NCBI GenBank assembly: GCA_944472135.2
Contig: CALYDD020000394.1
Location: 186,001-250,000, forward strand
Length of the DNA stretch: 64,000 nt
Origin: Trichobilharzia regenti
Taxonomy: Eukaryota; Platyhelminthes; Trematoda; Strigeidida; Schistosomatidae
Reading direction: 5' to 3'
How positions within the stretch are numbered: position 1 is the first letter of the stretch; the number at the start of each line of letters is the position of its first letter. The notes under the pieces are model-generated. The model did no database searches, was not told the DNA's origin, and saw only the letters and a list, made by a program, of their open reading frames with translations. Positions 1-64,000 of the stretch are shown here, in pieces. The position numbers and the translations under genes are program-made.

Positions 1-457
1 GTCGTTGAAGACGTTGTTTATTAAGTTGTGAGTTTTATCTAACTCGTTTCTTTTGATTACTACAAATGTGTCGTCGACGTAGCGTATCCAAATCTTGGGT
101 TTGATCTTTGGTAGAATTATATTTTCGAGTCTTTGCATCACTGCTTCTGCAATCAAACCTGATATTGGTGATCCCATGGGTGTTCCTTTGACTTGTTCAT
201 ATATTTGGCCGTTGAATTGGAAGTATGTTGTTAGGCATAGATTTATGCATTCCATCCAGCTTGTGTGTTGCATTTTTGATTGTTGTGGCAGTTGTTCGTC
301 GTTGCTAAGTAATTGCTCCATGGTTTCTTTTGCTAGGTTTTGTCCGATGGATGTATGTAATGCTGTCACGTCGAATGATACCATTATTTCTTGTTCATCT
401 ATTTGGATGCCTCTGATTTTCTCTAGGAATCGGATAGCAGAGTTGATGGAGTGATCG
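1..457 (-). mobile_element. Penelope-like element, reverse transcriptase palm (partial, runs off left edge)
   Basis: The minus strand is open without a stop from about 457 to the window edge (about 152 codons). It reads as a Penelope-like reverse transcriptase. Visible motifs are VSFDVTALHTSIGQN (motif A region), GTPMGSPISGLIAEAVMQ (motif B region) and IRYVDDTFVV (catalytic YVDD, motif C). The N-terminal part of the RT is missing: homology stops near 457, where the sequence turns into unrelated AT-rich DNA, so the copy is 5'-truncated. The next expected segment (RT thumb, then GIY-YIG nuclease) would lie left of position 1. The thumb segments at 10.86 and 63.0 kb continue naturally from where this one stops, so they may be the same family. 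The frame is intact here, suggesting a fairly young insertion. Family assignment is from motifs seen; no database search was possible. Confidence 0.88.
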
Positions 458-2157
458 CAAGATTCAAAGTATTATGATATATAATGGAAGACACGAGTGA
501 TTGAAGACAGTTAATTTTAGCCGGCAGGGAGCGACAATTAGTACTTATAATTGCGGGAAGAATCATGAATTGAATACGGGTATTTTTTAAAGCTGTTTGC
601 CACCCAGCATGATGCTTTCTTTTGTCTTTTTTATGGAATTGCAGATTAGTAGGTTTTAAGGATAATAAATAGTCACGAGAAGAAATAATCCGATTACAGG
701 TCATATTTGAATAAGATTTAGTGATTAAAAATCAATTAGAAATGAGAAATTACATGCAATATGATTTGTAGTGTTTGAGGTATTTGGTAGCCCAAGATGT
801 AAGCAGGCCATGAAGGTGACTGACTCTCACTGACCATGCACATGGTCGATATCAATGGTCGGCAGGCGAAATTTGGGATACCGATATCATACGCTGAAAA
901 TCCCATACCTGCACAAAAAGTATGGTGTGAAATCAAGCTGTAATCAATATATATAACTCTATAAATCTTGAGTGTGAATAGATTAAGAAAGTTCCTTCAA
1001 CTATTTCAGAACTGAAATCTAAATGTCTTCGTGATATTGTCCACAGGAAGCGAACAAGAATCTCACCAAAGTAAATTTATCGGTGGTTTTCTGTGTTACG
1101 CTGTCAAAACTATTCTAAGTGGATGTAGAAGTTAACTTCATTGAGCTACTTGTTTCTTTTTTTCACTGTCCTGACTAATTCCTTTCCTAGATGATTTTAA
1201 CTTTATACCAGATGTTTTAACAAAATACATAATAGGAACAATCATGATACTAACTCAGTGTGAGTTGCCGACGTATTTACGACAAAAAATTGAGGAAATT
1301 TGACTGAATATCATCTGATATCTAAATTCTTACTTGTAAGTAGCTATTTGAGGTCAAAGTTAATTCAGAAGAACATCTAACTATTTATTCATTTCTTCCG
1401 AAGCCACTCTCTTCTCTCCATTACATTTTCCTCCGTGGAATATTCAATGAAACACCGTTAACCGCAAAATATTTATCAAATTATTTTCATGATAAAGTAT
1501 TGATGACATGATCTAAATGCAATCGTGATTTCTGAGTGGATTCAGGAAAGGAATCAGTAATACAAAAGGTGCTCAGGAGACTGCGAAACTTAGGCAACTT
1601 AGAACGATTATGAAACTTTAATCGCTCCTTAATTGCGACTGCTTACTTAAGCTGTGGTATATTCGCTTTTGGGTAGCTGCTACATTTAAACTTCGCCCAA
1701 TTTCTCAATCTAATGCACGCAATTCCCTAGCTTCATCCAGACACGTAAAACTGGCATATACTGAGTTCTAGACTCGGTATATATATATATAAGCCAAAAC
1801 AAAACAAATATTTGAGAATATGAAAAACCACTTTGCAAAAATTGATTTGATTTTTTTCAAGTCTGACAAAAGAGTGCTATCAGATATAGAACCATTGAAA
1901 ACCAGGCAGTACTGGAGAGCTGTTTCGTCATAGTTTGTAGCTTATTAAAAGTACACACTTTGGTTGTAGTTTTGGATGTTAACAGAAACTTTATTTAGTG
2001 AGCTGCATATGCAACGGTTGAATTGAATGTAACCACGTGAATACCCATACCTTATATCAACTAGATAATTTATTATACGTTTCATAGGCGAAATTGTTTG
2101 TGAGATATGATAGATGTAATGTTAAGCACGGCGGGATTTCACAAAGATTGTAACTAT
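458..2157. other. AT-rich stretch, no gene recognised
   Basis: No coherent coding frame or known repeat was recognised. Two small landmarks are a perfect 14 bp palindrome (accatgcacatggt, 832-845) and an (AT)n run near 1,780. Open frames here are short and show no recognisable protein motif. Confidence 0.5.
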
Positions 2158-3010
2158 AATTACTATTATTATTATATCATTTAATTCCTAGAGGAACATA
2201 GGGCTCCAGCTGCGCATCTCTATTGCCTTCGGTTTTCTGCCAACGTTTTCACCCCGCTCCAAGTCTGCCCACATGCTTTCATGTCCTCTTCACATGACCT
2301 CCTCCAAGTCGCCCTTGCACTGTCGACCAACTCGCCGCTTCCCTTTCGGGTTCCACTCAAGCAATGGCTTGTCCAGTGATGTCACTTGATGGTTTCTTCA
2401 GCGTATGGCCAATCCATCTCCATTTCTTCCTGCCTATTTGTTTCACAATAGGTTCATGGTTGGTTCGTTCACTACCAGAGATCCCTATTGCTGATATTTT
2501 CTTATCGGCCATCTGATCTTAAGTATTGAGCAAAGACAGCTGTTAATGAAGGTCTGAAGTTTGTTTGAGATGCTGTTTGTGACGCACCAAATCTCTGATC
2601 CATAAAGTAGCACTGACTTCACATTGGATTTGAAAATCCGGATCTTATTTTTGATTCTGAGTGCTGTTGACCTCCACACAAACTTGAGAGTAATGAAAGC
2701 TTGTCTTGCTTTTCCGAATCTAGCTTTGATATCCTCATCAGTTCCGCCTGTAGTTGAAACGATGCTTCTCAGGTAGGTGCAGGAGGTTGTTTCTTTCAGG
2801 TTCCTCCCATTTATGCTGATTGTTGTCTGTTGTTGTTGCTGTTGTTGTTGTTGGCCAGGAATCTCCGTCACCTCTGTTTTCTCTACGTTCACCTGAAATC
2901 CTATCTTTGATGCTTCTTCTGCCAGCTTGTTGCTTTTCACTTGCAAATCTTCCAGTTCCTATGAAATCAGACACATATTATCGGTGAAGTCCAGATTCTT
3001 CAAGTTTTAT
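2158..3010 (-). mobile_element. RTE-type LINE 3' fragment (copy A)
   Basis: On the minus strand this encodes the last part of an RTE-type reverse transcriptase. From about 3,005 downwards it reads NLDFTD (the F-[AT]-D-D catalytic loop region), then LAEEASKIGFQVNVEKTEV, a Gln run, SINGRNLKETTSCTYL, GGTDEDIKARFGKARQAF, and SVLLYGSEIWCVTNSISNK. These blocks follow RTE elements such as the schistosome SR2 group. The 3' end near 2,160 is a short TTA-type microsatellite (tattattattata), the usual RTE tail. The C-terminal piece is broken by frame changes. A CAG/CAA tract near 2,830-2,855 encodes the poly-Gln; it is expanded relative to the other copies. 5'-truncated, dead copy. Confidence 0.88.
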
Positions 3011-6000
3011 TTTGTGAATTTGTCAGTAGTTACAATATTACACGCCGATGAAGAAGATTAAGCCATTCAAGGTTCTTGTTGTTGGCACCTATTTGAAAGC
3101 GGACACACAGCAGACAAAGCGAAACCAATCGAGTTGATTCGTATCAATTGATTGAATCTTCATCTTCTAAGTGTATCTGAGATGGTCAGCATTCGAACTA
3201 ACATGCCCAAACTATGAATTTCGATTTCCATATGACTATTATGACTGTCTTGTCCAGTTAGAAACTAGCCAATTAACTAAACCATCACAGCTCTGAAAAT
3301 ACATTTTATCCGTCTTTGGACATCTCTTCATTCAGACTTAGTTTATTTACTTGCCTGAAATCGAGGAAGAAGGAAATAATTCTCGTCAAGACACTCTTCA
3401 TAACAAATTCTTTGAATTGTATAAACTGACAGCTTGTTTTCCTTTGTGTTTATGTGAAATGTTCCTCTGAATGGTTATTTGTGTGATTACGTCACTTATT
3501 ACTTTTGTTGTTATCACAATTCATTCCATGTTTTCTTGTATTTTAAGAGAAGTTTTCTTAAACCAAATATTCAGTTTGCAAATAATTTGAAATTTAAACA
3601 GGTAGCAGTGAAATTTCTGCATAGTTGCACTTGGAAACTGATATTATCCAGATCAAACTACAGGGTGTGCGTGATTTCATATACAGTGATCAAGAGAAAC
3701 AAAGAGGGTGTCCTTTGTTTAGGTCACAGATCACACACATAGGCGAATTAGTCTGAAAATTTTATATTTCATAACGGCGCTCAGGGATTAGACAATAATA
3801 TTTATAGTAGCCATTCATGGGTCTTTATTCTATACGGTTCTATATCAAGTAATGCTTCTCATATTGAATTGCGACTATGTTTCTCCATGCGAATATGTAT
3901 GCCGCTCAGGGCTTCAGTAACTTATCTCTATATCTTCCTCCTTAGTTAAGTCCTCTTTAACTGGTTCGATGACCGCCGATATATTTTCATCTCATTCTCA
4001 CACCATCTCCTACTTTGCTATCTCCGACTCACACATGACTTGTCGTTTCTCAAGCGATTTTCAATCGACAGTATGCAGAAAGTTTCGACAAGAGTGTCCA
4101 ATCCACCTCTGTTATCTTGGAGATGTTTATTTGGCAATAGATATTCAATTAGCTCTCCTTAAGAGCTTTTTCGCTAATCCTTCCTTGTCATTGTGGAAAG
4201 AAGGCTGCTTCTGATGAAAATTTAAAAGGCTTTGATACTCCACTGTATGCGTCAAGCTCTTCGAACAGCTGAATCTATTCTAAGCAATTATCGGAATCAG
4301 AGGGTACATTACTCGCCCCTATATGTAATAGATTTTTCAGATGTGAACATTTCCTAGTTACCAAAATAGACGCTCATCGAATCTCTAGCTTTCACTGATA
4401 AATTGCCTAAACGCTGCAACGGTATCCCTAACAAAGCTGTCTACATGTCAGGGTTGGAGCTGATAATTACACAAAATATCTAGCTTACTCTTCCATTTGG
4501 TAAAGAGCATTAGCCTACCAGGCGATGGTAGTGAAGCTTTCTATATAGTTCCAGCTATTCTCAAGAACCAGATTCCACTTCACAAATTCTCATCAAAATT
4601 ATGACAGGGAATATTGGTTTGGTCTATGCTTATTTAGTTTCTGTTTTTTCTATCTAATATGTTCACGTGTATCTTTAAGAAACTATTCAGAATAAACATT
4701 TCTAATAAGGTTCCATGAATATATTCAAGTTCCTTCCATAATTGATCTCTTTACCCTGTTCTCAATGTATTTTACAATGTTTCTTTTTTAGTAATGGACG
4801 CATTTTTTAGGGAAATGAATGTGCAGTCCTGTGAATGTTTTTATGCTATACATGCTTCTCAAAAGTAACACATTTACCTACCTGGTTAGCCCGAGAATAA
4901 CAAATTACGAAATGTTATACTGCATCTTTCCAAAACGGAAAGAAATCCAAGGACGGAGGCTATTAAATTTCATCACTAATTCTCAATAGTTAAGATAGAT
5001 GTAACATGAATATGATGACGATAAGCATCCAACTTGTATAAGAAATCTTTTATAAATTCATTTACTAAGATTGTGAGGAAGAAGTCTACCAGAATCTCAC
5101 CTTGTTTAATCTTATTGTCAAGAATCCTTAATTTCAGAATAAGGTACACATCCATATTAATTTTGAACAGTGACTGCTTGAAAACTGTCAGGCGAACTCA
5201 TATATCGATTTACATTTCAGTGATTATCGTCTCATGTAATCCACCATCTAAACGATTTGCTAGTAGAGGCTACACAAATTGCTGGTCTCTTCTCAGAGTA
5301 CATAATGGGGGTAGTGATGGCCTGGATCTAAATCCAGCGAAACTTCCTCCAGGTATTTAGATCACTTCGATAATCTGACCTGGAAATACTGCTGCTTGAC
5401 TTGCTTTTTATATGACTACTGGTCTCATTCAATTAGTAGTATTAAGTGGCACGAACTGTTAGCTACTAATATTACACCCCTTTTGAAACTACCACATTCT
5501 CTCATTACTCTAGACTTTCTTTCCCTCCCAGTAAGCTTTTTATTCACTGGATAGAAGGGTCATTGACCTTCATGTGAATATTTGATAAAATCAATATTAA
5601 AATCATTTACTGTTATAAACAACAAACGAAAGAAAATAACTTCATGTTATCCTCCTCGGGTTTTTTTCCCTGCTTTGTTCAAGTTTACGAAGGGATAAAA
5701 TGTGCGAACTAAATTATTTGTTCGGGGTATTTGTGGGTTCGTGCTGGTTCCATGCCTAATTTATTTATTACGTCACATACTGGAAACGAACTGGTCCGTA
5801 GTAGCCTATTTGCCCATTGACTGCCTAAAATATGTGGCATGACTTATAACATATCACCTTAATAAAGCAAAAACGGTTTGTGTGACTGGGCGATTCAGAA
5901 TAGATGACAATTCGTTTAGAGTTCTGTCATTTGAACATGTGTCAGAGACAGTCGGCTGATGAGTTCAACAAATATCCTATAGTCACTGAAATCAGGCCTA

Positions 6001-8238
6001 ATGTAACTACTATTGGAGACTTACTCAATCTGTTAACACCTTGAACAGTGCATAGTTTCTGCAGTGAACATCTGGTCAGATGGATTATTTGAAATATGTG
6101 GTCACTTCTGAATCTTTTTGCTTGTAACTTAAATATTGGTATGGTATACTAAGAAAAAGTAAACACTTTTTGAACGTGCACAGTCGTTTTCAATGGACGC
6201 TTCAGGATGCTTCTTCAGGATGTGCAGTTATAAATCTATGAATTCTAGAATACAAATAATTGTAAAGAAAACGAAAATTATGCCAGAAATTGCATTCAGA
6301 TACAAGTATGTGATGCGATAATAGTCGGTAAAAAATAGTGTCAGTGAGTGTATGTGAAATTTACATTCATCCACTTGTGTTACGTGCTGTGCTACCCTAT
6401 CACAAATCACTCAGTGATCTTCTACATATCCTAGTTAACACTAGTTTTAGAGCGACGTCAGCTCTGATAATATTTTTCACCCTTGGCTTAATTACTTTCA
6501 TCAAGAGAACTTCAACCGAATTCGTTATGTCTCCATAAGGGTTTTATCAATACCTCTCTTGCTTAGAGATCTGCATTGATCTGGAATTCGAAGAGTGCCA
6601 CTTTCAAATCTCTAGTTTCATGGGCACAGGTATTCAGAATACAACATGTCTTCTGTGTGATTGTTAGCACAAGCTAAAGTAGCTATTCCTGAACCTGCTT
6701 TCCAATAGTTTCTTATCGTGTACAATATTAATATTGCCATCATAGTTCATTTAATACTGAGTTATGCCTACATTCCTTCAATAAATCTATGGGTCAAGTA
6801 CCAGCGCTGCAGATTACTCAAAGACCACAACTGACTTTCACCTTCGATTCAGTATAATAGTAAGAACTGAGCGCAAGTTGCAAAAGCGAAATTGAAATCA
6901 GAACTTGGCTTTGGCCTGAAATGTTTTGGGGGGCCTTGAATCAGTCTTCTCAGAATGATAATGACTTTGTTGGGATCGGTAGGTAATTTAGTTAACTTTA
7001 CTTCGTGCCGACTATATTTTCTACATTTTCTTTTTTTTCAACCGAGCTTATTGCATTCTGTTTGATAAATATCACTATGGTGTCAGTTGATTAGAGCTAG
7101 CGAGTGAAAAGCTTCCGTTATGAGGAATTATCTTTGCTTATCAATCGATTTGGTTGCTTCTATGGAACTATTTACATGGAGGGTTCAATTAAATGGGTTA
7201 CTAATCAGCTTTCTAAACTTCATCTAGTATGGCTGTCTAAGCAAGGGACGAACAAGATACATTCACAGCTTTGTTTTCATACAGAACCAGTAAAAATATT
7301 GGTGGTGCAACTCTTAAAGCTGCGTATACGAATACATGGTGTAAAGCTACTTTTTAGTGAATTCTTCAACACATGAAATAATCGACTGAGCACCTGAAGC
7401 CATTGACGCTTAAACATTGTATTGAACGAGACCATTCGAAAGAATTATTGAAAAACTTTATTTTAATGATATCACAGTTTCAAAATGGACATATAGTAAA
7501 AAAAACTGTCACGTTTAAAAGAGAATTTCAAGATTTTACAACAGGAATAGTGAACAGCTAATACTGGGCAAGAATGTACAAAGTTTATCTATCAAGCAAA
7601 CCATGAAATGTCACTGCAGTCACTCAGCAATTCACGGAAATGAATTATAAAGTGTAATTTTAGGCACAAATGATATCGATGATATCCACGATCTAAAAAA
7701 AACAGATTAGTTCGAAAGTACTCAAAAATGATTTAATTGACATTGTTTTCATATGATCAATACTTAAATGGGGGTTTAAATTGTGTATGCTATAGCAAAC
7801 TCACTTTCACTTTTACACCACTTGTATTAAATTAAAAAGCTATCAACTCATTTTCTGACGTTCTCAGGTTTATGCTCAACTCATCTAGGATCATACTAAT
7901 CCCGCTTCGATTAGCCGCTTTGTATGTGTTTCACATCTGCCATTCCCTTCTGTGTTTGAAGGTTTTCGTTAGTATTGTTTTTACTACCACGTTTCAACTA
8001 AAATATAATGACTCATCACAGTGGTAATTGGCGGAATACAATATGAAATGGATTCGAATTACGCAAAACAATTGTATATCAGTATTTATGTGCCATTGAA
8101 AATGATAGCTACTGTTATGTCATTCAAGGATTATTTTATCTGAAATCTTTGTCCAGGTGTTCCAGTACTGACTATTCTTGAGACCACTAAGTATCATGTA
8201 TTTACTGCAAAGTTATTTATTGCTCATAAAGCAGTAAT
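3011..8238. other. 5.2 kb without a recognised gene
   Basis: I see only short, unconvincing open frames and no motif I recognise. The sequence is uniformly AT-rich, with none of the TTA-tailed RTE or Penelope signatures seen elsewhere. Very old repeats below by-eye recognition are possible, for example around 5,280-5,390. Confidence 0.45.
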
Positions 8239-8977
8239 CTATTATTATTATTATTATTCTATCCTTTAATTCCTGGAGGAACATAAGGCTTCAGACACTC
8301 AAGTCTTCATAGCCTTCGGGTTTCTGCCAACTTTTTCACTCCGCTCAAAGTCTGCCTACATGCTTTCATCTCCTCTTCACATGAACTCCTCCGAGTCACC
8401 TTTGCACTGACGAACAAATCGCCGCGTCCCTTTCGGGTTCCACTCAAGCAATGGCTTGTCCAGTGATGTCACTTGATGGTTTCCTCAGAGTATGACCCAT
8501 TCATCTCCATTTCTTCCTGCCTATTTGTTTCACAGTCGGTTCCTGATTGGTTCGCTCCCAGAGATCCCTATTGCTGATCTTTTCTGGCCGCCTTCTGATC
8601 TTAAGTATTGAGTGAAGACAGCTGTTAATGAAGGTCTGAAGTTTGTTTGAGATGCTCTTTATGACTCGCCAAGTCTCTGATCCGTATAGTATGCGGCACT
8701 GACTTTACACTGGAGTTAAAATCCGGATCTTATTTTTGATAGTAAGTGCTGTTGACCTCCACACAGACTTGAGAGTAACGAAAGCTTGTCTTGCTTTTAC
8801 GATTCTTGCTTTGATATCCTCGTCAGTTCCGCCTGTAGTTGAGATGATGCTTCCCAGGTAGGTGAAGGAGGCTGTTTCTCTCAGGTTCTCTCCACTTATG
8901 CTGATTGTTGTCTGTTGTTGTTGCTGTTGTTCTAGCTTTGATATCCTCATCAGTTCCGCCTGCAGTTGAAACTATGC
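8239..8977 (-). mobile_element. RTE-type LINE 3' fragment (copy B), internally scrambled
   Basis: The minus strand carries the RTE C-terminal coding region (TTISISGENLRETASFTYLGS, GGTDEDIKARIVKARQAF). It ends at a (TTA)n tail near 8,240-8,258, just before the shared 3' sequence tcctggaggaacataagg. At the 5' side, after the poly-Gln segment, about 45 bp at 8,932-8,977 repeats the segment already present near 8,808-8,850 (encoding the GGTDEDIKA block). The order of element sequence is therefore broken, as expected from template switching or a later rearrangement. Nonfunctional. Confidence 0.85.
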
Positions 8978-9830
8978 TATTACTCTATTATACAGGCTGA
9001 ATTCAGTGAATTGAAATATACAGGGAAATAATTGGATATTCTCTGTGATTTTGTATTTAGTCGCTTACATTTTTTCAGTCTAGTGCTAAAGCCACTAATG
9101 ATCAGCTTCCTAATGAATACTTCATAATGAATACCAAATAATGGAGAGTATCTGACAGACTGCGTCTCCATCACTGACCACAAGTCTTCTCCATTACTTC
9201 TAAGTTTCTTTCCTTACGCTTTTAGTTTTACGCGGTTACTGACTGACAAGTATGCACTTTTCTAATACACTCACACGTTCATTCTCATAGAGTTCTGTTA
9301 ACATCCAATTAAACGAAACCCACTGTCACTCAAATGTGTAAGTTGAAGTCATCAAGGATATCCACAGAATAAATATTCACTGGAAGTTAACTATGAGAAT
9401 TGCGAGTTCGCTTTATATACTGTTGGCTCAGTCATGTCAGTAAGAACATACAGCTCAGAAAGGCAGCTAGTGTGTCACTGTCATATAGAAAGAACTTTCA
9501 GACCTCGTATACTACGGGATACAAAATATAAGGAAAAATGGATAGAGTTTCAGAGATGCGGAAGTCGACCAATGTTTTCGTTCAATTTCTCATGTAAATC
9601 ATAAAATAATATTATAAAATTCAACTATCAGACTGTTCCATAACACGACAAAATTTTGGGTAAACATTTCAGCTAACTTCAATATTTAATTAATGAACTT
9701 ACTGTATCAAGGAGTATCGAGACATGTTATTTCTGAAAACGAGAAAATTATGGTCGAATACAACACAATTCCACAGGATGTCTCAAATAAAATCCTACTA
9801 CCACTAGTACTTAGCAATGATGTTTGGAAC
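8978..9830. other. Unique AT-rich flank of the long inverted repeat
   Basis: No gene recognised. It cannot be told whether the inverted repeat also continues here, because its partner would lie beyond position 64,000. Confidence 0.4.
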
Positions 9831-10692
9831 ACTTTATTAAAATACACAGTATGCTCACACAAGTCACTATTTACCTATTCCAAATGTTTACAATCAAAAA
9901 ATTCTAACCGTATTTCACTCTTAGCTGTTTCCTTTCTGACAGGTGAGGCAATACCTTATATCGACGAAACGATATATATATATATATTTATCAACGAGAC
10001 TGCAAATATGCTTTATTTTCATCCATGGAATAGTTTGGGATTCAAATTTTGACTTGTATTTTTATTTAGGTTTTCCATCAGAAGGACTTGTAAGGGCGAA
10101 TGTTGACTGACGATGATCTGTAGACAAGTTTTTGATGTAATACTTGTTTAGATTGTGTAAATTCGATATAATCGTTCACTACGTAACTAGCCATATAATG
10201 ATGCTGGGCTTTTGAATGTCTGGTTGATCTCTAATCCAAAGTGTTTCAGCAAAATTACATGTCTTGTGTGCCTTTGGGATGTCAAATATTCTGCTAAAAG
10301 TCTTAATGTTTTAATTCAAAATTAATCAGTCCATAGTCAGTCAGATTCAGATCCACAAGGGAATGGCAATTTGAAGATTCTTATTCACCTTATTTTCATG
10401 ACGATATTTGTAGGGATGTTAGTAGGGACATTTTGGATGGTTTCAATAATTTATCGTCCTTCTTTCAGTTATCATTACTGTAATGTACATCGTGTTTGAA
10501 CTTGTCTATAATTGTATTTGCAGTTTGTCTGTTTGCTAATTCTGCACCGTAATAAAATTCAAACTCTTATTACTTCTGAGCCCATTTCATTCTGACAATA
10601 ACTAGTGAACATTTCTGTTTTTTTCTTAATTGACTAATTTATTAATGAAAGTTTAACGAATACTTTGAAAAACTGCTGAAGATTCAAAGAAA

Positions 10693-10843
10693 GTTGAATT
10701 ATATTTCAATAGTTTACACACAATGATAACTGTTTTGTTATTGGTAATATTTTGAGCAAAATTACTACTGCCCGTGTTCACACCACTTATGGAATTGTTT
10801 TATTCACACATTTATGATTTGTACTCATATATATTTAGTTCAT
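10693..10843 (+). repeat. Pseudo-LTR, left copy of the Penelope-like element (left arm)
   Basis: Matches the reverse complement of about 11,757-11,907 nearly base for base, including gttcacaccact and tttatgatttgtactcat. Together they form a ~150 bp terminal inverted repeat around a ~0.9 kb body. Confidence 0.88.
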
Positions 10844-11756
10844 CATTATTATAGGTATGCTGACTCAATAAAATTCACTATGGAAATAGAGAATGAAATT
10901 GGGGAACTGCTTATGTTAGATTACAAAATACAAGGAACGACAGATGGTAGCATAAAAACGACGATATATAGAAAAACCACACACTCTGGAAGATTCCTTG
11001 ACTATCATTGAGCTCATCCACTCGCGGTTAATCGAGGATTAATGCAAGGTCTTGCAGATAGAATACGTAGACTAACAACAACACCAGACGACCTGCGTGA
11101 AGAGATAAAGGTCCTATTCGAAATGTTACTTCACAAAACTACCGAAAAAAATTTTGAAAAGATAACATAAAAAGGGAAAAAGGAGGGTAAGATCGGAGAA
11201 TAACGAGATGGAAGAATGCAAAAAAAAACAGTCACAATACCATATAAAAATGGTACATCAGAGGCAATTCAAAGAAACCTCAAGAATATCGGCATTCGAA
11301 CAACGTTTAAACCGACGAATCTAATGAAGAATAAAATAAATTCACTGAAGGATCCCATCAAAATGATGGATAAAAACAATTTGATTTATAAAATGTCATG
11401 TGCTGACTGTCCGACTTAATATGTGGGGCAAACATCCAGATCACTTAAAATACGAGTGAACGAACATAAACGCCTAACCAAACGTCAACCAACAGGAGCA
11501 CAAGCCTTCAAGAATCTTGAAAAAATTCATCGATAGCTGCACATGCATGAGACAAAGACCACAATATCGATTGGGACAATGTGTGTATTCTGAAAACTAA
11601 CATGACCAAATGCAAAGAGAGACTTATAACAGAATCTGTATTCATTAAGGTCAAACTGGATACATTTCACAAGGGTGACTCAGTACAACTACCAACAACT
11701 TGGAATATAATTCTGAATACAAGAAAAACATGAGTGAGCAAAAAATTGATGAGCTA

Positions 11757-11907
11757 TATATATGAGTACAAATCATAAATGTGAGAATAAAACAATTCCA
11801 ACAGTGGTGTGAACACGGGCAGTAGTAATTTTGCTCGAAATATTACCAATAACAAAACAGTTATCATTGTGTGTGAACTATTGAAATATAATTATACTTT
11901 ATTTGAT
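11757..11907 (-). repeat. Pseudo-LTR, right inverted copy (left arm)
   Basis: Begins just after the end of the GIY-YIG coding region (NTRKT, then stop). It carries atgagtacaaatcataaa and agtggtgtgaacacgggc, the complement of the left copy. Confidence 0.88.
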
Positions 11908-13029
11908 CTAATCCAAAATGCTCAAACTTTTTACTGATATTATTGTTGAAGATTCATTCCTTCATTTCGTATTTGCAGATTATAAACCAGAACTATTTCA
12001 TAATTTCATTCCAGGTTGTTCATTGGATATTGCATATAGTAAGAGAGCATCATTTACCGTGTGGTGTGTATTCAGCTGACACATATGTTACTATAAACTA
12101 TTACAGTGTGCAGATGTTCTGACTATATCGCGATGTCGTTGACAAATTGAAAGTTTCTAATTTAAATAACGCAATGACGCGATGAAACGGATTCATTACG
12201 TCGTTATCTTCTTAACTGCATAAAACTTTAATGACACTTTTACTACAACTCCAGTGTATTTCAGATTATTGTAGATAAATGAAGGAGGATAATTAGGAAT
12301 TATCACAGTATATGCATGAATCCGATTCGACGAAACACAAAACACTGAGGTCTTTGTATACTGTAAATGGAACCGAATTTTTACTGTCTTATGTATCACT
12401 AGTGCTTTGTTTAAATTGATCCAATGGAATTCATGTAATAAACAGTGTGCATTTAAGTGAGTGAAAGGGGTTTTTTGAGGTTATATCAATTCACGGTAGA
12501 AGAAAACCAAAATTATTTCGGCGTGGAGCTTACCCTTTCCATTTGGAAGTTTAATGATTTCTATAATGGAAAGAATTTGTATGTAGATCGAGAACAAATT
12601 ATGTTCATCCTTTAAAGAGGGATGTTTCAGGGATATAATTTGAAATATCTCATCTCCCTGTCAACTAAATGAGTATGAAAGTGAAAAAATAATTTGGTTG
12701 GACAACAAGTATTAACTATTGTCATGAGTTTAGTCTTCCGTTTGCTGCAGACTGAATTCTGTCGGCTAGGTTTGTAATGCCGCCAGCATGCTAGCTGGTA
12801 TTCCATTGGTCTGCACTTTAAATTGTTGTAAGATGGTTGATGGTAATGGGGAACGAAGCTTCGAATCCACGTTTAGAGCTGATTCAGATATGTGCATCTG
12901 CAATCTCTCATCAGTGTTTTGATCAAAGTCCTACAGGTGATCTCTCCTAAACTCAAGCACCTCAGTGGTGACATCTTCAGTCAAACAACAGCGACATCAA
13001 GGATTCTTGAAAGTAGTCAGCCTGTATTA

Positions 13030-15178
13030 TATTATTATATTATTATGCACTATGAATTAATTTGACTAGTGAAAACACACAGAAACCAGGTTTATCTCTA
13101 TTTTTAACACAATGATTTCGAGTACTATGTTGACTAATTTTCATTGTAAATGCAATGAATTGCATGTTGACATCCTAGTAGCAAGCAAAAGCGAGTGTTC
13201 TAGTAACTACTGAATGCCATCAAGTTAAATGTCAGGTTTAAAACGTTTCCTGACCATTCAAGTTCAAGTCATTTTATACACTATCGATGACCTGATATGA
13301 CATTCATACGTGATCATCATACGGCTTCCAGTAGCCACTTTTGGCTGTTTTATCTGCTTCTGAATGCTGCTAAGCGAACTGTTCCGGGGAAGTTTATCTA
13401 TTTCAGAGACTCAGAATGTCCGGCGTCAGTGCTGTTCATGTGATTTATATATGTGTGTGAAATATAGTGTCTAATGAAGAGGAAAACAAATTAGTCCTGA
13501 GACTCTTAAAATTTACACAGCGTTTATATAGAATTCTTCACAAAAATGGCAAGACTTTATTGAAAGATATGGAATAAATTCAAAGCGTTCCGTCTTCACA
13601 AAAAGACTTGTCTTATTATATTTCTATGTTTATTATTTCAACCTTCAAACGGTGCTGCACCTACGTATTGAAGAAATATCAATGCTAAGGAGAAAAGCTT
13701 TTTTTTGAAATTTCCAAATTCATATTCGTTTAAACCACGATCCATCCTGTAAAGTGAATTGCATAGTCAGAAATCCTGTCGCAAAATTAGGCGTTCAGAT
13801 CATTCATTCAGCTTTCTCACTTTCCTTTCAAGGATCTTTTTATGCGAAACGCATTGTCAACGAGGTTAATGAATTTTCACGCCCTTCTTTGAATTGTGTT
13901 TAAGGTCTGATTACGGTTGTGAGCAGTTAAAACAACTTGACAAATAATAAAAATGAACTCATATTAGAACGCTGCATCTTTTGTACTTCCTCACATAGAA
14001 ATTTTGAAGGAGAAGAATTTTCTAAAGTTTGTGAAAAAGAGAGGAGGTCAGCGTAATGCTATGGATGTGAAATGGTGGGTACATGAGGATCATTATGGAT
14101 GACGCTTCTTGAGTTGATCATGCTTCCTCAGACTTGTCACTTTGTGTGTTATTTAGTAATTTATGATTGGCCACTGTCAAAGACAACACGTGATGAGTAG
14201 CTGCACATTTCTGAATAGCAACAGACAGTCACTACAAATACAGTCAACAGGTTTTATCTTTGAAAAGAAACCTTGATAAGTAAACATTTCTTAATCCACT
14301 TCAATGTTTTTCAAAATGCGTAAATAGGAACTTTAAAATTACTGGAATCCCTGTCAGCAAATTCTCTGTATGAAGCGTAGTATTGTGTTTCTTATGAAAC
14401 ATCAGGCATATTTCACTATACGTTTCGCACGTTATTCGAGAAGTATGGGATCTTGATTACAGTGATGAAAACTTTAAAAGGCGTCCTTCAGTTATTCACA
14501 AAGAGCTGTTAGCTGATTAAGACAAAGTGTACTGTGTTGAGTATACGACTCCAGACCAAATTTCAACTTGTGCTTATAACTTGGCGATTCGCAGTAAACG
14601 ATGGGTCAACATTATTTTACTAACCAATCACCTCAGGACGTCAACGAGAAATCACATAATGCCTTAGAATGTTATTTATTTTCTTATGTGACGTTGTATA
14701 CTGTAAAACATATGCCTTTGCCGATATCACCATTTCTGCTAGCATATTACAATGTTACTATTAATTGGTTCTTCAATGGTACTAGTGAACCACGACACAT
14801 CTGATCAGGTGTCCCATCCATGGTCAACCATCTTAAAACTTGATTTTAGCAAATCGCTCGCTACTGACTTCACTCCGTAAAACCGACATCGCACATGCAA
14901 CCTTTTATTACTGGTTTGTAGTGAATTTTCCACTAAGCAGGGAAAGGCAAAGAATAGAAAAATGATATCAGAACACAGTATTTGATGTAAATGAGCATTC
15001 AAAGCAGTTTTCTAGGTGAAATTGTGGATTTCTGAAGTTTTTGAAATCTCAATTGCAATTATCTGAAAATGTTACGTAACATGGTGTGAAATTTGATACC
15101 ATCGAATTTAATATTGTAAAAATAAAGATAAAAAGTATACACATGAATAATTTTTGGTTTAAAATGTCAAGTAGATCA
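13030..15178 (+). repeat. Left arm of a 4.5 kb palindrome
   Basis: The sequence 13,030-15,178 is repeated as its reverse complement at 15,399-17,546; paired positions sum to about 30,577 throughout. Identity is very high. Two frames of 65-67 codons occur as mirror images in the two arms: one pair is identical and the other differs by a single residue (Val/Met). Those frames are therefore not independent genes. The innermost ~40-70 bp of each arm is the 3' tail of a Penelope-like element. No protein motif is recognised in the rest. Whether this is a fold-back mobile element or a genomic inverted duplication is open; I favour the latter. Confidence 0.95.
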
Positions 15179-15398
15179 TGACTATAGACAGCTGAGGCCT
15201 TAGCAATTCATGACTTTAAGCCAGACCTTTGTGTACAAAAGAAGTATGTACAATCCCTAATGCTGCCTTGGCCTTAGAGGGATAGACATTTATTTATATT
15301 TTATTATTCTATGTACTTTTCCCTTATTACTTCGATTATTATTATTAATATTATCATTATTATTATTAATACGACTCTCATTCTGAATCTTTTCCACT
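15179..15398 (+). mobile_element. Palindrome spacer: 3' end of a Penelope-like element
   Basis: The 220 bp between the arms matches the end of the Penelope-like element at 24.64-24.86 kb. It reads TAEALAIHDFKPDLCVQKKY at the start in the first copy's frame (there is no Lys/Thr change in the shared block). It continues with the shared 3' untranslated part, ending in TTA repeats and tacgactctcattctgaat. The element tail then carries on into the right palindrome arm as far as about 15,470. The upstream nuclease and RT are absent. This asymmetric core is what prevents the palindrome from being perfect at the centre. Confidence 0.85.
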
Positions 15399-17546
15399 TG
15401 ATCTACTTGACATTTTAAACCAAAAATTATTCATGTGTATACTTTTTATCTTTATTTTTACAATATTAAATTCGATGGTATCAAATTTCACACCATGTTA
15501 CGTAACATTTTCAGATAATTGCAATGAGATTTCAAAAACTTCAGAAATCCACAATTTCACCTAGAAAACTGCTTTGAATGCTCATTTACATCAAATACTG
15601 TGTTCTGATATCATTTTTCTATTCTTTGCCTTTCCCTGCTTAGTGGAAAATTCACTACAAACCAGTAATAAAAGGTTGCATGTGCGATGTCGGTTTTACG
15701 GAGTGAAGTCAGTAGCGAGCGATTTGCTAAAATCAAGTTTTAAGATGGTTGACCATGGATGGGACACCTGATCAGATGTGTCGTGGTTCGCTAGTACCAT
15801 TGAAGAACCAATTAATAGTAACATTGTAATATGCTAGCAGAAATGGTGATATCGGCAAAGGCATATGTTTTACAGTATACAACGTCATATAAGAAAATAA
15901 ATAACATTCTAAGGCATTATGTGATTTCTCGTTGACGTCCTGAGGTGATTGGTTAGTAAAATAATGTTGACCCATCGTTTACTGCGAATCGCCAAGTTAT
16001 AAGCACAAGTTGAAATTTGGTCTGGAGTCGTATACTCAACACAGTACACTTTGTCTTAATCAGCTAACAGCTCTTTGTGAATAACTGAAGGACGCCTTTT
16101 AAAGTTTTCATCACTGTAATCAAGATCCCATACTTCTCGAATAACGTGCGAAACGTATAGTGAAATATGCCTGATGTTTCATAAGAAACACAATACTACG
16201 CTTCATACAGAGAATTTGCTGACAGGGATTCCAGTAATTTTAAAGTTCCTATTTACGCATTTTGAAAAACATTGAAGTGGATTAAGAAATGTTTACTTAT
16301 CAAGGTTTCTTTTCAAAGATAAAACCTGTTGACTGTATTTGTAGTGACTGTCTGTTGCTATTCAGAAATGTGCAGCTACTCATCACGTGTTGTCTTTGAC
16401 AGTGGCCAATCATAAATTACTAAATAACACACAAAGTGACAAGTCTGAGGAAGCATGATCAACTCAAGAAGCGTCATCCATAATGATCCTCATGTACCCA
16501 CCATTTCACATCCATAGCATTACGCTGACCTCCTCTCTTTTTCACAAACTTTAGAAAATTCTTCTCCTTCAAAATTTCTATGTGAGGAAGTACAAAAGAT
16601 GCAGCGTTCTAATATGAGTTCATTTTTATTATTTGTCAAGTTGTTTTAACTGCTCACAACCGTAATCAGACCTTAAACACAATTCAAAGAAGGGCGTGAA
16701 AATTCATTAACCTCGTTGACAATGCGTTTCGCATAAAAAGATCCTTGAAAGGAAAGTGAGAAAGCTGAATGAATGATCTGAACGCCTAATTTTGCGACAG
16801 GATTTCTGACTATGCAATTCACTTTACAGGATGGATCGTGGTTTAAACGAATATGAATTTGGAAATTTCAAAAAAAAGCTTTTCTCCTTAGCATTGATAT
16901 TTCTTCAATACGTAGGTGCAGCACCGTTTGAAGGTTGAAATAATAAACATAGAAATATAATAAGACAAGTCTTTTTGTGAAGACGGAACGCTTTGAATTT
17001 ATTCCATATCTTTCAATAAAGTCTTGCCATTTTTGTGAAGAATTCTATATAAACGCTGTGTAAATTTTAAGAGTCTCAGGACTAATTTGTTTTCCTCTTT
17101 ATTAGACACTATATTTCACACACATATATAAATCACATGAACAGCACTGACGCCGGACATTCTGAGTCTCTGAAATAGATAAACTTCCCCGGAACAGTTC
17201 GCTTAGCAGCATTCAGAAGCAGATAAAACAGCCAAAAGTGTCTACTGGAAGCCGTATGATGATCACGTATGAATGTCATATCACGTCATCAATAGTGTAT
17301 AAATGACTTGAACTTGAATGGTCAAAAAACGTTTTAAACCTGACATTTAACTTAATTGCATTCAGTAGTTACTAGAACACTCGCCTTTGCTTGCTACTAG
17401 GATGTCAACATGCAATTCATTGCATTTACAATGAAAATTATTCAACATAGTACTCAAAATCCTTGTGTTTAAAAATAGAGATAACCCTGGTTTCTGTGTT
17501 TCTTTACTAATCGAATTTATTTATAGTGCATAATAATATCAGTTCA
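15399..17546 (-). repeat. Right arm of the 4.5 kb palindrome
   Basis: Reverse complement of 13,030-15,178. The outer limit is near 17,546 (gtgcataataatatc mirrors the left start at 13,030). Divergence increases somewhat in the last ~50 bp at the outer end. Scattered point differences only; the two arms are nearly equal in length. Confidence 0.95.
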
Positions 17547-19190
17547 TTTCAGCTAGTCCATGCTTCCTTTCAAAATAAATAAGCATAGAAATATCACAAG
17601 AAACATACACTACTGTAAAGTAATTCAGTAGATATTATCAGTAATCTAAAGTAATCACTCGCTAGCCATTATCATTAGACAAACACCTTGTGTATTAGAA
17701 AAGTAGAATTCCTACTACCATTTCACAACGTACATAATTACATCCAACACAGAGTCAGACAAAGAGATAAACATGCGAGATCATGTTTTATTGCATCTTT
17801 TCAGGTTGGAAAAGTACTCACTTATATGACACCAACAAAACATTGCTTCATTGATTGAAAAAAGGTGAGCAGGGCAGTCATTCGATAATGTAGCCGATTA
17901 ATGGCTGCTCATCCACTAGAAGCCGTTTTACACAGACGCCATAAGTAGTTATACAGAAAACCATTTGGTATACAAACATATAATATAGCTTCAAGGAGAT
18001 TATTTCCAAGAAGTAGGATACTGCATTTCTGTCACACAGATAAACTTTTGGTGGCTTCATCTGTTATAAATACTGTGCAATATTCAACTGACTTTCCAAA
18101 ATTGGAATCATCCTGAGAAAAATATACATCGACTCATTGTGTTGGGGCGCTCATATCTTCGATTGTTGGGTCAAACAAATTTATTTCAGTGAAAAGGCAT
18201 TTGTGATGTGCAATTTTAAAGTTTCGGTTATTCAATTTCATCACAAAATTCAATCTAGAATTAAACACTTATCTGGAAGGTGATAAGAGATTAGATTCTT
18301 CCACCTGATATTATTTTTCCTAATAACATTGCATGTTTTCATATTGAACTTAAAGCGTTGAAGTTCTCCCTTCGAATGATGACACTTCTAAACGTTATTC
18401 ATGATACAAGAAGGCCAATCTTGACTAAATTATCCTCGGGTGACGTAGCTTTTTGTATTCAAGCTTCACCAGTGACTGTCACATTGTGTGTGAACGACAA
18501 AAGTTTCATGTTGCCAATTAAACCAATAACACCTTGAGAGTAGTAATAATAATCGTAATATGACTGACAGTGATAACAACGGAGCAATAAATTGGAGCGA
18601 ATGGCAAAAATAATGATATTTATTTCGCGACTAGTTTACAAAATATTTCGGTAATTTAATAAGGTGAAAATATTATGAAAACAGGAAAGTACGCAGTACT
18701 TCAGATGAAGCGGAGGAGTAACCGAAGCTGATATAGAAACTTCAGAAGTGTCTGCTGTAAAATATAAAGCATAAATCAATGAATAATAATGTTATTGAAG
18801 ATGAGTATTTTTCAGGTTCCGAAATCTGAAGAGAACAGGGTAATTGTGTCATGTCTAAAGTTGATAATGAATGGGTTGAAGTCCGTTGAAATGCGAATAC
18901 TAGTTGTTTCTGTATCCACTACGTGTCTTCAATGGTCTATATTTCAATAAATCTTTGAGGGAATGAACCCTGCAAATTCTCTCGAGCTTCATTAACTGCA
19001 TACACGCTTTTCAGATATCTCTTTCCACTTCCCTCATATATGTGTGAGGGGTGAAATTCGCTTCAGTGCGTATTTTTACAGACATCTCAATCTATCGTAT
19101 TTTGCATCAATGAAGTGATTTTAAATGTAACTTAGAATGTTGATTATTCGTGAAACAGTTTCACATCATTTTACACTTCACAGTGCCTTG
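17547..19190. other. 1.6 kb without a recognised gene
   Basis: AT-rich. No LTR of the following BEL/Pao remnant could be identified here, although a decayed one might be expected. No coding motif seen. Confidence 0.4.
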
Positions 19191-22110
19191 CACCAAATTT
19201 AAGGCAGTTATGGAATTCACACGGAGCTACGGAAATATAGCGAAACTTCGGGAGGCAATGTATGATTTTAAGAAGTGTATTCGAATCCATCAAGCTTGAT
19301 GGCTTGCAGTTGAATAACTCCAAAGAATCCACTGAGTTTCTTGATAGCTTTTAGATGCACAGAAATACCTTAACTTCTCTTGATTGTACGGATGAATTTA
19401 ATTCGAGTTCTGTTCTCGAAGTAATTGCTAAAAGACTGTCCACACGCTTAAAAAAGAAGTAGATGAAGGTTAAGGCAATTATAAAGGATTAAGGTTTTGA
19501 GCCGGCTCTCGATGACATTTTGCGACTAGTTAAATATAGCGTTAAGTGGACGATGTGCAGGTCAGCAAGTGTTTTCCATCCCACCCCTGAAAGTGACAAG
19601 ACAGAGAATAGAGGGAAATTCATTCTGATGAGAACACAAAGTTGTATAAAAAAGAGGTTTTCTGGTCTGTGGTAATATTCACCAACTAAGTGACAGTAGT
19701 GGTTTCATTCGATATGTCTGCAGTAGAAAGTTTGAAATTCGCGAAACAGTAACGATTGTGTTTCAGTTGACCAACAGGAAGACATAATAAATTACACTAT
19801 TAAAAACAGCAGAGCAGGGAAGTGGTGGTTTAGCACGATCGCAATTACAGATGAGGAAACGAAAACACGAATTATGTTTACTGTAGCAGCAATATCAAAC
19901 CTCATGACGCTAATAGAGTCTATTCAACATATTACCAGTGAAAGTGAGAGTCAAAATTTCATTTGTGGATATATATGCATTTTAAGGTAACGGGTCAGAC
20001 GTTACACCGTTAGATGCTTAGCTGGCCGACCAGTTGTGTATCAAGGTTACAAAAGAGCCCTTGATTCTGAATACATTCATCTCTTCGAACACTTACGTGT
20101 GAAGAGTGTCACTTCGGCTAAAATCTTCGGTAACTGGAGGATTCATTTAAGTGGGAACTGCCTATACTACCTTCAGTATGAGGCTTGGTGAGGCTATAAT
20201 GCCCGTCCGCGAAATAGTCATCAACAAACCGCATTCAAGAGCCTTTGCGTCTCCTTGTCTGCGAGATAAAAAGTGAAACTTATCGTTGAGGGTGACAAAT
20301 AGTCGGCTCATAAGATATTAGAAGAGCAGTATGGAAGTAGAGAAGATTTGTATGGAACAAAATATCCATTGGATAGACTGTAAACGGGACTTAATCAAAT
20401 CCTCATGTACCGTTGCTTGTTTCCATCAGTTATATGAGCGTAGAGAGTATGATTCCTAAAGTCACAGATATGTATCGGTCCATTGAAGACAAGATGAAGA
20501 AGAATCCTCTGCTGATTGGAAATAGGCATTTCACAACAGTTCTACCCTGAAGTTTCAAATATAGAGAGTTAGTCTGTAACAGAGAAGCTGCTATTTGAAA
20601 ACTTATGATTATGACGAAATTGGTGAGGGATATAGATTTATAGAATAATTATAAGGAGGTTATTGACAAAAATAAAAAGAAAGGTAACGCGGAAAGGCTA
20701 ATCAATCAGAAAGAACCATGAAAGTGGGACCTGCCTCATCACCCTGTCTTTAATTCCAGGAAATCAAGCAAACCTCATGTAGAATTTAGCTGTTTGCTAA
20801 AACATGACGGTGTCTACTCCAATGGTTTTCTGCATAGTGTTTCTGATTGGGTTGAACCATTAGCCGGATTATCAGTGAGTTTCAGAGAGTTTCCAGCTGG
20901 TATTACTGTGTATACCGAAGAGATGGTTTTACAAGTAAGGGCGCAGAGTATGGCGAGATCATTTGAGATTTTTATGTCTTGATAGAGCTCGGAATAGTAC
21001 AGTGTTAGAATATAGGATTACAGTTCATCCATTCAGTGCCGCCCTCTCTCAGTTTAGTGCCAGTTTTGCTATGTTCAAGACCGTTTACACATGCGATTGG
21101 ATGTCATTGGCCTTGACTTTAGTGTAGGGGTGAGTGTAAGCATCCTTCAAAGATCACAAAACTTTATTCAGCCTTGTAAAAAGTGTTAGTCACGTCTTAG
21201 GTAGAGCTGCTTTTTGTTTGACAAAATGGGTTTCCCTAAACTTAGAATTTTTGAAGCATATAACTCCAGAAGACAGAGTTGCCCCTCTGCGAGATATATC
21301 TGTCGATAAGCTATCCATTGAACAGACGTTGGGCTCTGAGTAAAATGTTAACACTGATATCTTGAGATTTTGCTTGAGGAATGCTAATACATCAGTCACT
21401 AGACGAAGCGTTTTGGCCATGTTGTCATATGTGTTTGGCCCACTTGAACTAGTAGCATTCAATCTACTATCTACAAGGAAGCTATTTCAAGAGATATGCA
21501 AAAAGGACTGCAGTAGGATGAGACACCTACTGAAGGGTGGAGGAAGAGGATTAATCATCAGCGATCACCGACACGATACCCTGTTACGCATCCACTGAAG
21601 CCATTGTGGCATTATGCGATACTTGATTTCCATGTATTTTCCAACGCTTCTGAAGCTGTATACGGAGCAGCTATGTACATCAGAAAAGAGTTGAGTGACA
21701 ATATAGATGTTCATCTCCTGATGGGTAAATCCAGGTTTCCACTTGTCAAAGTTGCTTCAATTCTAAGACTTGAGCTTACTGCAGCCCATTTAGATGTTCA
21801 GCTGTGTACAACACTGAGTAATGAGTTGGATTTTCCGACATTGACATGTACTTTTACAATCTCATATGAAGGGCAAGATTTATTAATCTTTTTTTTGGTT
21901 TCATAGTCTAACAGTTGTCATTCCATCTCAACAAACTTATCTTTTAACGTAACCTGCAATGTAGGAACCAACCAGTAAAAGACCATACGCTTTCGTCTCC
22001 TTTGCATTGATGATGTTCTATCCAATGAGAAGGAGAAACTGGAGATTTGCATACAGTTCTGATATGGTGTTAACAGTTTCGTTGTTTTCTACTCACCTGA
22101 TTTTTTTAAA
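19190..22110 (+). mobile_element. Degenerate BEL/Pao-type LTR retrotransposon (gag-pol remnant)
   Basis: Reading across many stops and frame changes on the plus strand gives a BEL/Pao order. A gag block (FLDSF, EVIAKRLSTRLKKK, EPALDDILRLVK) lies at about 19,290-19,560. A pre-RT block (DLPHHPVFNSRKSSKP) lies near 20,730. The RT start (GVYSNGFLHSVSDW, EPLAGLSVSFREF, EEMVLQVRAQ) is at 20,794-20,982, followed by an RT continuation (EYRITVHPFSAA) near 21,010. The connection (CLTKWVSLNLEFLKHITPED) lies near 21,215 and the segment VFGPLELVAFNLLS near 21,430. The RNase H-like block (HVFSNASEAVYGAAMYI, LRLELTAAHLDVQL) is at 21,604-21,850. No integrase or LTR was found; the 3' part is lost where RTE copy C starts. 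Schistosomes carry such elements (Sinbad type). Long dead. Confidence 0.85.
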
Positions 22111-22124
22111 CCCTTCGTAAGTTT

Positions 22125-23185
22125 TGGTCTCCGTGGGTTCCTAGTGGAACATAGGGCTTCAACTGCACGTCTCCACTTGCTTTTGTCTTCGGCTGTACTT
22201 TCCACCAGAATCCATGCTAGTCTATGCTGTTTCGACTCCTATTCACACGATCTCCTCCATGTCACCCTTGGACGTCCCACTCGCCGCTCCCCTTTCGGGT
22301 TCCACTCGAGGGCTTGACGCGTGATGTCACCCAGCGGTTTCCTCAGAGAGTGTCCAATCCATCTCCACTTTCTCCTGCATATTTGTTGGGCGAGCGACTG
22401 GTTCCTGTTTTGTTTGTTTGTTCCCATAGTTTCTTCTTGGTGATTCTTTCCGGCCCGGCCATCTGATCTTCAGTAGAGATCATGCGAAGACAGTTGTTGA
22501 CAAAGGTCTGCAACAGGCTGTTGGAAATATTCTTTGTGACCCACCCGCCAAGTTTCTGATCCGCATAGAAGAACGGATTTGTTGTTTGTATTGAAAATCC
22601 GAATTTTGTTGTTGATTCTGAGTGACAAAGATTTCCAGATTGGTTTCAGGTTGATGAATGTGTGTGCTTCTCGCCCTCCGGATTCTCGATTTGACATCTT
22701 CGTCCGCTCCTCCTGTAGTTGAGACAATGCTCCCTGGAGAAGTGAGTGAATGAAGTAACCTCTTTCAAATCCCTCCCGTTGATGGTGATTGACGTTGGAT
22801 GTTGTGGCTGTTGTTGGTTGGTTATTTTCATAACCTCCGTCTTGTCTATGTTCACCTGGAGTCCTGTCTTCGCCGGCTGCTTCTTCTACCAGTTTGTCAG
22901 TTTTCTCTTGTGTGTCTTCGATTTTGTGTGACACCAAACATAAATTATCGCCGCACGTTCTTCGCGTCGGTCCAGGATATTCCTGTCTTCTCGTTTCCCA
23001 TTGTCTGACGCATAATCCAGGCCACCACAATTAAGAATATCATTGGTGATAATAATCACTTTTGTCTGACTCCTGTGTTTATTCCAAACGCCTCGCTGAG
23101 TTTTCCGTTGAAGATCACTTGACATGTGCCGTTGTCATAAACCTGTTGAATAAGGTTGATGAATATTTGGGGTAAGCCGTAGTTC
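22125..23185 (-). mobile_element. RTE-type LINE 3' fragment (copy C, second subfamily)
   Basis: From high to low coordinates the minus strand gives IQQVYDNGTCQVIFNGKL (RT core), then a catalytic-loop region that is badly changed. KTEVMKITNQQQPQ, TSITINGRDLKEVTSFTH and SVLLCGSETWRVGHKEYF follow. The 3' domain contains RRKWRWIGHSLRKPLGD and ERRVGRPRVTWRRSCE. The 3' end near 22,130 has the variant gggttcctagtggaacatag, which resembles copy F rather than copies A, B, D, E and G. Several frames are needed, so it is dead. It follows the BEL/Pao remnant and may have inserted into it. Confidence 0.87.
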
Positions 23186-24285
23186 TCCTAACATAGAATC
23201 ACATTTTCCTCCGTTTCTGTCTGCATCCTGTCTACAACTCATTCCTTTTATTTTAAGTCTTATTATTACATATCTCCCATATCAAGATAAGAATCTTTTT
23301 GTATATAGGCTTATATTAAGTGGTATGATTATGACAGCTCACCATCTTTGTTATCACCATCTTTTTTATGGAAAAAGTTTGCGATTGCACGGTCGAAGAA
23401 AATGAATTCTCAGATTAAAGGCTGTCGCTGAAGTACATGCTTATCTCCTTATATCGATGCCTCTTCAAGGACTACTGATGAATTAAAAACGTACAGATGA
23501 AATCAACAAGCAGTTTACGTTAATAAGGCATTTAAAATTATTTGTCGCATTCCAAATAACCCTAATTTTGCTTTATGAGCTCGCCTTCAACATACAGCTG
23601 AAGCAATAAGAATCGACCTGAAGAAGCCAAACTTGTGTGTTCAGGAGAAATTTGTACAGCCACTTTCCTTAACTTGGACATCATTACATGAATGCATGAG
23701 CCAGACTATTTCCGCCCCCCCCTCCTAAACCTTTAAAAATTATAAAAATTATAATTGTCCAAATTATTTTATTTTTTCTAAATACTTCATTTTTAATTAT
23801 CTATTATCCTTGCAAAATTATTTTATTCATATGACCAATACATCCTTAGTTACAAATTATCACTGTCCGAATCGTTTCATTTTCTTCAACAATATATTAC
23901 GTAATCAACCTGTGCACAGACTAATTCTCTAATTACTCTCCAATTTTTCCAAAATAATGCATTGTGCAATCCCCATGTTGTAACCATTTCTACCTTTCAA
24001 TTGTGTGTGTTAATTTTCTTCAATAATTTAGCAATCTCCATTGTAGCATTAAGAAACATAATATTCAGCGAAGAGTCTCTTTTCAACGAATTTATTATCA
24101 AGCTGTACAATCGTATACATATGGTTTTGTAAAGAAATTATATCCGGTAAGGGAATCAGGTCAAAGGTCTGAATACATGAAATAATAATAGTATGAAACG
24201 GTCACCGACTCAGTTCCAGAGAAAACCTTATTCATGAACTTGTAATTCAAAGGTGATCAAGCTTCAGATAGGCTCAAAAATCGTC
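23186..24285. other. 1.1 kb without a recognised gene
   Basis: Very AT-rich, with a short C run near 23,718. No coding signal or recognisable repeat. Confidence 0.4.
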
Positions 24286-24960
24286 TCTCTTAATCAGTTA
24301 GTAAGACGTTCCCCACAGCTAGACTACATATGAAGTGCACGAGCCGCAAATTGTTCTCTACCTCAGTAAAAGATAAGCTCCCCCGTCTGGCCGCCTCCAT
24401 GTGCATCTACCAGTTCACCTGCTCTTGTGGAGCAAGGTACATTGGCCGTAGTCAGAGAACGCTCTCCACACGGATACGACAACATATTCCAGCTTGCTTT
24501 TACAAGGGAGAAAGGAAGTGTGTGAGGCTCTATTCTTCAACACCTGATAGTCTTCTGTCACTTGGTCAACCCTGACCATGATTTCAAGATCATTTATAGA
24601 ATTCATGCTAACTTCCCGCGTTTTCTTCGTTACAGACTTCTAAAGACAGCTGAGGCCTTGGCAATTCATGACTTTAAGCCAGACCTTTGTGTACAAAAGA
24701 AGTATGTACAATCCTTACTTCTGCCTTGGTCGTAGAGGGATAGGCATTTATTTGTTTTGTTTATTTAGTTATTCTATGTACTTTTCCCTTATTATTTCGA
24801 TTATTTTTATTATTATTATTATCATTATTATTAATACGACTCTCATTCTGAATCTTTTCCACTTGACTTACTTGACATTTTAAACCTAAAATTATTAATT
24901 TGTATACTTTTTATCTTTATTTTTACAATATTAAATTAATTATTGTTAACAAACATTTCA
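24286..24960 (+). mobile_element. Penelope-like element 3' fragment with GIY-YIG endonuclease
   Basis: The plus strand encodes LFSTSVKDKLPRLAASM followed by CIYQFTCSCGARYIGRS and LSTRIRQHIP. This is the GIY-YIG nuclease core of Penelope-like elements with its Cys pair and catalytic Arg. After a frame change near 24,545 it continues with NPDHDFKIIYRIHANFPRF, AEALAIHDFKPDLC and a stop. The 3' untranslated part holds (TTA)n-like tracts and ends around 24,930-24,960. The RT is missing, so it is 5'-truncated. It belongs to the same family as the palindrome centre but is clearly different from the element in the long inverted arms (CADC type). Confidence 0.87.
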
Positions 24961-25700
24961 CCACTTGATTGTCAAATTCTTGTGTATTGTAATAAAAATG
25001 CTTTGCATATATGTTAGAGTAGAGCCAGAGATGAGGATCTAATTGAAAAGTAAATATTTCTTCGCTGCTCAATCTTTCTGTTTTCTAAATGTCTAAATGG
25101 GTAGTTTTTCTATATTGTGAAATTAAATTGAAACAAATTATCTTTCAACGCCCTTTGAATGCATACTGTGTTGATGTTGTGGATTCTCAGAATGTTCATT
25201 AGTATTTGAAAACTTTATGCTTGACTCATGACATTTCTATTTTCTTGTATCGCTTTCACTTTCAGACAGTTAATCAATTGTACTAAACATATAAGTCTAA
25301 AATAAAATTTTACATTTCATAGTAGAATATTTTGAAAAAGTAAAACACAGCGCTTCACTGGATACTTTATATCACATGGAGGTATTTTAACAAAACAAAA
25401 AACTGTACTTTATCTGAATGACTCACTCCTCTTGTCTTATCGCTTTTGTTTTCTCAAATTTGTTAGACAGTTAGTCTGTCCTACAATCTGTTTCAGATAT
25501 CTGATCAATTGAAACTTTATGTGACCGAAATGAATCCCGATGCAACACACCTTTACCTAGAATACTTACCTTTTATAGAAACTGCATTCTCTAGCGCCAG
25601 TCTAGGATTTTTTATATAGAAAATTCGCTTATCACATTCAGCTATCGAAAATGTCTGAAAATGGATTTTTACTTATGATTTCTTATGACTTACAAGATCA
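24961..25700. other. Upstream region of the candidate micro-exon gene
   Basis: No gene recognised. It would contain the distal promoter of the gene beginning at 25.77 kb if that call is right. No specific regulatory site beyond the TATA box was identified. Confidence 0.35.
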
Positions 25701-25713
25701 TTTTAGATTTTGG

Positions 25714-25721
25714 TATAAATA
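25714..25721 (+). promoter_or_regulatory. TATA box of the candidate micro-exon gene
   Basis: A perfect TATAAATA motif lies 56 bases before the preferred start codon (25,777). A start of transcription about 25-30 bases downstream would fall near 25,745. That would exclude the earlier in-frame ATG at 25,738 from most transcripts and leave a 5' leader of about 30 bases. Such motifs also occur by chance in AT-rich DNA. Confidence 0.45.
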
Positions 25722-25776
25722 GTTCTAAAACCAGATCATGTTCACATTTATTTATTCGGTTTACCCAGCTATAAGA

Positions 25777-25837
25777 ATGTTATTTGGCCTTCTGTTCTCA
25801 CTGTTAACATTAGTGATTATCACTGAAAATGCCACAA
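25777..25837 (+). CDS. MEG exon 1: signal peptide
   Basis: Codes for MLFGLLFSLLTLVIITENAT plus one base, followed by the donor gtaagtaaag. The peptide has a clear hydrophobic core and a polar end with an NAT glycosylation sequon, as expected of a cleaved secretion signal. The in-frame ATG at 25,738 would add 13 residues. The TATA position and the better signal-peptide shape favour 25,777. The exon ends in phase 1, which all later micro-exons match. Confidence 0.65.
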
Positions 25838-28800
25838 GTAAGTAAAGATGTTTTTAGAATTCACTTATTACTGCATACATAAGCAAATTTGCAAGAATTC
25901 ACCATTTGTAGGCTACTAATTTTGCTAACTGAATAAGTTTGCCATTGACTTTTCCATGGAATCTTTTAGTTATTCTTAAAATTCATATATCGATACACTT
26001 AAGACTATGACTTAAAAAAGAGCAAACGGACAGGAATATTTAGAAATGCACTTGTGAATCAAAGTTCAGATGAAATGACTTAAAGTTGTGAAGTGTAAAA
26101 CTATTCCATAACTCTGGAACATTTGTAAATAAACTTATTGGTCAATAATGCGCATCTATGGCACAGTGGTAGAATTCCCGCCAACCACGTATGTGCTCTG
26201 GAGTTCGATTTCCGGCCGATCTCCGACCCTTTATCTCGCTAAGCCAGTAATAAGGCTGGTAAGGAGGGAAATTTAAGCATGAGGCTAGCAACCCTATCCC
26301 ATGAAAATAGACAACAGTCATGCCGAAATGTCAAGCCTCTAGCCTAAAGCCTTGTGTTACACTGGGAACGTGCAGGAATAAAAAATTGGTGAGATGTATC
26401 AAACATTAAAAGTCCATCAAGTAATACAATGCGTAATAAGTCAGTTTGCCTATGAATTTTGATCAAGGGGAAGGAGAATTTCCTTCTGCGCCTTGTGAAA
26501 CCAGGTAGACGTGGAAAACGACGTGTTTCACATATAACCGAAAACTTCTTTCTTAACTCCGCAAAATTAAAGTCCACTGTGAATTTTAAAGATGGTATGG
26601 GAGTTCTAGAATTGTAATATTCCAAAGTCGGCTTTTATTTTTATGATCGATGGCGAACGGCATTTCAATAAGACATAGATCCGGTAGACGAATGGCGGAA
26701 GAAGGACCCCAGAGACATATGCATTATTTTTATATTGTGAAAGGTAGGCGAACTGAGATGTACATCGGAATCCGAAATTGAAGTGACAAATAATAAAATT
26801 CCTCTTATTCAAGAGATATGGAATAGAGACAAGCGAACAACTAACTATTCATGTAGCATCAAAGTATTTCTGAATGAAGGTTTCGTCAAGCATACTGATG
26901 AAGATTCCAAAACTAATCGTCGAAGCTCAAATACCATTAAACATTTCTTTGGGACTAATTTGTTGGGAGAGGCTATAGCAGTTTATCACTTTGTCAGTTG
27001 TCACTGTGATTACGTTATGACACTTGTTTTCATCTGGAGACTTGAGTTGTAGCTGAAGCTGAATGGTTGATATGAGATCTCATATAAAATGATAACTTGA
27101 TAAGTGCTACATTCATACTGACATTTTGCAAATTACTGAGTGGAAAAATGTATGTTTAAGTCAAGAAAGTTTTGCAATTCTTACAATTTTTACAGCTGAA
27201 GGTGAGTAACATGCTTAAGCTTGAATTTTAATTAACCTGTGAATAATTTGTTGCTTGTCTAAACGCAAAGGATTGCTAGAATACAGTCTAAAAGGATGCA
27301 ATGAAAGTAACTAGTATACTCAGTTAAAATATTACCACAATCTTTATATGTAACTGAAAACTTCAACATGTATCTCTTCAGATCAGTAGTTATCACATTT
27401 AAAATGTTACGTATTTTAAAAGGTTTCTTCAATAGTTCTCACATTTGTTTAAAAAAATCAAGATGCAAAGTACTTATTAAATACCTCCTAGTTCAGACTG
27501 TACTCACTGCACAGCTAGCACTTAGGCTGTTCCCTGATTTCTCTGGTTTAATATTATTGTTTCCAGAGACTTAGATTTGATAACAGCCTTGTATTAATAC
27601 ACTCCTTGTGATTGGCAGGCAAGTTATGTGTTACTCTCAGTAATTACTCACAATAGGACATAAATCTTATGCTTTAAAGCTGACATCGAAGAATATGTAA
27701 CTTCTTGAAAAAGCCTAAAACATTCATATACTAAAACGCTTCCAAAAAGAAGATTATTATTTGAAGAATGAATCCACTGACTTTCACCATCAAACTCGTT
27801 TGTAAGTGAAGTGAATACACGTAATTCACTCCCAATTTGAACAATCATTGTCAAAATTTGTGTCAGCCGATACCACCTGGAGTAAGATTACTAATTAATA
27901 TTTAAAAGGAATGCTTTTCTCCCCTATCATATCAACAAATTCACTGATTGAAATCACTTAAATCTATAATATGTGAGAGGGTGATGAAATCAAATGAGCA
28001 GAAAGACAAGTTATACAAGAAAAAAGGTTAGTTGAAACATAGCTGTATCAAATAAGCACAGCTAAATGTATGTTTTAAAAGACGACACTGATTCGAAGTT
28101 GAAAACAGAAGACTACTATTTGAATTTCAACTCAATAATCTATGCAAGACGATGAAAGTAAGTAAACGTGCATTATTATTTAAAATATATTGAAATACTT
28201 TTTATTTCATATTATTCATTTGGGAAACGTCAAATGAAACTTCCAAATCAAATTAAAGACGTTTGTAAGATAGAATAAACTAGATATTGCGAGCAAAGTG
28301 ATCCACTATTTTATTGATAAAGCGCTCTTAACAGATAGAATTTCCATATCTGGGGAAAACATGCACTCTTGCACTTTCTTCACACAGCAACAGCCACTGT
28401 ATCGTATTATGTATGGCTGCCGACCTGTAATTCACACACCTTAACGTTATATTGCAAATTTTGTTTTATTATGAACCTCTAATCTACATGATGTTTCGAG
28501 CCTAATCAATTTGGAACACTTATAAGATATCCGTGAATCTGTCATATTTCAGAGTAATTTAAAAGCATATATTCAGCATCACCTTAAAGTATGTAGAGGC
28601 TGTAGTTTTAAACAGTGGGGTGTCTCTTGCCAACGGCTCTTAGTTGCCTTCTCATATGTCTTTGGTCAGTACTGCTGTATTTACGTGTAACGGTGTGCAG
28701 CTCAATTAAGATGGCATCCAGATATACGAAAGATTGGTACCGCTAGCAGTCTAATAAATGTGCCTAAATTCTATAAAACCAGGAGAATCATGTTGTGTAC

Positions 28801-31800
28801 AGAAGTTATTCGTTCTTGCTTATTTCAAGTTTTTTTAAAATTTTATTTGCCATATTCCATTTAACGATTGAACAATTTAAAATTTTTCAAGCTTTATTAA
28901 CTCTAATCTACTCATTTCATTTACCATCTTAATACATTTGATGTAAAAAAAATTCAGGTATTCATTCAAATATCAGAATTGACTAAGTCTTGCTGTCATC
29001 TGTTGGACAGTATTGTATACTCCATCAACTCGGAATTCATAGTCATACAATCCAGTAATCTGTCACTGCGAAATTCCTAGTTAATACAAGTTTGGCAAAT
29101 AAAAAAAGACGGAATGTGCATGCAAATACATCCGTAAGATTACAAAACTTTAATCATCGCTTAGAGCATGTACTTCACTGAAATATTTATTTCAGCTTTC
29201 ATATTGTATTCATTTTCTCACACGCATTTCTCAATTGCAGGATCACGAAAGATTCGCAACCTACTCATGTCTCCTATACTGACCCAATGAAGTCTGTCTT
29301 TAAATCTGTGTTGATGCGATAACCACAGTCGCGTCATATCAGCCTGGATCCACCACTGAATGCTATGATTGAAAAAATCATTTCTTCCATTTATACATGT
29401 AACTGCATTTGTGAACATCCCACCTGTATGAATAATGTGTACAAGTAGGAATTGAAAATGCTGGCCACTGAGGTTTCAGCCACCATTTGATAAGTGATTA
29501 TGCTGAGATTGACTTTCTTAAGTGGACTAAAGCCTGGTTAAGATAACAACGAGTAAATCTTATCAGTTGTTGGTGAATCTTTTGATGAAATAGACTACTT
29601 TCACTCATGTGTCTGCTTACTTGCGATGGTTAAAATGCTCGATCATTCTGTTCAACCATTACTGAAAACTAGTGACTATAGATACGGAAGAAGACTGAAT
29701 GAAATAAACAAGTAGCTGTGCTTAGTTTACATCTGCGAATATGACATAACACTACGTGACCAAGTGATCCCATATCACTGACTCCATTCAGTTTTCAAAC
29801 TTTATTGTCAACAAACCACTAATTACTCATCAGACGTTAAATTGATTTAGAAATAAATTCATAAATGGGCTTCAGTGGTGTTATCGGGGAATGTTCAATT
29901 ACTTAAAATGTAACCAATAAAAATTACGGATGAATGCCCAACAAGTTTAATTCAACGATATAAAATTCCCCTTGAAATCGATACAAAGTTTAGGTCAATG
30001 TGATTTTCAACCTGACCGGATGTGTAGTATTTCGATGAAGTGATATAATGTTGAAAAATCGATATAATTCTCAGGCGAGCAGGTTCATTTACATAGATCT
30101 GAGACTTCCGGTTTTTTGTGTAGTGTTGACCACCGAACGATTATCTTCAATACAATTTGCATACAGGCAACATTGTAGAGTACATTTATATTAACACGTT
30201 TCGTGATACTATCTGTGATGGTGTCAAATATTTAATTCCTTGAATTAAATGTCATCATCTCTGAAAATACTACTGACATAAAATACAGCAGTTTAATTTT
30301 CTAACTGCCCTGTATCCTTGCAGTCAAGGTTTGTATCTAGAAAATACCTCAATCTTTTTAGTGCTTCTGGGCATACATTAGTTTAAATATAATCAATATT
30401 TTTCAGTAAATTAAATGGGAAAATTCAATATACAAACATTTAGTATGTAAATGTGAGTCAGGCATATCTTATTCACTTTGGCAACTTGATCGTCCTTTTA
30501 GATTTTCAATGTTGGAGTTGCTGCGAATTGACGTAATCTCAAGATCAGTTTATGAACAAAACTCTCAGTTATTAATTTAGTTTACTCAGCTTGAATGACT
30601 AAGGTATCCATTAACATGTCTCGCATTTCGCGCGGTATGTTTCCACAATTCATAAAACAACAAAACTACTTGTTAACATTTTGGTGCTATGCTGACGTTT
30701 ATCGGGCACTGTTGTGTGAGTAGGATTCCCGTTGACAAGTTTCATCCGTATTTAATGTTTAGCTATGTTTCTCAAATAAACATGAACAAGAACCATACAT
30801 AGATTTTATACGCAGAGAAATGTGAGGATATACAAAACTGGCATTAGAACGAACTTCACATTCTCAATTTTCAAAAAGAGACTCATCATTTTGGTGACAC
30901 CTGATTATTTATGTAATTCATAGAATTTATCCCCATATTTTCAAATGCATAGCCTTAGGAAGTGAGTTGACTTATTTGAATTTTAACTTCTTGAGAAAGC
31001 TGTAATAAAAGACTTAGCCTCTGGATGAGCGAAAAATGATACTAGTTTCATTTGGACATTGTTACAGCCCACTTACTAATAACAGCCTATAATTATGTTT
31101 CTTTGACAAGTACACATGTATTTATTATAATTCGACGTGTGGATAATGAGTGAGACATATGGCTTTCACAGTGCATCGAAAATTCATTCTGTCCCCTGCA
31201 GTTAATTTATCTGACTCAGAGATTGCTTACAAAGACTTCATTATCTCCTCTCACTATCTCCTGGATGCCACAATATACTGCCCACCTCGACCTTTCCAGC
31301 TGGGGTCTCAACAGAGGGTCACGGTGTGCGATTTCACTTCAGTGTACCTTCAGTCCAGTAAATTTCATTAACCTGTGGAAATATCTGATTCAGTCAAGTT
31401 TGTGTACGTTAAAACCGCCATCTGAATTTTGTCTACTAATCAGGATTTCGATCGCTTAACAGTGTTGCGTAAGTCGGCTATTCTTAACTGTTTACTGAAT
31501 GAACACAACTGAAATTTCAATTGTCGCACAAGCGAAAGCCATTAGAGATTAAAGGTATTTTGAGGAGAGAAGGTAATCAGTACTCCAACTTTATTTTCAT
31601 TCCATATAATTCAGCAGACAAAGTGATTACATTATTTCCTTCAAAAGATAAACCACAGAGACACTGTCAGTTTACTTCATTTGAAGCTTACACTGTAACG
31701 AGACCCTCATTATGTTTCAATGTGTCCCCTTAAAGAATATGGTAAGTAAACAGTTAACCGATGGAACATGCATTTCTAATGTCTGTGATTGCTACATAAA

Positions 31801-34800
31801 TCAAACAGCACAGAATAAGTGTCAATAAAATTTAAAAAATGGCAGTTTCAGGTTGTTGATAAGTATTTATGTTTTCAAATGGACATATCCCCCTTGATTA
31901 TTATTATTATTATATCCTTTAATTCATAGAGGAACATAGGGCTTCAGCTGCGCGTCTCCATTGCCTTCTGTTTTCTGCCAACTTTTTCACCCCGCTCCAA
32001 GTCTGCCCACATGCTTTCATCTCCTCTTCACATGACCTCTTCCAAGTCACCCTTGCACTGACGACCAACTCGCCGCTTCCCTTTCGGCCTGGTTTCACTC
32101 GAGCAATGGCTTGTCTAGCGATGTCACTTGATGGTTTCCTCAGAGTATGGCCAATCCATCTCCATTTCTTCCTGCCTATTTGTTTCACAATCGGCTCCTG
32201 GTTAGCTCGCTCATTGCCAGAGATCCGTGTTGCTGATCTTTTCTGGCCAGCCATATGATCTTGGGTATTGAGCGAAGACAACTGTTAATGAAGGTCTGAA
32301 GTTTGTTTGAGATGCTGTTTGTAACGCGCCAAGTCTCTGATCCGTACAGTGAGTAGCACTGACTTCATATTGGAGTTGAAAATCCGGATGTTATTTTTAA
32401 TGCTGAGTGCTGTTGACTTCCACACAGACTTAAGAGTAATGAAAGCTTGTCTTGCTTTTCCGATTCTGGCTTTGATATCCTCGTCAGTTCCGCCTGTAGT
32501 TGAAACAATGCTTGCCATGTAGATAAAGGAGGTTGTTTCTTTCAGGTTCTTCCCATTTATGCTGATTGTTGTCTGTTGCCATTGTTTTCTCTGTTGGTGT
32601 CGGCCAGGAATCGTCATCACCTCTGTTTTGTCCATGTTCACCTGAAGTCCTATCTTTGATGCTTTCTCTGCCAGCTTGTTGCTTTTAACTTGCATATCTT
32701 CCAGAAAATTCTCTATTCTGAAAAGATATTTTTGTTTCTAAATCAACCTGCTTTAAGTTCAAAAACGTGTGGTTCCTGTCTATTCAATAATGTTTTGTAG
32801 ATTTTGCTTGTGCTAATTGTTTTAAGGCAGGTCCGCAATAATATCAATAAAATATCATTAAGGCCAGTGTAATAGTGCCGTTTTAAAAATGAATTCCAAT
32901 AACATTACTCCACCTAAGTGGGTCAATTCCAGTTGTATTTTCCTTGCAATTATAAATGTGAATGCATTTAATTTCAATTAATTTCTGGAATTCGGTCGAA
33001 CGTCTACTTATAAGTCCATATGAACATCATTTCGCCAAAATATGGACAAGGAAATGCTTGCGTGGAATTATTGCATCTTCTATGATAGGACTGCGAGAAT
33101 AAAATGTTTTTGAAGAGTGATCGTCCATCTTGTGTAACATTTCCTTATCATGAATTCGGATTTCACGACGTCTGAAGTAATTTGCGAGTGTCATTTGAAA
33201 CTGCTTTGGACAACAGTACTAAATAACATTTGAAAACAGAATAATTCTCATACAACCGGTTCCTTTTATTAGTTTGAAGAGAGAAAGAACGAACATGTTT
33301 GCAGGATGATATGAGCCCGTTTAATTTCGTGGATACTTATCAACTGCATACATCCTAAACAAAAGGAAATTATAAGTTTCAAAAACGTTTTGGAACATAC
33401 TTTTCATAATTACTTGGACTTATAGATAGAAGGTATAAAGAACATAATTCCAGAATTTGCTGTAAGTAGACAGATTATTTAGTGTCAAAACAACAACTAC
33501 TTTTAATTCCTACCAATTACTCCTTATGATCGTGGAAAAGTTGTAACCAGTTGAGGAGAATCCTCGAAATAATAAACGATGAGCTCATATTATCCTGGTA
33601 CAATTGTTGTTCTTGCTTTGTTCAAAAACCAACTAATTATATATAGTGGAATTAGATGAGAGAGGTTAGAGTTCAGCTTTCTAATGGGAAACACACATTG
33701 GTTAGAGGCATATTACAGGGTAAGGGCAGAGAACACAGTGAATTTACACGTCTTGTGATGGAGAGTTTAAGAGGGTGGGGTTGAATAGTGAAGTAATATT
33801 TTTTAACTTAAACAGACAATTTAGTAGATTTAGAAACTTGAAGGTCAAAATTGGATAGAATGTTTTGTAACAAGACAAACACATAGGCATACTGACAAAA
33901 AAGTAAAACAAAATTCTCGTTTACTGAAATTATTCTTTTAGTGGGTGACAGTCTGAGATGTGATATCTCAGTGTTCTCTGCGATTTGATGTGCAAAAAAT
34001 AAATCAAGGATTCAGGGAACCAAAACATAGTCAAATCACACAAGAAGAGGCAAATATGTGTTTAAAAAAGCAATTTATACTTGGAAGTAAAAGTGGAAAA
34101 TTCTTTGAAATATTTCAAATAATTTTGTCATAGAATATAGAACTTCAACGGTAAATTTCCATTTCACTCTGTCCTCTACAGTGTCCTTTAGCCGCCTCAG
34201 TGACTGATCACAAGCTGTCATCTCCGTGTCACACTCAACTCTTAGTTGCTCAATCTAGTTCAACTCGAGTGTCTGGAGCACGATATCACTCAACAGACGT
34301 CTCAGTGTGTTTCCGATATATATATCCACTTTTTCTTGGCTTTTTTAATGGGAAATGAGTCCTTGAATTCGAAAAGTTATTTTTCCCTTCTCATTCTCAG
34401 CTGATCTTTAGCATAAAGCGAAGGCGGGTGCTGATAAAAGTATAAAGCACGTGTGAAACGCTTTTATAACTAACTCTGCTATTATAAACAATGATTCTTT
34501 CCAAAACATCAAAAATCTGTTACAAAGAGATGAAAAATGAAACGCCTATAAATCTGAGCTTCCTCAAAGCATGCTTATTTCTTACAAGACTGTTTGATCA
34601 AGTGTCAACTGATACACATAATATGGAACAAGCCTCTGTCAAAGTACTCATCTTTTATAGTTTCATTGCCAACGAAATTCCTAATTATACACTGAGACTA
34701 AATTAATGCTGTGAAAATGAAAAGGCTTCCTTGTTGTTATCTTCAAATTTCAACAATTTTTATACAGATGGAATGACCGTGCGGTCTCACCATTATGAAT

Positions 34801-37800
34801 ATCTCTTGGAAGCGCAACCAACGGCATATGTGAAATGATGGTTTTAATCTTCATTCAATCTGTTGGGTATACTCAACAAAGGGTGGAATATACATCAACT
34901 CAACTACATAGGAATATCCTGGGGCTAATTATTATTGCTAGAGATGCAAAATAATTATGTGAAGAATATTTCAAACGCATATAAATTGTTCATACATTAT
35001 GCATTTTAAATTTGTAGCAATTTGTGCACTCAGAGTATTAATGTTTTCATGAAATGAAATGTCCGAATGCTAAAGTGATATCTGTTGGATTTCTCACCGG
35101 AAGCTAACATTTTCTGAATGTCTGGAGCCCATAAAATAACAGTGAATGATGAATGGGTTTGTGTAACACTACATAGTACGTCTATTTTGAGAAAAAATAC
35201 TTAAATACGTGATGCTGTTTGATAAATTATGCTTCAAAGTTAAACACTTTTCTTCAACAAGTAGAAGCATACTATTCTAAAGTAGGCTTATTTTCCTTAC
35301 TTATCTCATTCTAGTATGTAGATGTGAGTGCAAAGAAGCAACTCAGTTTCCTAATAAATCATTTTTGGTGAATTTGTTTACTTGTTTTTCGTTCCTGCCA
35401 TAAGTGGACATCATTAGGAGACCAGTTTACTTTCAAAAAGTGCACCAATAAACATAGAATGTTGAGCCTGCATTACTGATATGTTCATAAAAAGGCTTAC
35501 CATTGCTTTAAGTAATGCATTTGTGATTTGTAAAACATCTCCATAAACACAGTTTTAGAAAAGTTTGGTTGCTATTCAGGTTTCACACTCACAATACGCT
35601 ATTCAGGATAAAATTTAAAAAAAAACAGGCATTAAATTGGTAAAAACCAGAGCGAGAGTCGAATGAAATTTAAAGCGTTAGTCTCAAAAGGTAAATCACA
35701 AGTAAGACGGATCCACATACCTGTTCCGATTGTAGGCATTTCAGTCTTTTCTGGCAAATAGTTTATATGCGTAAGTTGAAATATAAGTAAAATAAATAAA
35801 TCTTTGAACGCATTTCGCGGTGTTTTAGTCATCTGAACACTGCATTTCACCATCCACAGTGTTAAAACCGAGAATTCTTTTATCAGTTTTTCTCGTCCCT
35901 TAACTTTCATGAGTATATTCGAAAATCTAATTAGGCCAAAATTAGACTTTAAGTTTGATTCCATATTAAAGTCTGTTCAGTTAAACACGATTTAAATCAC
36001 GTCGCAGTGTCTACTGAATCGCAGATTTACAAATCCTCACAAAGTAATTAAAACCAGAATTCTGTTGATTGCACTTGTAAGCCTTACGGAAAAACAAGAT
36101 TATTTTGACTTGCTGGATATTTGGCCTTCAAATGCTATGTCTCAGAAACAATTCCGCAGAGAGTAAAAATACGTTATCCTCATACTACGGATCCGGAAAC
36201 AAGCTCCACAAACCCTTTTTAATTCCTGTTTAGTTCAGTCTTTATTCATTCCATCAAACCGAATCAGAACTTCATAAATAATCGTTCAGCTAACAAACCG
36301 TGCCGGTTGTGGATATCGATATACTATGTCCTCAGGTATGAAAATGTAGACAAACTGGTGACGGAAAATTAACGATTAAATGGAAAATGTAGACTGATCT
36401 CTTTGAATGTTGGGCTTGAAGAATGAATATGGGAATAGAATATAATTTTAAGCTTTCAGTCTCATATCTTTTTTTTCTAATAAGATTATATCTTAAGAAA
36501 CGATAGACAAAGTATAATCGTCAGGAAAAAAACAAATTCTTACCACTAGCTGGCTTCAATCACAAATTCTCTGGAAAACCAGTCATTCCGCCTCAATCTG
36601 GGACTCTTCGGTGGTATGCATTCACGAATATTTGAACTCCCAACCTGCAAGGAGAGCTCATAGACTATTCAGCTACCGGAAATAATCATAAGGTTCATTG
36701 CTTGCAGCTTCTCCCCGTTTGTAACGTATTGGTCAGACACTCACCTGTGTCATCTCTTCTGCTTAGAACATTAGTGGGTGTTTGTTGATGAAGAGTCGAA
36801 GATCGGGACAAAACAGGAGACCAGTGCTTCTTGATTTTCCACTGATTTTCTTACCGATCCATTCTGGTGATCAAACCAGTAAACAATCAAGTCCCAGAAA
36901 ACCAACACTTAAAAACGCATTTTTTAAAGCAGATAATTTTATTCATATGCAACTTTTAATGTTACGAAATCTACATTCGCCTATTGTTTGTCATGTTAAA
37001 GCTTTCGGTAAGTAAACAGCTAGCTAAGCGGAAAAGTATATATGATGACTTTGATGATTACACAAATGAAATTATATAACATCAATATTACTAGAACTTA
37101 TGAGATGGAAATCTCTGGAAATCGACCAACATTTATCTTTATTTTATTGATTGGAATACAATGCTCTTGATTCTCAATGTGAATTGCGCCTAAATATTTA
37201 AGAAACCTGTCAATGATGTAGAAATATGAATGGCTTCGCTGCATGAAGGGCAGTTGTGAGCTTCTGTGTGTCAGCCTGCCCTGTCATTACAATAAAACAG
37301 AAACTCTCACTGAGGCACATCTCTTAGGAAACCAATTTGGGCATATATTTCAACAACGCGTTAAATTATAAAATGACAGTTTATCCTGGTTTCGTGACAA
37401 AGCAACTGAAGATTCCAAGGAGTACATTTCTTAAACTGCAGTCACTGGCATTCAAGCGAAATATCTGACGCGACATTCTGGGATCTGTTACTGTTGTTCA
37501 GCCATTTATGTTCAACGAATTCACAGATGAGAAAAAGTCAGATTTTCTAAAACCTCCACAGTTTGGAGACTGTATTTTGTCTGAAACTTCCACCAACTTG
37601 CTAGTGAATTATTTTCTTAAAATGTGTAGGCACAGTACTCAATTGAAGATTCTTTTATTCGCACAATTGGTGTTATGCAGAAACGTTTAGGCTGAGATGC
37701 ATTTCTGTCATACATATGTGGAGTGGCAAAAAATTTCTACTTCAGTGAATTGATTTAAAAAAAATTTGGCCCCGTAGCGAATGGCGATGATCGTAAGCTT

Positions 37801-40800
37801 CAGTTATCCTTGTTTTTGTAATATTATTTATTTATTCCTTATCATTGACATATGAAAATTTGAGTAAAGAAATTAATATTAGTGCGAAATTGACTATAGA
37901 TGTATAATTTTAGTAAATTACATTGAATCTACCGGTAAATGTCATTCTTTATCATAGCTGTTTACGCATTGAAAGAACAAAAGCGTGGAAGCCTTGAGAT
38001 ATCTACTTTTGGCTTAAAGCGATGTAACTGAATTTGAAATAATCGATAATATATAAGAACTCGAGTGAAATGGAACACAGATCCAAACGATTATGATTCA
38101 CGTATGACCAGACTAATAAGTGAGAATAAAGTTAAATTCAGCCTTAATCATTTTATTTACTTTAGTGATAAACTCCTTTTTATATGTGGTGTAACAATGC
38201 AATAAATGGAATTCATTTTCAAAATTAACCAGTAACTAAAGGTACGTCTAAATCTCCCATTTAATGTGTGTGTGTAGCTTTAACTGAATGCATAGATTCG
38301 ATTGCTGAATTCTGAGCATAAACTTTGAATTAATGAAACAGATTGACGATTAGCAAAATACTGGGCAAACGTTTTTGATATAGCTGTATCCTCTAAGCTG
38401 CATGGTTTCGTTTTGCGAAGCTTTCATTGTGCTACTAAACAATATCTTTGGTGCATGCTTTAAATTAAAATATGCAAAAAAAGTGTCTAGGTAGGGCAAT
38501 AAAAGCTTCGCAAAGAAAACATCCAGCTAAGAGAGCACAAATACATCAAAATCATCCACCTAAGCTGCAGATCGTCTCTTTTGTAACCAGGCAAACTGTT
38601 AAATATAGTTGAAGAAGATTCAAACGAACTCATGAGTTTCGAGATGACAAATAAAGTGACCAGGACATTTTGATAAGCATCAGTTTAACAGTGACTGTCC
38701 GAATAATCATGGGCTTTCGAATAACCAAGTTGTTTGCTAACCCAGAAAACCTTCCTGCTTATTATAAAGATTTACAGCTGACCTTCAATAACCACTGGAA
38801 TACAAAAGTATTTAATTCCACTTTCATCCAATGAATTCTGATTGAAAGACAAAACTTTGTTCAAACTAGAAAACTTACAAGTGCTAGACATAAAGTTCTA
38901 CCACATGAGTGAAATGACCAGTCAATGGACTGATCAATAATTTCGTTGTGATGATCACAGGTCACTTGTTTCTGAGCTTTGGATAATGACTACTTACTTC
39001 TTTATAAAATGATTTCAGAAATCTGGTGATTAGAGATTTTGTGACAAAATACCGTCACAGAGGGACAGAGTCCTTTAAGTTTGTATTTATAAAAACAGTA
39101 CGTTTGTGAATGTCTTCAGATGATCTAAGTACGTTTCATTACTGCATAAGTTGAAATTTGAAATTTATTACACACTGAAAAACAATTCAGACAATGTGAA
39201 TTTCTGTTTCCTAAGCAGTTTGAACGTTTTCTTTAAATAAAGATCCATTCTGAAAATGATATTGATATAGGTGAAGTATTTGAATGTACTAGGTTTTATT
39301 TTTGAAGAAGGATCGAAAGTTATTTATTTTATTGAGTGGGAAGGTATAACTTCACATACGTTCAAACACATATTTTCTCTGATATTCCTGGCAACTTCCT
39401 TAACAGTATATATTCAGAAGAATTCTGAAACATAGTGAATGAAACGTCACATAGTGGACATTTCTTATTCGTCAATCATCAGGATAAGGAATATAATAGC
39501 TGAGTGAAAGGCAGTCAACTCGCTTCGACTAATAGCTGAAGCAGGATATTGTCGATGTGTTATTTATTGAAAAATTTAGTTTGGTCTAATGTTTGTACTT
39601 TTGAATTAGGCGTAAAAGCAAAGGACTACTTTGAATTTGTATTTTACATTTTTAATTCGAATTCTCTTATTTCTCAGGAGATATAAGTAAGGTGGATAAT
39701 AGCATCAAAACTAAGTAAAGTTTAATTTCAAAAACTCTGGTTAGTTGAAATAAAATGTGGAGAAAGTATTAATAGTTTTGCACACAACAAGTAGGCGTTG
39801 ATTAAATAAAAACCATTCTACAAAGGTCTAATCGTTTGGTGAAATTATTCATCAAATCTTGGGAATACTTCAAACACTATAGTCTCTGGTAATAAGATTG
39901 ACCTATTCTTTAAATTGACTTTATTAATAGTACACTGGAAAATATGTTTAAATAAACAGAGTACAACTTTAAGGATTATCAATGGTGAGAACCGAATGTT
40001 ATTCTAATTGCAAAGACTAAAAGCCTGGATTTCCTCTACTACACCATTTCATCTCCTATTCGAGGAAATCAAAAAGTATTCCATTGTCTAACTTTCTCAT
40101 GGTGAAACTTTCTGTCAACGATTATAAAATAATATCATTTCAGTGAGAAAAACGTTAACAAATCACGTTCACATCCATCATGTGTCTTTTTAGTGGGAAA
40201 GTGTGAGTCATGTCTTACTTCAGTGTTTGTTTTCATTCAAGCCAATTCGGGATTATTATTTGACAGAAAGATACATTGAGAACAACCAGCACTTCAAGCA
40301 ACTTCGTCATCCCCTATGAAGGTGTTGGAGGTGTATTGCTTTTATATAAATATCTAATTTCACTTGCCTAAAAGTCAGTTAAACTCAATAAGCTGGAGTG
40401 TATTTTAATATTGTGTTCAATGTGTATCTTTATTCTCAGAGGGTTAAAACAATTACCCTTTTACACGATTCATTTTGTTAAAGTTCGTCATCAGTATTTA
40501 CCACTTGTTCTAATAATTATTTATGATACTGATTAACTTCTACTTGTCCCAACATATTCTACCTAATTTTGAAAATTCCAATTGTGAGAACACAATACTT
40601 GTAGCAGTTGATCAATGTTGTAACATCGCCACAAATGATGCAAACGTCATCTACGTACCTTGAATACAGTTTTAAAATTTCAGTGGTCCATCATACTTCA
40701 TCATTCTCAGCGCTAGTTATGAGATAGTTTGTCGACAATGAACTCAAAAGAGATCCCATTACTTTTGTTTGTATATGGTGTCCCTGAAGATGAATTGTAC

Positions 40801-43800
40801 ATTTAGAGTAAACCGCAGAAGCAGTTCTTTCAAGCATGTTTGTATTCCGGTGTTGAACTGATTGTCGTCTATAAATTTACACAAAGAATAAACAGTTTGT
40901 GCACGTGTGACCCTGGCGAAAACTTATTCAGTCTCGAAAGACAGAATACTTTCGTTTGTGACGCTAATATTGTGTATGCAATCAATGTATTGGAAGGTGT
41001 CATGAAGCAGATTCATATATAGTTATTTATTTAGCGTTTCAAGATATCAGTCAATAATTTTGCAGCAGAGTGCTAATAGGAACCGGATATTTTTATTATT
41101 ATTAGGTGTAGTAGGTGACCAACTTTGGTAAATCGTAAAAACTTGGTGTTATTGAACGAGTTGATCCGTTATAACCACAGAGATCAAAAGCAATTGCCAG
41201 GTCAGTTTTCATTCTTTTCGAGACATTTGGAGGCTGTTTTTCAGTCAGTTTAGTTATAGTTCTTCTGTTGAGAGGTTTAGAAAACTTACTGTTGTAAGAT
41301 ACTAAATTCGTCATTTTCTCCATGTAGTCTTTGCCGTTATGAAGAACCAAGCTAGCACTGTCGAGAGGATGAATTATGTTCAGTTCTTTTTCGTCCCTTA
41401 ATTTTTAAATACATAACTAGTCATGTGTGAATATTCGTGTTTTTCTAGATAAAAGTAAGTAGGTAATTTGATGAAGTCTCTGTAAAGCCTGTGCTGCATA
41501 TTTGTGAGTTGGATTTTTCCATATATCCTTCACAATTATTATTGTCCCTGCTTTTACCATTCGATTTTAATATCACATTCCCTTCCATTTTGCTACGTTT
41601 TGGGTATAATGCATTGAATCGGTATTGCTTACTGGAATAAATTGAGAAGACAGTTTATTACTGTTTAGCATATTTATAATTGTATCAACATGATTGCCGA
41701 CAATTAGTTGTTTCAAAACTATTGGTAAAAGAATTGTACTGTTTTAATACTTTCCATATTCTGGAAGCGAATTCATATGTAATCCTCCACTACCATTGGG
41801 TCTGCTTTTCTCAGACTTGTGGTACAGTATTATCCGGACAATGTTCTGCTCTCACAACTTCGTACAGTTGCATATATTATCACATTATTGTACATCTATT
41901 AAGCGTACATAATATGAAGCGAAAGGTTTGAGCAGTTTTCTGTCTTTATCGATTCTTCATGGTACGTGATGAAGCCTTTCCAGATATCTCACTTCAGATA
42001 ATGAATTATTTCCTTCTTTTTTTAGACGATCTTGGTAAGCCTCTGAATATATGTGAAATATCAGAAAAATTAAGAAAGAAAGTAAATAAGGAATAATAAA
42101 ATGGTAAAATGTGGAAATTTCATGTAAATTACTGTCACGGTAGCTGAAATGGCAGTTACTATTTCCTTTGAGTGCAGTAATCCTGAATAATGCACTTAAA
42201 TCAACGTTCTTTTGGTCCGATTACTTGAGTACTTAAGCAACATGATACGTCCCGCAACAAAGACAGCAAAAATGCATCTTAAAATACTCAGAAAAATGGA
42301 TGTTTCTCTGATATTCTATTATCGAGATATACGTTAGACTGCGGAATTCTAATTTTGCAATGTTTTCTAGGTCAATAATGCAATTATCAAAGTTTGGGCA
42401 CCCTTGATTAACAAATGAAACTCTTTAATAACAAGCTTTAATGCGAATTGCAGCGTTCATCAATTTTAACTTCTTCATTATTTCGTTTTGTCCAAGTTTT
42501 ACCAGATGTCATATAGGATAATGTCTACCCATAAAAAGCCAGTGGTACTCATGATTGACTGAACATGCATTCAGTAGTCATTGGAATACAACCATTTGAG
42601 TTATTCCGAAAGAGATAATTTTTCGAACGTCTTAAGCTGTATTAATCATTCAAACAGTTTGGAATCTTCAGTACAAACGATGTATTCACTTTACTCAACA
42701 TGACACAGTAGAATTCGTCGCAGTCGATTTTCTAATGAATTAATTTAATTATACAAAAATGAAGTAAATCCTGAGGATGACTGGTTTTTTCTCCTTAAAT
42801 ATTCACGAGACATTTCATTGTGAAATCTATTCATAAATTAGTTGGTTTGCACCACTGTTCCCCCTTGTGGTCTCAGAAAAGAAGTGTAAGTTATTTCGAA
42901 GCATGGCTTTCATTTTAATAGAGAGATTCAAATGCATATTAACTGGTCATACCAATATAATGAGGTTAATGATATTTGGGAATAAAATCTGTCTCACCGT
43001 GTGTCAGATTGATTGCAAATAACATTGCTCATGTAGAAAAGCAAAATAATCTTTCATCAAATGAAAATATTCCAAACAGATATCGCCTGAATATGGAATT
43101 TGGACTGACTTCCACGAAACTAAGGAAACTTATTTGAAATAATTAAGTCAGACTCAAGAATTCAAACATTGAAGTGCATGATCATGTGAGACTACACCAC
43201 AAAGTTTGAACAAACAAGAATTGAAAGTTGGACATAGTGGTTTTGTCTCAGAATGCCAAAGAAATCAAGTGTAGAGGCATGAGTACTTCTGGAGGAACAA
43301 AAATACCAAATTCAAAACATATAAGTCAGCAATATCCCAATAAATCATAGGAATGTTTCAAAATTCTTTGGAATCAATTTTAATGAACCAAACCTCACCC
43401 AACTATTATTTCAAAATCGGTCTTTAGGTAATTGTCTTATATAAGAACGAAACTATCAACGAATGCTTTGTTTACAAAAGCATATTTTCCAAGTTTAGCG
43501 GCGCTAAACTCAAAATTTTAATTTAGGACAACAATCCGTGCTTTTTTATTCATTTCCGTTCCCAGTGGAAAATAGGACTTCAGGCTAGCGACTTGAAGTT
43601 TCTGAAGCATTGGTGTTTATTTCAACATGATTGAGTCACTAGCCTTATATGCATACTTCCTTCTTAACCAGTCTTATTACTGGCTAAGTGAGGTGAACCA
43701 GTGCGTCTACCGCGAATCTAACTGCGGACCATATGCATTAATCGAAAGAAATGAAATCAGTCTGTTGCGTAATAGCTTCCCAGTCATCAGAAAAACTTCT

Positions 43801-46509
43801 AAACAAAGCATTTGTCATTCGGTCTATATATTCACCCATTTGAAGACATTCGTGATAACTTCATTTATATAATTGCGTTAGATGCAGCTAGTTGGACTAC
43901 TGTTTTAGTCGGTATTATAATTATTTCTGATGATTAGTGATTACATTTACAAATAGTAACATTCTGCACTATCTATAAATGTACATAACTGAATAATGTT
44001 GTCATGAGAAAAACAGCTGAACACGCATTGGGTACACACTAAATATATATTTGCTTGAAAAGGGAATGTCTAAGTTTTCACAATAATTTAGTTTATCTGG
44101 GAAGTGCAAAGCACTTGCATAATAAGTGTCGAAAGATCTGACCATACATTTATTTGTCAGATTAATTTTTTTGAAAATTGATAGATCAATTAAAGAAACT
44201 AATCGATTTTAAGTTATTCGTCATTAACACCAGTGCGATCTAGTTAGACTAATGTCGTCATTCGTGATATAAATGGTTTAGCTATTTCTAGTGAATGCTG
44301 AAAAAGTTGGAAAAGAGAAACATTTTTCAGTGACAACAAATTCGAAAACATGTATTTCCCGATAAGAATTTAAAACAAGCAACGAAGGCTAATAATTAGG
44401 ATCCCATGAGTTCATCGAATTCCAGTAGGACTCGTCAGCTGATTACTCTAAATACATGGATATATATACTTTTGGAATTACATTAGGAGATGTAAGACTG
44501 ATAAGCGAATAAACTACATTGAATTAGACAAGCAGAAAGGCAGTTGCAATTGTTTTCGTGGTCATATTCAAACAGATAACGGGAAAGAGGGTATGGTAGA
44601 TCAAAATAAAGATAAAGTGCACTACGATTCAACTACACGACTTAGATAAACGATTAGTCATTAGAGAATATATGAAGAACTGCAAGCAGAGTAATATCAA
44701 CAGTAATAGGTATAGTAATAATAAAGTTGAAGTCACTTAAGATAATGCTAGTGAAAAAAGATAGTTTTAAATGAAACAAGAATATTAACAGTTATAAGGG
44801 GCAGAATAAAGTGTTGTTCATATTAGTAATAACAGTTAATAAGTTAAACGTATAATCATTTTAGATTCAGAGTGACGGCCATCTCCTTTGGTACACAGAG
44901 ACCTAGTTTATAAACTCGAATTGAACAAGCCACCTCGGCAATTGTAAATATCTTCATGTTTCTTTATCTGCTGACAATAGTGTATAACTTAACAGCATTG
45001 ATTTCATGTCTACAGTCCATAAGATGTTTTGTTATTGGGGTTTTTGACACATAGCATTCGGCTGTTCTCAATCACTTCGACAAATTCCCTATGATGCGAG
45101 TAGAAAATTGCCTTTCTGTAGGACCTATGTATTTGCTTCCACAAGCATACTCAAATTAATATCCGCAGTTTGAAGTGTCGAGGATTGGTGACTAGTCTTT
45201 CTCAGATTGTTTAGACACTCACTTAGTGGTGTTAAGGGAAACAGTAATGCAGCATGATCAGTTCTCTTGATGGCTTTATCGAGTCTTCGTTTGACTACTA
45301 ATTGTGAATCATCCCCTTTGAAAAGCAAACTGATATACACAGATTTCTCCCAAACTATTTGGATAGTTTTGTACCAACCAATTTGTATCAATGAATATTG
45401 TATCAAACAAATTAAGAGTCATGTACATGGGAACAAAGCATAAGGGGGTACTTACTCAATTTTGAATCCAAGAATTTTTAAGTAGCTTTGATTACTAACG
45501 ATGCCTTTTATGAAGATGATGAAAGCAATGCAAGAATCAATATTCCAATCTTTATTTAGTAAAACCTGGGCATCACTGCTTGGATAGTTTAAAATCCTGT
45601 GTTAATTATAAAACTAAGTTCGGTTTATGACAAAATATTAACCTATGTTTTGAATATTGTGCACAGATGAACAGTTTATTTTAAACAGTACATGTGAGTT
45701 AGGTTTCAAAGTTCTTCTAATAGTAAGCCAGAATCAACGCAATCGTTTCATTGTTTTTATACCAAATAATTGTTAGAAAGGTAATAGGGATTAAGATTTA
45801 TGTGTGGTTTGTGATTGGAATATCATTTGTTTTAAGGCGTTGATATTTAAATATAAATTTTAATGTATTCTCACTCGAGATAGTCTAATGTTATATAATA
45901 ATATGTAACATAAAATGTCATACATCATACACACAGTGGATTCTTATTCGAATAATAATTTTTTCAGAGGATTCAGGAAACACAATAAGAAGCCTATGCT
46001 TATTTAAATTGGTGGAAAAGAGAGCGTCAAAAATAGTTCCGAACACAAGGTTATTGAAGTTATCAGAAAAGAAGAAATTCCTTGCACTCGGCTTTTTTAA
46101 TTACTGACAGCGGATATGGTTTCTCTTTGTATCTGAAGGCTGTTGATTTCCACCAACTGACGTGTAGCTGTTGAAACTGGGTGAAGCAGATCTATCTGTG
46201 ATTCATTCCCGATTACCAAAAATGTCTAAGAAATGAATGGAGAATTCAAATCGCCTTACATATACATGCTCGTTTAACGATGAAATATTTAGAGAGTTAA
46301 ACATTGAGACAGTATTCACCGTAGATATTTAAACCAATATGTTTTAATAAGAATATTGAGAAAGAGGACTCAGGGTAGCCTTTTCTATGTTTATATTTTC
46401 AGTAACAGGATGTTTTCATACTCTGATTATTAATGTCAACTTTCATAATTGCCTTCATCTCGAAGATAACCGATTAGTACAAACCTTCCATCTTCTGTTT
46501 GTCATTTGA
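25777..46509 (+). CDS. Candidate micro-exon gene (MEG), secreted protein; whole-gene span
   Basis: A signal-peptide exon is followed by at least fifteen AG/GT-bounded candidate exons of 6, 9, 15 or 21 nt and a candidate terminal exon. Each internal exon is a multiple of three and enters and leaves in phase 1. Joined in order they contain no stop. This arrangement is the definition of schistosome MEGs, whose products are secreted, mainly from the oesophageal gland and other intra-mammalian-stage tissues, and vary by exon skipping. Predicted features are a 20-residue signal peptide ending in the N-glycosylation sequon NAT and a short hydrophilic middle rich in Asp, Glu, Lys and Asn. The introns (about 0.1-3.5 kb) hold mostly antisense retroelements. 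I cannot assign it to a numbered MEG family. Seen: splice-like signals, sizes and phase. Inferred: that they are used. Individual exons are less certain than the overall pattern. Confidence 0.6.
26152..26383 (+). mobile_element. tRNA-Gly-derived SINE (copy 1), in MEG intron 1
   Basis: The head (gcatctatggcacagtgg ... gttcgatttccggccgat) resembles a glycine tRNA with box A and box B and a GCC anticodon position. A SINE body follows, shared with copies at 43.6 and 55.5 kb: agccagtaataaggctggta, gcatgaggctagcaaccc, and the end block cactgggaac with an A-rich tail. The acceptor stem no longer pairs, so it is not a working tRNA gene. Confidence 0.82.
27196..27201 (+). CDS. MEG micro-exon, 6 nt (CTGAAG)
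   Basis: The acceptor is cttacaatttttacag (pyrimidine-rich) and the donor gtgagt. In phase 1 it gives Thr-Glu with exon 1. One of the best-supported units by splice-site quality. Confidence 0.58.
27867..27881 (+). CDS. MEG micro-exon, 15 nt
   Basis: Sequence ccgataccacctgga between the acceptor aaaatttgtgtcag and the donor gtaaga. Phase 1, giving Ala-Asp-Thr-Thr-Trp. A good acceptor and an acceptable donor. Confidence 0.45.
28149..28157 (+). CDS. MEG micro-exon, 9 nt (ACGATGAAA)
   Basis: Donor gtaagtaaac, the same extended donor as the 31.74 and 37.00 kb exons. The acceptor ctatgcaag is weak in pyrimidines. Adds (Asn)-Asp-Glu in phase 1. Confidence 0.48.
28259..28264 (+). CDS. Possible MEG micro-exon, 6 nt (ACGTTT)
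   Basis: Acceptor aaattaaag, donor gtaaga; intron of 101 nt before it. Begins with ACG like the 28,149 and 42,026 exons. If spliced directly to AATATG (31,736) it would create TAA, so its use requires the 30.4 or 31.46 kb exon. Lower confidence. Confidence 0.3.
30444..30452 (+). CDS. MEG micro-exon, 9 nt (TATGTAAAT), near-duplicate of 35,315
   Basis: Acceptor caaacatttag, donor gtgagt. The unit tag-TATGTAAAT-gtgagt differs by one exon base from the unit at 35,315, suggesting exon duplication. Joined directly to 31,736 it would give TAA, but joined to TGTTGC (31,463) it stays open. Confidence 0.4.
31463..31468 (+). CDS. Possible MEG micro-exon, 6 nt (TGTTGC)
   Basis: Acceptor cgcttaacag (modest), donor gtaagt. 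Adds Leu-Leu or Met-Leu depending on the preceding exon and keeps phase 1. Confidence 0.35.
31736..31741 (+). CDS. MEG micro-exon, 6 nt (AATATG)
   Basis: Acceptor atgtgtccccttaaag, donor gtaagtaaacagtta. The donor and about 20 bases beyond it resemble those of the 37,002 exon (gtaagtaaacagcta), pointing to a duplicated exon unit. Encodes a Tyr codon in phase 1. Confidence 0.55.
31897..32710 (-). mobile_element. RTE-type LINE 3' fragment (copy D), antisense in a MEG intron
   Basis: The best preserved C-terminal copy. From 32,695 down it has MQVKSNKLAEKASKIGLQ, NMDKTEVMTIPGR, NGKNLKETTSFIYMASI, GGTDEDIKARIGKARQAF and KNNIRIFNSNMKSVLL. A frame break follows near 32,283, and then ERANQEPIVKQIGRKKW, WRWIGHTLRKPSSDIA, ARVTWKRSCEEEMKACG and AAEALCSSMN with a stop. 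The (TTA)n tail is at 31,897-31,912. The frame break separates two otherwise open parts of 136 and 120 codons, so decay is mild. Confidence 0.9.
33441..33461 (+). CDS. Possible MEG exon, 21 nt
   Basis: aacataattccagaatttgc plus t, between ggtataaag and the donor gtaagt. Phase 1 and open (reads His-Asn-Ser-Arg-Ile-Cys). The acceptor lacks a pyrimidine tract, and an internal cag would give an 8 nt exon instead, which would break phase. Confidence 0.28.
34115..34480 (-). mobile_element. Old RTE-type LINE 3' fragment (copy H), antisense in a MEG intron
   Basis: Heavily decayed. The minus strand reads VDIYIGNTLRRLLSDIVLQT and DTVEDRVKWKFTVE, which align with the RTE C-terminal blocks W-x-W-I-G-H-T-L-R-K and A-E-D-R-V-K-W. 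The 3' end near 34,130 retains a match to the subfamily end gaacatagggcttcaactgc. Much older than copies A to G. Confidence 0.65.
35315..35323 (+). CDS. MEG micro-exon, 9 nt (TATGTAGAT)
   Basis: Strong acceptor (cttacttatctcattctag) and strong donor (gtgagt). Phase 1, encoding Cys-Arg in the middle. Near-duplicate of the unit at 30,444. Confidence 0.55.
36540..36760 (-). mobile_element. Decayed hammerhead-type SINE remnant (Sm-alpha-like), antisense
   Basis: The minus strand at 36,585-36,611 reads ccgaagagtcccagattg then aggcggaat. This resembles the hammerhead core C-U-G-A-N-G-A, the stem II strand GUCCC, a loop, the returning strand and G-A-A-A, each with changes. A tRNA-like stretch upstream (ggttgggagttcaaat) fits a pol III promoter. 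Schistosome Sm-alpha SINEs carry such ribozymes. Core residues are altered, so no cleavage activity is expected. Could be a coincidental resemblance. Confidence 0.42.
37002..37007 (+). CDS. MEG micro-exon, 6 nt (CTTTCG)
   Basis: Acceptor tattgtttgtcatgttaaag, donor gtaagtaaacagcta, sharing its extended donor with 31,736. Encodes Phe in phase 1. Confidence 0.52.
38233..38241 (+). CDS. Possible MEG micro-exon, 9 nt (TAACTAAAG)
   Basis: Acceptor caaaattaaccag, donor gtacgt after AAG. In phase 1 it reads Val-Thr-Lys; in phase 0 it would start with a stop. Moderate support. Confidence 0.32.
39678..39686 (+). CDS. MEG micro-exon, 9 nt (GAGATATAA)
   Basis: Very strong acceptor (attctcttatttctcag) and donor gtaagg. 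Reads Gly-Asp-Ile in phase 1; phase 2 would meet TAA within or at its end, so the phase matters. Confidence 0.52.
   Translation, partial: EI
40194..40202 (+). CDS. MEG micro-exon, 9 nt (TGGGAAAGT)
   Basis: Very strong acceptor (tcatgtgtctttttag) and strong donor gtgagt. Reads Met-Gly-Lys with the preceding exon. Among the best units. Confidence 0.58.
40440..41430 (-). mobile_element. Degenerate Penelope-like element, RT region, antisense in a MEG intron
   Basis: From high to low coordinates the minus strand gives KLRDEKELNIIHPLDSA, VLHNGKDYMEKMTNLVSYN, TKLTEK, ITPSFYDLPK (the P-x-x-Y-G-L-P-K block), and FETE with TRAQTVYSLCKFIDDN. Near 40,655-40,690 it has the catalytic block LYSRYVDDVCIICGDV. 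Stops and frame changes are frequent. Weaker similarity may continue to about 41,900. The GIY-YIG part is absent. The intact YVDD is notable in an otherwise dead copy. Confidence 0.8.
41449..41454 (+). CDS. Possible MEG micro-exon, 6 nt (ATAAAA)
   Basis: Strong acceptor (attcgtgtttttctag) and donor gtaagt, phase 1. It abuts or may overlap the antisense Penelope-like remnant, which raises the chance of a false hit. Skipping it also leaves the frame open. Confidence 0.35.
42026..42034 (+). CDS. MEG micro-exon, 9 nt (ACGATCTTG)
   Basis: Exceptionally strong acceptor (atttccttctttttttag) and donor gtaagc. Reads Asn-Asp-Leu in phase 1. Resembles the 28,149 exon at its start (ACGAT). Confidence 0.6.
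42877..42885 (+). CDS. MEG micro-exon, 9 nt (AAAAGAAGT)
   Basis: Strong pyrimidine-rich acceptor (gttcccccttgtggtctcag) and donor gtaagt. Adds Glu-Lys-Lys in phase 1. It ends in T, so the next exon must not begin with AA, AG or GA. Confidence 0.58.
43553..43775 (-). mobile_element. tRNA-derived SINE (copy 3), decayed, antisense in a MEG intron
   Basis: The reverse complement shows the SINE blocks cttagccagtaataagactg, a stretch equivalent to gcatgaggctagcaac, caagtcgctagcctgaagtc and the end ccactgggaacg. The tRNA-like head is partly recognisable (gttagattcgcgg in place of box B). More diverged than copies 1 and 2. Confidence 0.75.
44292..44365 (+). CDS. Alternative terminal exon of the MEG
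   Basis: Acceptor ggtttagctatttctag. In phase 1 the frame stays open for 23 codons (Asn-Ala-Glu-Lys-Val-Gly-Lys ...) to a TAA at 44,363. The charged composition fits the preceding exons. An AATAAA lies about 140 bases downstream near 44,505. It competes with the 46,403 exon; both could be used. Confidence 0.28.
44885..45430 (-). mobile_element. Penelope-like element 3' fragment (linker and GIY-YIG), antisense
   Basis: The minus strand gives SVYISLLFKGDDSQLVVKRR, LDKAIKRTDHAALLFPLTP, and then after a frame shift CGY-stop-FEYACGSKYIGPT followed by RQFSTRI. This is the Cys-pair plus Y-I-G core and catalytic Arg of the nuclease. The order relative to the 40.4-41.4 kb RT piece is wrong for one element, so they are separate insertions. 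Inactive. Confidence 0.8.
46403..46509 (+). CDS. Candidate terminal exon of the MEG
   Basis: Strong acceptor (ctatgtttatattttcag). With the preceding T it starts Leu and stays open in phase 1 for 34 more codons to TGA at 46,507. The tail ends in a hydrophobic run (Phe-His-Leu-Leu-Phe-Val-Ile) with two Cys upstream. AATAAA at 46,517-46,522 follows only eight bases after the stop. A 35-codon open frame is not rare by chance, so the acceptor, phase and polyA motif carry the argument. Confidence 0.42.
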
Positions 46510-46516
46510 AACATAA

Positions 46517-46522
46517 AATAAA
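46517..46522 (+). terminator. Polyadenylation signal of the candidate MEG
   Basis: AATAAA just after the stop codon of the candidate terminal exon. The motif is common in AT-rich DNA. Confidence 0.35.
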
Positions 46523-47934
46523 ACTAATTCTGACAGTTCGTGAAACTTGAAATACACTGCCAACTAAAAGCTTTTTCGCAAGATTGTTTGAAATAGAACA
46601 TAACGCTTTGCGTTCTATACAAACAATGATGTAAGGGAAACAATTCATTGTTGGAATTTACATCAGTTGATGTATTATGAGATTAATGCATAATTACAGA
46701 CTGACACCGTCTAAGTTTTTCACATACATTCTTGTGGATAATTTCTTTCATTATCACTTGGACTACGAAAAAGAATTCATTCAGTTTACTATAAGAAACT
46801 ATCGGCGAATAATGTAAATGATTTCCACTGACATATCTCTTCACCCAGTGGGAAATGGTGAGTTGCAGTTCAAATTAAAATGTTATTTTAATAGCGAAAG
46901 GACACACCTGATTCCGTGTACTTATTCCAAAAAGCCTATTGGGAAGTTAGAAGACACATGTTCTTGCAGTTTTGTTTCTGAATGTAAAATAATTAAATAT
47001 CTTCTCATTCGAAATGAATTGCCCATTTCAATGAGATACCTTCACATTCGTCTAATGTTACTGAATCTCTATGGATTCTCTTGCTTTATTAAAATTCATC
47101 GAACGAACTGAATTCATACATATATATGCGCCTTCGAAAGAGGCATCCAGTTGATTGTCTTTTAGTGTGTTTGTAAAAGTGATTAGGTCATTCAATTGTC
47201 TGCAGCCATTCACTGAAATACATCGGATAGTAGTATCCTGACAAGCAAAAAAGTAGGGATTAATACTACTGCGAAACCAAGAGTAGGAGAATAAAGAGGA
47301 CTTATAAAGAATAAGTAATGCATTTAGAATATTTATTCGTTAAAACATTTCGGAATAAGGATTGTCACAAATGGTTTCCTGAAATTCCGATTTCTTCCGA
47401 CTTCATTGTGCATGACTTCCGTCGTCATTTTCTCTTAAGAGGTTTTTGAATGGTTTTAAAAACATCTGATTGTTTTTGAATTCGCAAAAGCACCGGATTA
47501 TTGGATCGGAAATCAATAGTTCCGTTGCTCATGACCTAAATGTATTTTTGTTCGATGAAAACCACAACGACTTTTTTCGGCGCAACTGATATTAGCAGAC
47601 AGATGCAGGTTAATGCAAATTATTGAATTATTCTGTCCTTATACATAGACCAACTCAAAATCATTATAGTTCCGGTTTTATTCGGCGCAGAAACCGGATT
47701 ATTTTTCAGATCTAAAGGCGAATTTTACAGTAGCAGTTTGCTCAAGTTATTAAATCTGATTGTGGTTGTTTAAATCGACGTGGTTCTTTAAGCTCGCATC
47801 GCATTTACCTTATATGAGATTGCAGCAAACACATTCAACCGCAATGTTATTGAATGAGTTGTCACACATGCACTGACAATAGTTCTGAAATCTCTTTTAC
47901 AACTACAAATCGTATGCTTTTCTTCAATTGAATA
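46523..47934. other. 1.4 kb without a recognised gene
   Basis: One 97-codon plus-strand frame (46,818-47,111) has no recognisable motif. No repeat recognised. Confidence 0.4.
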
Positions 47935-50725
47935 TTATTATATTATTACTATTATTATTTCCTTTAATTCCTGGAGGAACAAAGGGCTAGAGCTACGCGT
48001 CTTCATTGCCTTTTGTTCTCTGTTAGAGTTTTCACCTGGCTTTAAGTCTGCCCACATGCTTTCATCTCCTCTTCACATGACCTCTTCCAAGTCACCCTTT
48101 AACTGACGACACACTTGCCGCTTCCCTTTCGGCCTGGTTTCACTCGAGTAATAGCTTGTCTAGCGATGTCACTTGATGGTTTCCTCAGCGTATGACCAAT
48201 CCACCTCCATTTCTTCCTGCCTATTTGTTGAATAATCATTTTCTGGTTGTTTTTCTTCCAGAGATTTCTATTGCTGATCTTTTCTGGCCATCTAATCTAG
48301 AGTAGTATAAAGCGAAGACAGATGTTGATGAAGGTCTGTAGTTTGTTTGAGGTCCTCTTTATGACGCTCCAAGTCTTTGATCCGTATAGTAGCACTGAAT
48401 TCACATTGGAATTCAAAATCCGGATGTTATTTTTGATGCTGACCTCCACAAAGACTTGAGAGTAATGAAAACTTGCCTTGCTTTTCCGATTCTTGCTTTG
48501 ATATTATCGTCACTTTCTCCTGTAGTGCTTCCCAGATAGGTAAAGGAGGCTGTTTCTTTCAGGTTCCTCCCATTTATGCCGATTGTTGTCTATTGTTGTT
48601 ATAGCTGTTGCTGTTGGCCAAGAATCTTCATCACCTCTATTTCCTCCATGTTCATCTGAAATCCAATCTTCTCTGAATGCCTCTTCTGTCAACTTGTTGC
48701 TTTTCACTTGCATATCTTGGGAAATCAGACATATATCAGCGGTGAAGTCCAGATCCTCCGAGTGCTTTCTGTGGTTCCATTTTATGTCTGTTTCCTCCAT
48801 GCCCGTTGTCTGTTGCATTATCGAATCTACTGCGATCAGGAAGATCATTGGCGATAGTAGGCAGCGAGCTTGTCTCACTTCCGTCTTCACTTCGAGGCTT
48901 CCGTAAGTTTCCCGTTGTGGATTACTTGGCATGCAGCATTGTCGTATAACTGTTGGATGAGATGTATAACTGTCGATGGGTCCCCGTAGTAGCAAAGTAG
49001 TTGCCAAATCACCTCTCGATCGACGCTGTCGAAGGCCCTTTCAAGTCAATGAAGTTGAGATAGAGAGGTAATTGCCATTCTAAGCTTTGTTCAATGATGA
49101 TCTGTAGAGTGGCGATTTGATCAATACATGACTTGTTTCTCCTGAATCCGGCCTGTTCCGGTCGAAGTTTTTCATCCAGGCTGGCGTGTTTGATTCTCTC
49201 CAGGATGATGCGACTTAGTATTTTGCTTGGGATGGACAGGAACACAATTCCGGGTCAGTTTTTGCATTGAGTTAAGTCTCCTTTCTTTGGTTGTTTGGAC
49301 AAGTATCCTTTCTTCCATTCCTCAGGTACTTTACCCTCTTTCCACACCTTCTCCAGTAGTGGCGTCATCAAGTCAGCTGTTGTTTCTCGGTCCATTTTCA
49401 ATGCTTATGCTGGGATTCCATCTGGTCCTGCTGCTTTTCTGGCTTTTAGCATCTTGATTGCATTCAGGACTTCTGATTTCGTCGGAGGGTCGATGTTCAC
49501 TGATAGTTCTGCTTCCATTGTTGGTATTGTTGGACGCGTTGTAGGTGAGGTCGATTTAGAAGTCTTTTGAAGTGTTCAGCCCATCGCTTTCTCTGTTCCA
49601 CCTCTTTGGTGATTGACTTTCCATTGTCATCCTTTATTGGCTTAATCTGTGTCGAACTTTTGCCCGAAAGGTGCCTAGTTGTTTGGTGGAGTGTGGCGAT
49701 GTCTCCTGGCTGCACAGCAGTTTGTTCTGCTTCACTTGACATTGCTTCATAATATTTTTTTTGTCTACCCTAGCACCCTATTTCACTCTCTTGTTCAGGC
49801 ATTGTACCTTGTATTCAACGCCTGTTTTTGTTGCTTGTCAGTGCACTGGATAATCTTTTGTTTCACTATCCTTCTGTTTCTATTAGTTTCCAAGTATCCG
49901 TAGTGAGCCACTGTTTGTCCTGCCTCTTCTTTCTGCCTCGAACTTTTATGCAGGTTTGACTCCACAGCGTTTTCAAGTTGTCCCAAAGCTTTTCGACGCT
50001 GACCTTTTCGCTGGTGTTGATTTGTGTCTTGACTTTTTCTCTTATGCTTGCAGTAAAGATGTCCTCTTTATCCTGGTCCTTCAGTTTTTGAGTATTGAAC
50101 TAAGCTTGTGGTCTATCTGCAGCTCCTGTTTTCCTGTAAGCTTTTAATTTGGTATTGATTATCCCTTGTACGAGATAGTGGTCTGATCCAATGTCTTCTC
50201 CTCTTCTTACTTTTGTGTCCAGTAAGCTCCGCCTCCCCTTCTTTGAGATTGAGATGAAGTCAATTTGGTTTTTGATTCCCCCACCTGGTGACACCCATGT
50301 AGCCTTGTGGATATCTTTGTGTTTGTATACGCTGCCACCAGTCACTACTTCATCGGAGGCACAGAAGTCGGCGAATAGTTCTCCATTTTCATTCGTTTCT
50401 CCGAGATCTTCTCTACAAATGATGAGCTCCCTTCCTGTGTTGTCTGATCCCAGGTTAGCGTTCATGTCTCCCATTAGTATTTTAATGTCGCCAGCTGGAG
50501 CATTGTCCACTGTTGTCTGAAGTTGTTTCTAGAAGTGTTCATTCTTTTCGAGGTCTGCGTTGTTTGTGGGTGCATAACATTGCATAACTGACACTTTCCT
50601 TCCTTTGAAGTTGAATCCAGCGGTCATTATTCTTGGCGAGATCGCCTCCCATTGCATCAGGGCCATTGATGTTGTTGGTGGCATCATGATAGCCACGCCG
50701 TTGGTGTGTGTGGCTTGAATGTTTA
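47935..50725 (-). mobile_element. RTE-type LINE, longest copy (E): endonuclease, RT and C-terminus
   Basis: From 50,725 down, the AP endonuclease lacks its N-terminus. It shows GVAIMMPPTTSMALMQWEAI, SVMQCYAPTN, ILMGDMNANLGSDNTG, HKATWVSPGGGIKNQIDF and RGEDIGSDHYLV, so the G-D-x-N and S-D-H catalytic blocks are present. A linker follows (KPIKDDNGKSITKEVEQRK, RWAEHFKRLLNRP). The RT has SKILSRIILERIK, LRPEQAGFRRNKSCIDQIAT and FIDLKGPSTASIER. The catalytic loop reads LDFTADICLIS, that is F-T-A-D instead of F-A-D-D. The C-terminal blocks and a TTA-rich tail are at 47,935-47,960. Several stops and frame changes. The sequence aattgaat occurs next to both ends and may be a remnant of a target-site duplication. 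Confidence 0.9.
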
Positions 50726-51104
50726 AATTGAATGTTTATTCTGAAAGCATACCAGTCACAACAGCAGAATACAAATAAGCATATATATATATGCATATCG
50801 ACTTGCAATCGTTGAATCCCTGGTTGATTAATTGAAGGTGCAACGTGAATAATGCAGTCAATATTGCTGTGTTTCCTAATCGCTGCAAAAATTCGAGGAT
50901 TATATATGTAGGACTAGGTGATGCATTTGGACGAATAACTTCATCAGGAATCAGAATGAATTTATTTCCCGCATTATAGTTAAAACAGGTGAGTTCCTTA
51001 TTATATCTCTGAAAATGATCTCCGTAACACTGTGTAGAATGTAGATATGATGGAGAAGATTTGGAATTTAGAATTTAGATTCTTTGTAGTTATTATTTTA
51101 AAAT
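50726..51104. other. Spacer between two RTE copies
   Basis: About 380 bp with an (AT)n run near 50,785. No gene recognised. Confidence 0.4.
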
Positions 51105-53215
51105 AGCAATTATTATTCGTTTGGGTTCCAAGTGGAACAAAGAGCTTCAGCAACAAATATCCATTTTTTTCTATTTTCTTCCATCCTCTTCATCTGGGTC
51201 GACGATCGACCATCATCTCTATCTCTTCCACACACGATCTCCTCTGTGTAACCCTTCGGTTATAATTATTGCATGCGTCTTCTCTCTCAGTTGGAGTCCT
51301 GACGTTGCCGCCGTTTCAGCCAGTTTTTTGGTTTTCGCCTGTAAGTCTTTGAGTTTATGTGGCAATAGACATAATTTGTCTACGAAATCCAGTTCTTCTG
51401 AAGTCTCCTTACCGGTGGTCCAGCCTCCTCATGTCTTCTCGCTCCTCACAATCTGACGCATCATTCAGCCCAACACAATAAAGAATATCATCGTGCATGA
51501 TATTAGGCAGCCAGCCTTGTTTTGCTCCTGTATTCATTTCTAACTTCCTAATGAGTTCCCCATTTTCAAATCACCTGACAGGTGACAATGTCACATGACC
51601 AGCTGTTCAATGAAGTTGATAAAGGATTGATCGCTGCACGCTGTAGTGTTGAAGTAGTTTCCAAATAGCTTCGCGGTCGACACTGTCTGTCGAGGGCCCT
51701 TTTACAGTCAACGTTGTTGATGTAGAAAGAAATTTGACCACTGTCCTATTTTTGATTTAATTACGATGAGCAGAGTGGAAATAAGATTTACGTTTCCTGA
51801 ATCTGGCTTGTTCTTGAGGACGGAGTTTCTGTATCCTGTGCGTCTTTTATTCTCGTCGCAATTACGTTACACAGTATTTTACTTGGCATTATTCCACATT
51901 AGTTCTTGCACAGAATTAAGTCGCCTAAGTTAGCCTTTCTTCCAAAGAGTAGGTACCTTTCCTTCTTTCCAAACCTGTTGCAATAATGGCATGAGTAAAT
52001 CTGCGCAGTCTCTGGGTCAGATTCTAGGGGAATCCCGACTGGTCCTGCGGCTTTTCTAAGAAGCGTTCAGTAATTGGATCGCATCTCTAATTTCTGCTTT
52101 CATTGGACAATTGTTGTTCACTAGCAGTTCTATACCAGCTGTTGTCGTTGGTGTTTCTGAGTGAGCTGCCGGGGATGGTTGATTCAAGACTCTTTAAAAG
52201 TGATCAGCCCATTATTTTAGTTGTTTATCCCCCTTAGTAACTAGGTTCCCTGGGCTATTTTAATAGGCTTTATCCTCGTTGATCTCTTGCCGAATAGATG
52301 CTTGGTTATCCGATTTAACGCTCTGGGGTCGCTTTTAACTGCCTGTTCTCCTTCAATTGCTAGTGTTTCGTGGATTCGTCTTTTGTCCTTCCTGGCACTC
52401 TTCTTCACTTTCCTCTTTATTCAGTGCAGTGTACATTGGACTCAGCTTCTCCTACTCTTGATCATAATTGAAATGATTTACCGTCTCTTTCACAATCCTT
52501 CTCCCTTCTGCAAACTTTCAGGTATCCGTTGAGGTCGGTTCCTTTTCTTTTCTCTCCTATATTTCCTGATATGGTGGTACATGTTTCCTTAAACATCAAC
52601 TTCCGAGTATTGCAATGTTCTTCCACTCAGGTGACATGGCTCAAAATCGTTGTCAATGGCCAGCGCAGATGTATTCAGTCTCTGTAATCTTTCATATTCC
52701 TTTCTACCATTACCCATTCTGTTTCACTCTTATACTTGTCAAACTCTATTGATTCTCTTCACCCATCTTCTTGTCTACCTCTGTATGCTATTTGGAACGT
52801 GGCAACTGGAACTGCTGCACTTCGGTGCCAAGTTCTATGTTGAATCCAGACAGACAGACAGGTTTCCTCTGTGATGCCTGGAATAGTATTTAACTTTGCT
52901 TTGATATCTGTGGTGAATGTGTCCTTTGTATTTATGTCTTTCAGTTTCTGAATTAACAACTTCAATTTTGACATATCTTCAGTGGCTTCCGCTTGACATG
53001 AATACTCCTTGGACCAGATAATAGTCTGACGCCATATCTGATCCTCTTCTCATGGTTGTGTCCAGCAGGCTGTGTTTCCCCTTCCATGAGATTGAGATGA
53101 AGTCTTTCTGGTTCGTTGTGTGTCCGTCAGATGAAACCCGTGTCCCTTTGCGTATATCCTTGTGTTTGTACACAAGGTTTATGTTGTCATCACTTCTTCT
53201 GCTTTCAAAATATGA
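51105..53215 (-). mobile_element. RTE-type LINE, degenerate long copy (F, second subfamily)
   Basis: The minus strand contains the endonuclease C-terminal part (YKHKDIRKGTRVSSDG, NQKDFISISWKGKHSLLDT, MRRGSDMASDYYLVQG, with S-D-Y for S-D-H). A linker follows (LKLLIQKLKDINTKDTF), then a decayed RT to about 51,300. The 3' end (gggttccaagtggaacaaag) matches copy C. The far 3' coding blocks (W-I-G-H) are missing between about 51,150 and 51,290, so there is an internal deletion. Older than copy E. Confidence 0.82.
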
Positions 53216-55483
53216 AAGGATGACTGAAGGGAAGGGAGTACAGAAAACAGTGTAAGCTTGTAATATCAATTAGCAACTCCAGATTATAGTTTGTAAAATC
53301 TAAAACTTGCTGAGTGGTCTGAAATGACTAAGATGAGTGACTAATTAAAATGCAGTTATCATAGGTGCGAGAGATTGATTCCACTCTTTTACTGCATGCA
53401 CACTTTTAGTTTGAGATGTTTGATTGTAATTGATTCAACAAATCTGAGTGAAATTTCGTTTTTCGGATGTGTAATATTTCGAAGGACTTGAAAACCTAGA
53501 CGAAATGAGCCGTACCGCAAGGTGTCTAGTAACTGCTTTTTGCTAATATGTGCTTCATTTTAATCAAATTATGGTAAAATATGCTCAGACGACACTGTGA
53601 AATCCTTGTTTTTTCTTCATAGATGTAACAACTGATATGATATAAAATTATTATGCACTTCCAAAATGAAAACGTTTCGTTATTCGCTCTAACATTATTG
53701 AATATGGACTTATTTATGTCAGCAAGAGGAGGCTTTGAAGTAGACCTAATGATACCTATTATTTTCCCACTCTGAATTAAAATATATTTCAAATGAATTG
53801 TGTGCGGAAATCTCAATAAAATCTTTTCAAACTATTTCTTTTATATTCCAATATAAATGTTATTTTGCTCAATTTAATCACATGAATAACAAATGTATAT
53901 CAGTCAAAGTTACATTTTTAAATGTGAAATGAATATCTTGTAAAATCACATGAATATTGAGCACCTTGGTTTCAACAATGAAACTAACCCTTTGGTGTAA
54001 CTCTTCTTGTGTGTCACAGGTCAAATAGAAAAAATAACACACACAACTCAACTCTCGAAACTAACCCTTGATTGTCAATTTAACTTTGCAGATGGAAACA
54101 ACCCTTTCGTGCCTCTATGTTACCGTAGATAATATTGAATCATTATATGTTTATATGCCATTTGCATCACGCATAGTATATTCTGTTAGCTGGATGATGA
54201 TCATGTTATGCTGATTAGTTTTGCCTCCGAAATTTGGTTTCCCAGAACGAAAAAGGATTACTGAGATTTTAAATATAGCGTGTTTTCTAAAGTCACACTG
54301 TAGAAAAAACTTTCAGAGGGGACGTATAATTTTCCGATAAACATACACCACTAACCTAACGACAGAGACGCCTCAGACGCCGAGTTTTCAAATGGATAAA
54401 TCAGGGAAATTGCATAGACGTCGAACGTTGCGAAATATTGGAAAATTCAGAAAGGCATTTTATAGGAGCAGTTGCAAGTTTTACTAACATATTTGAATAA
54501 CACAGATAAAGTGATTTAAGCAGTATTATGGTTCACATTACTGCTGCTTTTTCATTTCATTGGTAACCTCCGTTTGCGTATTTGTTATACTGTGACCATA
54601 AATTATCCAGGATTATAAGTTCTAAACACAATTACTTTATTTAACTAATACGTTAAATTTCATTTCACGTGGTGATTTAATTATTCGTAAATAAATAAAT
54701 AACTTTAAACAGTTTATCTGGTCGCAAAATACCTTCAACGAGAATGACGCTGGAAGCGATAAAGCTGCAAATTACTGTGCCTCTTTGACAGATGCGATTC
54801 AGCGTCAATTAATTCATCAAGTATACAATCTAGCAGCTTCATTCTATGAAGAGAATATAACTACAAATAGACTGGTATGTAGAATAGAAATAACGCTCAA
54901 AATCCAAACGTATTCTCGTCAACACTGGCTTTCATACAGAATGGTTTCAACGCTTTCTAAGAGGATCGGTTTCATGTTTAAAAACTTAGGTCATTCCATC
55001 CAATAAGTTTTATGTGAATTCTATTTCTCACGTCATTCTGTCCAAAATATCTCTATTTTGTTTTCAACATTCTTTCTCTTACATTTCGCATATGCTTCGG
55101 TATTTATCTATTCGCGTTTTTGCAATAATGCAGTTGACGCAAGTAGGTTTACATTTTCAAACTTTCTGTACTGCAAATCTGGCATGCAATGCACATGCAT
55201 AACGAATAACTCTTCAAAATTTTGCGTCTTATGTACCATTCACATTATATCTATGCACAAGCACTTGAGGGATTATTATGTGCAAGGCATGCAAATAGTA
55301 GTCATAATATTCACCAGCAATAAGGTGAATAGAGAACTCATAGGTTATGCTAATAATAGTTGAGTTCCAGCCAAGAATCCAACCTAAATTGATATTTATT
55401 TATTCAGGTTCGAGACTCTTCACTGACTTCGAATAGTTATTAGATAATGTAAAAGAAAATATCTGACCACATAAGCAACTAAC
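53216..55483. other. 2.3 kb without a recognised gene
   Basis: AT-rich, with short random-looking frames. Nothing recognisable. Confidence 0.4.
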
Positions 55484-55727
55484 GCGTCGGTGGTATAGCG
55501 GTTAGGACGTTCGCCGACCATGCACATGGTGTGGGGTGCGATCCCCGGCTGGCGCACTCCTTTACCTCACTGAGCCAGAAATAATGCTGGTAAAGAGCAA
55601 AGGTTGGGCATGAGGCTAGCAACCCCATCCTGTAAAAATTAAACACTGCTACAGAAACTTCAAGCCACTAGCTTGCAGCCCTATGTTTCACTGGGAACTG
55701 AAGGAAAATTATTATTATTAAGCCACT
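55484..55727 (+). mobile_element. tRNA-derived SINE (copy 2)
   Basis: The best preserved head: gcgtcggtggtatagcgg (box A), gtgcgatccccggctggcg (box B), with the tRNA-like arm pairing partly intact (ccatgcacatgg hairpin). The body has gagccagaaataatgctggt, gcatgaggctagcaacccc and the end cactgggaactgaagg, with a (TTA)n tail. The tail type resembles that of the RTE LINEs, suggesting RTE machinery could have moved it. Confidence 0.85.
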
Positions 55728-57727
55728 AACAGCAATTATCATTTGTTACTTTAGATTTCTGACATATGTTCACTGCAAACTGTTGATGTACTCATTATCA
55801 TGGTACTATTATCATGGTAGTATTCTTCACACGCATCCTTATTACAATCGACTGATTTTAGAAAGTAAATGGCGAAAAATTCTTGAAGAAAAAAGCGTTC
55901 ATATGAAGTATACAAATGTGTTTGGACTAGAATGTAAGTAGAGAATTCCCAGCTTATAATGCTGATGGTGGATTCATCATAAATTCATCAGAACGCATAA
56001 AGTTTTAGGATTTCATCGAGCCAGCTGAATGGCAGTGACACTAGTGGACATACTAATTTATAGTGTTTTCAAATATGAAATCTTGTTTAGACAAGAATTA
56101 GACGATTTCACTCACAATATTTGTTGAATTATTTTACACATTGTGATATCGTGATTCATTTTATAATTAATTTTTGACCATTTGTTTCGTCACCAAAACA
56201 ACACCCTTGAGAAAGCCACTGGGAGCTGGAAAGCTATAAATAAAGGTCACTTACTTGGTGAATACGATACAGAACCAGTAAAGTCACCAGCTGTTAAATC
56301 AAGCACCATTATTTCTGTCACTAGGCTCAAATTCTCATAGGAATAAGAATAAAAAACTGCTTAGTAAATTCACTTACACTGTTTATCATTCAGAATAATT
56401 GTCACATCGCATTTAACCATATCTGCTGTGCTTAAGGTTCCGTTTATTTCGATTGTTCTGATTTCATCTTTTGTGTACGAACTGCATATCTCCAGTCCTA
56501 CTGTTTTTACACATACCGATTTTGCATTCATCTTTTGTTCTTTTCATTATTGCCTGACGGATCTGTCTTTTTGCAATAATTCAGATGACATGCGTACGTT
56601 TATTCACTGAAATCAGCTCTAGATATAATTCATCACGACAAGAAATGAGTTCACGGAAATGAGACAATTTCTTAAGCTATTCACAAATAGTCAGAAACTT
56701 GTCAGATTTTACTACACTCATTACAAACACAATATGATCTTTATATTCAATAGTAAAAATAATTATAAAACCATGTACCGCTGATGAATTAAAAATGAAT
56801 AGTCATGTACCATTCATATCAACCAGTGTTGTTTTCCGGGCAGATTGATGTTACCTAACCACAGGACGACTGTTTTGCTAGTTTAGGGCCGAACTCTTCA
56901 GTGATGTGTCCAAATAAATTCATTTCAGAAGTCTAAATAAGTCCAAACTACTCGAGGTCCGGCTTGCTATTCGGGTGAACTTGTTATTCCATAAATGAAA
57001 CTTGTACCTGACAAATTAGTTTGGAATTTGGACAGTTCGAGATGAAGTTCGATAACAGTTTTCTTCAGAAACTGAAAGTATTCAGATCACAGTGTGTTAT
57101 CTCCTTGAAACCTAATTGGGTAATCAAGAAACCAGCCCCTAGTGGATAGACCTGTGAACTATATCCCACCTCAAACTGTGTGGATTGCAAATTAACTAGT
57201 GGATTGCGGATTTGATCGATGAATAAGTATGCAGAAGCCAGAAATCACCCCGAAAGGTTTCAATTTCAGCAAAAATATCTAATTCAGTTCGTATTTTTCC
57301 ATTCAAAGCTTTAGGTTGTTCGCAGTGGGCATCTAATTTTAGCCTTCTATAATCACAAACCATTTTAATTATTAGTTTATATAAGCGTACAATTACTACA
57401 AAATTCTTTCATAATAAGCGAAGTAGTCTTCACTATACTCCTTACTATTCTATAGGAAATTCACTGCATTTGTATTAATATTCAAGACACTTCTTGAGAC
57501 GGCTTGTCGTGCCTTTGTGATTTTCACTTAAGTGAGAATATTTTGAAAAACAATTCTGATATCTCAGGGAATTTTCGTGAGTAGAGTATTTCACCTTTAT
57601 ATAAATAAAACCTCAGTTTCTTGCAGAATTCCAAGTTGATTTAAGAATGTGGTGTATTGTATATGTTGGATCACTGAATGAATTCAAGTAGAAATATATG
57701 CCAATTACTCATCTGTAGGCCCTAGCG
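55728..57727. other. 2.0 kb without a recognised gene
   Basis: No gene. 57,130-57,260 has a higher GC content with tRNA-like or repeat-like phrases that I could not classify. Confidence 0.4.
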
Positions 57728-58715
57728 TTATTATTAATATTTCCCTTTATTTCTTAGAGGAACATAGGGATTCAGCCACGTGTCTCCATTGCGCTCGGTT
57801 CTTTGCTAGAGTTTTCACCCGGCTCCAGGTTTGTCCACATGCTTTCATCTCCTCTTCACATGACCTCCTCCAAGTCACCCTTGCACTGATGACCAACTTG
57901 CCGATACCCTTTTGCCTGGTTCCATTCGAGCAATGGCTTGTCTAGTGATGTCACTTGATGGTTTCCACAGAGTATGACCAATCCATCTCCATTTATTCCT
58001 GCCTATTTGTTGCACAGTAGGTTCCTGGTTGGTTTACTCATTGCCAGGGGTCCCTGTTGCTGATCTTTTCTGGCCAGCCATCTGATCTTGAGTATTGAGC
58101 AAGGACAACTGTTAATGAAGGTCTGAGGTTTGTTTGAGATGCTCTTTATGACGTGCCAAGTCTCTGGTCGGTAAAGTAGCACTGACTTCAAATTGGAGTT
58201 GAAAATCCACACCTTGTTTTTCATACTGAGTGCTGTTGATATCTACACAGACTTGAGAGTAATGAAAGCTTGTCTTGCTATTCCGATTCTGGCTTTGATA
58301 TCATCGTCAGTTCCGCCTGTAGTTGAAACGATGCTTCCCAAGTAAGTGAACGAGGTTGTTTCTTTTAGGTTCTTCCCACTTATGCTGATTGTTTTCTGTT
58401 GCCTTTGTTTTCTCTGTCGGTGTTGGCCAAGAATCTTCATCACCTCTGTTTTATCTATGTTCACCTGAAGTCCTATCTTCTCTGGATGCTTCGTCTGCCA
58501 ACTTGTTGCTTTTCACATGCATATCTTCCAGTTTGTGGGAAATCAGACATATATCATCGGCGAAGTCCAGATCCTACAAGTTTTTGTGTGAGTCCATTTA
58601 ATTTCTATTTCCTCATTGCCCGTTTTCTGTTGCATTATCCAATCTACTCAATCAGTAGGATCATTGGCGATAGTAGACAGCCTTGCCTCTCTCCCATCCT
58701 CCCTTCGAAGGCCCT
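57728..58715 (-). mobile_element. RTE-type LINE 3' fragment (copy G)
   Basis: The minus strand gives a decayed RT end (VDWIMQQKTGNEEIEIKW), then GLQVNIDKTEVMKILGQ, SISGKNLKETTSFTYLGS, GGTDDDIKARIGIARQAF, FNSNLKSVLLYRPETWHV and LQ-type blocks to the 3' end with cttagaggaacataggga at about 57,755. The tail near 57,729 has a few TTA units. Frame breaks make it inactive. Confidence 0.88.
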
Positions 58716-60825
58716 AATGTTAAATAAATAATAATCTATCCTTTGTCATGGCCATCAAAATTTGTTGTAAAGCCATTACGAATGAATAACTACTATTGGG
58801 TGCATGAAAAAATCATCCACTTTATAAATGTGGTGACAATTTCCCATGGAGGAAGAGAACAACTTCCCGCCTAAAGCTTCTATGAGTAAAAACATATTTT
58901 ATATCAGAATGCTTCCCTTTTTGACATCAGACAAAGAAATCACTTGGTTTGTTTTCTGTTCACGTACTAGTGAAGACACATGGTGGCTTTTGATGGTTTT
59001 TCAGTCCTTGAAATAGTCTACTCATATATTCGGCTTCGAAATGTATTGAGCATCTTTACATTCATCATTATAAGTGCCAGTGTGAACAGGGCTCACTGAC
59101 TTACTTTGTTATTTTAGTGAAGTCATGTAAGTTAGTGTTAAGTCCGTTGGCTTGAATTCGTCAGTTTGTTCCATAGCATCGTAGTTTTCAAAATCGTATG
59201 CACTAATACGCTCATCAACAACCTGACCATTCAGTTAATTGAAGGAGTACACAGAATACCAGATATTCCAGTGAATCAAGGATATAACTTGCTTCATTAT
59301 GAATGGTACACAGGTATCGAAGTCTATTGGCACTTCTATAATTCATGTGAAATATTTAATTTCAGCAATGTTTGGCTATTTTCTTCATAGAATCACACTG
59401 CATGCATGGCACACGTCATTATTTTTAAGAAATGTGTCAAATACTTTGCAGACTTTCTGTTTTCAACCATAGAGTATTTCCATTATGAAGTCCATATTCA
59501 CATAATTTGTCACTAACATAGGTTGAAAGAAAATTTGTAGGCAGTACTAATTGTTGTTAGTCCATAATGGTCACAGCCACATGATAATCTACCTTCTCAG
59601 TTCAACGAGTCTCTATCTGGCCTCGTATTGAATCTTCCTGAGATTTTGGAGACGTTAAGTTGTGACTAACACATTAACGTTGTTGTTATAATAGTTGTCA
59701 ACTGCAGATTTATTTTTCACAACTCATACGGATCAACAATATGCCATCTCATATTACAGTAAAAGACAGACTTCCATCAACGAGTGAGTGCAGTAACTCT
59801 TCGTTTTCTGTATACTTTGACGCATCATTGTATATTTCTATCACTCAGATGATGTTTATTTTAGCTTCAAAGTTCACTCTCTCTTGAACTATGAATTACT
59901 CTTAGCAGTAATACACCGAGCCAATAATAAAAGGAATGAAGGTTAGATAACATCATAAAACTCATCCTATAAATCAGCCGCCAGGTTGATATTTGTAGCC
60001 ACACCTATTTCATTACCGGAAGACATGTCACTATAACGACTAAAGCTTGTTAATCTATAGTCTGAAAAGGCAATGTGACACGAAATACTACCACTAGTCG
60101 GATGATGTTTAACTGATGAATATCAGAGGCTCATGTTAATGGGACAAGCTTTCGCAGAAAATACTCGCGCTGAGAAATAGCGAAACAGTAATCATTAAAA
60201 AAATGATGAAATATAAGTTCAGTTAAATAAGTGCGTGAAAAGGCATTCTGGTGAAGTTTAACCACATCATTCACAGCAGCAGGACGATGAGACCTGACTT
60301 TGAACAGTTAATCAGATTGATGCTTTTGCATTCGGAAGGATTAATTTCTTTTCATTTGACAATTTTACGTCGGTCAGTTGTGTTGGAGATAAAGTGTCGT
60401 GGACATTCAGTTTTCTGGAGGATAGTCAAGGGATATTTCACATCTGCTCTCGTCAAAGTGAAAGGGTTGTATTGTTTCCTTGTGATTTCATTTGTATACA
60501 ACCCTTTTCTGTTATACTGGGTTGTTGCCACTGCTACTGAATCTATGGTGTGTATGCGTTGATTTTCTGCATAACTGAGTTTCTGTCTTTCGCCTGAGTA
60601 GCATTATAAAAACAGAATTTCGTTTACGGATTTTTTTCTTTAAAATTGGGTTTCACTAACGTCGCCGTTGAATTAATAATGAGTACTGTAACAGAATTGC
60701 AGAAATTGAGACCTCACTATTAACAATCTGTCTACACTACTTATCCTTATCTGACCTAAATGCAATCCATCTGACATATTCATATCTTTATTTGTCCTAA
60801 TTCCCTAATGATTCTCTTCATTTCG
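58716..60825. other. 2.1 kb without a recognised gene
   Basis: A 103-codon frame (60,251-60,562) has no recognisable motif. No repeat recognised. Confidence 0.4.
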
Positions 60826-63800
60826 GGTTGACTACTATCGGGAATCATTGATGTCGCTGTTGTTCGACTACAGATATCACCATCGAGGTGTTTGAGTTTA
60901 GGAAAGATCACCTGTAGGACTTTGATCAAAACACTGATGAGAGATTGCAGGTGCACATATCTGAATCAGCTCTAAACGTGGGTTCGAAGCTTCCTTCCCC
61001 ATTACCATCAACCATCTTACAACAATTTAAAGTGCAGACCAATGGAATACCAGCTAGCATGCTGGCCACATTACAAACCTAGCCGACAGAATTCAGTCTG
61101 CAGCAAACGGAAGACTAAACTCATGACAATAGTTAATACTTGTTGTCCAACCAAATTATTTTTTCACTTTCATACTCATTTAGTTGACAGGGAGATGAGA
61201 TATTTCAAATTATATCCCTGAAACATCCCTCTTTAAAGGATGAACATAATTTGTTCTCGATCTACATACAAATTCTTTCCATTATAGAAATCATTAAACT
61301 TCCAAATGGAAAGGGTAAGCTCCACGCCGAAATAATTTTGGTTTTCTTCTACCGTGAATTGATATAACCTCCAAAAATCCCTTTCACTCACACTGTTTAT
61401 TACATGAATTCCATTGGATCAATTTAAACAAAGCACTAGTGATACATAAGACAGTAAAAAATCGGTTCCATTTACAGTATACAAGGACCTCAGTGTTTTG
61501 TATTTCATCGAATCGGATTCATGCATATACTGTGATAATTCCTAATTATCCTCCTTCATTTATCTACAATAATCTGAAATACACTGGAGTTGTAGTAAAA
61601 GTGTCATTCAAGTTTTATGCAGTTAAGAAGATAACGACGTAATGAATCCGTTTCATCGCGTCATTGCGTTGTTTAAATTAGAAACTTTGAATTTGTCAAC
61701 GACATCGCGGTATAGTCACAACATCTGCACACTGTAATAGTTTATAGTAACATATGTGTCAGCTGAATACACACCACATGGTAAATGATGCTCTCTTACT
61801 ATATGCAATATCCAATGAACAACCTGGAATGAAATTATGAAATAGTTCTGGTTTATAATCTGCAAATACGAAATGAAGGAATGAATCTTCAACAATAATA
61901 TCAGTAAAAAGTTTGAGCATTTTGGATTAGATCAAATAAAGTATAATTATATTTCAATAGTTTACACACAATGATAAGTTTTGTTGTTGGTAATATTTCG
62001 AGGAAAATTACTGCCCGTGTTCACACCACTGTTGGAATTGTTTTATTCTCACATTTATGATTTGTACTCATATATATAGCTCATCAATTTTTTGCTCACT
62101 CATGTTTTTCTTGTATTCAGAATTATATTCCAAGTTGTTGGTAGTTGTACTGAGTCACCCTTGTTACATGTATCCAGTTTGACCTTAATGAATACAGATT
62201 CTGTTATAAGTCTCTCTTTCCATTTGGTCATGTTAGTTTTCAGAATACACACATTGCTCCAATTGATATTGTGGTTTTTGTCCCATGCATGTGCAGCTAT
62301 CGATGAATTTTTTTCAAGATTCTTGAAGGCTTGTGTTCCTGTTGGTTGACCTTTGGTTAGGCGTTTATGTTCGTTCACTCGTATTTTAAGTGATCTGGCC
62401 GTTTGCCCCACATATTTAGTCGGACAGTCAGCACATGACATTTTATAAATCAAATTGTTTTTATCCATCATTTTGATGGGATCCTTCAGTGAATTTATTT
62501 TATTCTTGATTAGATTCGTCGGTTTAAACGTTGTTCGAATGCCGATATTCTTGAGGTTTCTTTGAATTGCCTCTGATGTACCATTTTTATATGGTATTGT
62601 GACTGTTTTTTTTTGCATTCTTCCATCTCGTTATTCTCCGATCTTACCCTCCTTTTTCCCTTTTTTATGTTATCTTTTCAAAATTTTTTTCGGTAGTTTT
62701 GTGAAGTAACATTTCGAATAGGACCTTTATCTCTTCACGCAGGTCGTCTGGTGTTGTTGTTAGTCTACGTATTCTATCTGCAAGACCTTGTATTAATCCT
62801 CGATTAACCGCGAGTGGATGAGCTCAATGATAGTCAAGGAATCTTCCAGAGTGTGTGGTTTTTCTATATATCGTCGTTTTTATGCTACCATCTGTCGTTC
62901 CTTGTATTTTGTAATCTAACATAAGCAGTTCCCCAATTTCATTCTCTATTTCCATAGTGAATTTTATTGAGTCAGCATACCTATAATAATGATGAACTAA
63001 ATATATATGGGTACAAATCATAAATGTGTGAATAAAACAATTCCATAAGTGGTATGAACACGGGCAGTAGAACATTTTGCTCGAAATATTACCAATAACA
63101 AAACAGTTATCATTGTGTGTAAACTATTGAAATATAATTCAACTTTCTTTGAATCTTCAGCAGTTTTTCAAAGTATTCGTTAAACTTTCATTAATAAATT
63201 AGTCAATTAAGAAAAAAACAGAAATGTTCACTAGTTATTGTCAGAATGAAATGAGCTCAGAAGTAATAAGAGTTTGAATTTTATTACGGTGCAGAATTAG
63301 CAAACAGACAAACTGCAAATACAAGTATAGACAAGTTCAAACACGATGTACATTACAGTAATGATAACTGAAAGAAGGATGATAAATTATTGAAACCATC
63401 CAAAATGTCCCTACTAACATCCCTACAAATATCGTCATGAAAAAAAGGTGAATAAGAATCTTCAAATTGCCATTCCCTTGTGGATCTGAATCTGACTGAC
63501 TCTGAACTGATTAATTTTGAATTAAAACATTAGGACTTTTAGCAGAATATTTGACATCCAAAGGCACACAAGACATGTAATTTTGCTGAAACACTTTGGA
63601 TTAGAGATCAGCCAGACATTCAAAAGCCCAGCATCATTATATGGCTAGTTACGTAGTGAACGATTATATCGAATTTACACAATCTAAACAAGTATTACAT
63701 CAAAGACTTGTCTACAGATCATCGTCAGTCAACATTCGCCCTTACAAGTCCTTCTGATGGAAAACCTAAATAAAAATACAAGTCAAAATTTGAATCCCAA

Positions 63801-64000
63801 ACTATTCCATGGATGAAAATAAAGCATATTTACAGTCTCGTTGATAAATATATATATATCGTTTCGTCGATATAAGGTATTGCCTCACCTGTCAGAAAGG
63901 AAACAGCTAAGAGTGAAATACGGTTAGAATTTTTTGATTGTAAACATTTGGAATAGGTAAATAGTGACTTGTGTGAGCATACTGTGTATTTTAATAAAGT
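60826..64000 (-). repeat. Right arm of the ~3.2 kb inverted repeat (runs off right edge)
   Basis: Reverse complement of 9,831-13,023. The inner boundary is near 60,826, where similarity ends within a few bases. A 67-codon frame shared by both arms (12,196-12,399 and 61,439-61,642) differs at 4 of 67 residues, which gives a feel for divergence. The match is still strong at the last base, so the true repeat is longer. Confidence 0.93.
61935..63145 (-). mobile_element. 5'-truncated Penelope-like element with inverted pseudo-LTRs (right-arm copy)
   Basis: Same structure as the left-arm copy: inverted ~150 bp repeats at about 61,940-62,085 and 62,995-63,142. The RT end is at 63,040-62,824 (IENEIGELLMLDYKIQGTTD). 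Here the GIY-YIG reading frame is intact for 172 codons (62,618-62,100): LIYKMSCADC, KYVGQTARSLKIRVNEH (Y-V-G and catalytic Arg), HAWDKNHNINW and LITESVFIK (likely catalytic Glu). The RT part has a stop after FLDYH, as in the other arm, so the element itself cannot move. Whether the nuclease frame is translated is unknown. Confidence 0.9.

Follow-up and report, generated by a model that had tools for sequence, protein, structure and literature searches.

Micro-exon genes (MEGs) are described as a class in which ~80% of the coding region lies in symmetric exons of 6-36 bp and which encodes secreted or anchored variants (PMC5825161). Their introns reportedly range from 100 to almost 5000 bp and the vast majority of their exons measure 15 bp; a motif following the signal peptide, FL(phi)(phi)FX6Wp(K/H/R), is given for all MEGs, and Cys/His motifs such as CX5/7/9HX3/5/7C for the red clade of Schistosoma mansoni MEGs (PMC10526429). 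MEGs are also reported to be duplicated and to lie near transposable elements (PMC4350168). MEG-8.2 of S. mansoni is described with a signal peptide and 17 exons, 15 of them micro-exons (PMC12998952), and schistosomatid MEGs outside the S. mansoni set, including Trichobilharzia transcripts, have been reported as well (PMC6362228). MEGs are found in flatworms, and the shortness of their exons makes them difficult targets for gene finders.

Here we analysed a 64-kb stretch of the Trichobilharzia regenti genome (the window), which sits on contig C377; coordinates are positions in this window unless a contig is named. Judged by its architecture, the locus very probably holds a micro-exon gene of the MEG type, one member of a small family in the T. 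regenti genome. The probable gene seems to span about 38,000 bases, from ~25.7 to 64.1 kb, and a small secreted product is predicted. As in the MEG class, short symmetric exons that follow a signal-like exon account for most of the coding sequence: exons whose length is a multiple of three (3n) and the stop exon together make up 281 of 342 coding nt (82%), against the published ~80% (PMC5825161). Introns, by arithmetic from the model's exon coordinates, measure 438-4145 nt, compared with the 100 to almost 5000 bp given for the class (PMC10526429). The copies on C377 and C2, the distant relatives on C6 and the putative retroelement ORFs nearby likewise recall what is reported of MEGs (PMC4350168). 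Unlike the class, for which 15 bp is given as usual (PMC10526429), 21 of the 25 exons after exon 1 are 6 or 9 nt long. MEG-8.2, in which a signal peptide precedes a run of micro-exons, resembles the gene with its signal-like exon, but the micro-exons of MEG-8.2 are given as 12-33 bp (PMC12998952); host-cell-lysing activity is a reported feature of MEG-8.2, to which the present gene is likened by architecture alone. The Trichobilharzia MEG transcripts, reported not to be close to S. mansoni MEGs (PMC6362228), are set beside the gene by description only.

Results

Copies of the gene in the assembly

Copies were sought in the window's own assembly (954 Mb in 548 contigs), where exon 1 matches in five places: the window copy itself (W), W2 on contig C2 (100%), A2 on C377 and A on C2 (96%), and B on C2 (94%). 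A2 and A, which are 99.9% alike over long matches, were handled as one copy. Both copies on C377 are in plus orientation, whereas on C2 A is minus and W2 plus, and A and W2 cease to match exactly at runs of N. Because these C2 counterparts end at N runs and the orientations differ, the assembly may be wrong in the number or order of copies. A2 may be a paralogue of the window copy, or the two may be ancient alleles. A further window-like copy (L034, C2:109199937-109200849), absent from the exon-1 matches, is 99% identical over 917 nt of the 27.4-28.4-kb stretch and 97.5% over 27,169-29,533.

Predicted gene model

Joined from first to last by position and reading frame, the exons give a model of 26 (Table 1): exon 1 with 61 coding nt, four exons of 6 nt, seventeen of 9 nt, one of 24 nt, two of 27 nt and a stop exon of 30 nt, with further exons possible in unaligned introns. 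Each of the 24 internal exons is 3n in length and in phase 1, and 21 of them are 6 or 9 nt. With all exons included, the predicted coding length is 342 nt including the stop, or ~113 residues, as an open frame in a model and not a transcript. A first-pass annotation of the window had proposed at least ten to fifteen exons of 6-21 nt. The ladder of micro-exons stands and is even longer than proposed, but the size range does not fit: the final model has no exon of 12-21 nt and does include exons of 24, 27 and 30 nt.

Table 1. Predicted features of the micro-exon gene and its surroundings (window coordinates; "kept" means AG, length and GT retained in the named copy).
Feature	Position	Strand	Remarks
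Predicted TATA-like box (tataaat)	25714..25720	+	ends 57 nt before ATG; read directly, function presumed
Exon 1, coding part, 61 nt	25777..25837	+	ATG, hydrophobic signal-like stretch, donor gtaagt, phase 1
Micro-exon, 6 nt	27196..27201	+	kept in B; ~375 nt holding the exon absent from A2
Micro-exon, 9 nt	28149..28157	+	kept in A2 and B; intact counterpart in 1/3 distant C6 loci
Micro-exon, 9 nt	30444..30452	+	kept in A2 and B; alignment gaps just upstream
Micro-exon, 9 nt	30953..30961	+	kept in A2 and B
Micro-exon, 6 nt, weakest	31736..31741	+	internal duplication with 37,002 alone; not placed in A2 or B
Micro-exon, 9 nt	35315..35323	+	kept in A2 and B; donor gtgggt in both copies
Micro-exon, 9 nt	35762..35770	+	kept in B
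Micro-exon, 6 nt	37002..37007	+	kept in A2 and B
Micro-exon, 9 nt, newly added	38233..38241	+	equal length in B; weak donor gtacgc in A2 counterpart
Micro-exon, 9 nt, newly added	39120..39128	+	kept in B
Micro-exon, 9 nt	39678..39686	+	kept in A2
Micro-exon, 9 nt	40194..40202	+	kept in A2 and B
Micro-exon, 6 nt	41449..41454	+	kept in A2 and B; donor gttagt in B
Micro-exon, 9 nt	42026..42034	+	kept in A2 and B
Micro-exon, 9 nt	42877..42885	+	kept in A2 and B
Micro-exon, 27 nt, newly added	45667..45693	+	kept in A2 and B
Micro-exon, 9 nt	46849..46857	+	kept in A2 and B
Micro-exon, 9 nt	50980..50988	+	kept in A2; donor gtgtgt there
Micro-exon, 9 nt	55134..55142	+	kept in A2 and B
Micro-exon, 9 nt	56585..56593	+	kept in A2 and B
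Micro-exon, 9 nt	57568..57576	+	kept in A2 and B
Micro-exon, 9 nt	59118..59126	+	kept in A2 and B
Micro-exon, 24 nt	59760..59783	+	kept in A2 and B; donor gttagt in B
Micro-exon, 27 nt	61288..61314	+	within 147-nt conserved island in B
Stop exon, 30 nt	starts 64,099 (C377:250,099)	+	99 nt beyond window end; stop at same codon in W and B
Inverted copy of the 3' portion of the gene	849..13022	-	matches 60,826-72,167 (window-extended); copies of last two exons
ORFs with DUF6451 (three) and Pao retrotransposon peptidase (one)	2485-2958, 22470-23030, 32285-32737 (minus), 21517-21906 (plus)		around and inside gene

As read from the translation, the ATG of exon 1 is followed by a largely hydrophobic, signal-like run of 14 residues; a second in-frame ATG lies upstream, at 25,738. 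Within exon 59,760 an inner AG that would give an 18-nt exon from 59,766 is also conserved. In the stop exon the A2 sequence is identical to W, and a donor-like site directly follows this exon in W and B; no 3' untranslated exon or poly(A) site was found for the gene beyond it. An internal duplication pairs 31671-31874 with 36937-37140 (a 204-nt match, 61%), placing the 6-nt exons 31,736 and 37,002 in register. Exons 30,444 and 35,315 are near-identical and stand in the same order as this 6-nt pair, as if a 9-9-6 block of exons had been duplicated.

The 3' limit had been set at 46,522. A gene ending near there, conceivably as a short alternative form, would have its last exon at 46,403-46,509, which has a strong acceptor, 34 open codons, a TGA and an AATAAA 8 nt beyond. 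This terminal exon was rejected: A2 has no AG at its start, and B has an in-frame TGA after 8 codons. Moreover, the ladder continues downstream of it in the same frame with nine conserved exons, counting the stop exon, and we regard an end at 46.5 kb as unlikely. A last exon at 54,792 was likewise discarded, its AG missing in B.

Conservation of splice sites and exon lengths

The sequences of A2 and B were retrieved piecewise and aligned to W, and exon status was read off the alignments. The clean test concerns 16 candidates named before any other copy was seen. AG, length and GT are kept in 12 of the 13 that could be placed in A2 and in all 10 placeable in B, and the six exons that had been singled out as strongest (27,196, 35,315, 39,678, 40,194, 42,026 and 42,877) retain all three in at least one copy.

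Conserved AG..GT units of equal length were then counted by length modulo 3 (k mod 3, in the order 0/1/2) for k<=30, in blocks of <=80% identity, at a donor score >=3 and a pyrimidine sum >=16. This gave 20/1/2 between W and B (P 1.6e-7) and 17/1/1 between W and A2 (P 6.2e-7), against antisense controls of 2/2/0 and 2/4/0, respectively. Three other settings gave 22/2/3, 19/0/2 and 7/1/1 for W-B, and 17/1/3, 14/0/1 and 8/1/0 for W-A2. Some of the non-3n units are nested within model exons (42,882; 45,689), and conserved 3n units also occur outside the model, at 27,141 and 27,812 (with B) and at 27,619, 28,527, 29,523 and 37,778 (with A2).

In blocks of <=80% identity, both splice dinucleotides stand at equal spacing in 15/15 model exons in A2 and 20/21 in B, compared with 153/886 and 99/634 other AG..GT pairs (a background of 16-17%). 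Because the later-added exons were found through AG/GT conservation, this comparison and the intactness of the exons reported below are partly circular, and past 59 kb A2 adds little because it is nearly or fully identical to W there. Two units listed as exons in the first-pass annotation did not hold up: in 31,463 the AG and GT are not kept in A2, and 32,334 lies inside a repeat copy. The 15-nt unit at 37,778 aligned with no copy but A2 and, for want of a second one, was not included.

Reading frame and predicted peptide

When the exons of W, A2 and B are read one at a time, inner codons contain no stop in phase 1 (0/103), compared with 8/150 in phase 0 and 15/103 in phase 2; phase 1, the phase set by exon 1, is the sole stop-free frame. 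This result, together with the splice sites and lengths kept in the other copies, bears out the original reading of a signal-like exon ending in gtaagt in phase 1 and followed by a ladder of phase-1 3n exons. Consecutive junctions are free of stops in W (26 exons), A2 (21) and B (22), exon 1 being excluded for A2 and B; if exons of W are paired freely, 18 of 325 direct joins would create one.

The bases of the exons themselves are a different matter. Identity with A2 is 72.1% in exons (147 bases) versus 71.5% in their surroundings, and with B 71.0% (255 bases) versus 69.6%, and most changed inner codons are non-synonymous (18/22 with A2, 27/36 with B). Both observations would suit a spliced non-coding RNA with micro-exons, in which splicing is conserved and nothing is translated. 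Such an RNA would, however, leave unexplained the 3n lengths, the single stop-free phase shared with exon 1 and the stop codon common to W and B; in addition, the non-synonymous share with B is somewhat lower than in a simple neutral simulation (75% versus ~84%, P 0.066). We therefore consider a non-coding transcript very unlikely and retain the coding gene. As splice sites, length and frame are conserved while exon bases have diverged like introns, the predicted peptide is hardly constrained: judged from these alignments, it is drifting almost as fast as the introns, within a fixed scaffold of splice sites, lengths and frame.

Distant relatives of the region around exon 28,149 occur at three loci on C6, at 58999437 (L039), 59149954 (L040) and 59447415 (L038), which lie ~150-300 kb apart and match at 69-72% over roughly 150 nt. 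At this exon AG, length and GT are intact in L040, and the donor GT is missing in L038 and L039. Since two of three C6 relatives lack the donor, decay does occur in the family, and exon content varies between copies, as in the ~375 nt around exon 27,196 that B has and A2 lacks. The window copy could by the same token be a decaying one that has inherited its architecture and lost its function. Against this, none of the 25 later exons of W lacks its AG or GT (partly through the way exons were chosen), the frame of W is open from end to end, and three copies with strongly diverged bodies share the architecture; a relic gene seems to us very improbable, and we keep to an intact one.

Length bias and acceptor quality

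The preference for 3n lengths, and the good quality of the acceptors, had first been noted by eye in W alone; formal counts agree on both points. Between 25,837 and 43,000, AG-N(k)-GTRAGT units with k of 3-21 number 15/2/1 on the plus strand and 3/5/6 on the minus strand (again by k mod 3); with k of 3-36 they number 19/4/7 and 5/8/8, and with looser GTRAG donors (k 3-21) 25/10/7 and 12/12/16. If one AG is allowed per donor (k<=21), 12 of 15 units are 3n. In the best-scoring interval 13 of 14 units are 3n, two of which (22,724 and 32,334) lie inside repeat-borne ORFs; at that setting the score was matched in 0/200 and 0/3000 third-order Markov windows, both strands and all intervals of each simulated window being scanned, and for the best of all 8 settings tried 1/200 simulated windows does as well.

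Acceptors played no part in these counts and were scored as a separate check, by pyrimidines in 15 positions. The mean is 9.7 for the 11 in-frame units of 25,837-46,522 (32,334 removed beforehand) versus 6.2 for 16 minus-strand units (P 3.4e-5); it is 8.3 for 16 plus-strand units from other parts of the window, several of them later recognised as exons, and 7.3 over all 1163 AGs of the 25.8-46.5-kb region. When acceptors of >=9 pyrimidines are combined with GTRAGT donors (k<=21), the counts are 8/0/0 in 25.8-47 kb, 0/1/0 upstream and 4/1/0 downstream of it on the plus strand, and 0/1/0 on the whole minus strand. Admitting weaker donors behind such acceptors changes them to 14/4/5 in the region, 5/14/9 upstream of it and 9/15/9 across the entire minus strand: the 3n signal resides in strong donors, and weaker ones dilute it. 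A generic splice-site weight matrix returned almost no candidates and was abandoned as too strict.

That there is no gene at all, the units being chance AG-GT pairs or pieces of repeats, would agree with the two repeat-borne units, with a 22-nt two-copy match that touches exon 27,196 and with the 9-nt units found outside the limits first proposed, but is hardly credible given the simulations, the flat antisense controls, the splice dinucleotides in nearly all exons, the finding that no long direct-repeat family in 25-52 kb covers any unit except 32,334, and the fact that several of the outside units proved to be further conserved exons.

Divergence island and flanking repeats

Judged by three pairs of matching landmarks, the two copies on C377 lie ~139-140 kb apart in a probable tandem arrangement. 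Compared in 2-kb windows (C377:66001-115000 against window positions 20300-68000), A2 and W show a U-shaped identity profile, with flanks at 97-100% and a gene body at about 60-68%. Identity starts at 97.4% (20-22 kb) and 99.7% (22-24 kb) before falling through 97, 89 and 76% to 60-68% throughout 30-48 kb, where the values refer to the alignable part only (27-91% of each 2-kb window); beyond 48 kb it climbs through 78, 84, 93, 97 and 99% to 100% at 64-68 kb. The body of this island carries insertions, deletions and the loss of a whole exon, with splice sites, lengths and phase fixed. Copies from a recent tandem duplication would be expected to be evenly similar. The profile could stem from old variants whose flanks recombine or convert, or else from alleles set in tandem by the assembler.

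Inverted repeats of ~11-12 kb flank the gene, one arm at 849-13022 (minus) and the other at 60826-64000 (plus), continuing to C377:258167. The matching blocks have 97% identity over 4.0 kb, 87% over 6.7 kb and 86% over 0.7 kb and are separated by stretches that do not match; from the minus-strand arm to exon 1, nothing else of the gene body gave a match. Matches to the last exon at C377:58146 (minus) and 108200 (plus) suggest a like layout around A2. A Pfam scan of ten ORFs of the window gave hits in four, DUF6451 three times and a Pao peptidase once (Table 1); the DUF6451 ORFs we take to be retroelements. One ORF of the window matches a T. regenti protein at 91% over 19% of the ORF.

Relation to described MEGs

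In a database of 5.8 billion proteins, the signal-exon stretch had no three 5-residue words in common with any candidate of 61-194 residues, and a query with the 46.4-kb exon, rejected later, also yielded no candidate. As far as the former search reaches, it agrees with the initial suggestion that the gene is undescribed. Rfam gave no match at the gathering score, and a search of solved structures with the unspliced signal exon returned nothing. In the titles and abstract openings surveyed, descriptions stay at the level of the class, and none concerns this gene.

The post-signal motif FL(phi)(phi)FX6Wp(K/H/R) is absent from the W copy, which has no Trp in the 85 post-signal residues tallied or in the stop exon. 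Nor do these 85 residues contain the red-clade Cys/His motifs: there is no His and there are two Cys, with a third Cys in the stop exon. Because the motif describes S. mansoni proteins, its absence speaks against those families and not against a MEG-type architecture. In view of the published motifs and of the signal-exon database search, we do not file the gene in any of the numbered MEG families (1-32).

Discussion

The observations are best explained by a gene in which exon 1 would supply a signal-like peptide and end in phase 1, followed by 24 internal 3n exons separated by introns of 0.4-4.1 kb, with the stop in a final exon of 30 nt. Because every internal exon is in phase 1 and 3n, skipping, loss or duplication of an exon would leave the frame intact. 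The product could thus vary in two ways, presumably by splicing within a copy and by gain and loss of exons between copies; the latter is exemplified by A2, which is without the stretch holding 27,196, and by the 6-nt exon duplicated inside the gene. Selection would keep splice sites, length and frame and let the peptide drift at almost the pace of introns. By analogy with the MEG class, it seems reasonable to suggest that the gene is transcribed and alternatively spliced, and that its products are most likely secreted, host-exposed variable peptides.

More tentatively, the divergence island might represent ancient variants of one host-exposed locus, in which diversifying or balancing selection, or suppressed conversion, keeps the bodies apart and recombination or conversion homogenises the flanks. 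Selection would in that case preserve a splicing scaffold for variable peptides and no particular peptide. We put this forward as a possible account of the profile rather than the one we would expect to prevail.

In this work, DNA sequence by itself sufficed to recover a probable MEG-type gene whose exons approach the lower limit of size, and diverged copies of the gene then served to check it; the approach is applicable to any schistosomatid genome. Comparing the copies pulls apart a strongly constrained splice scaffold and a nearly free predicted peptide, which are usually confounded, and may thereby make it directly testable whether variation in MEGs is under selection or just tolerated. 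The U-shaped identity profile would offer a concrete place in which to seek diversifying or balancing selection.
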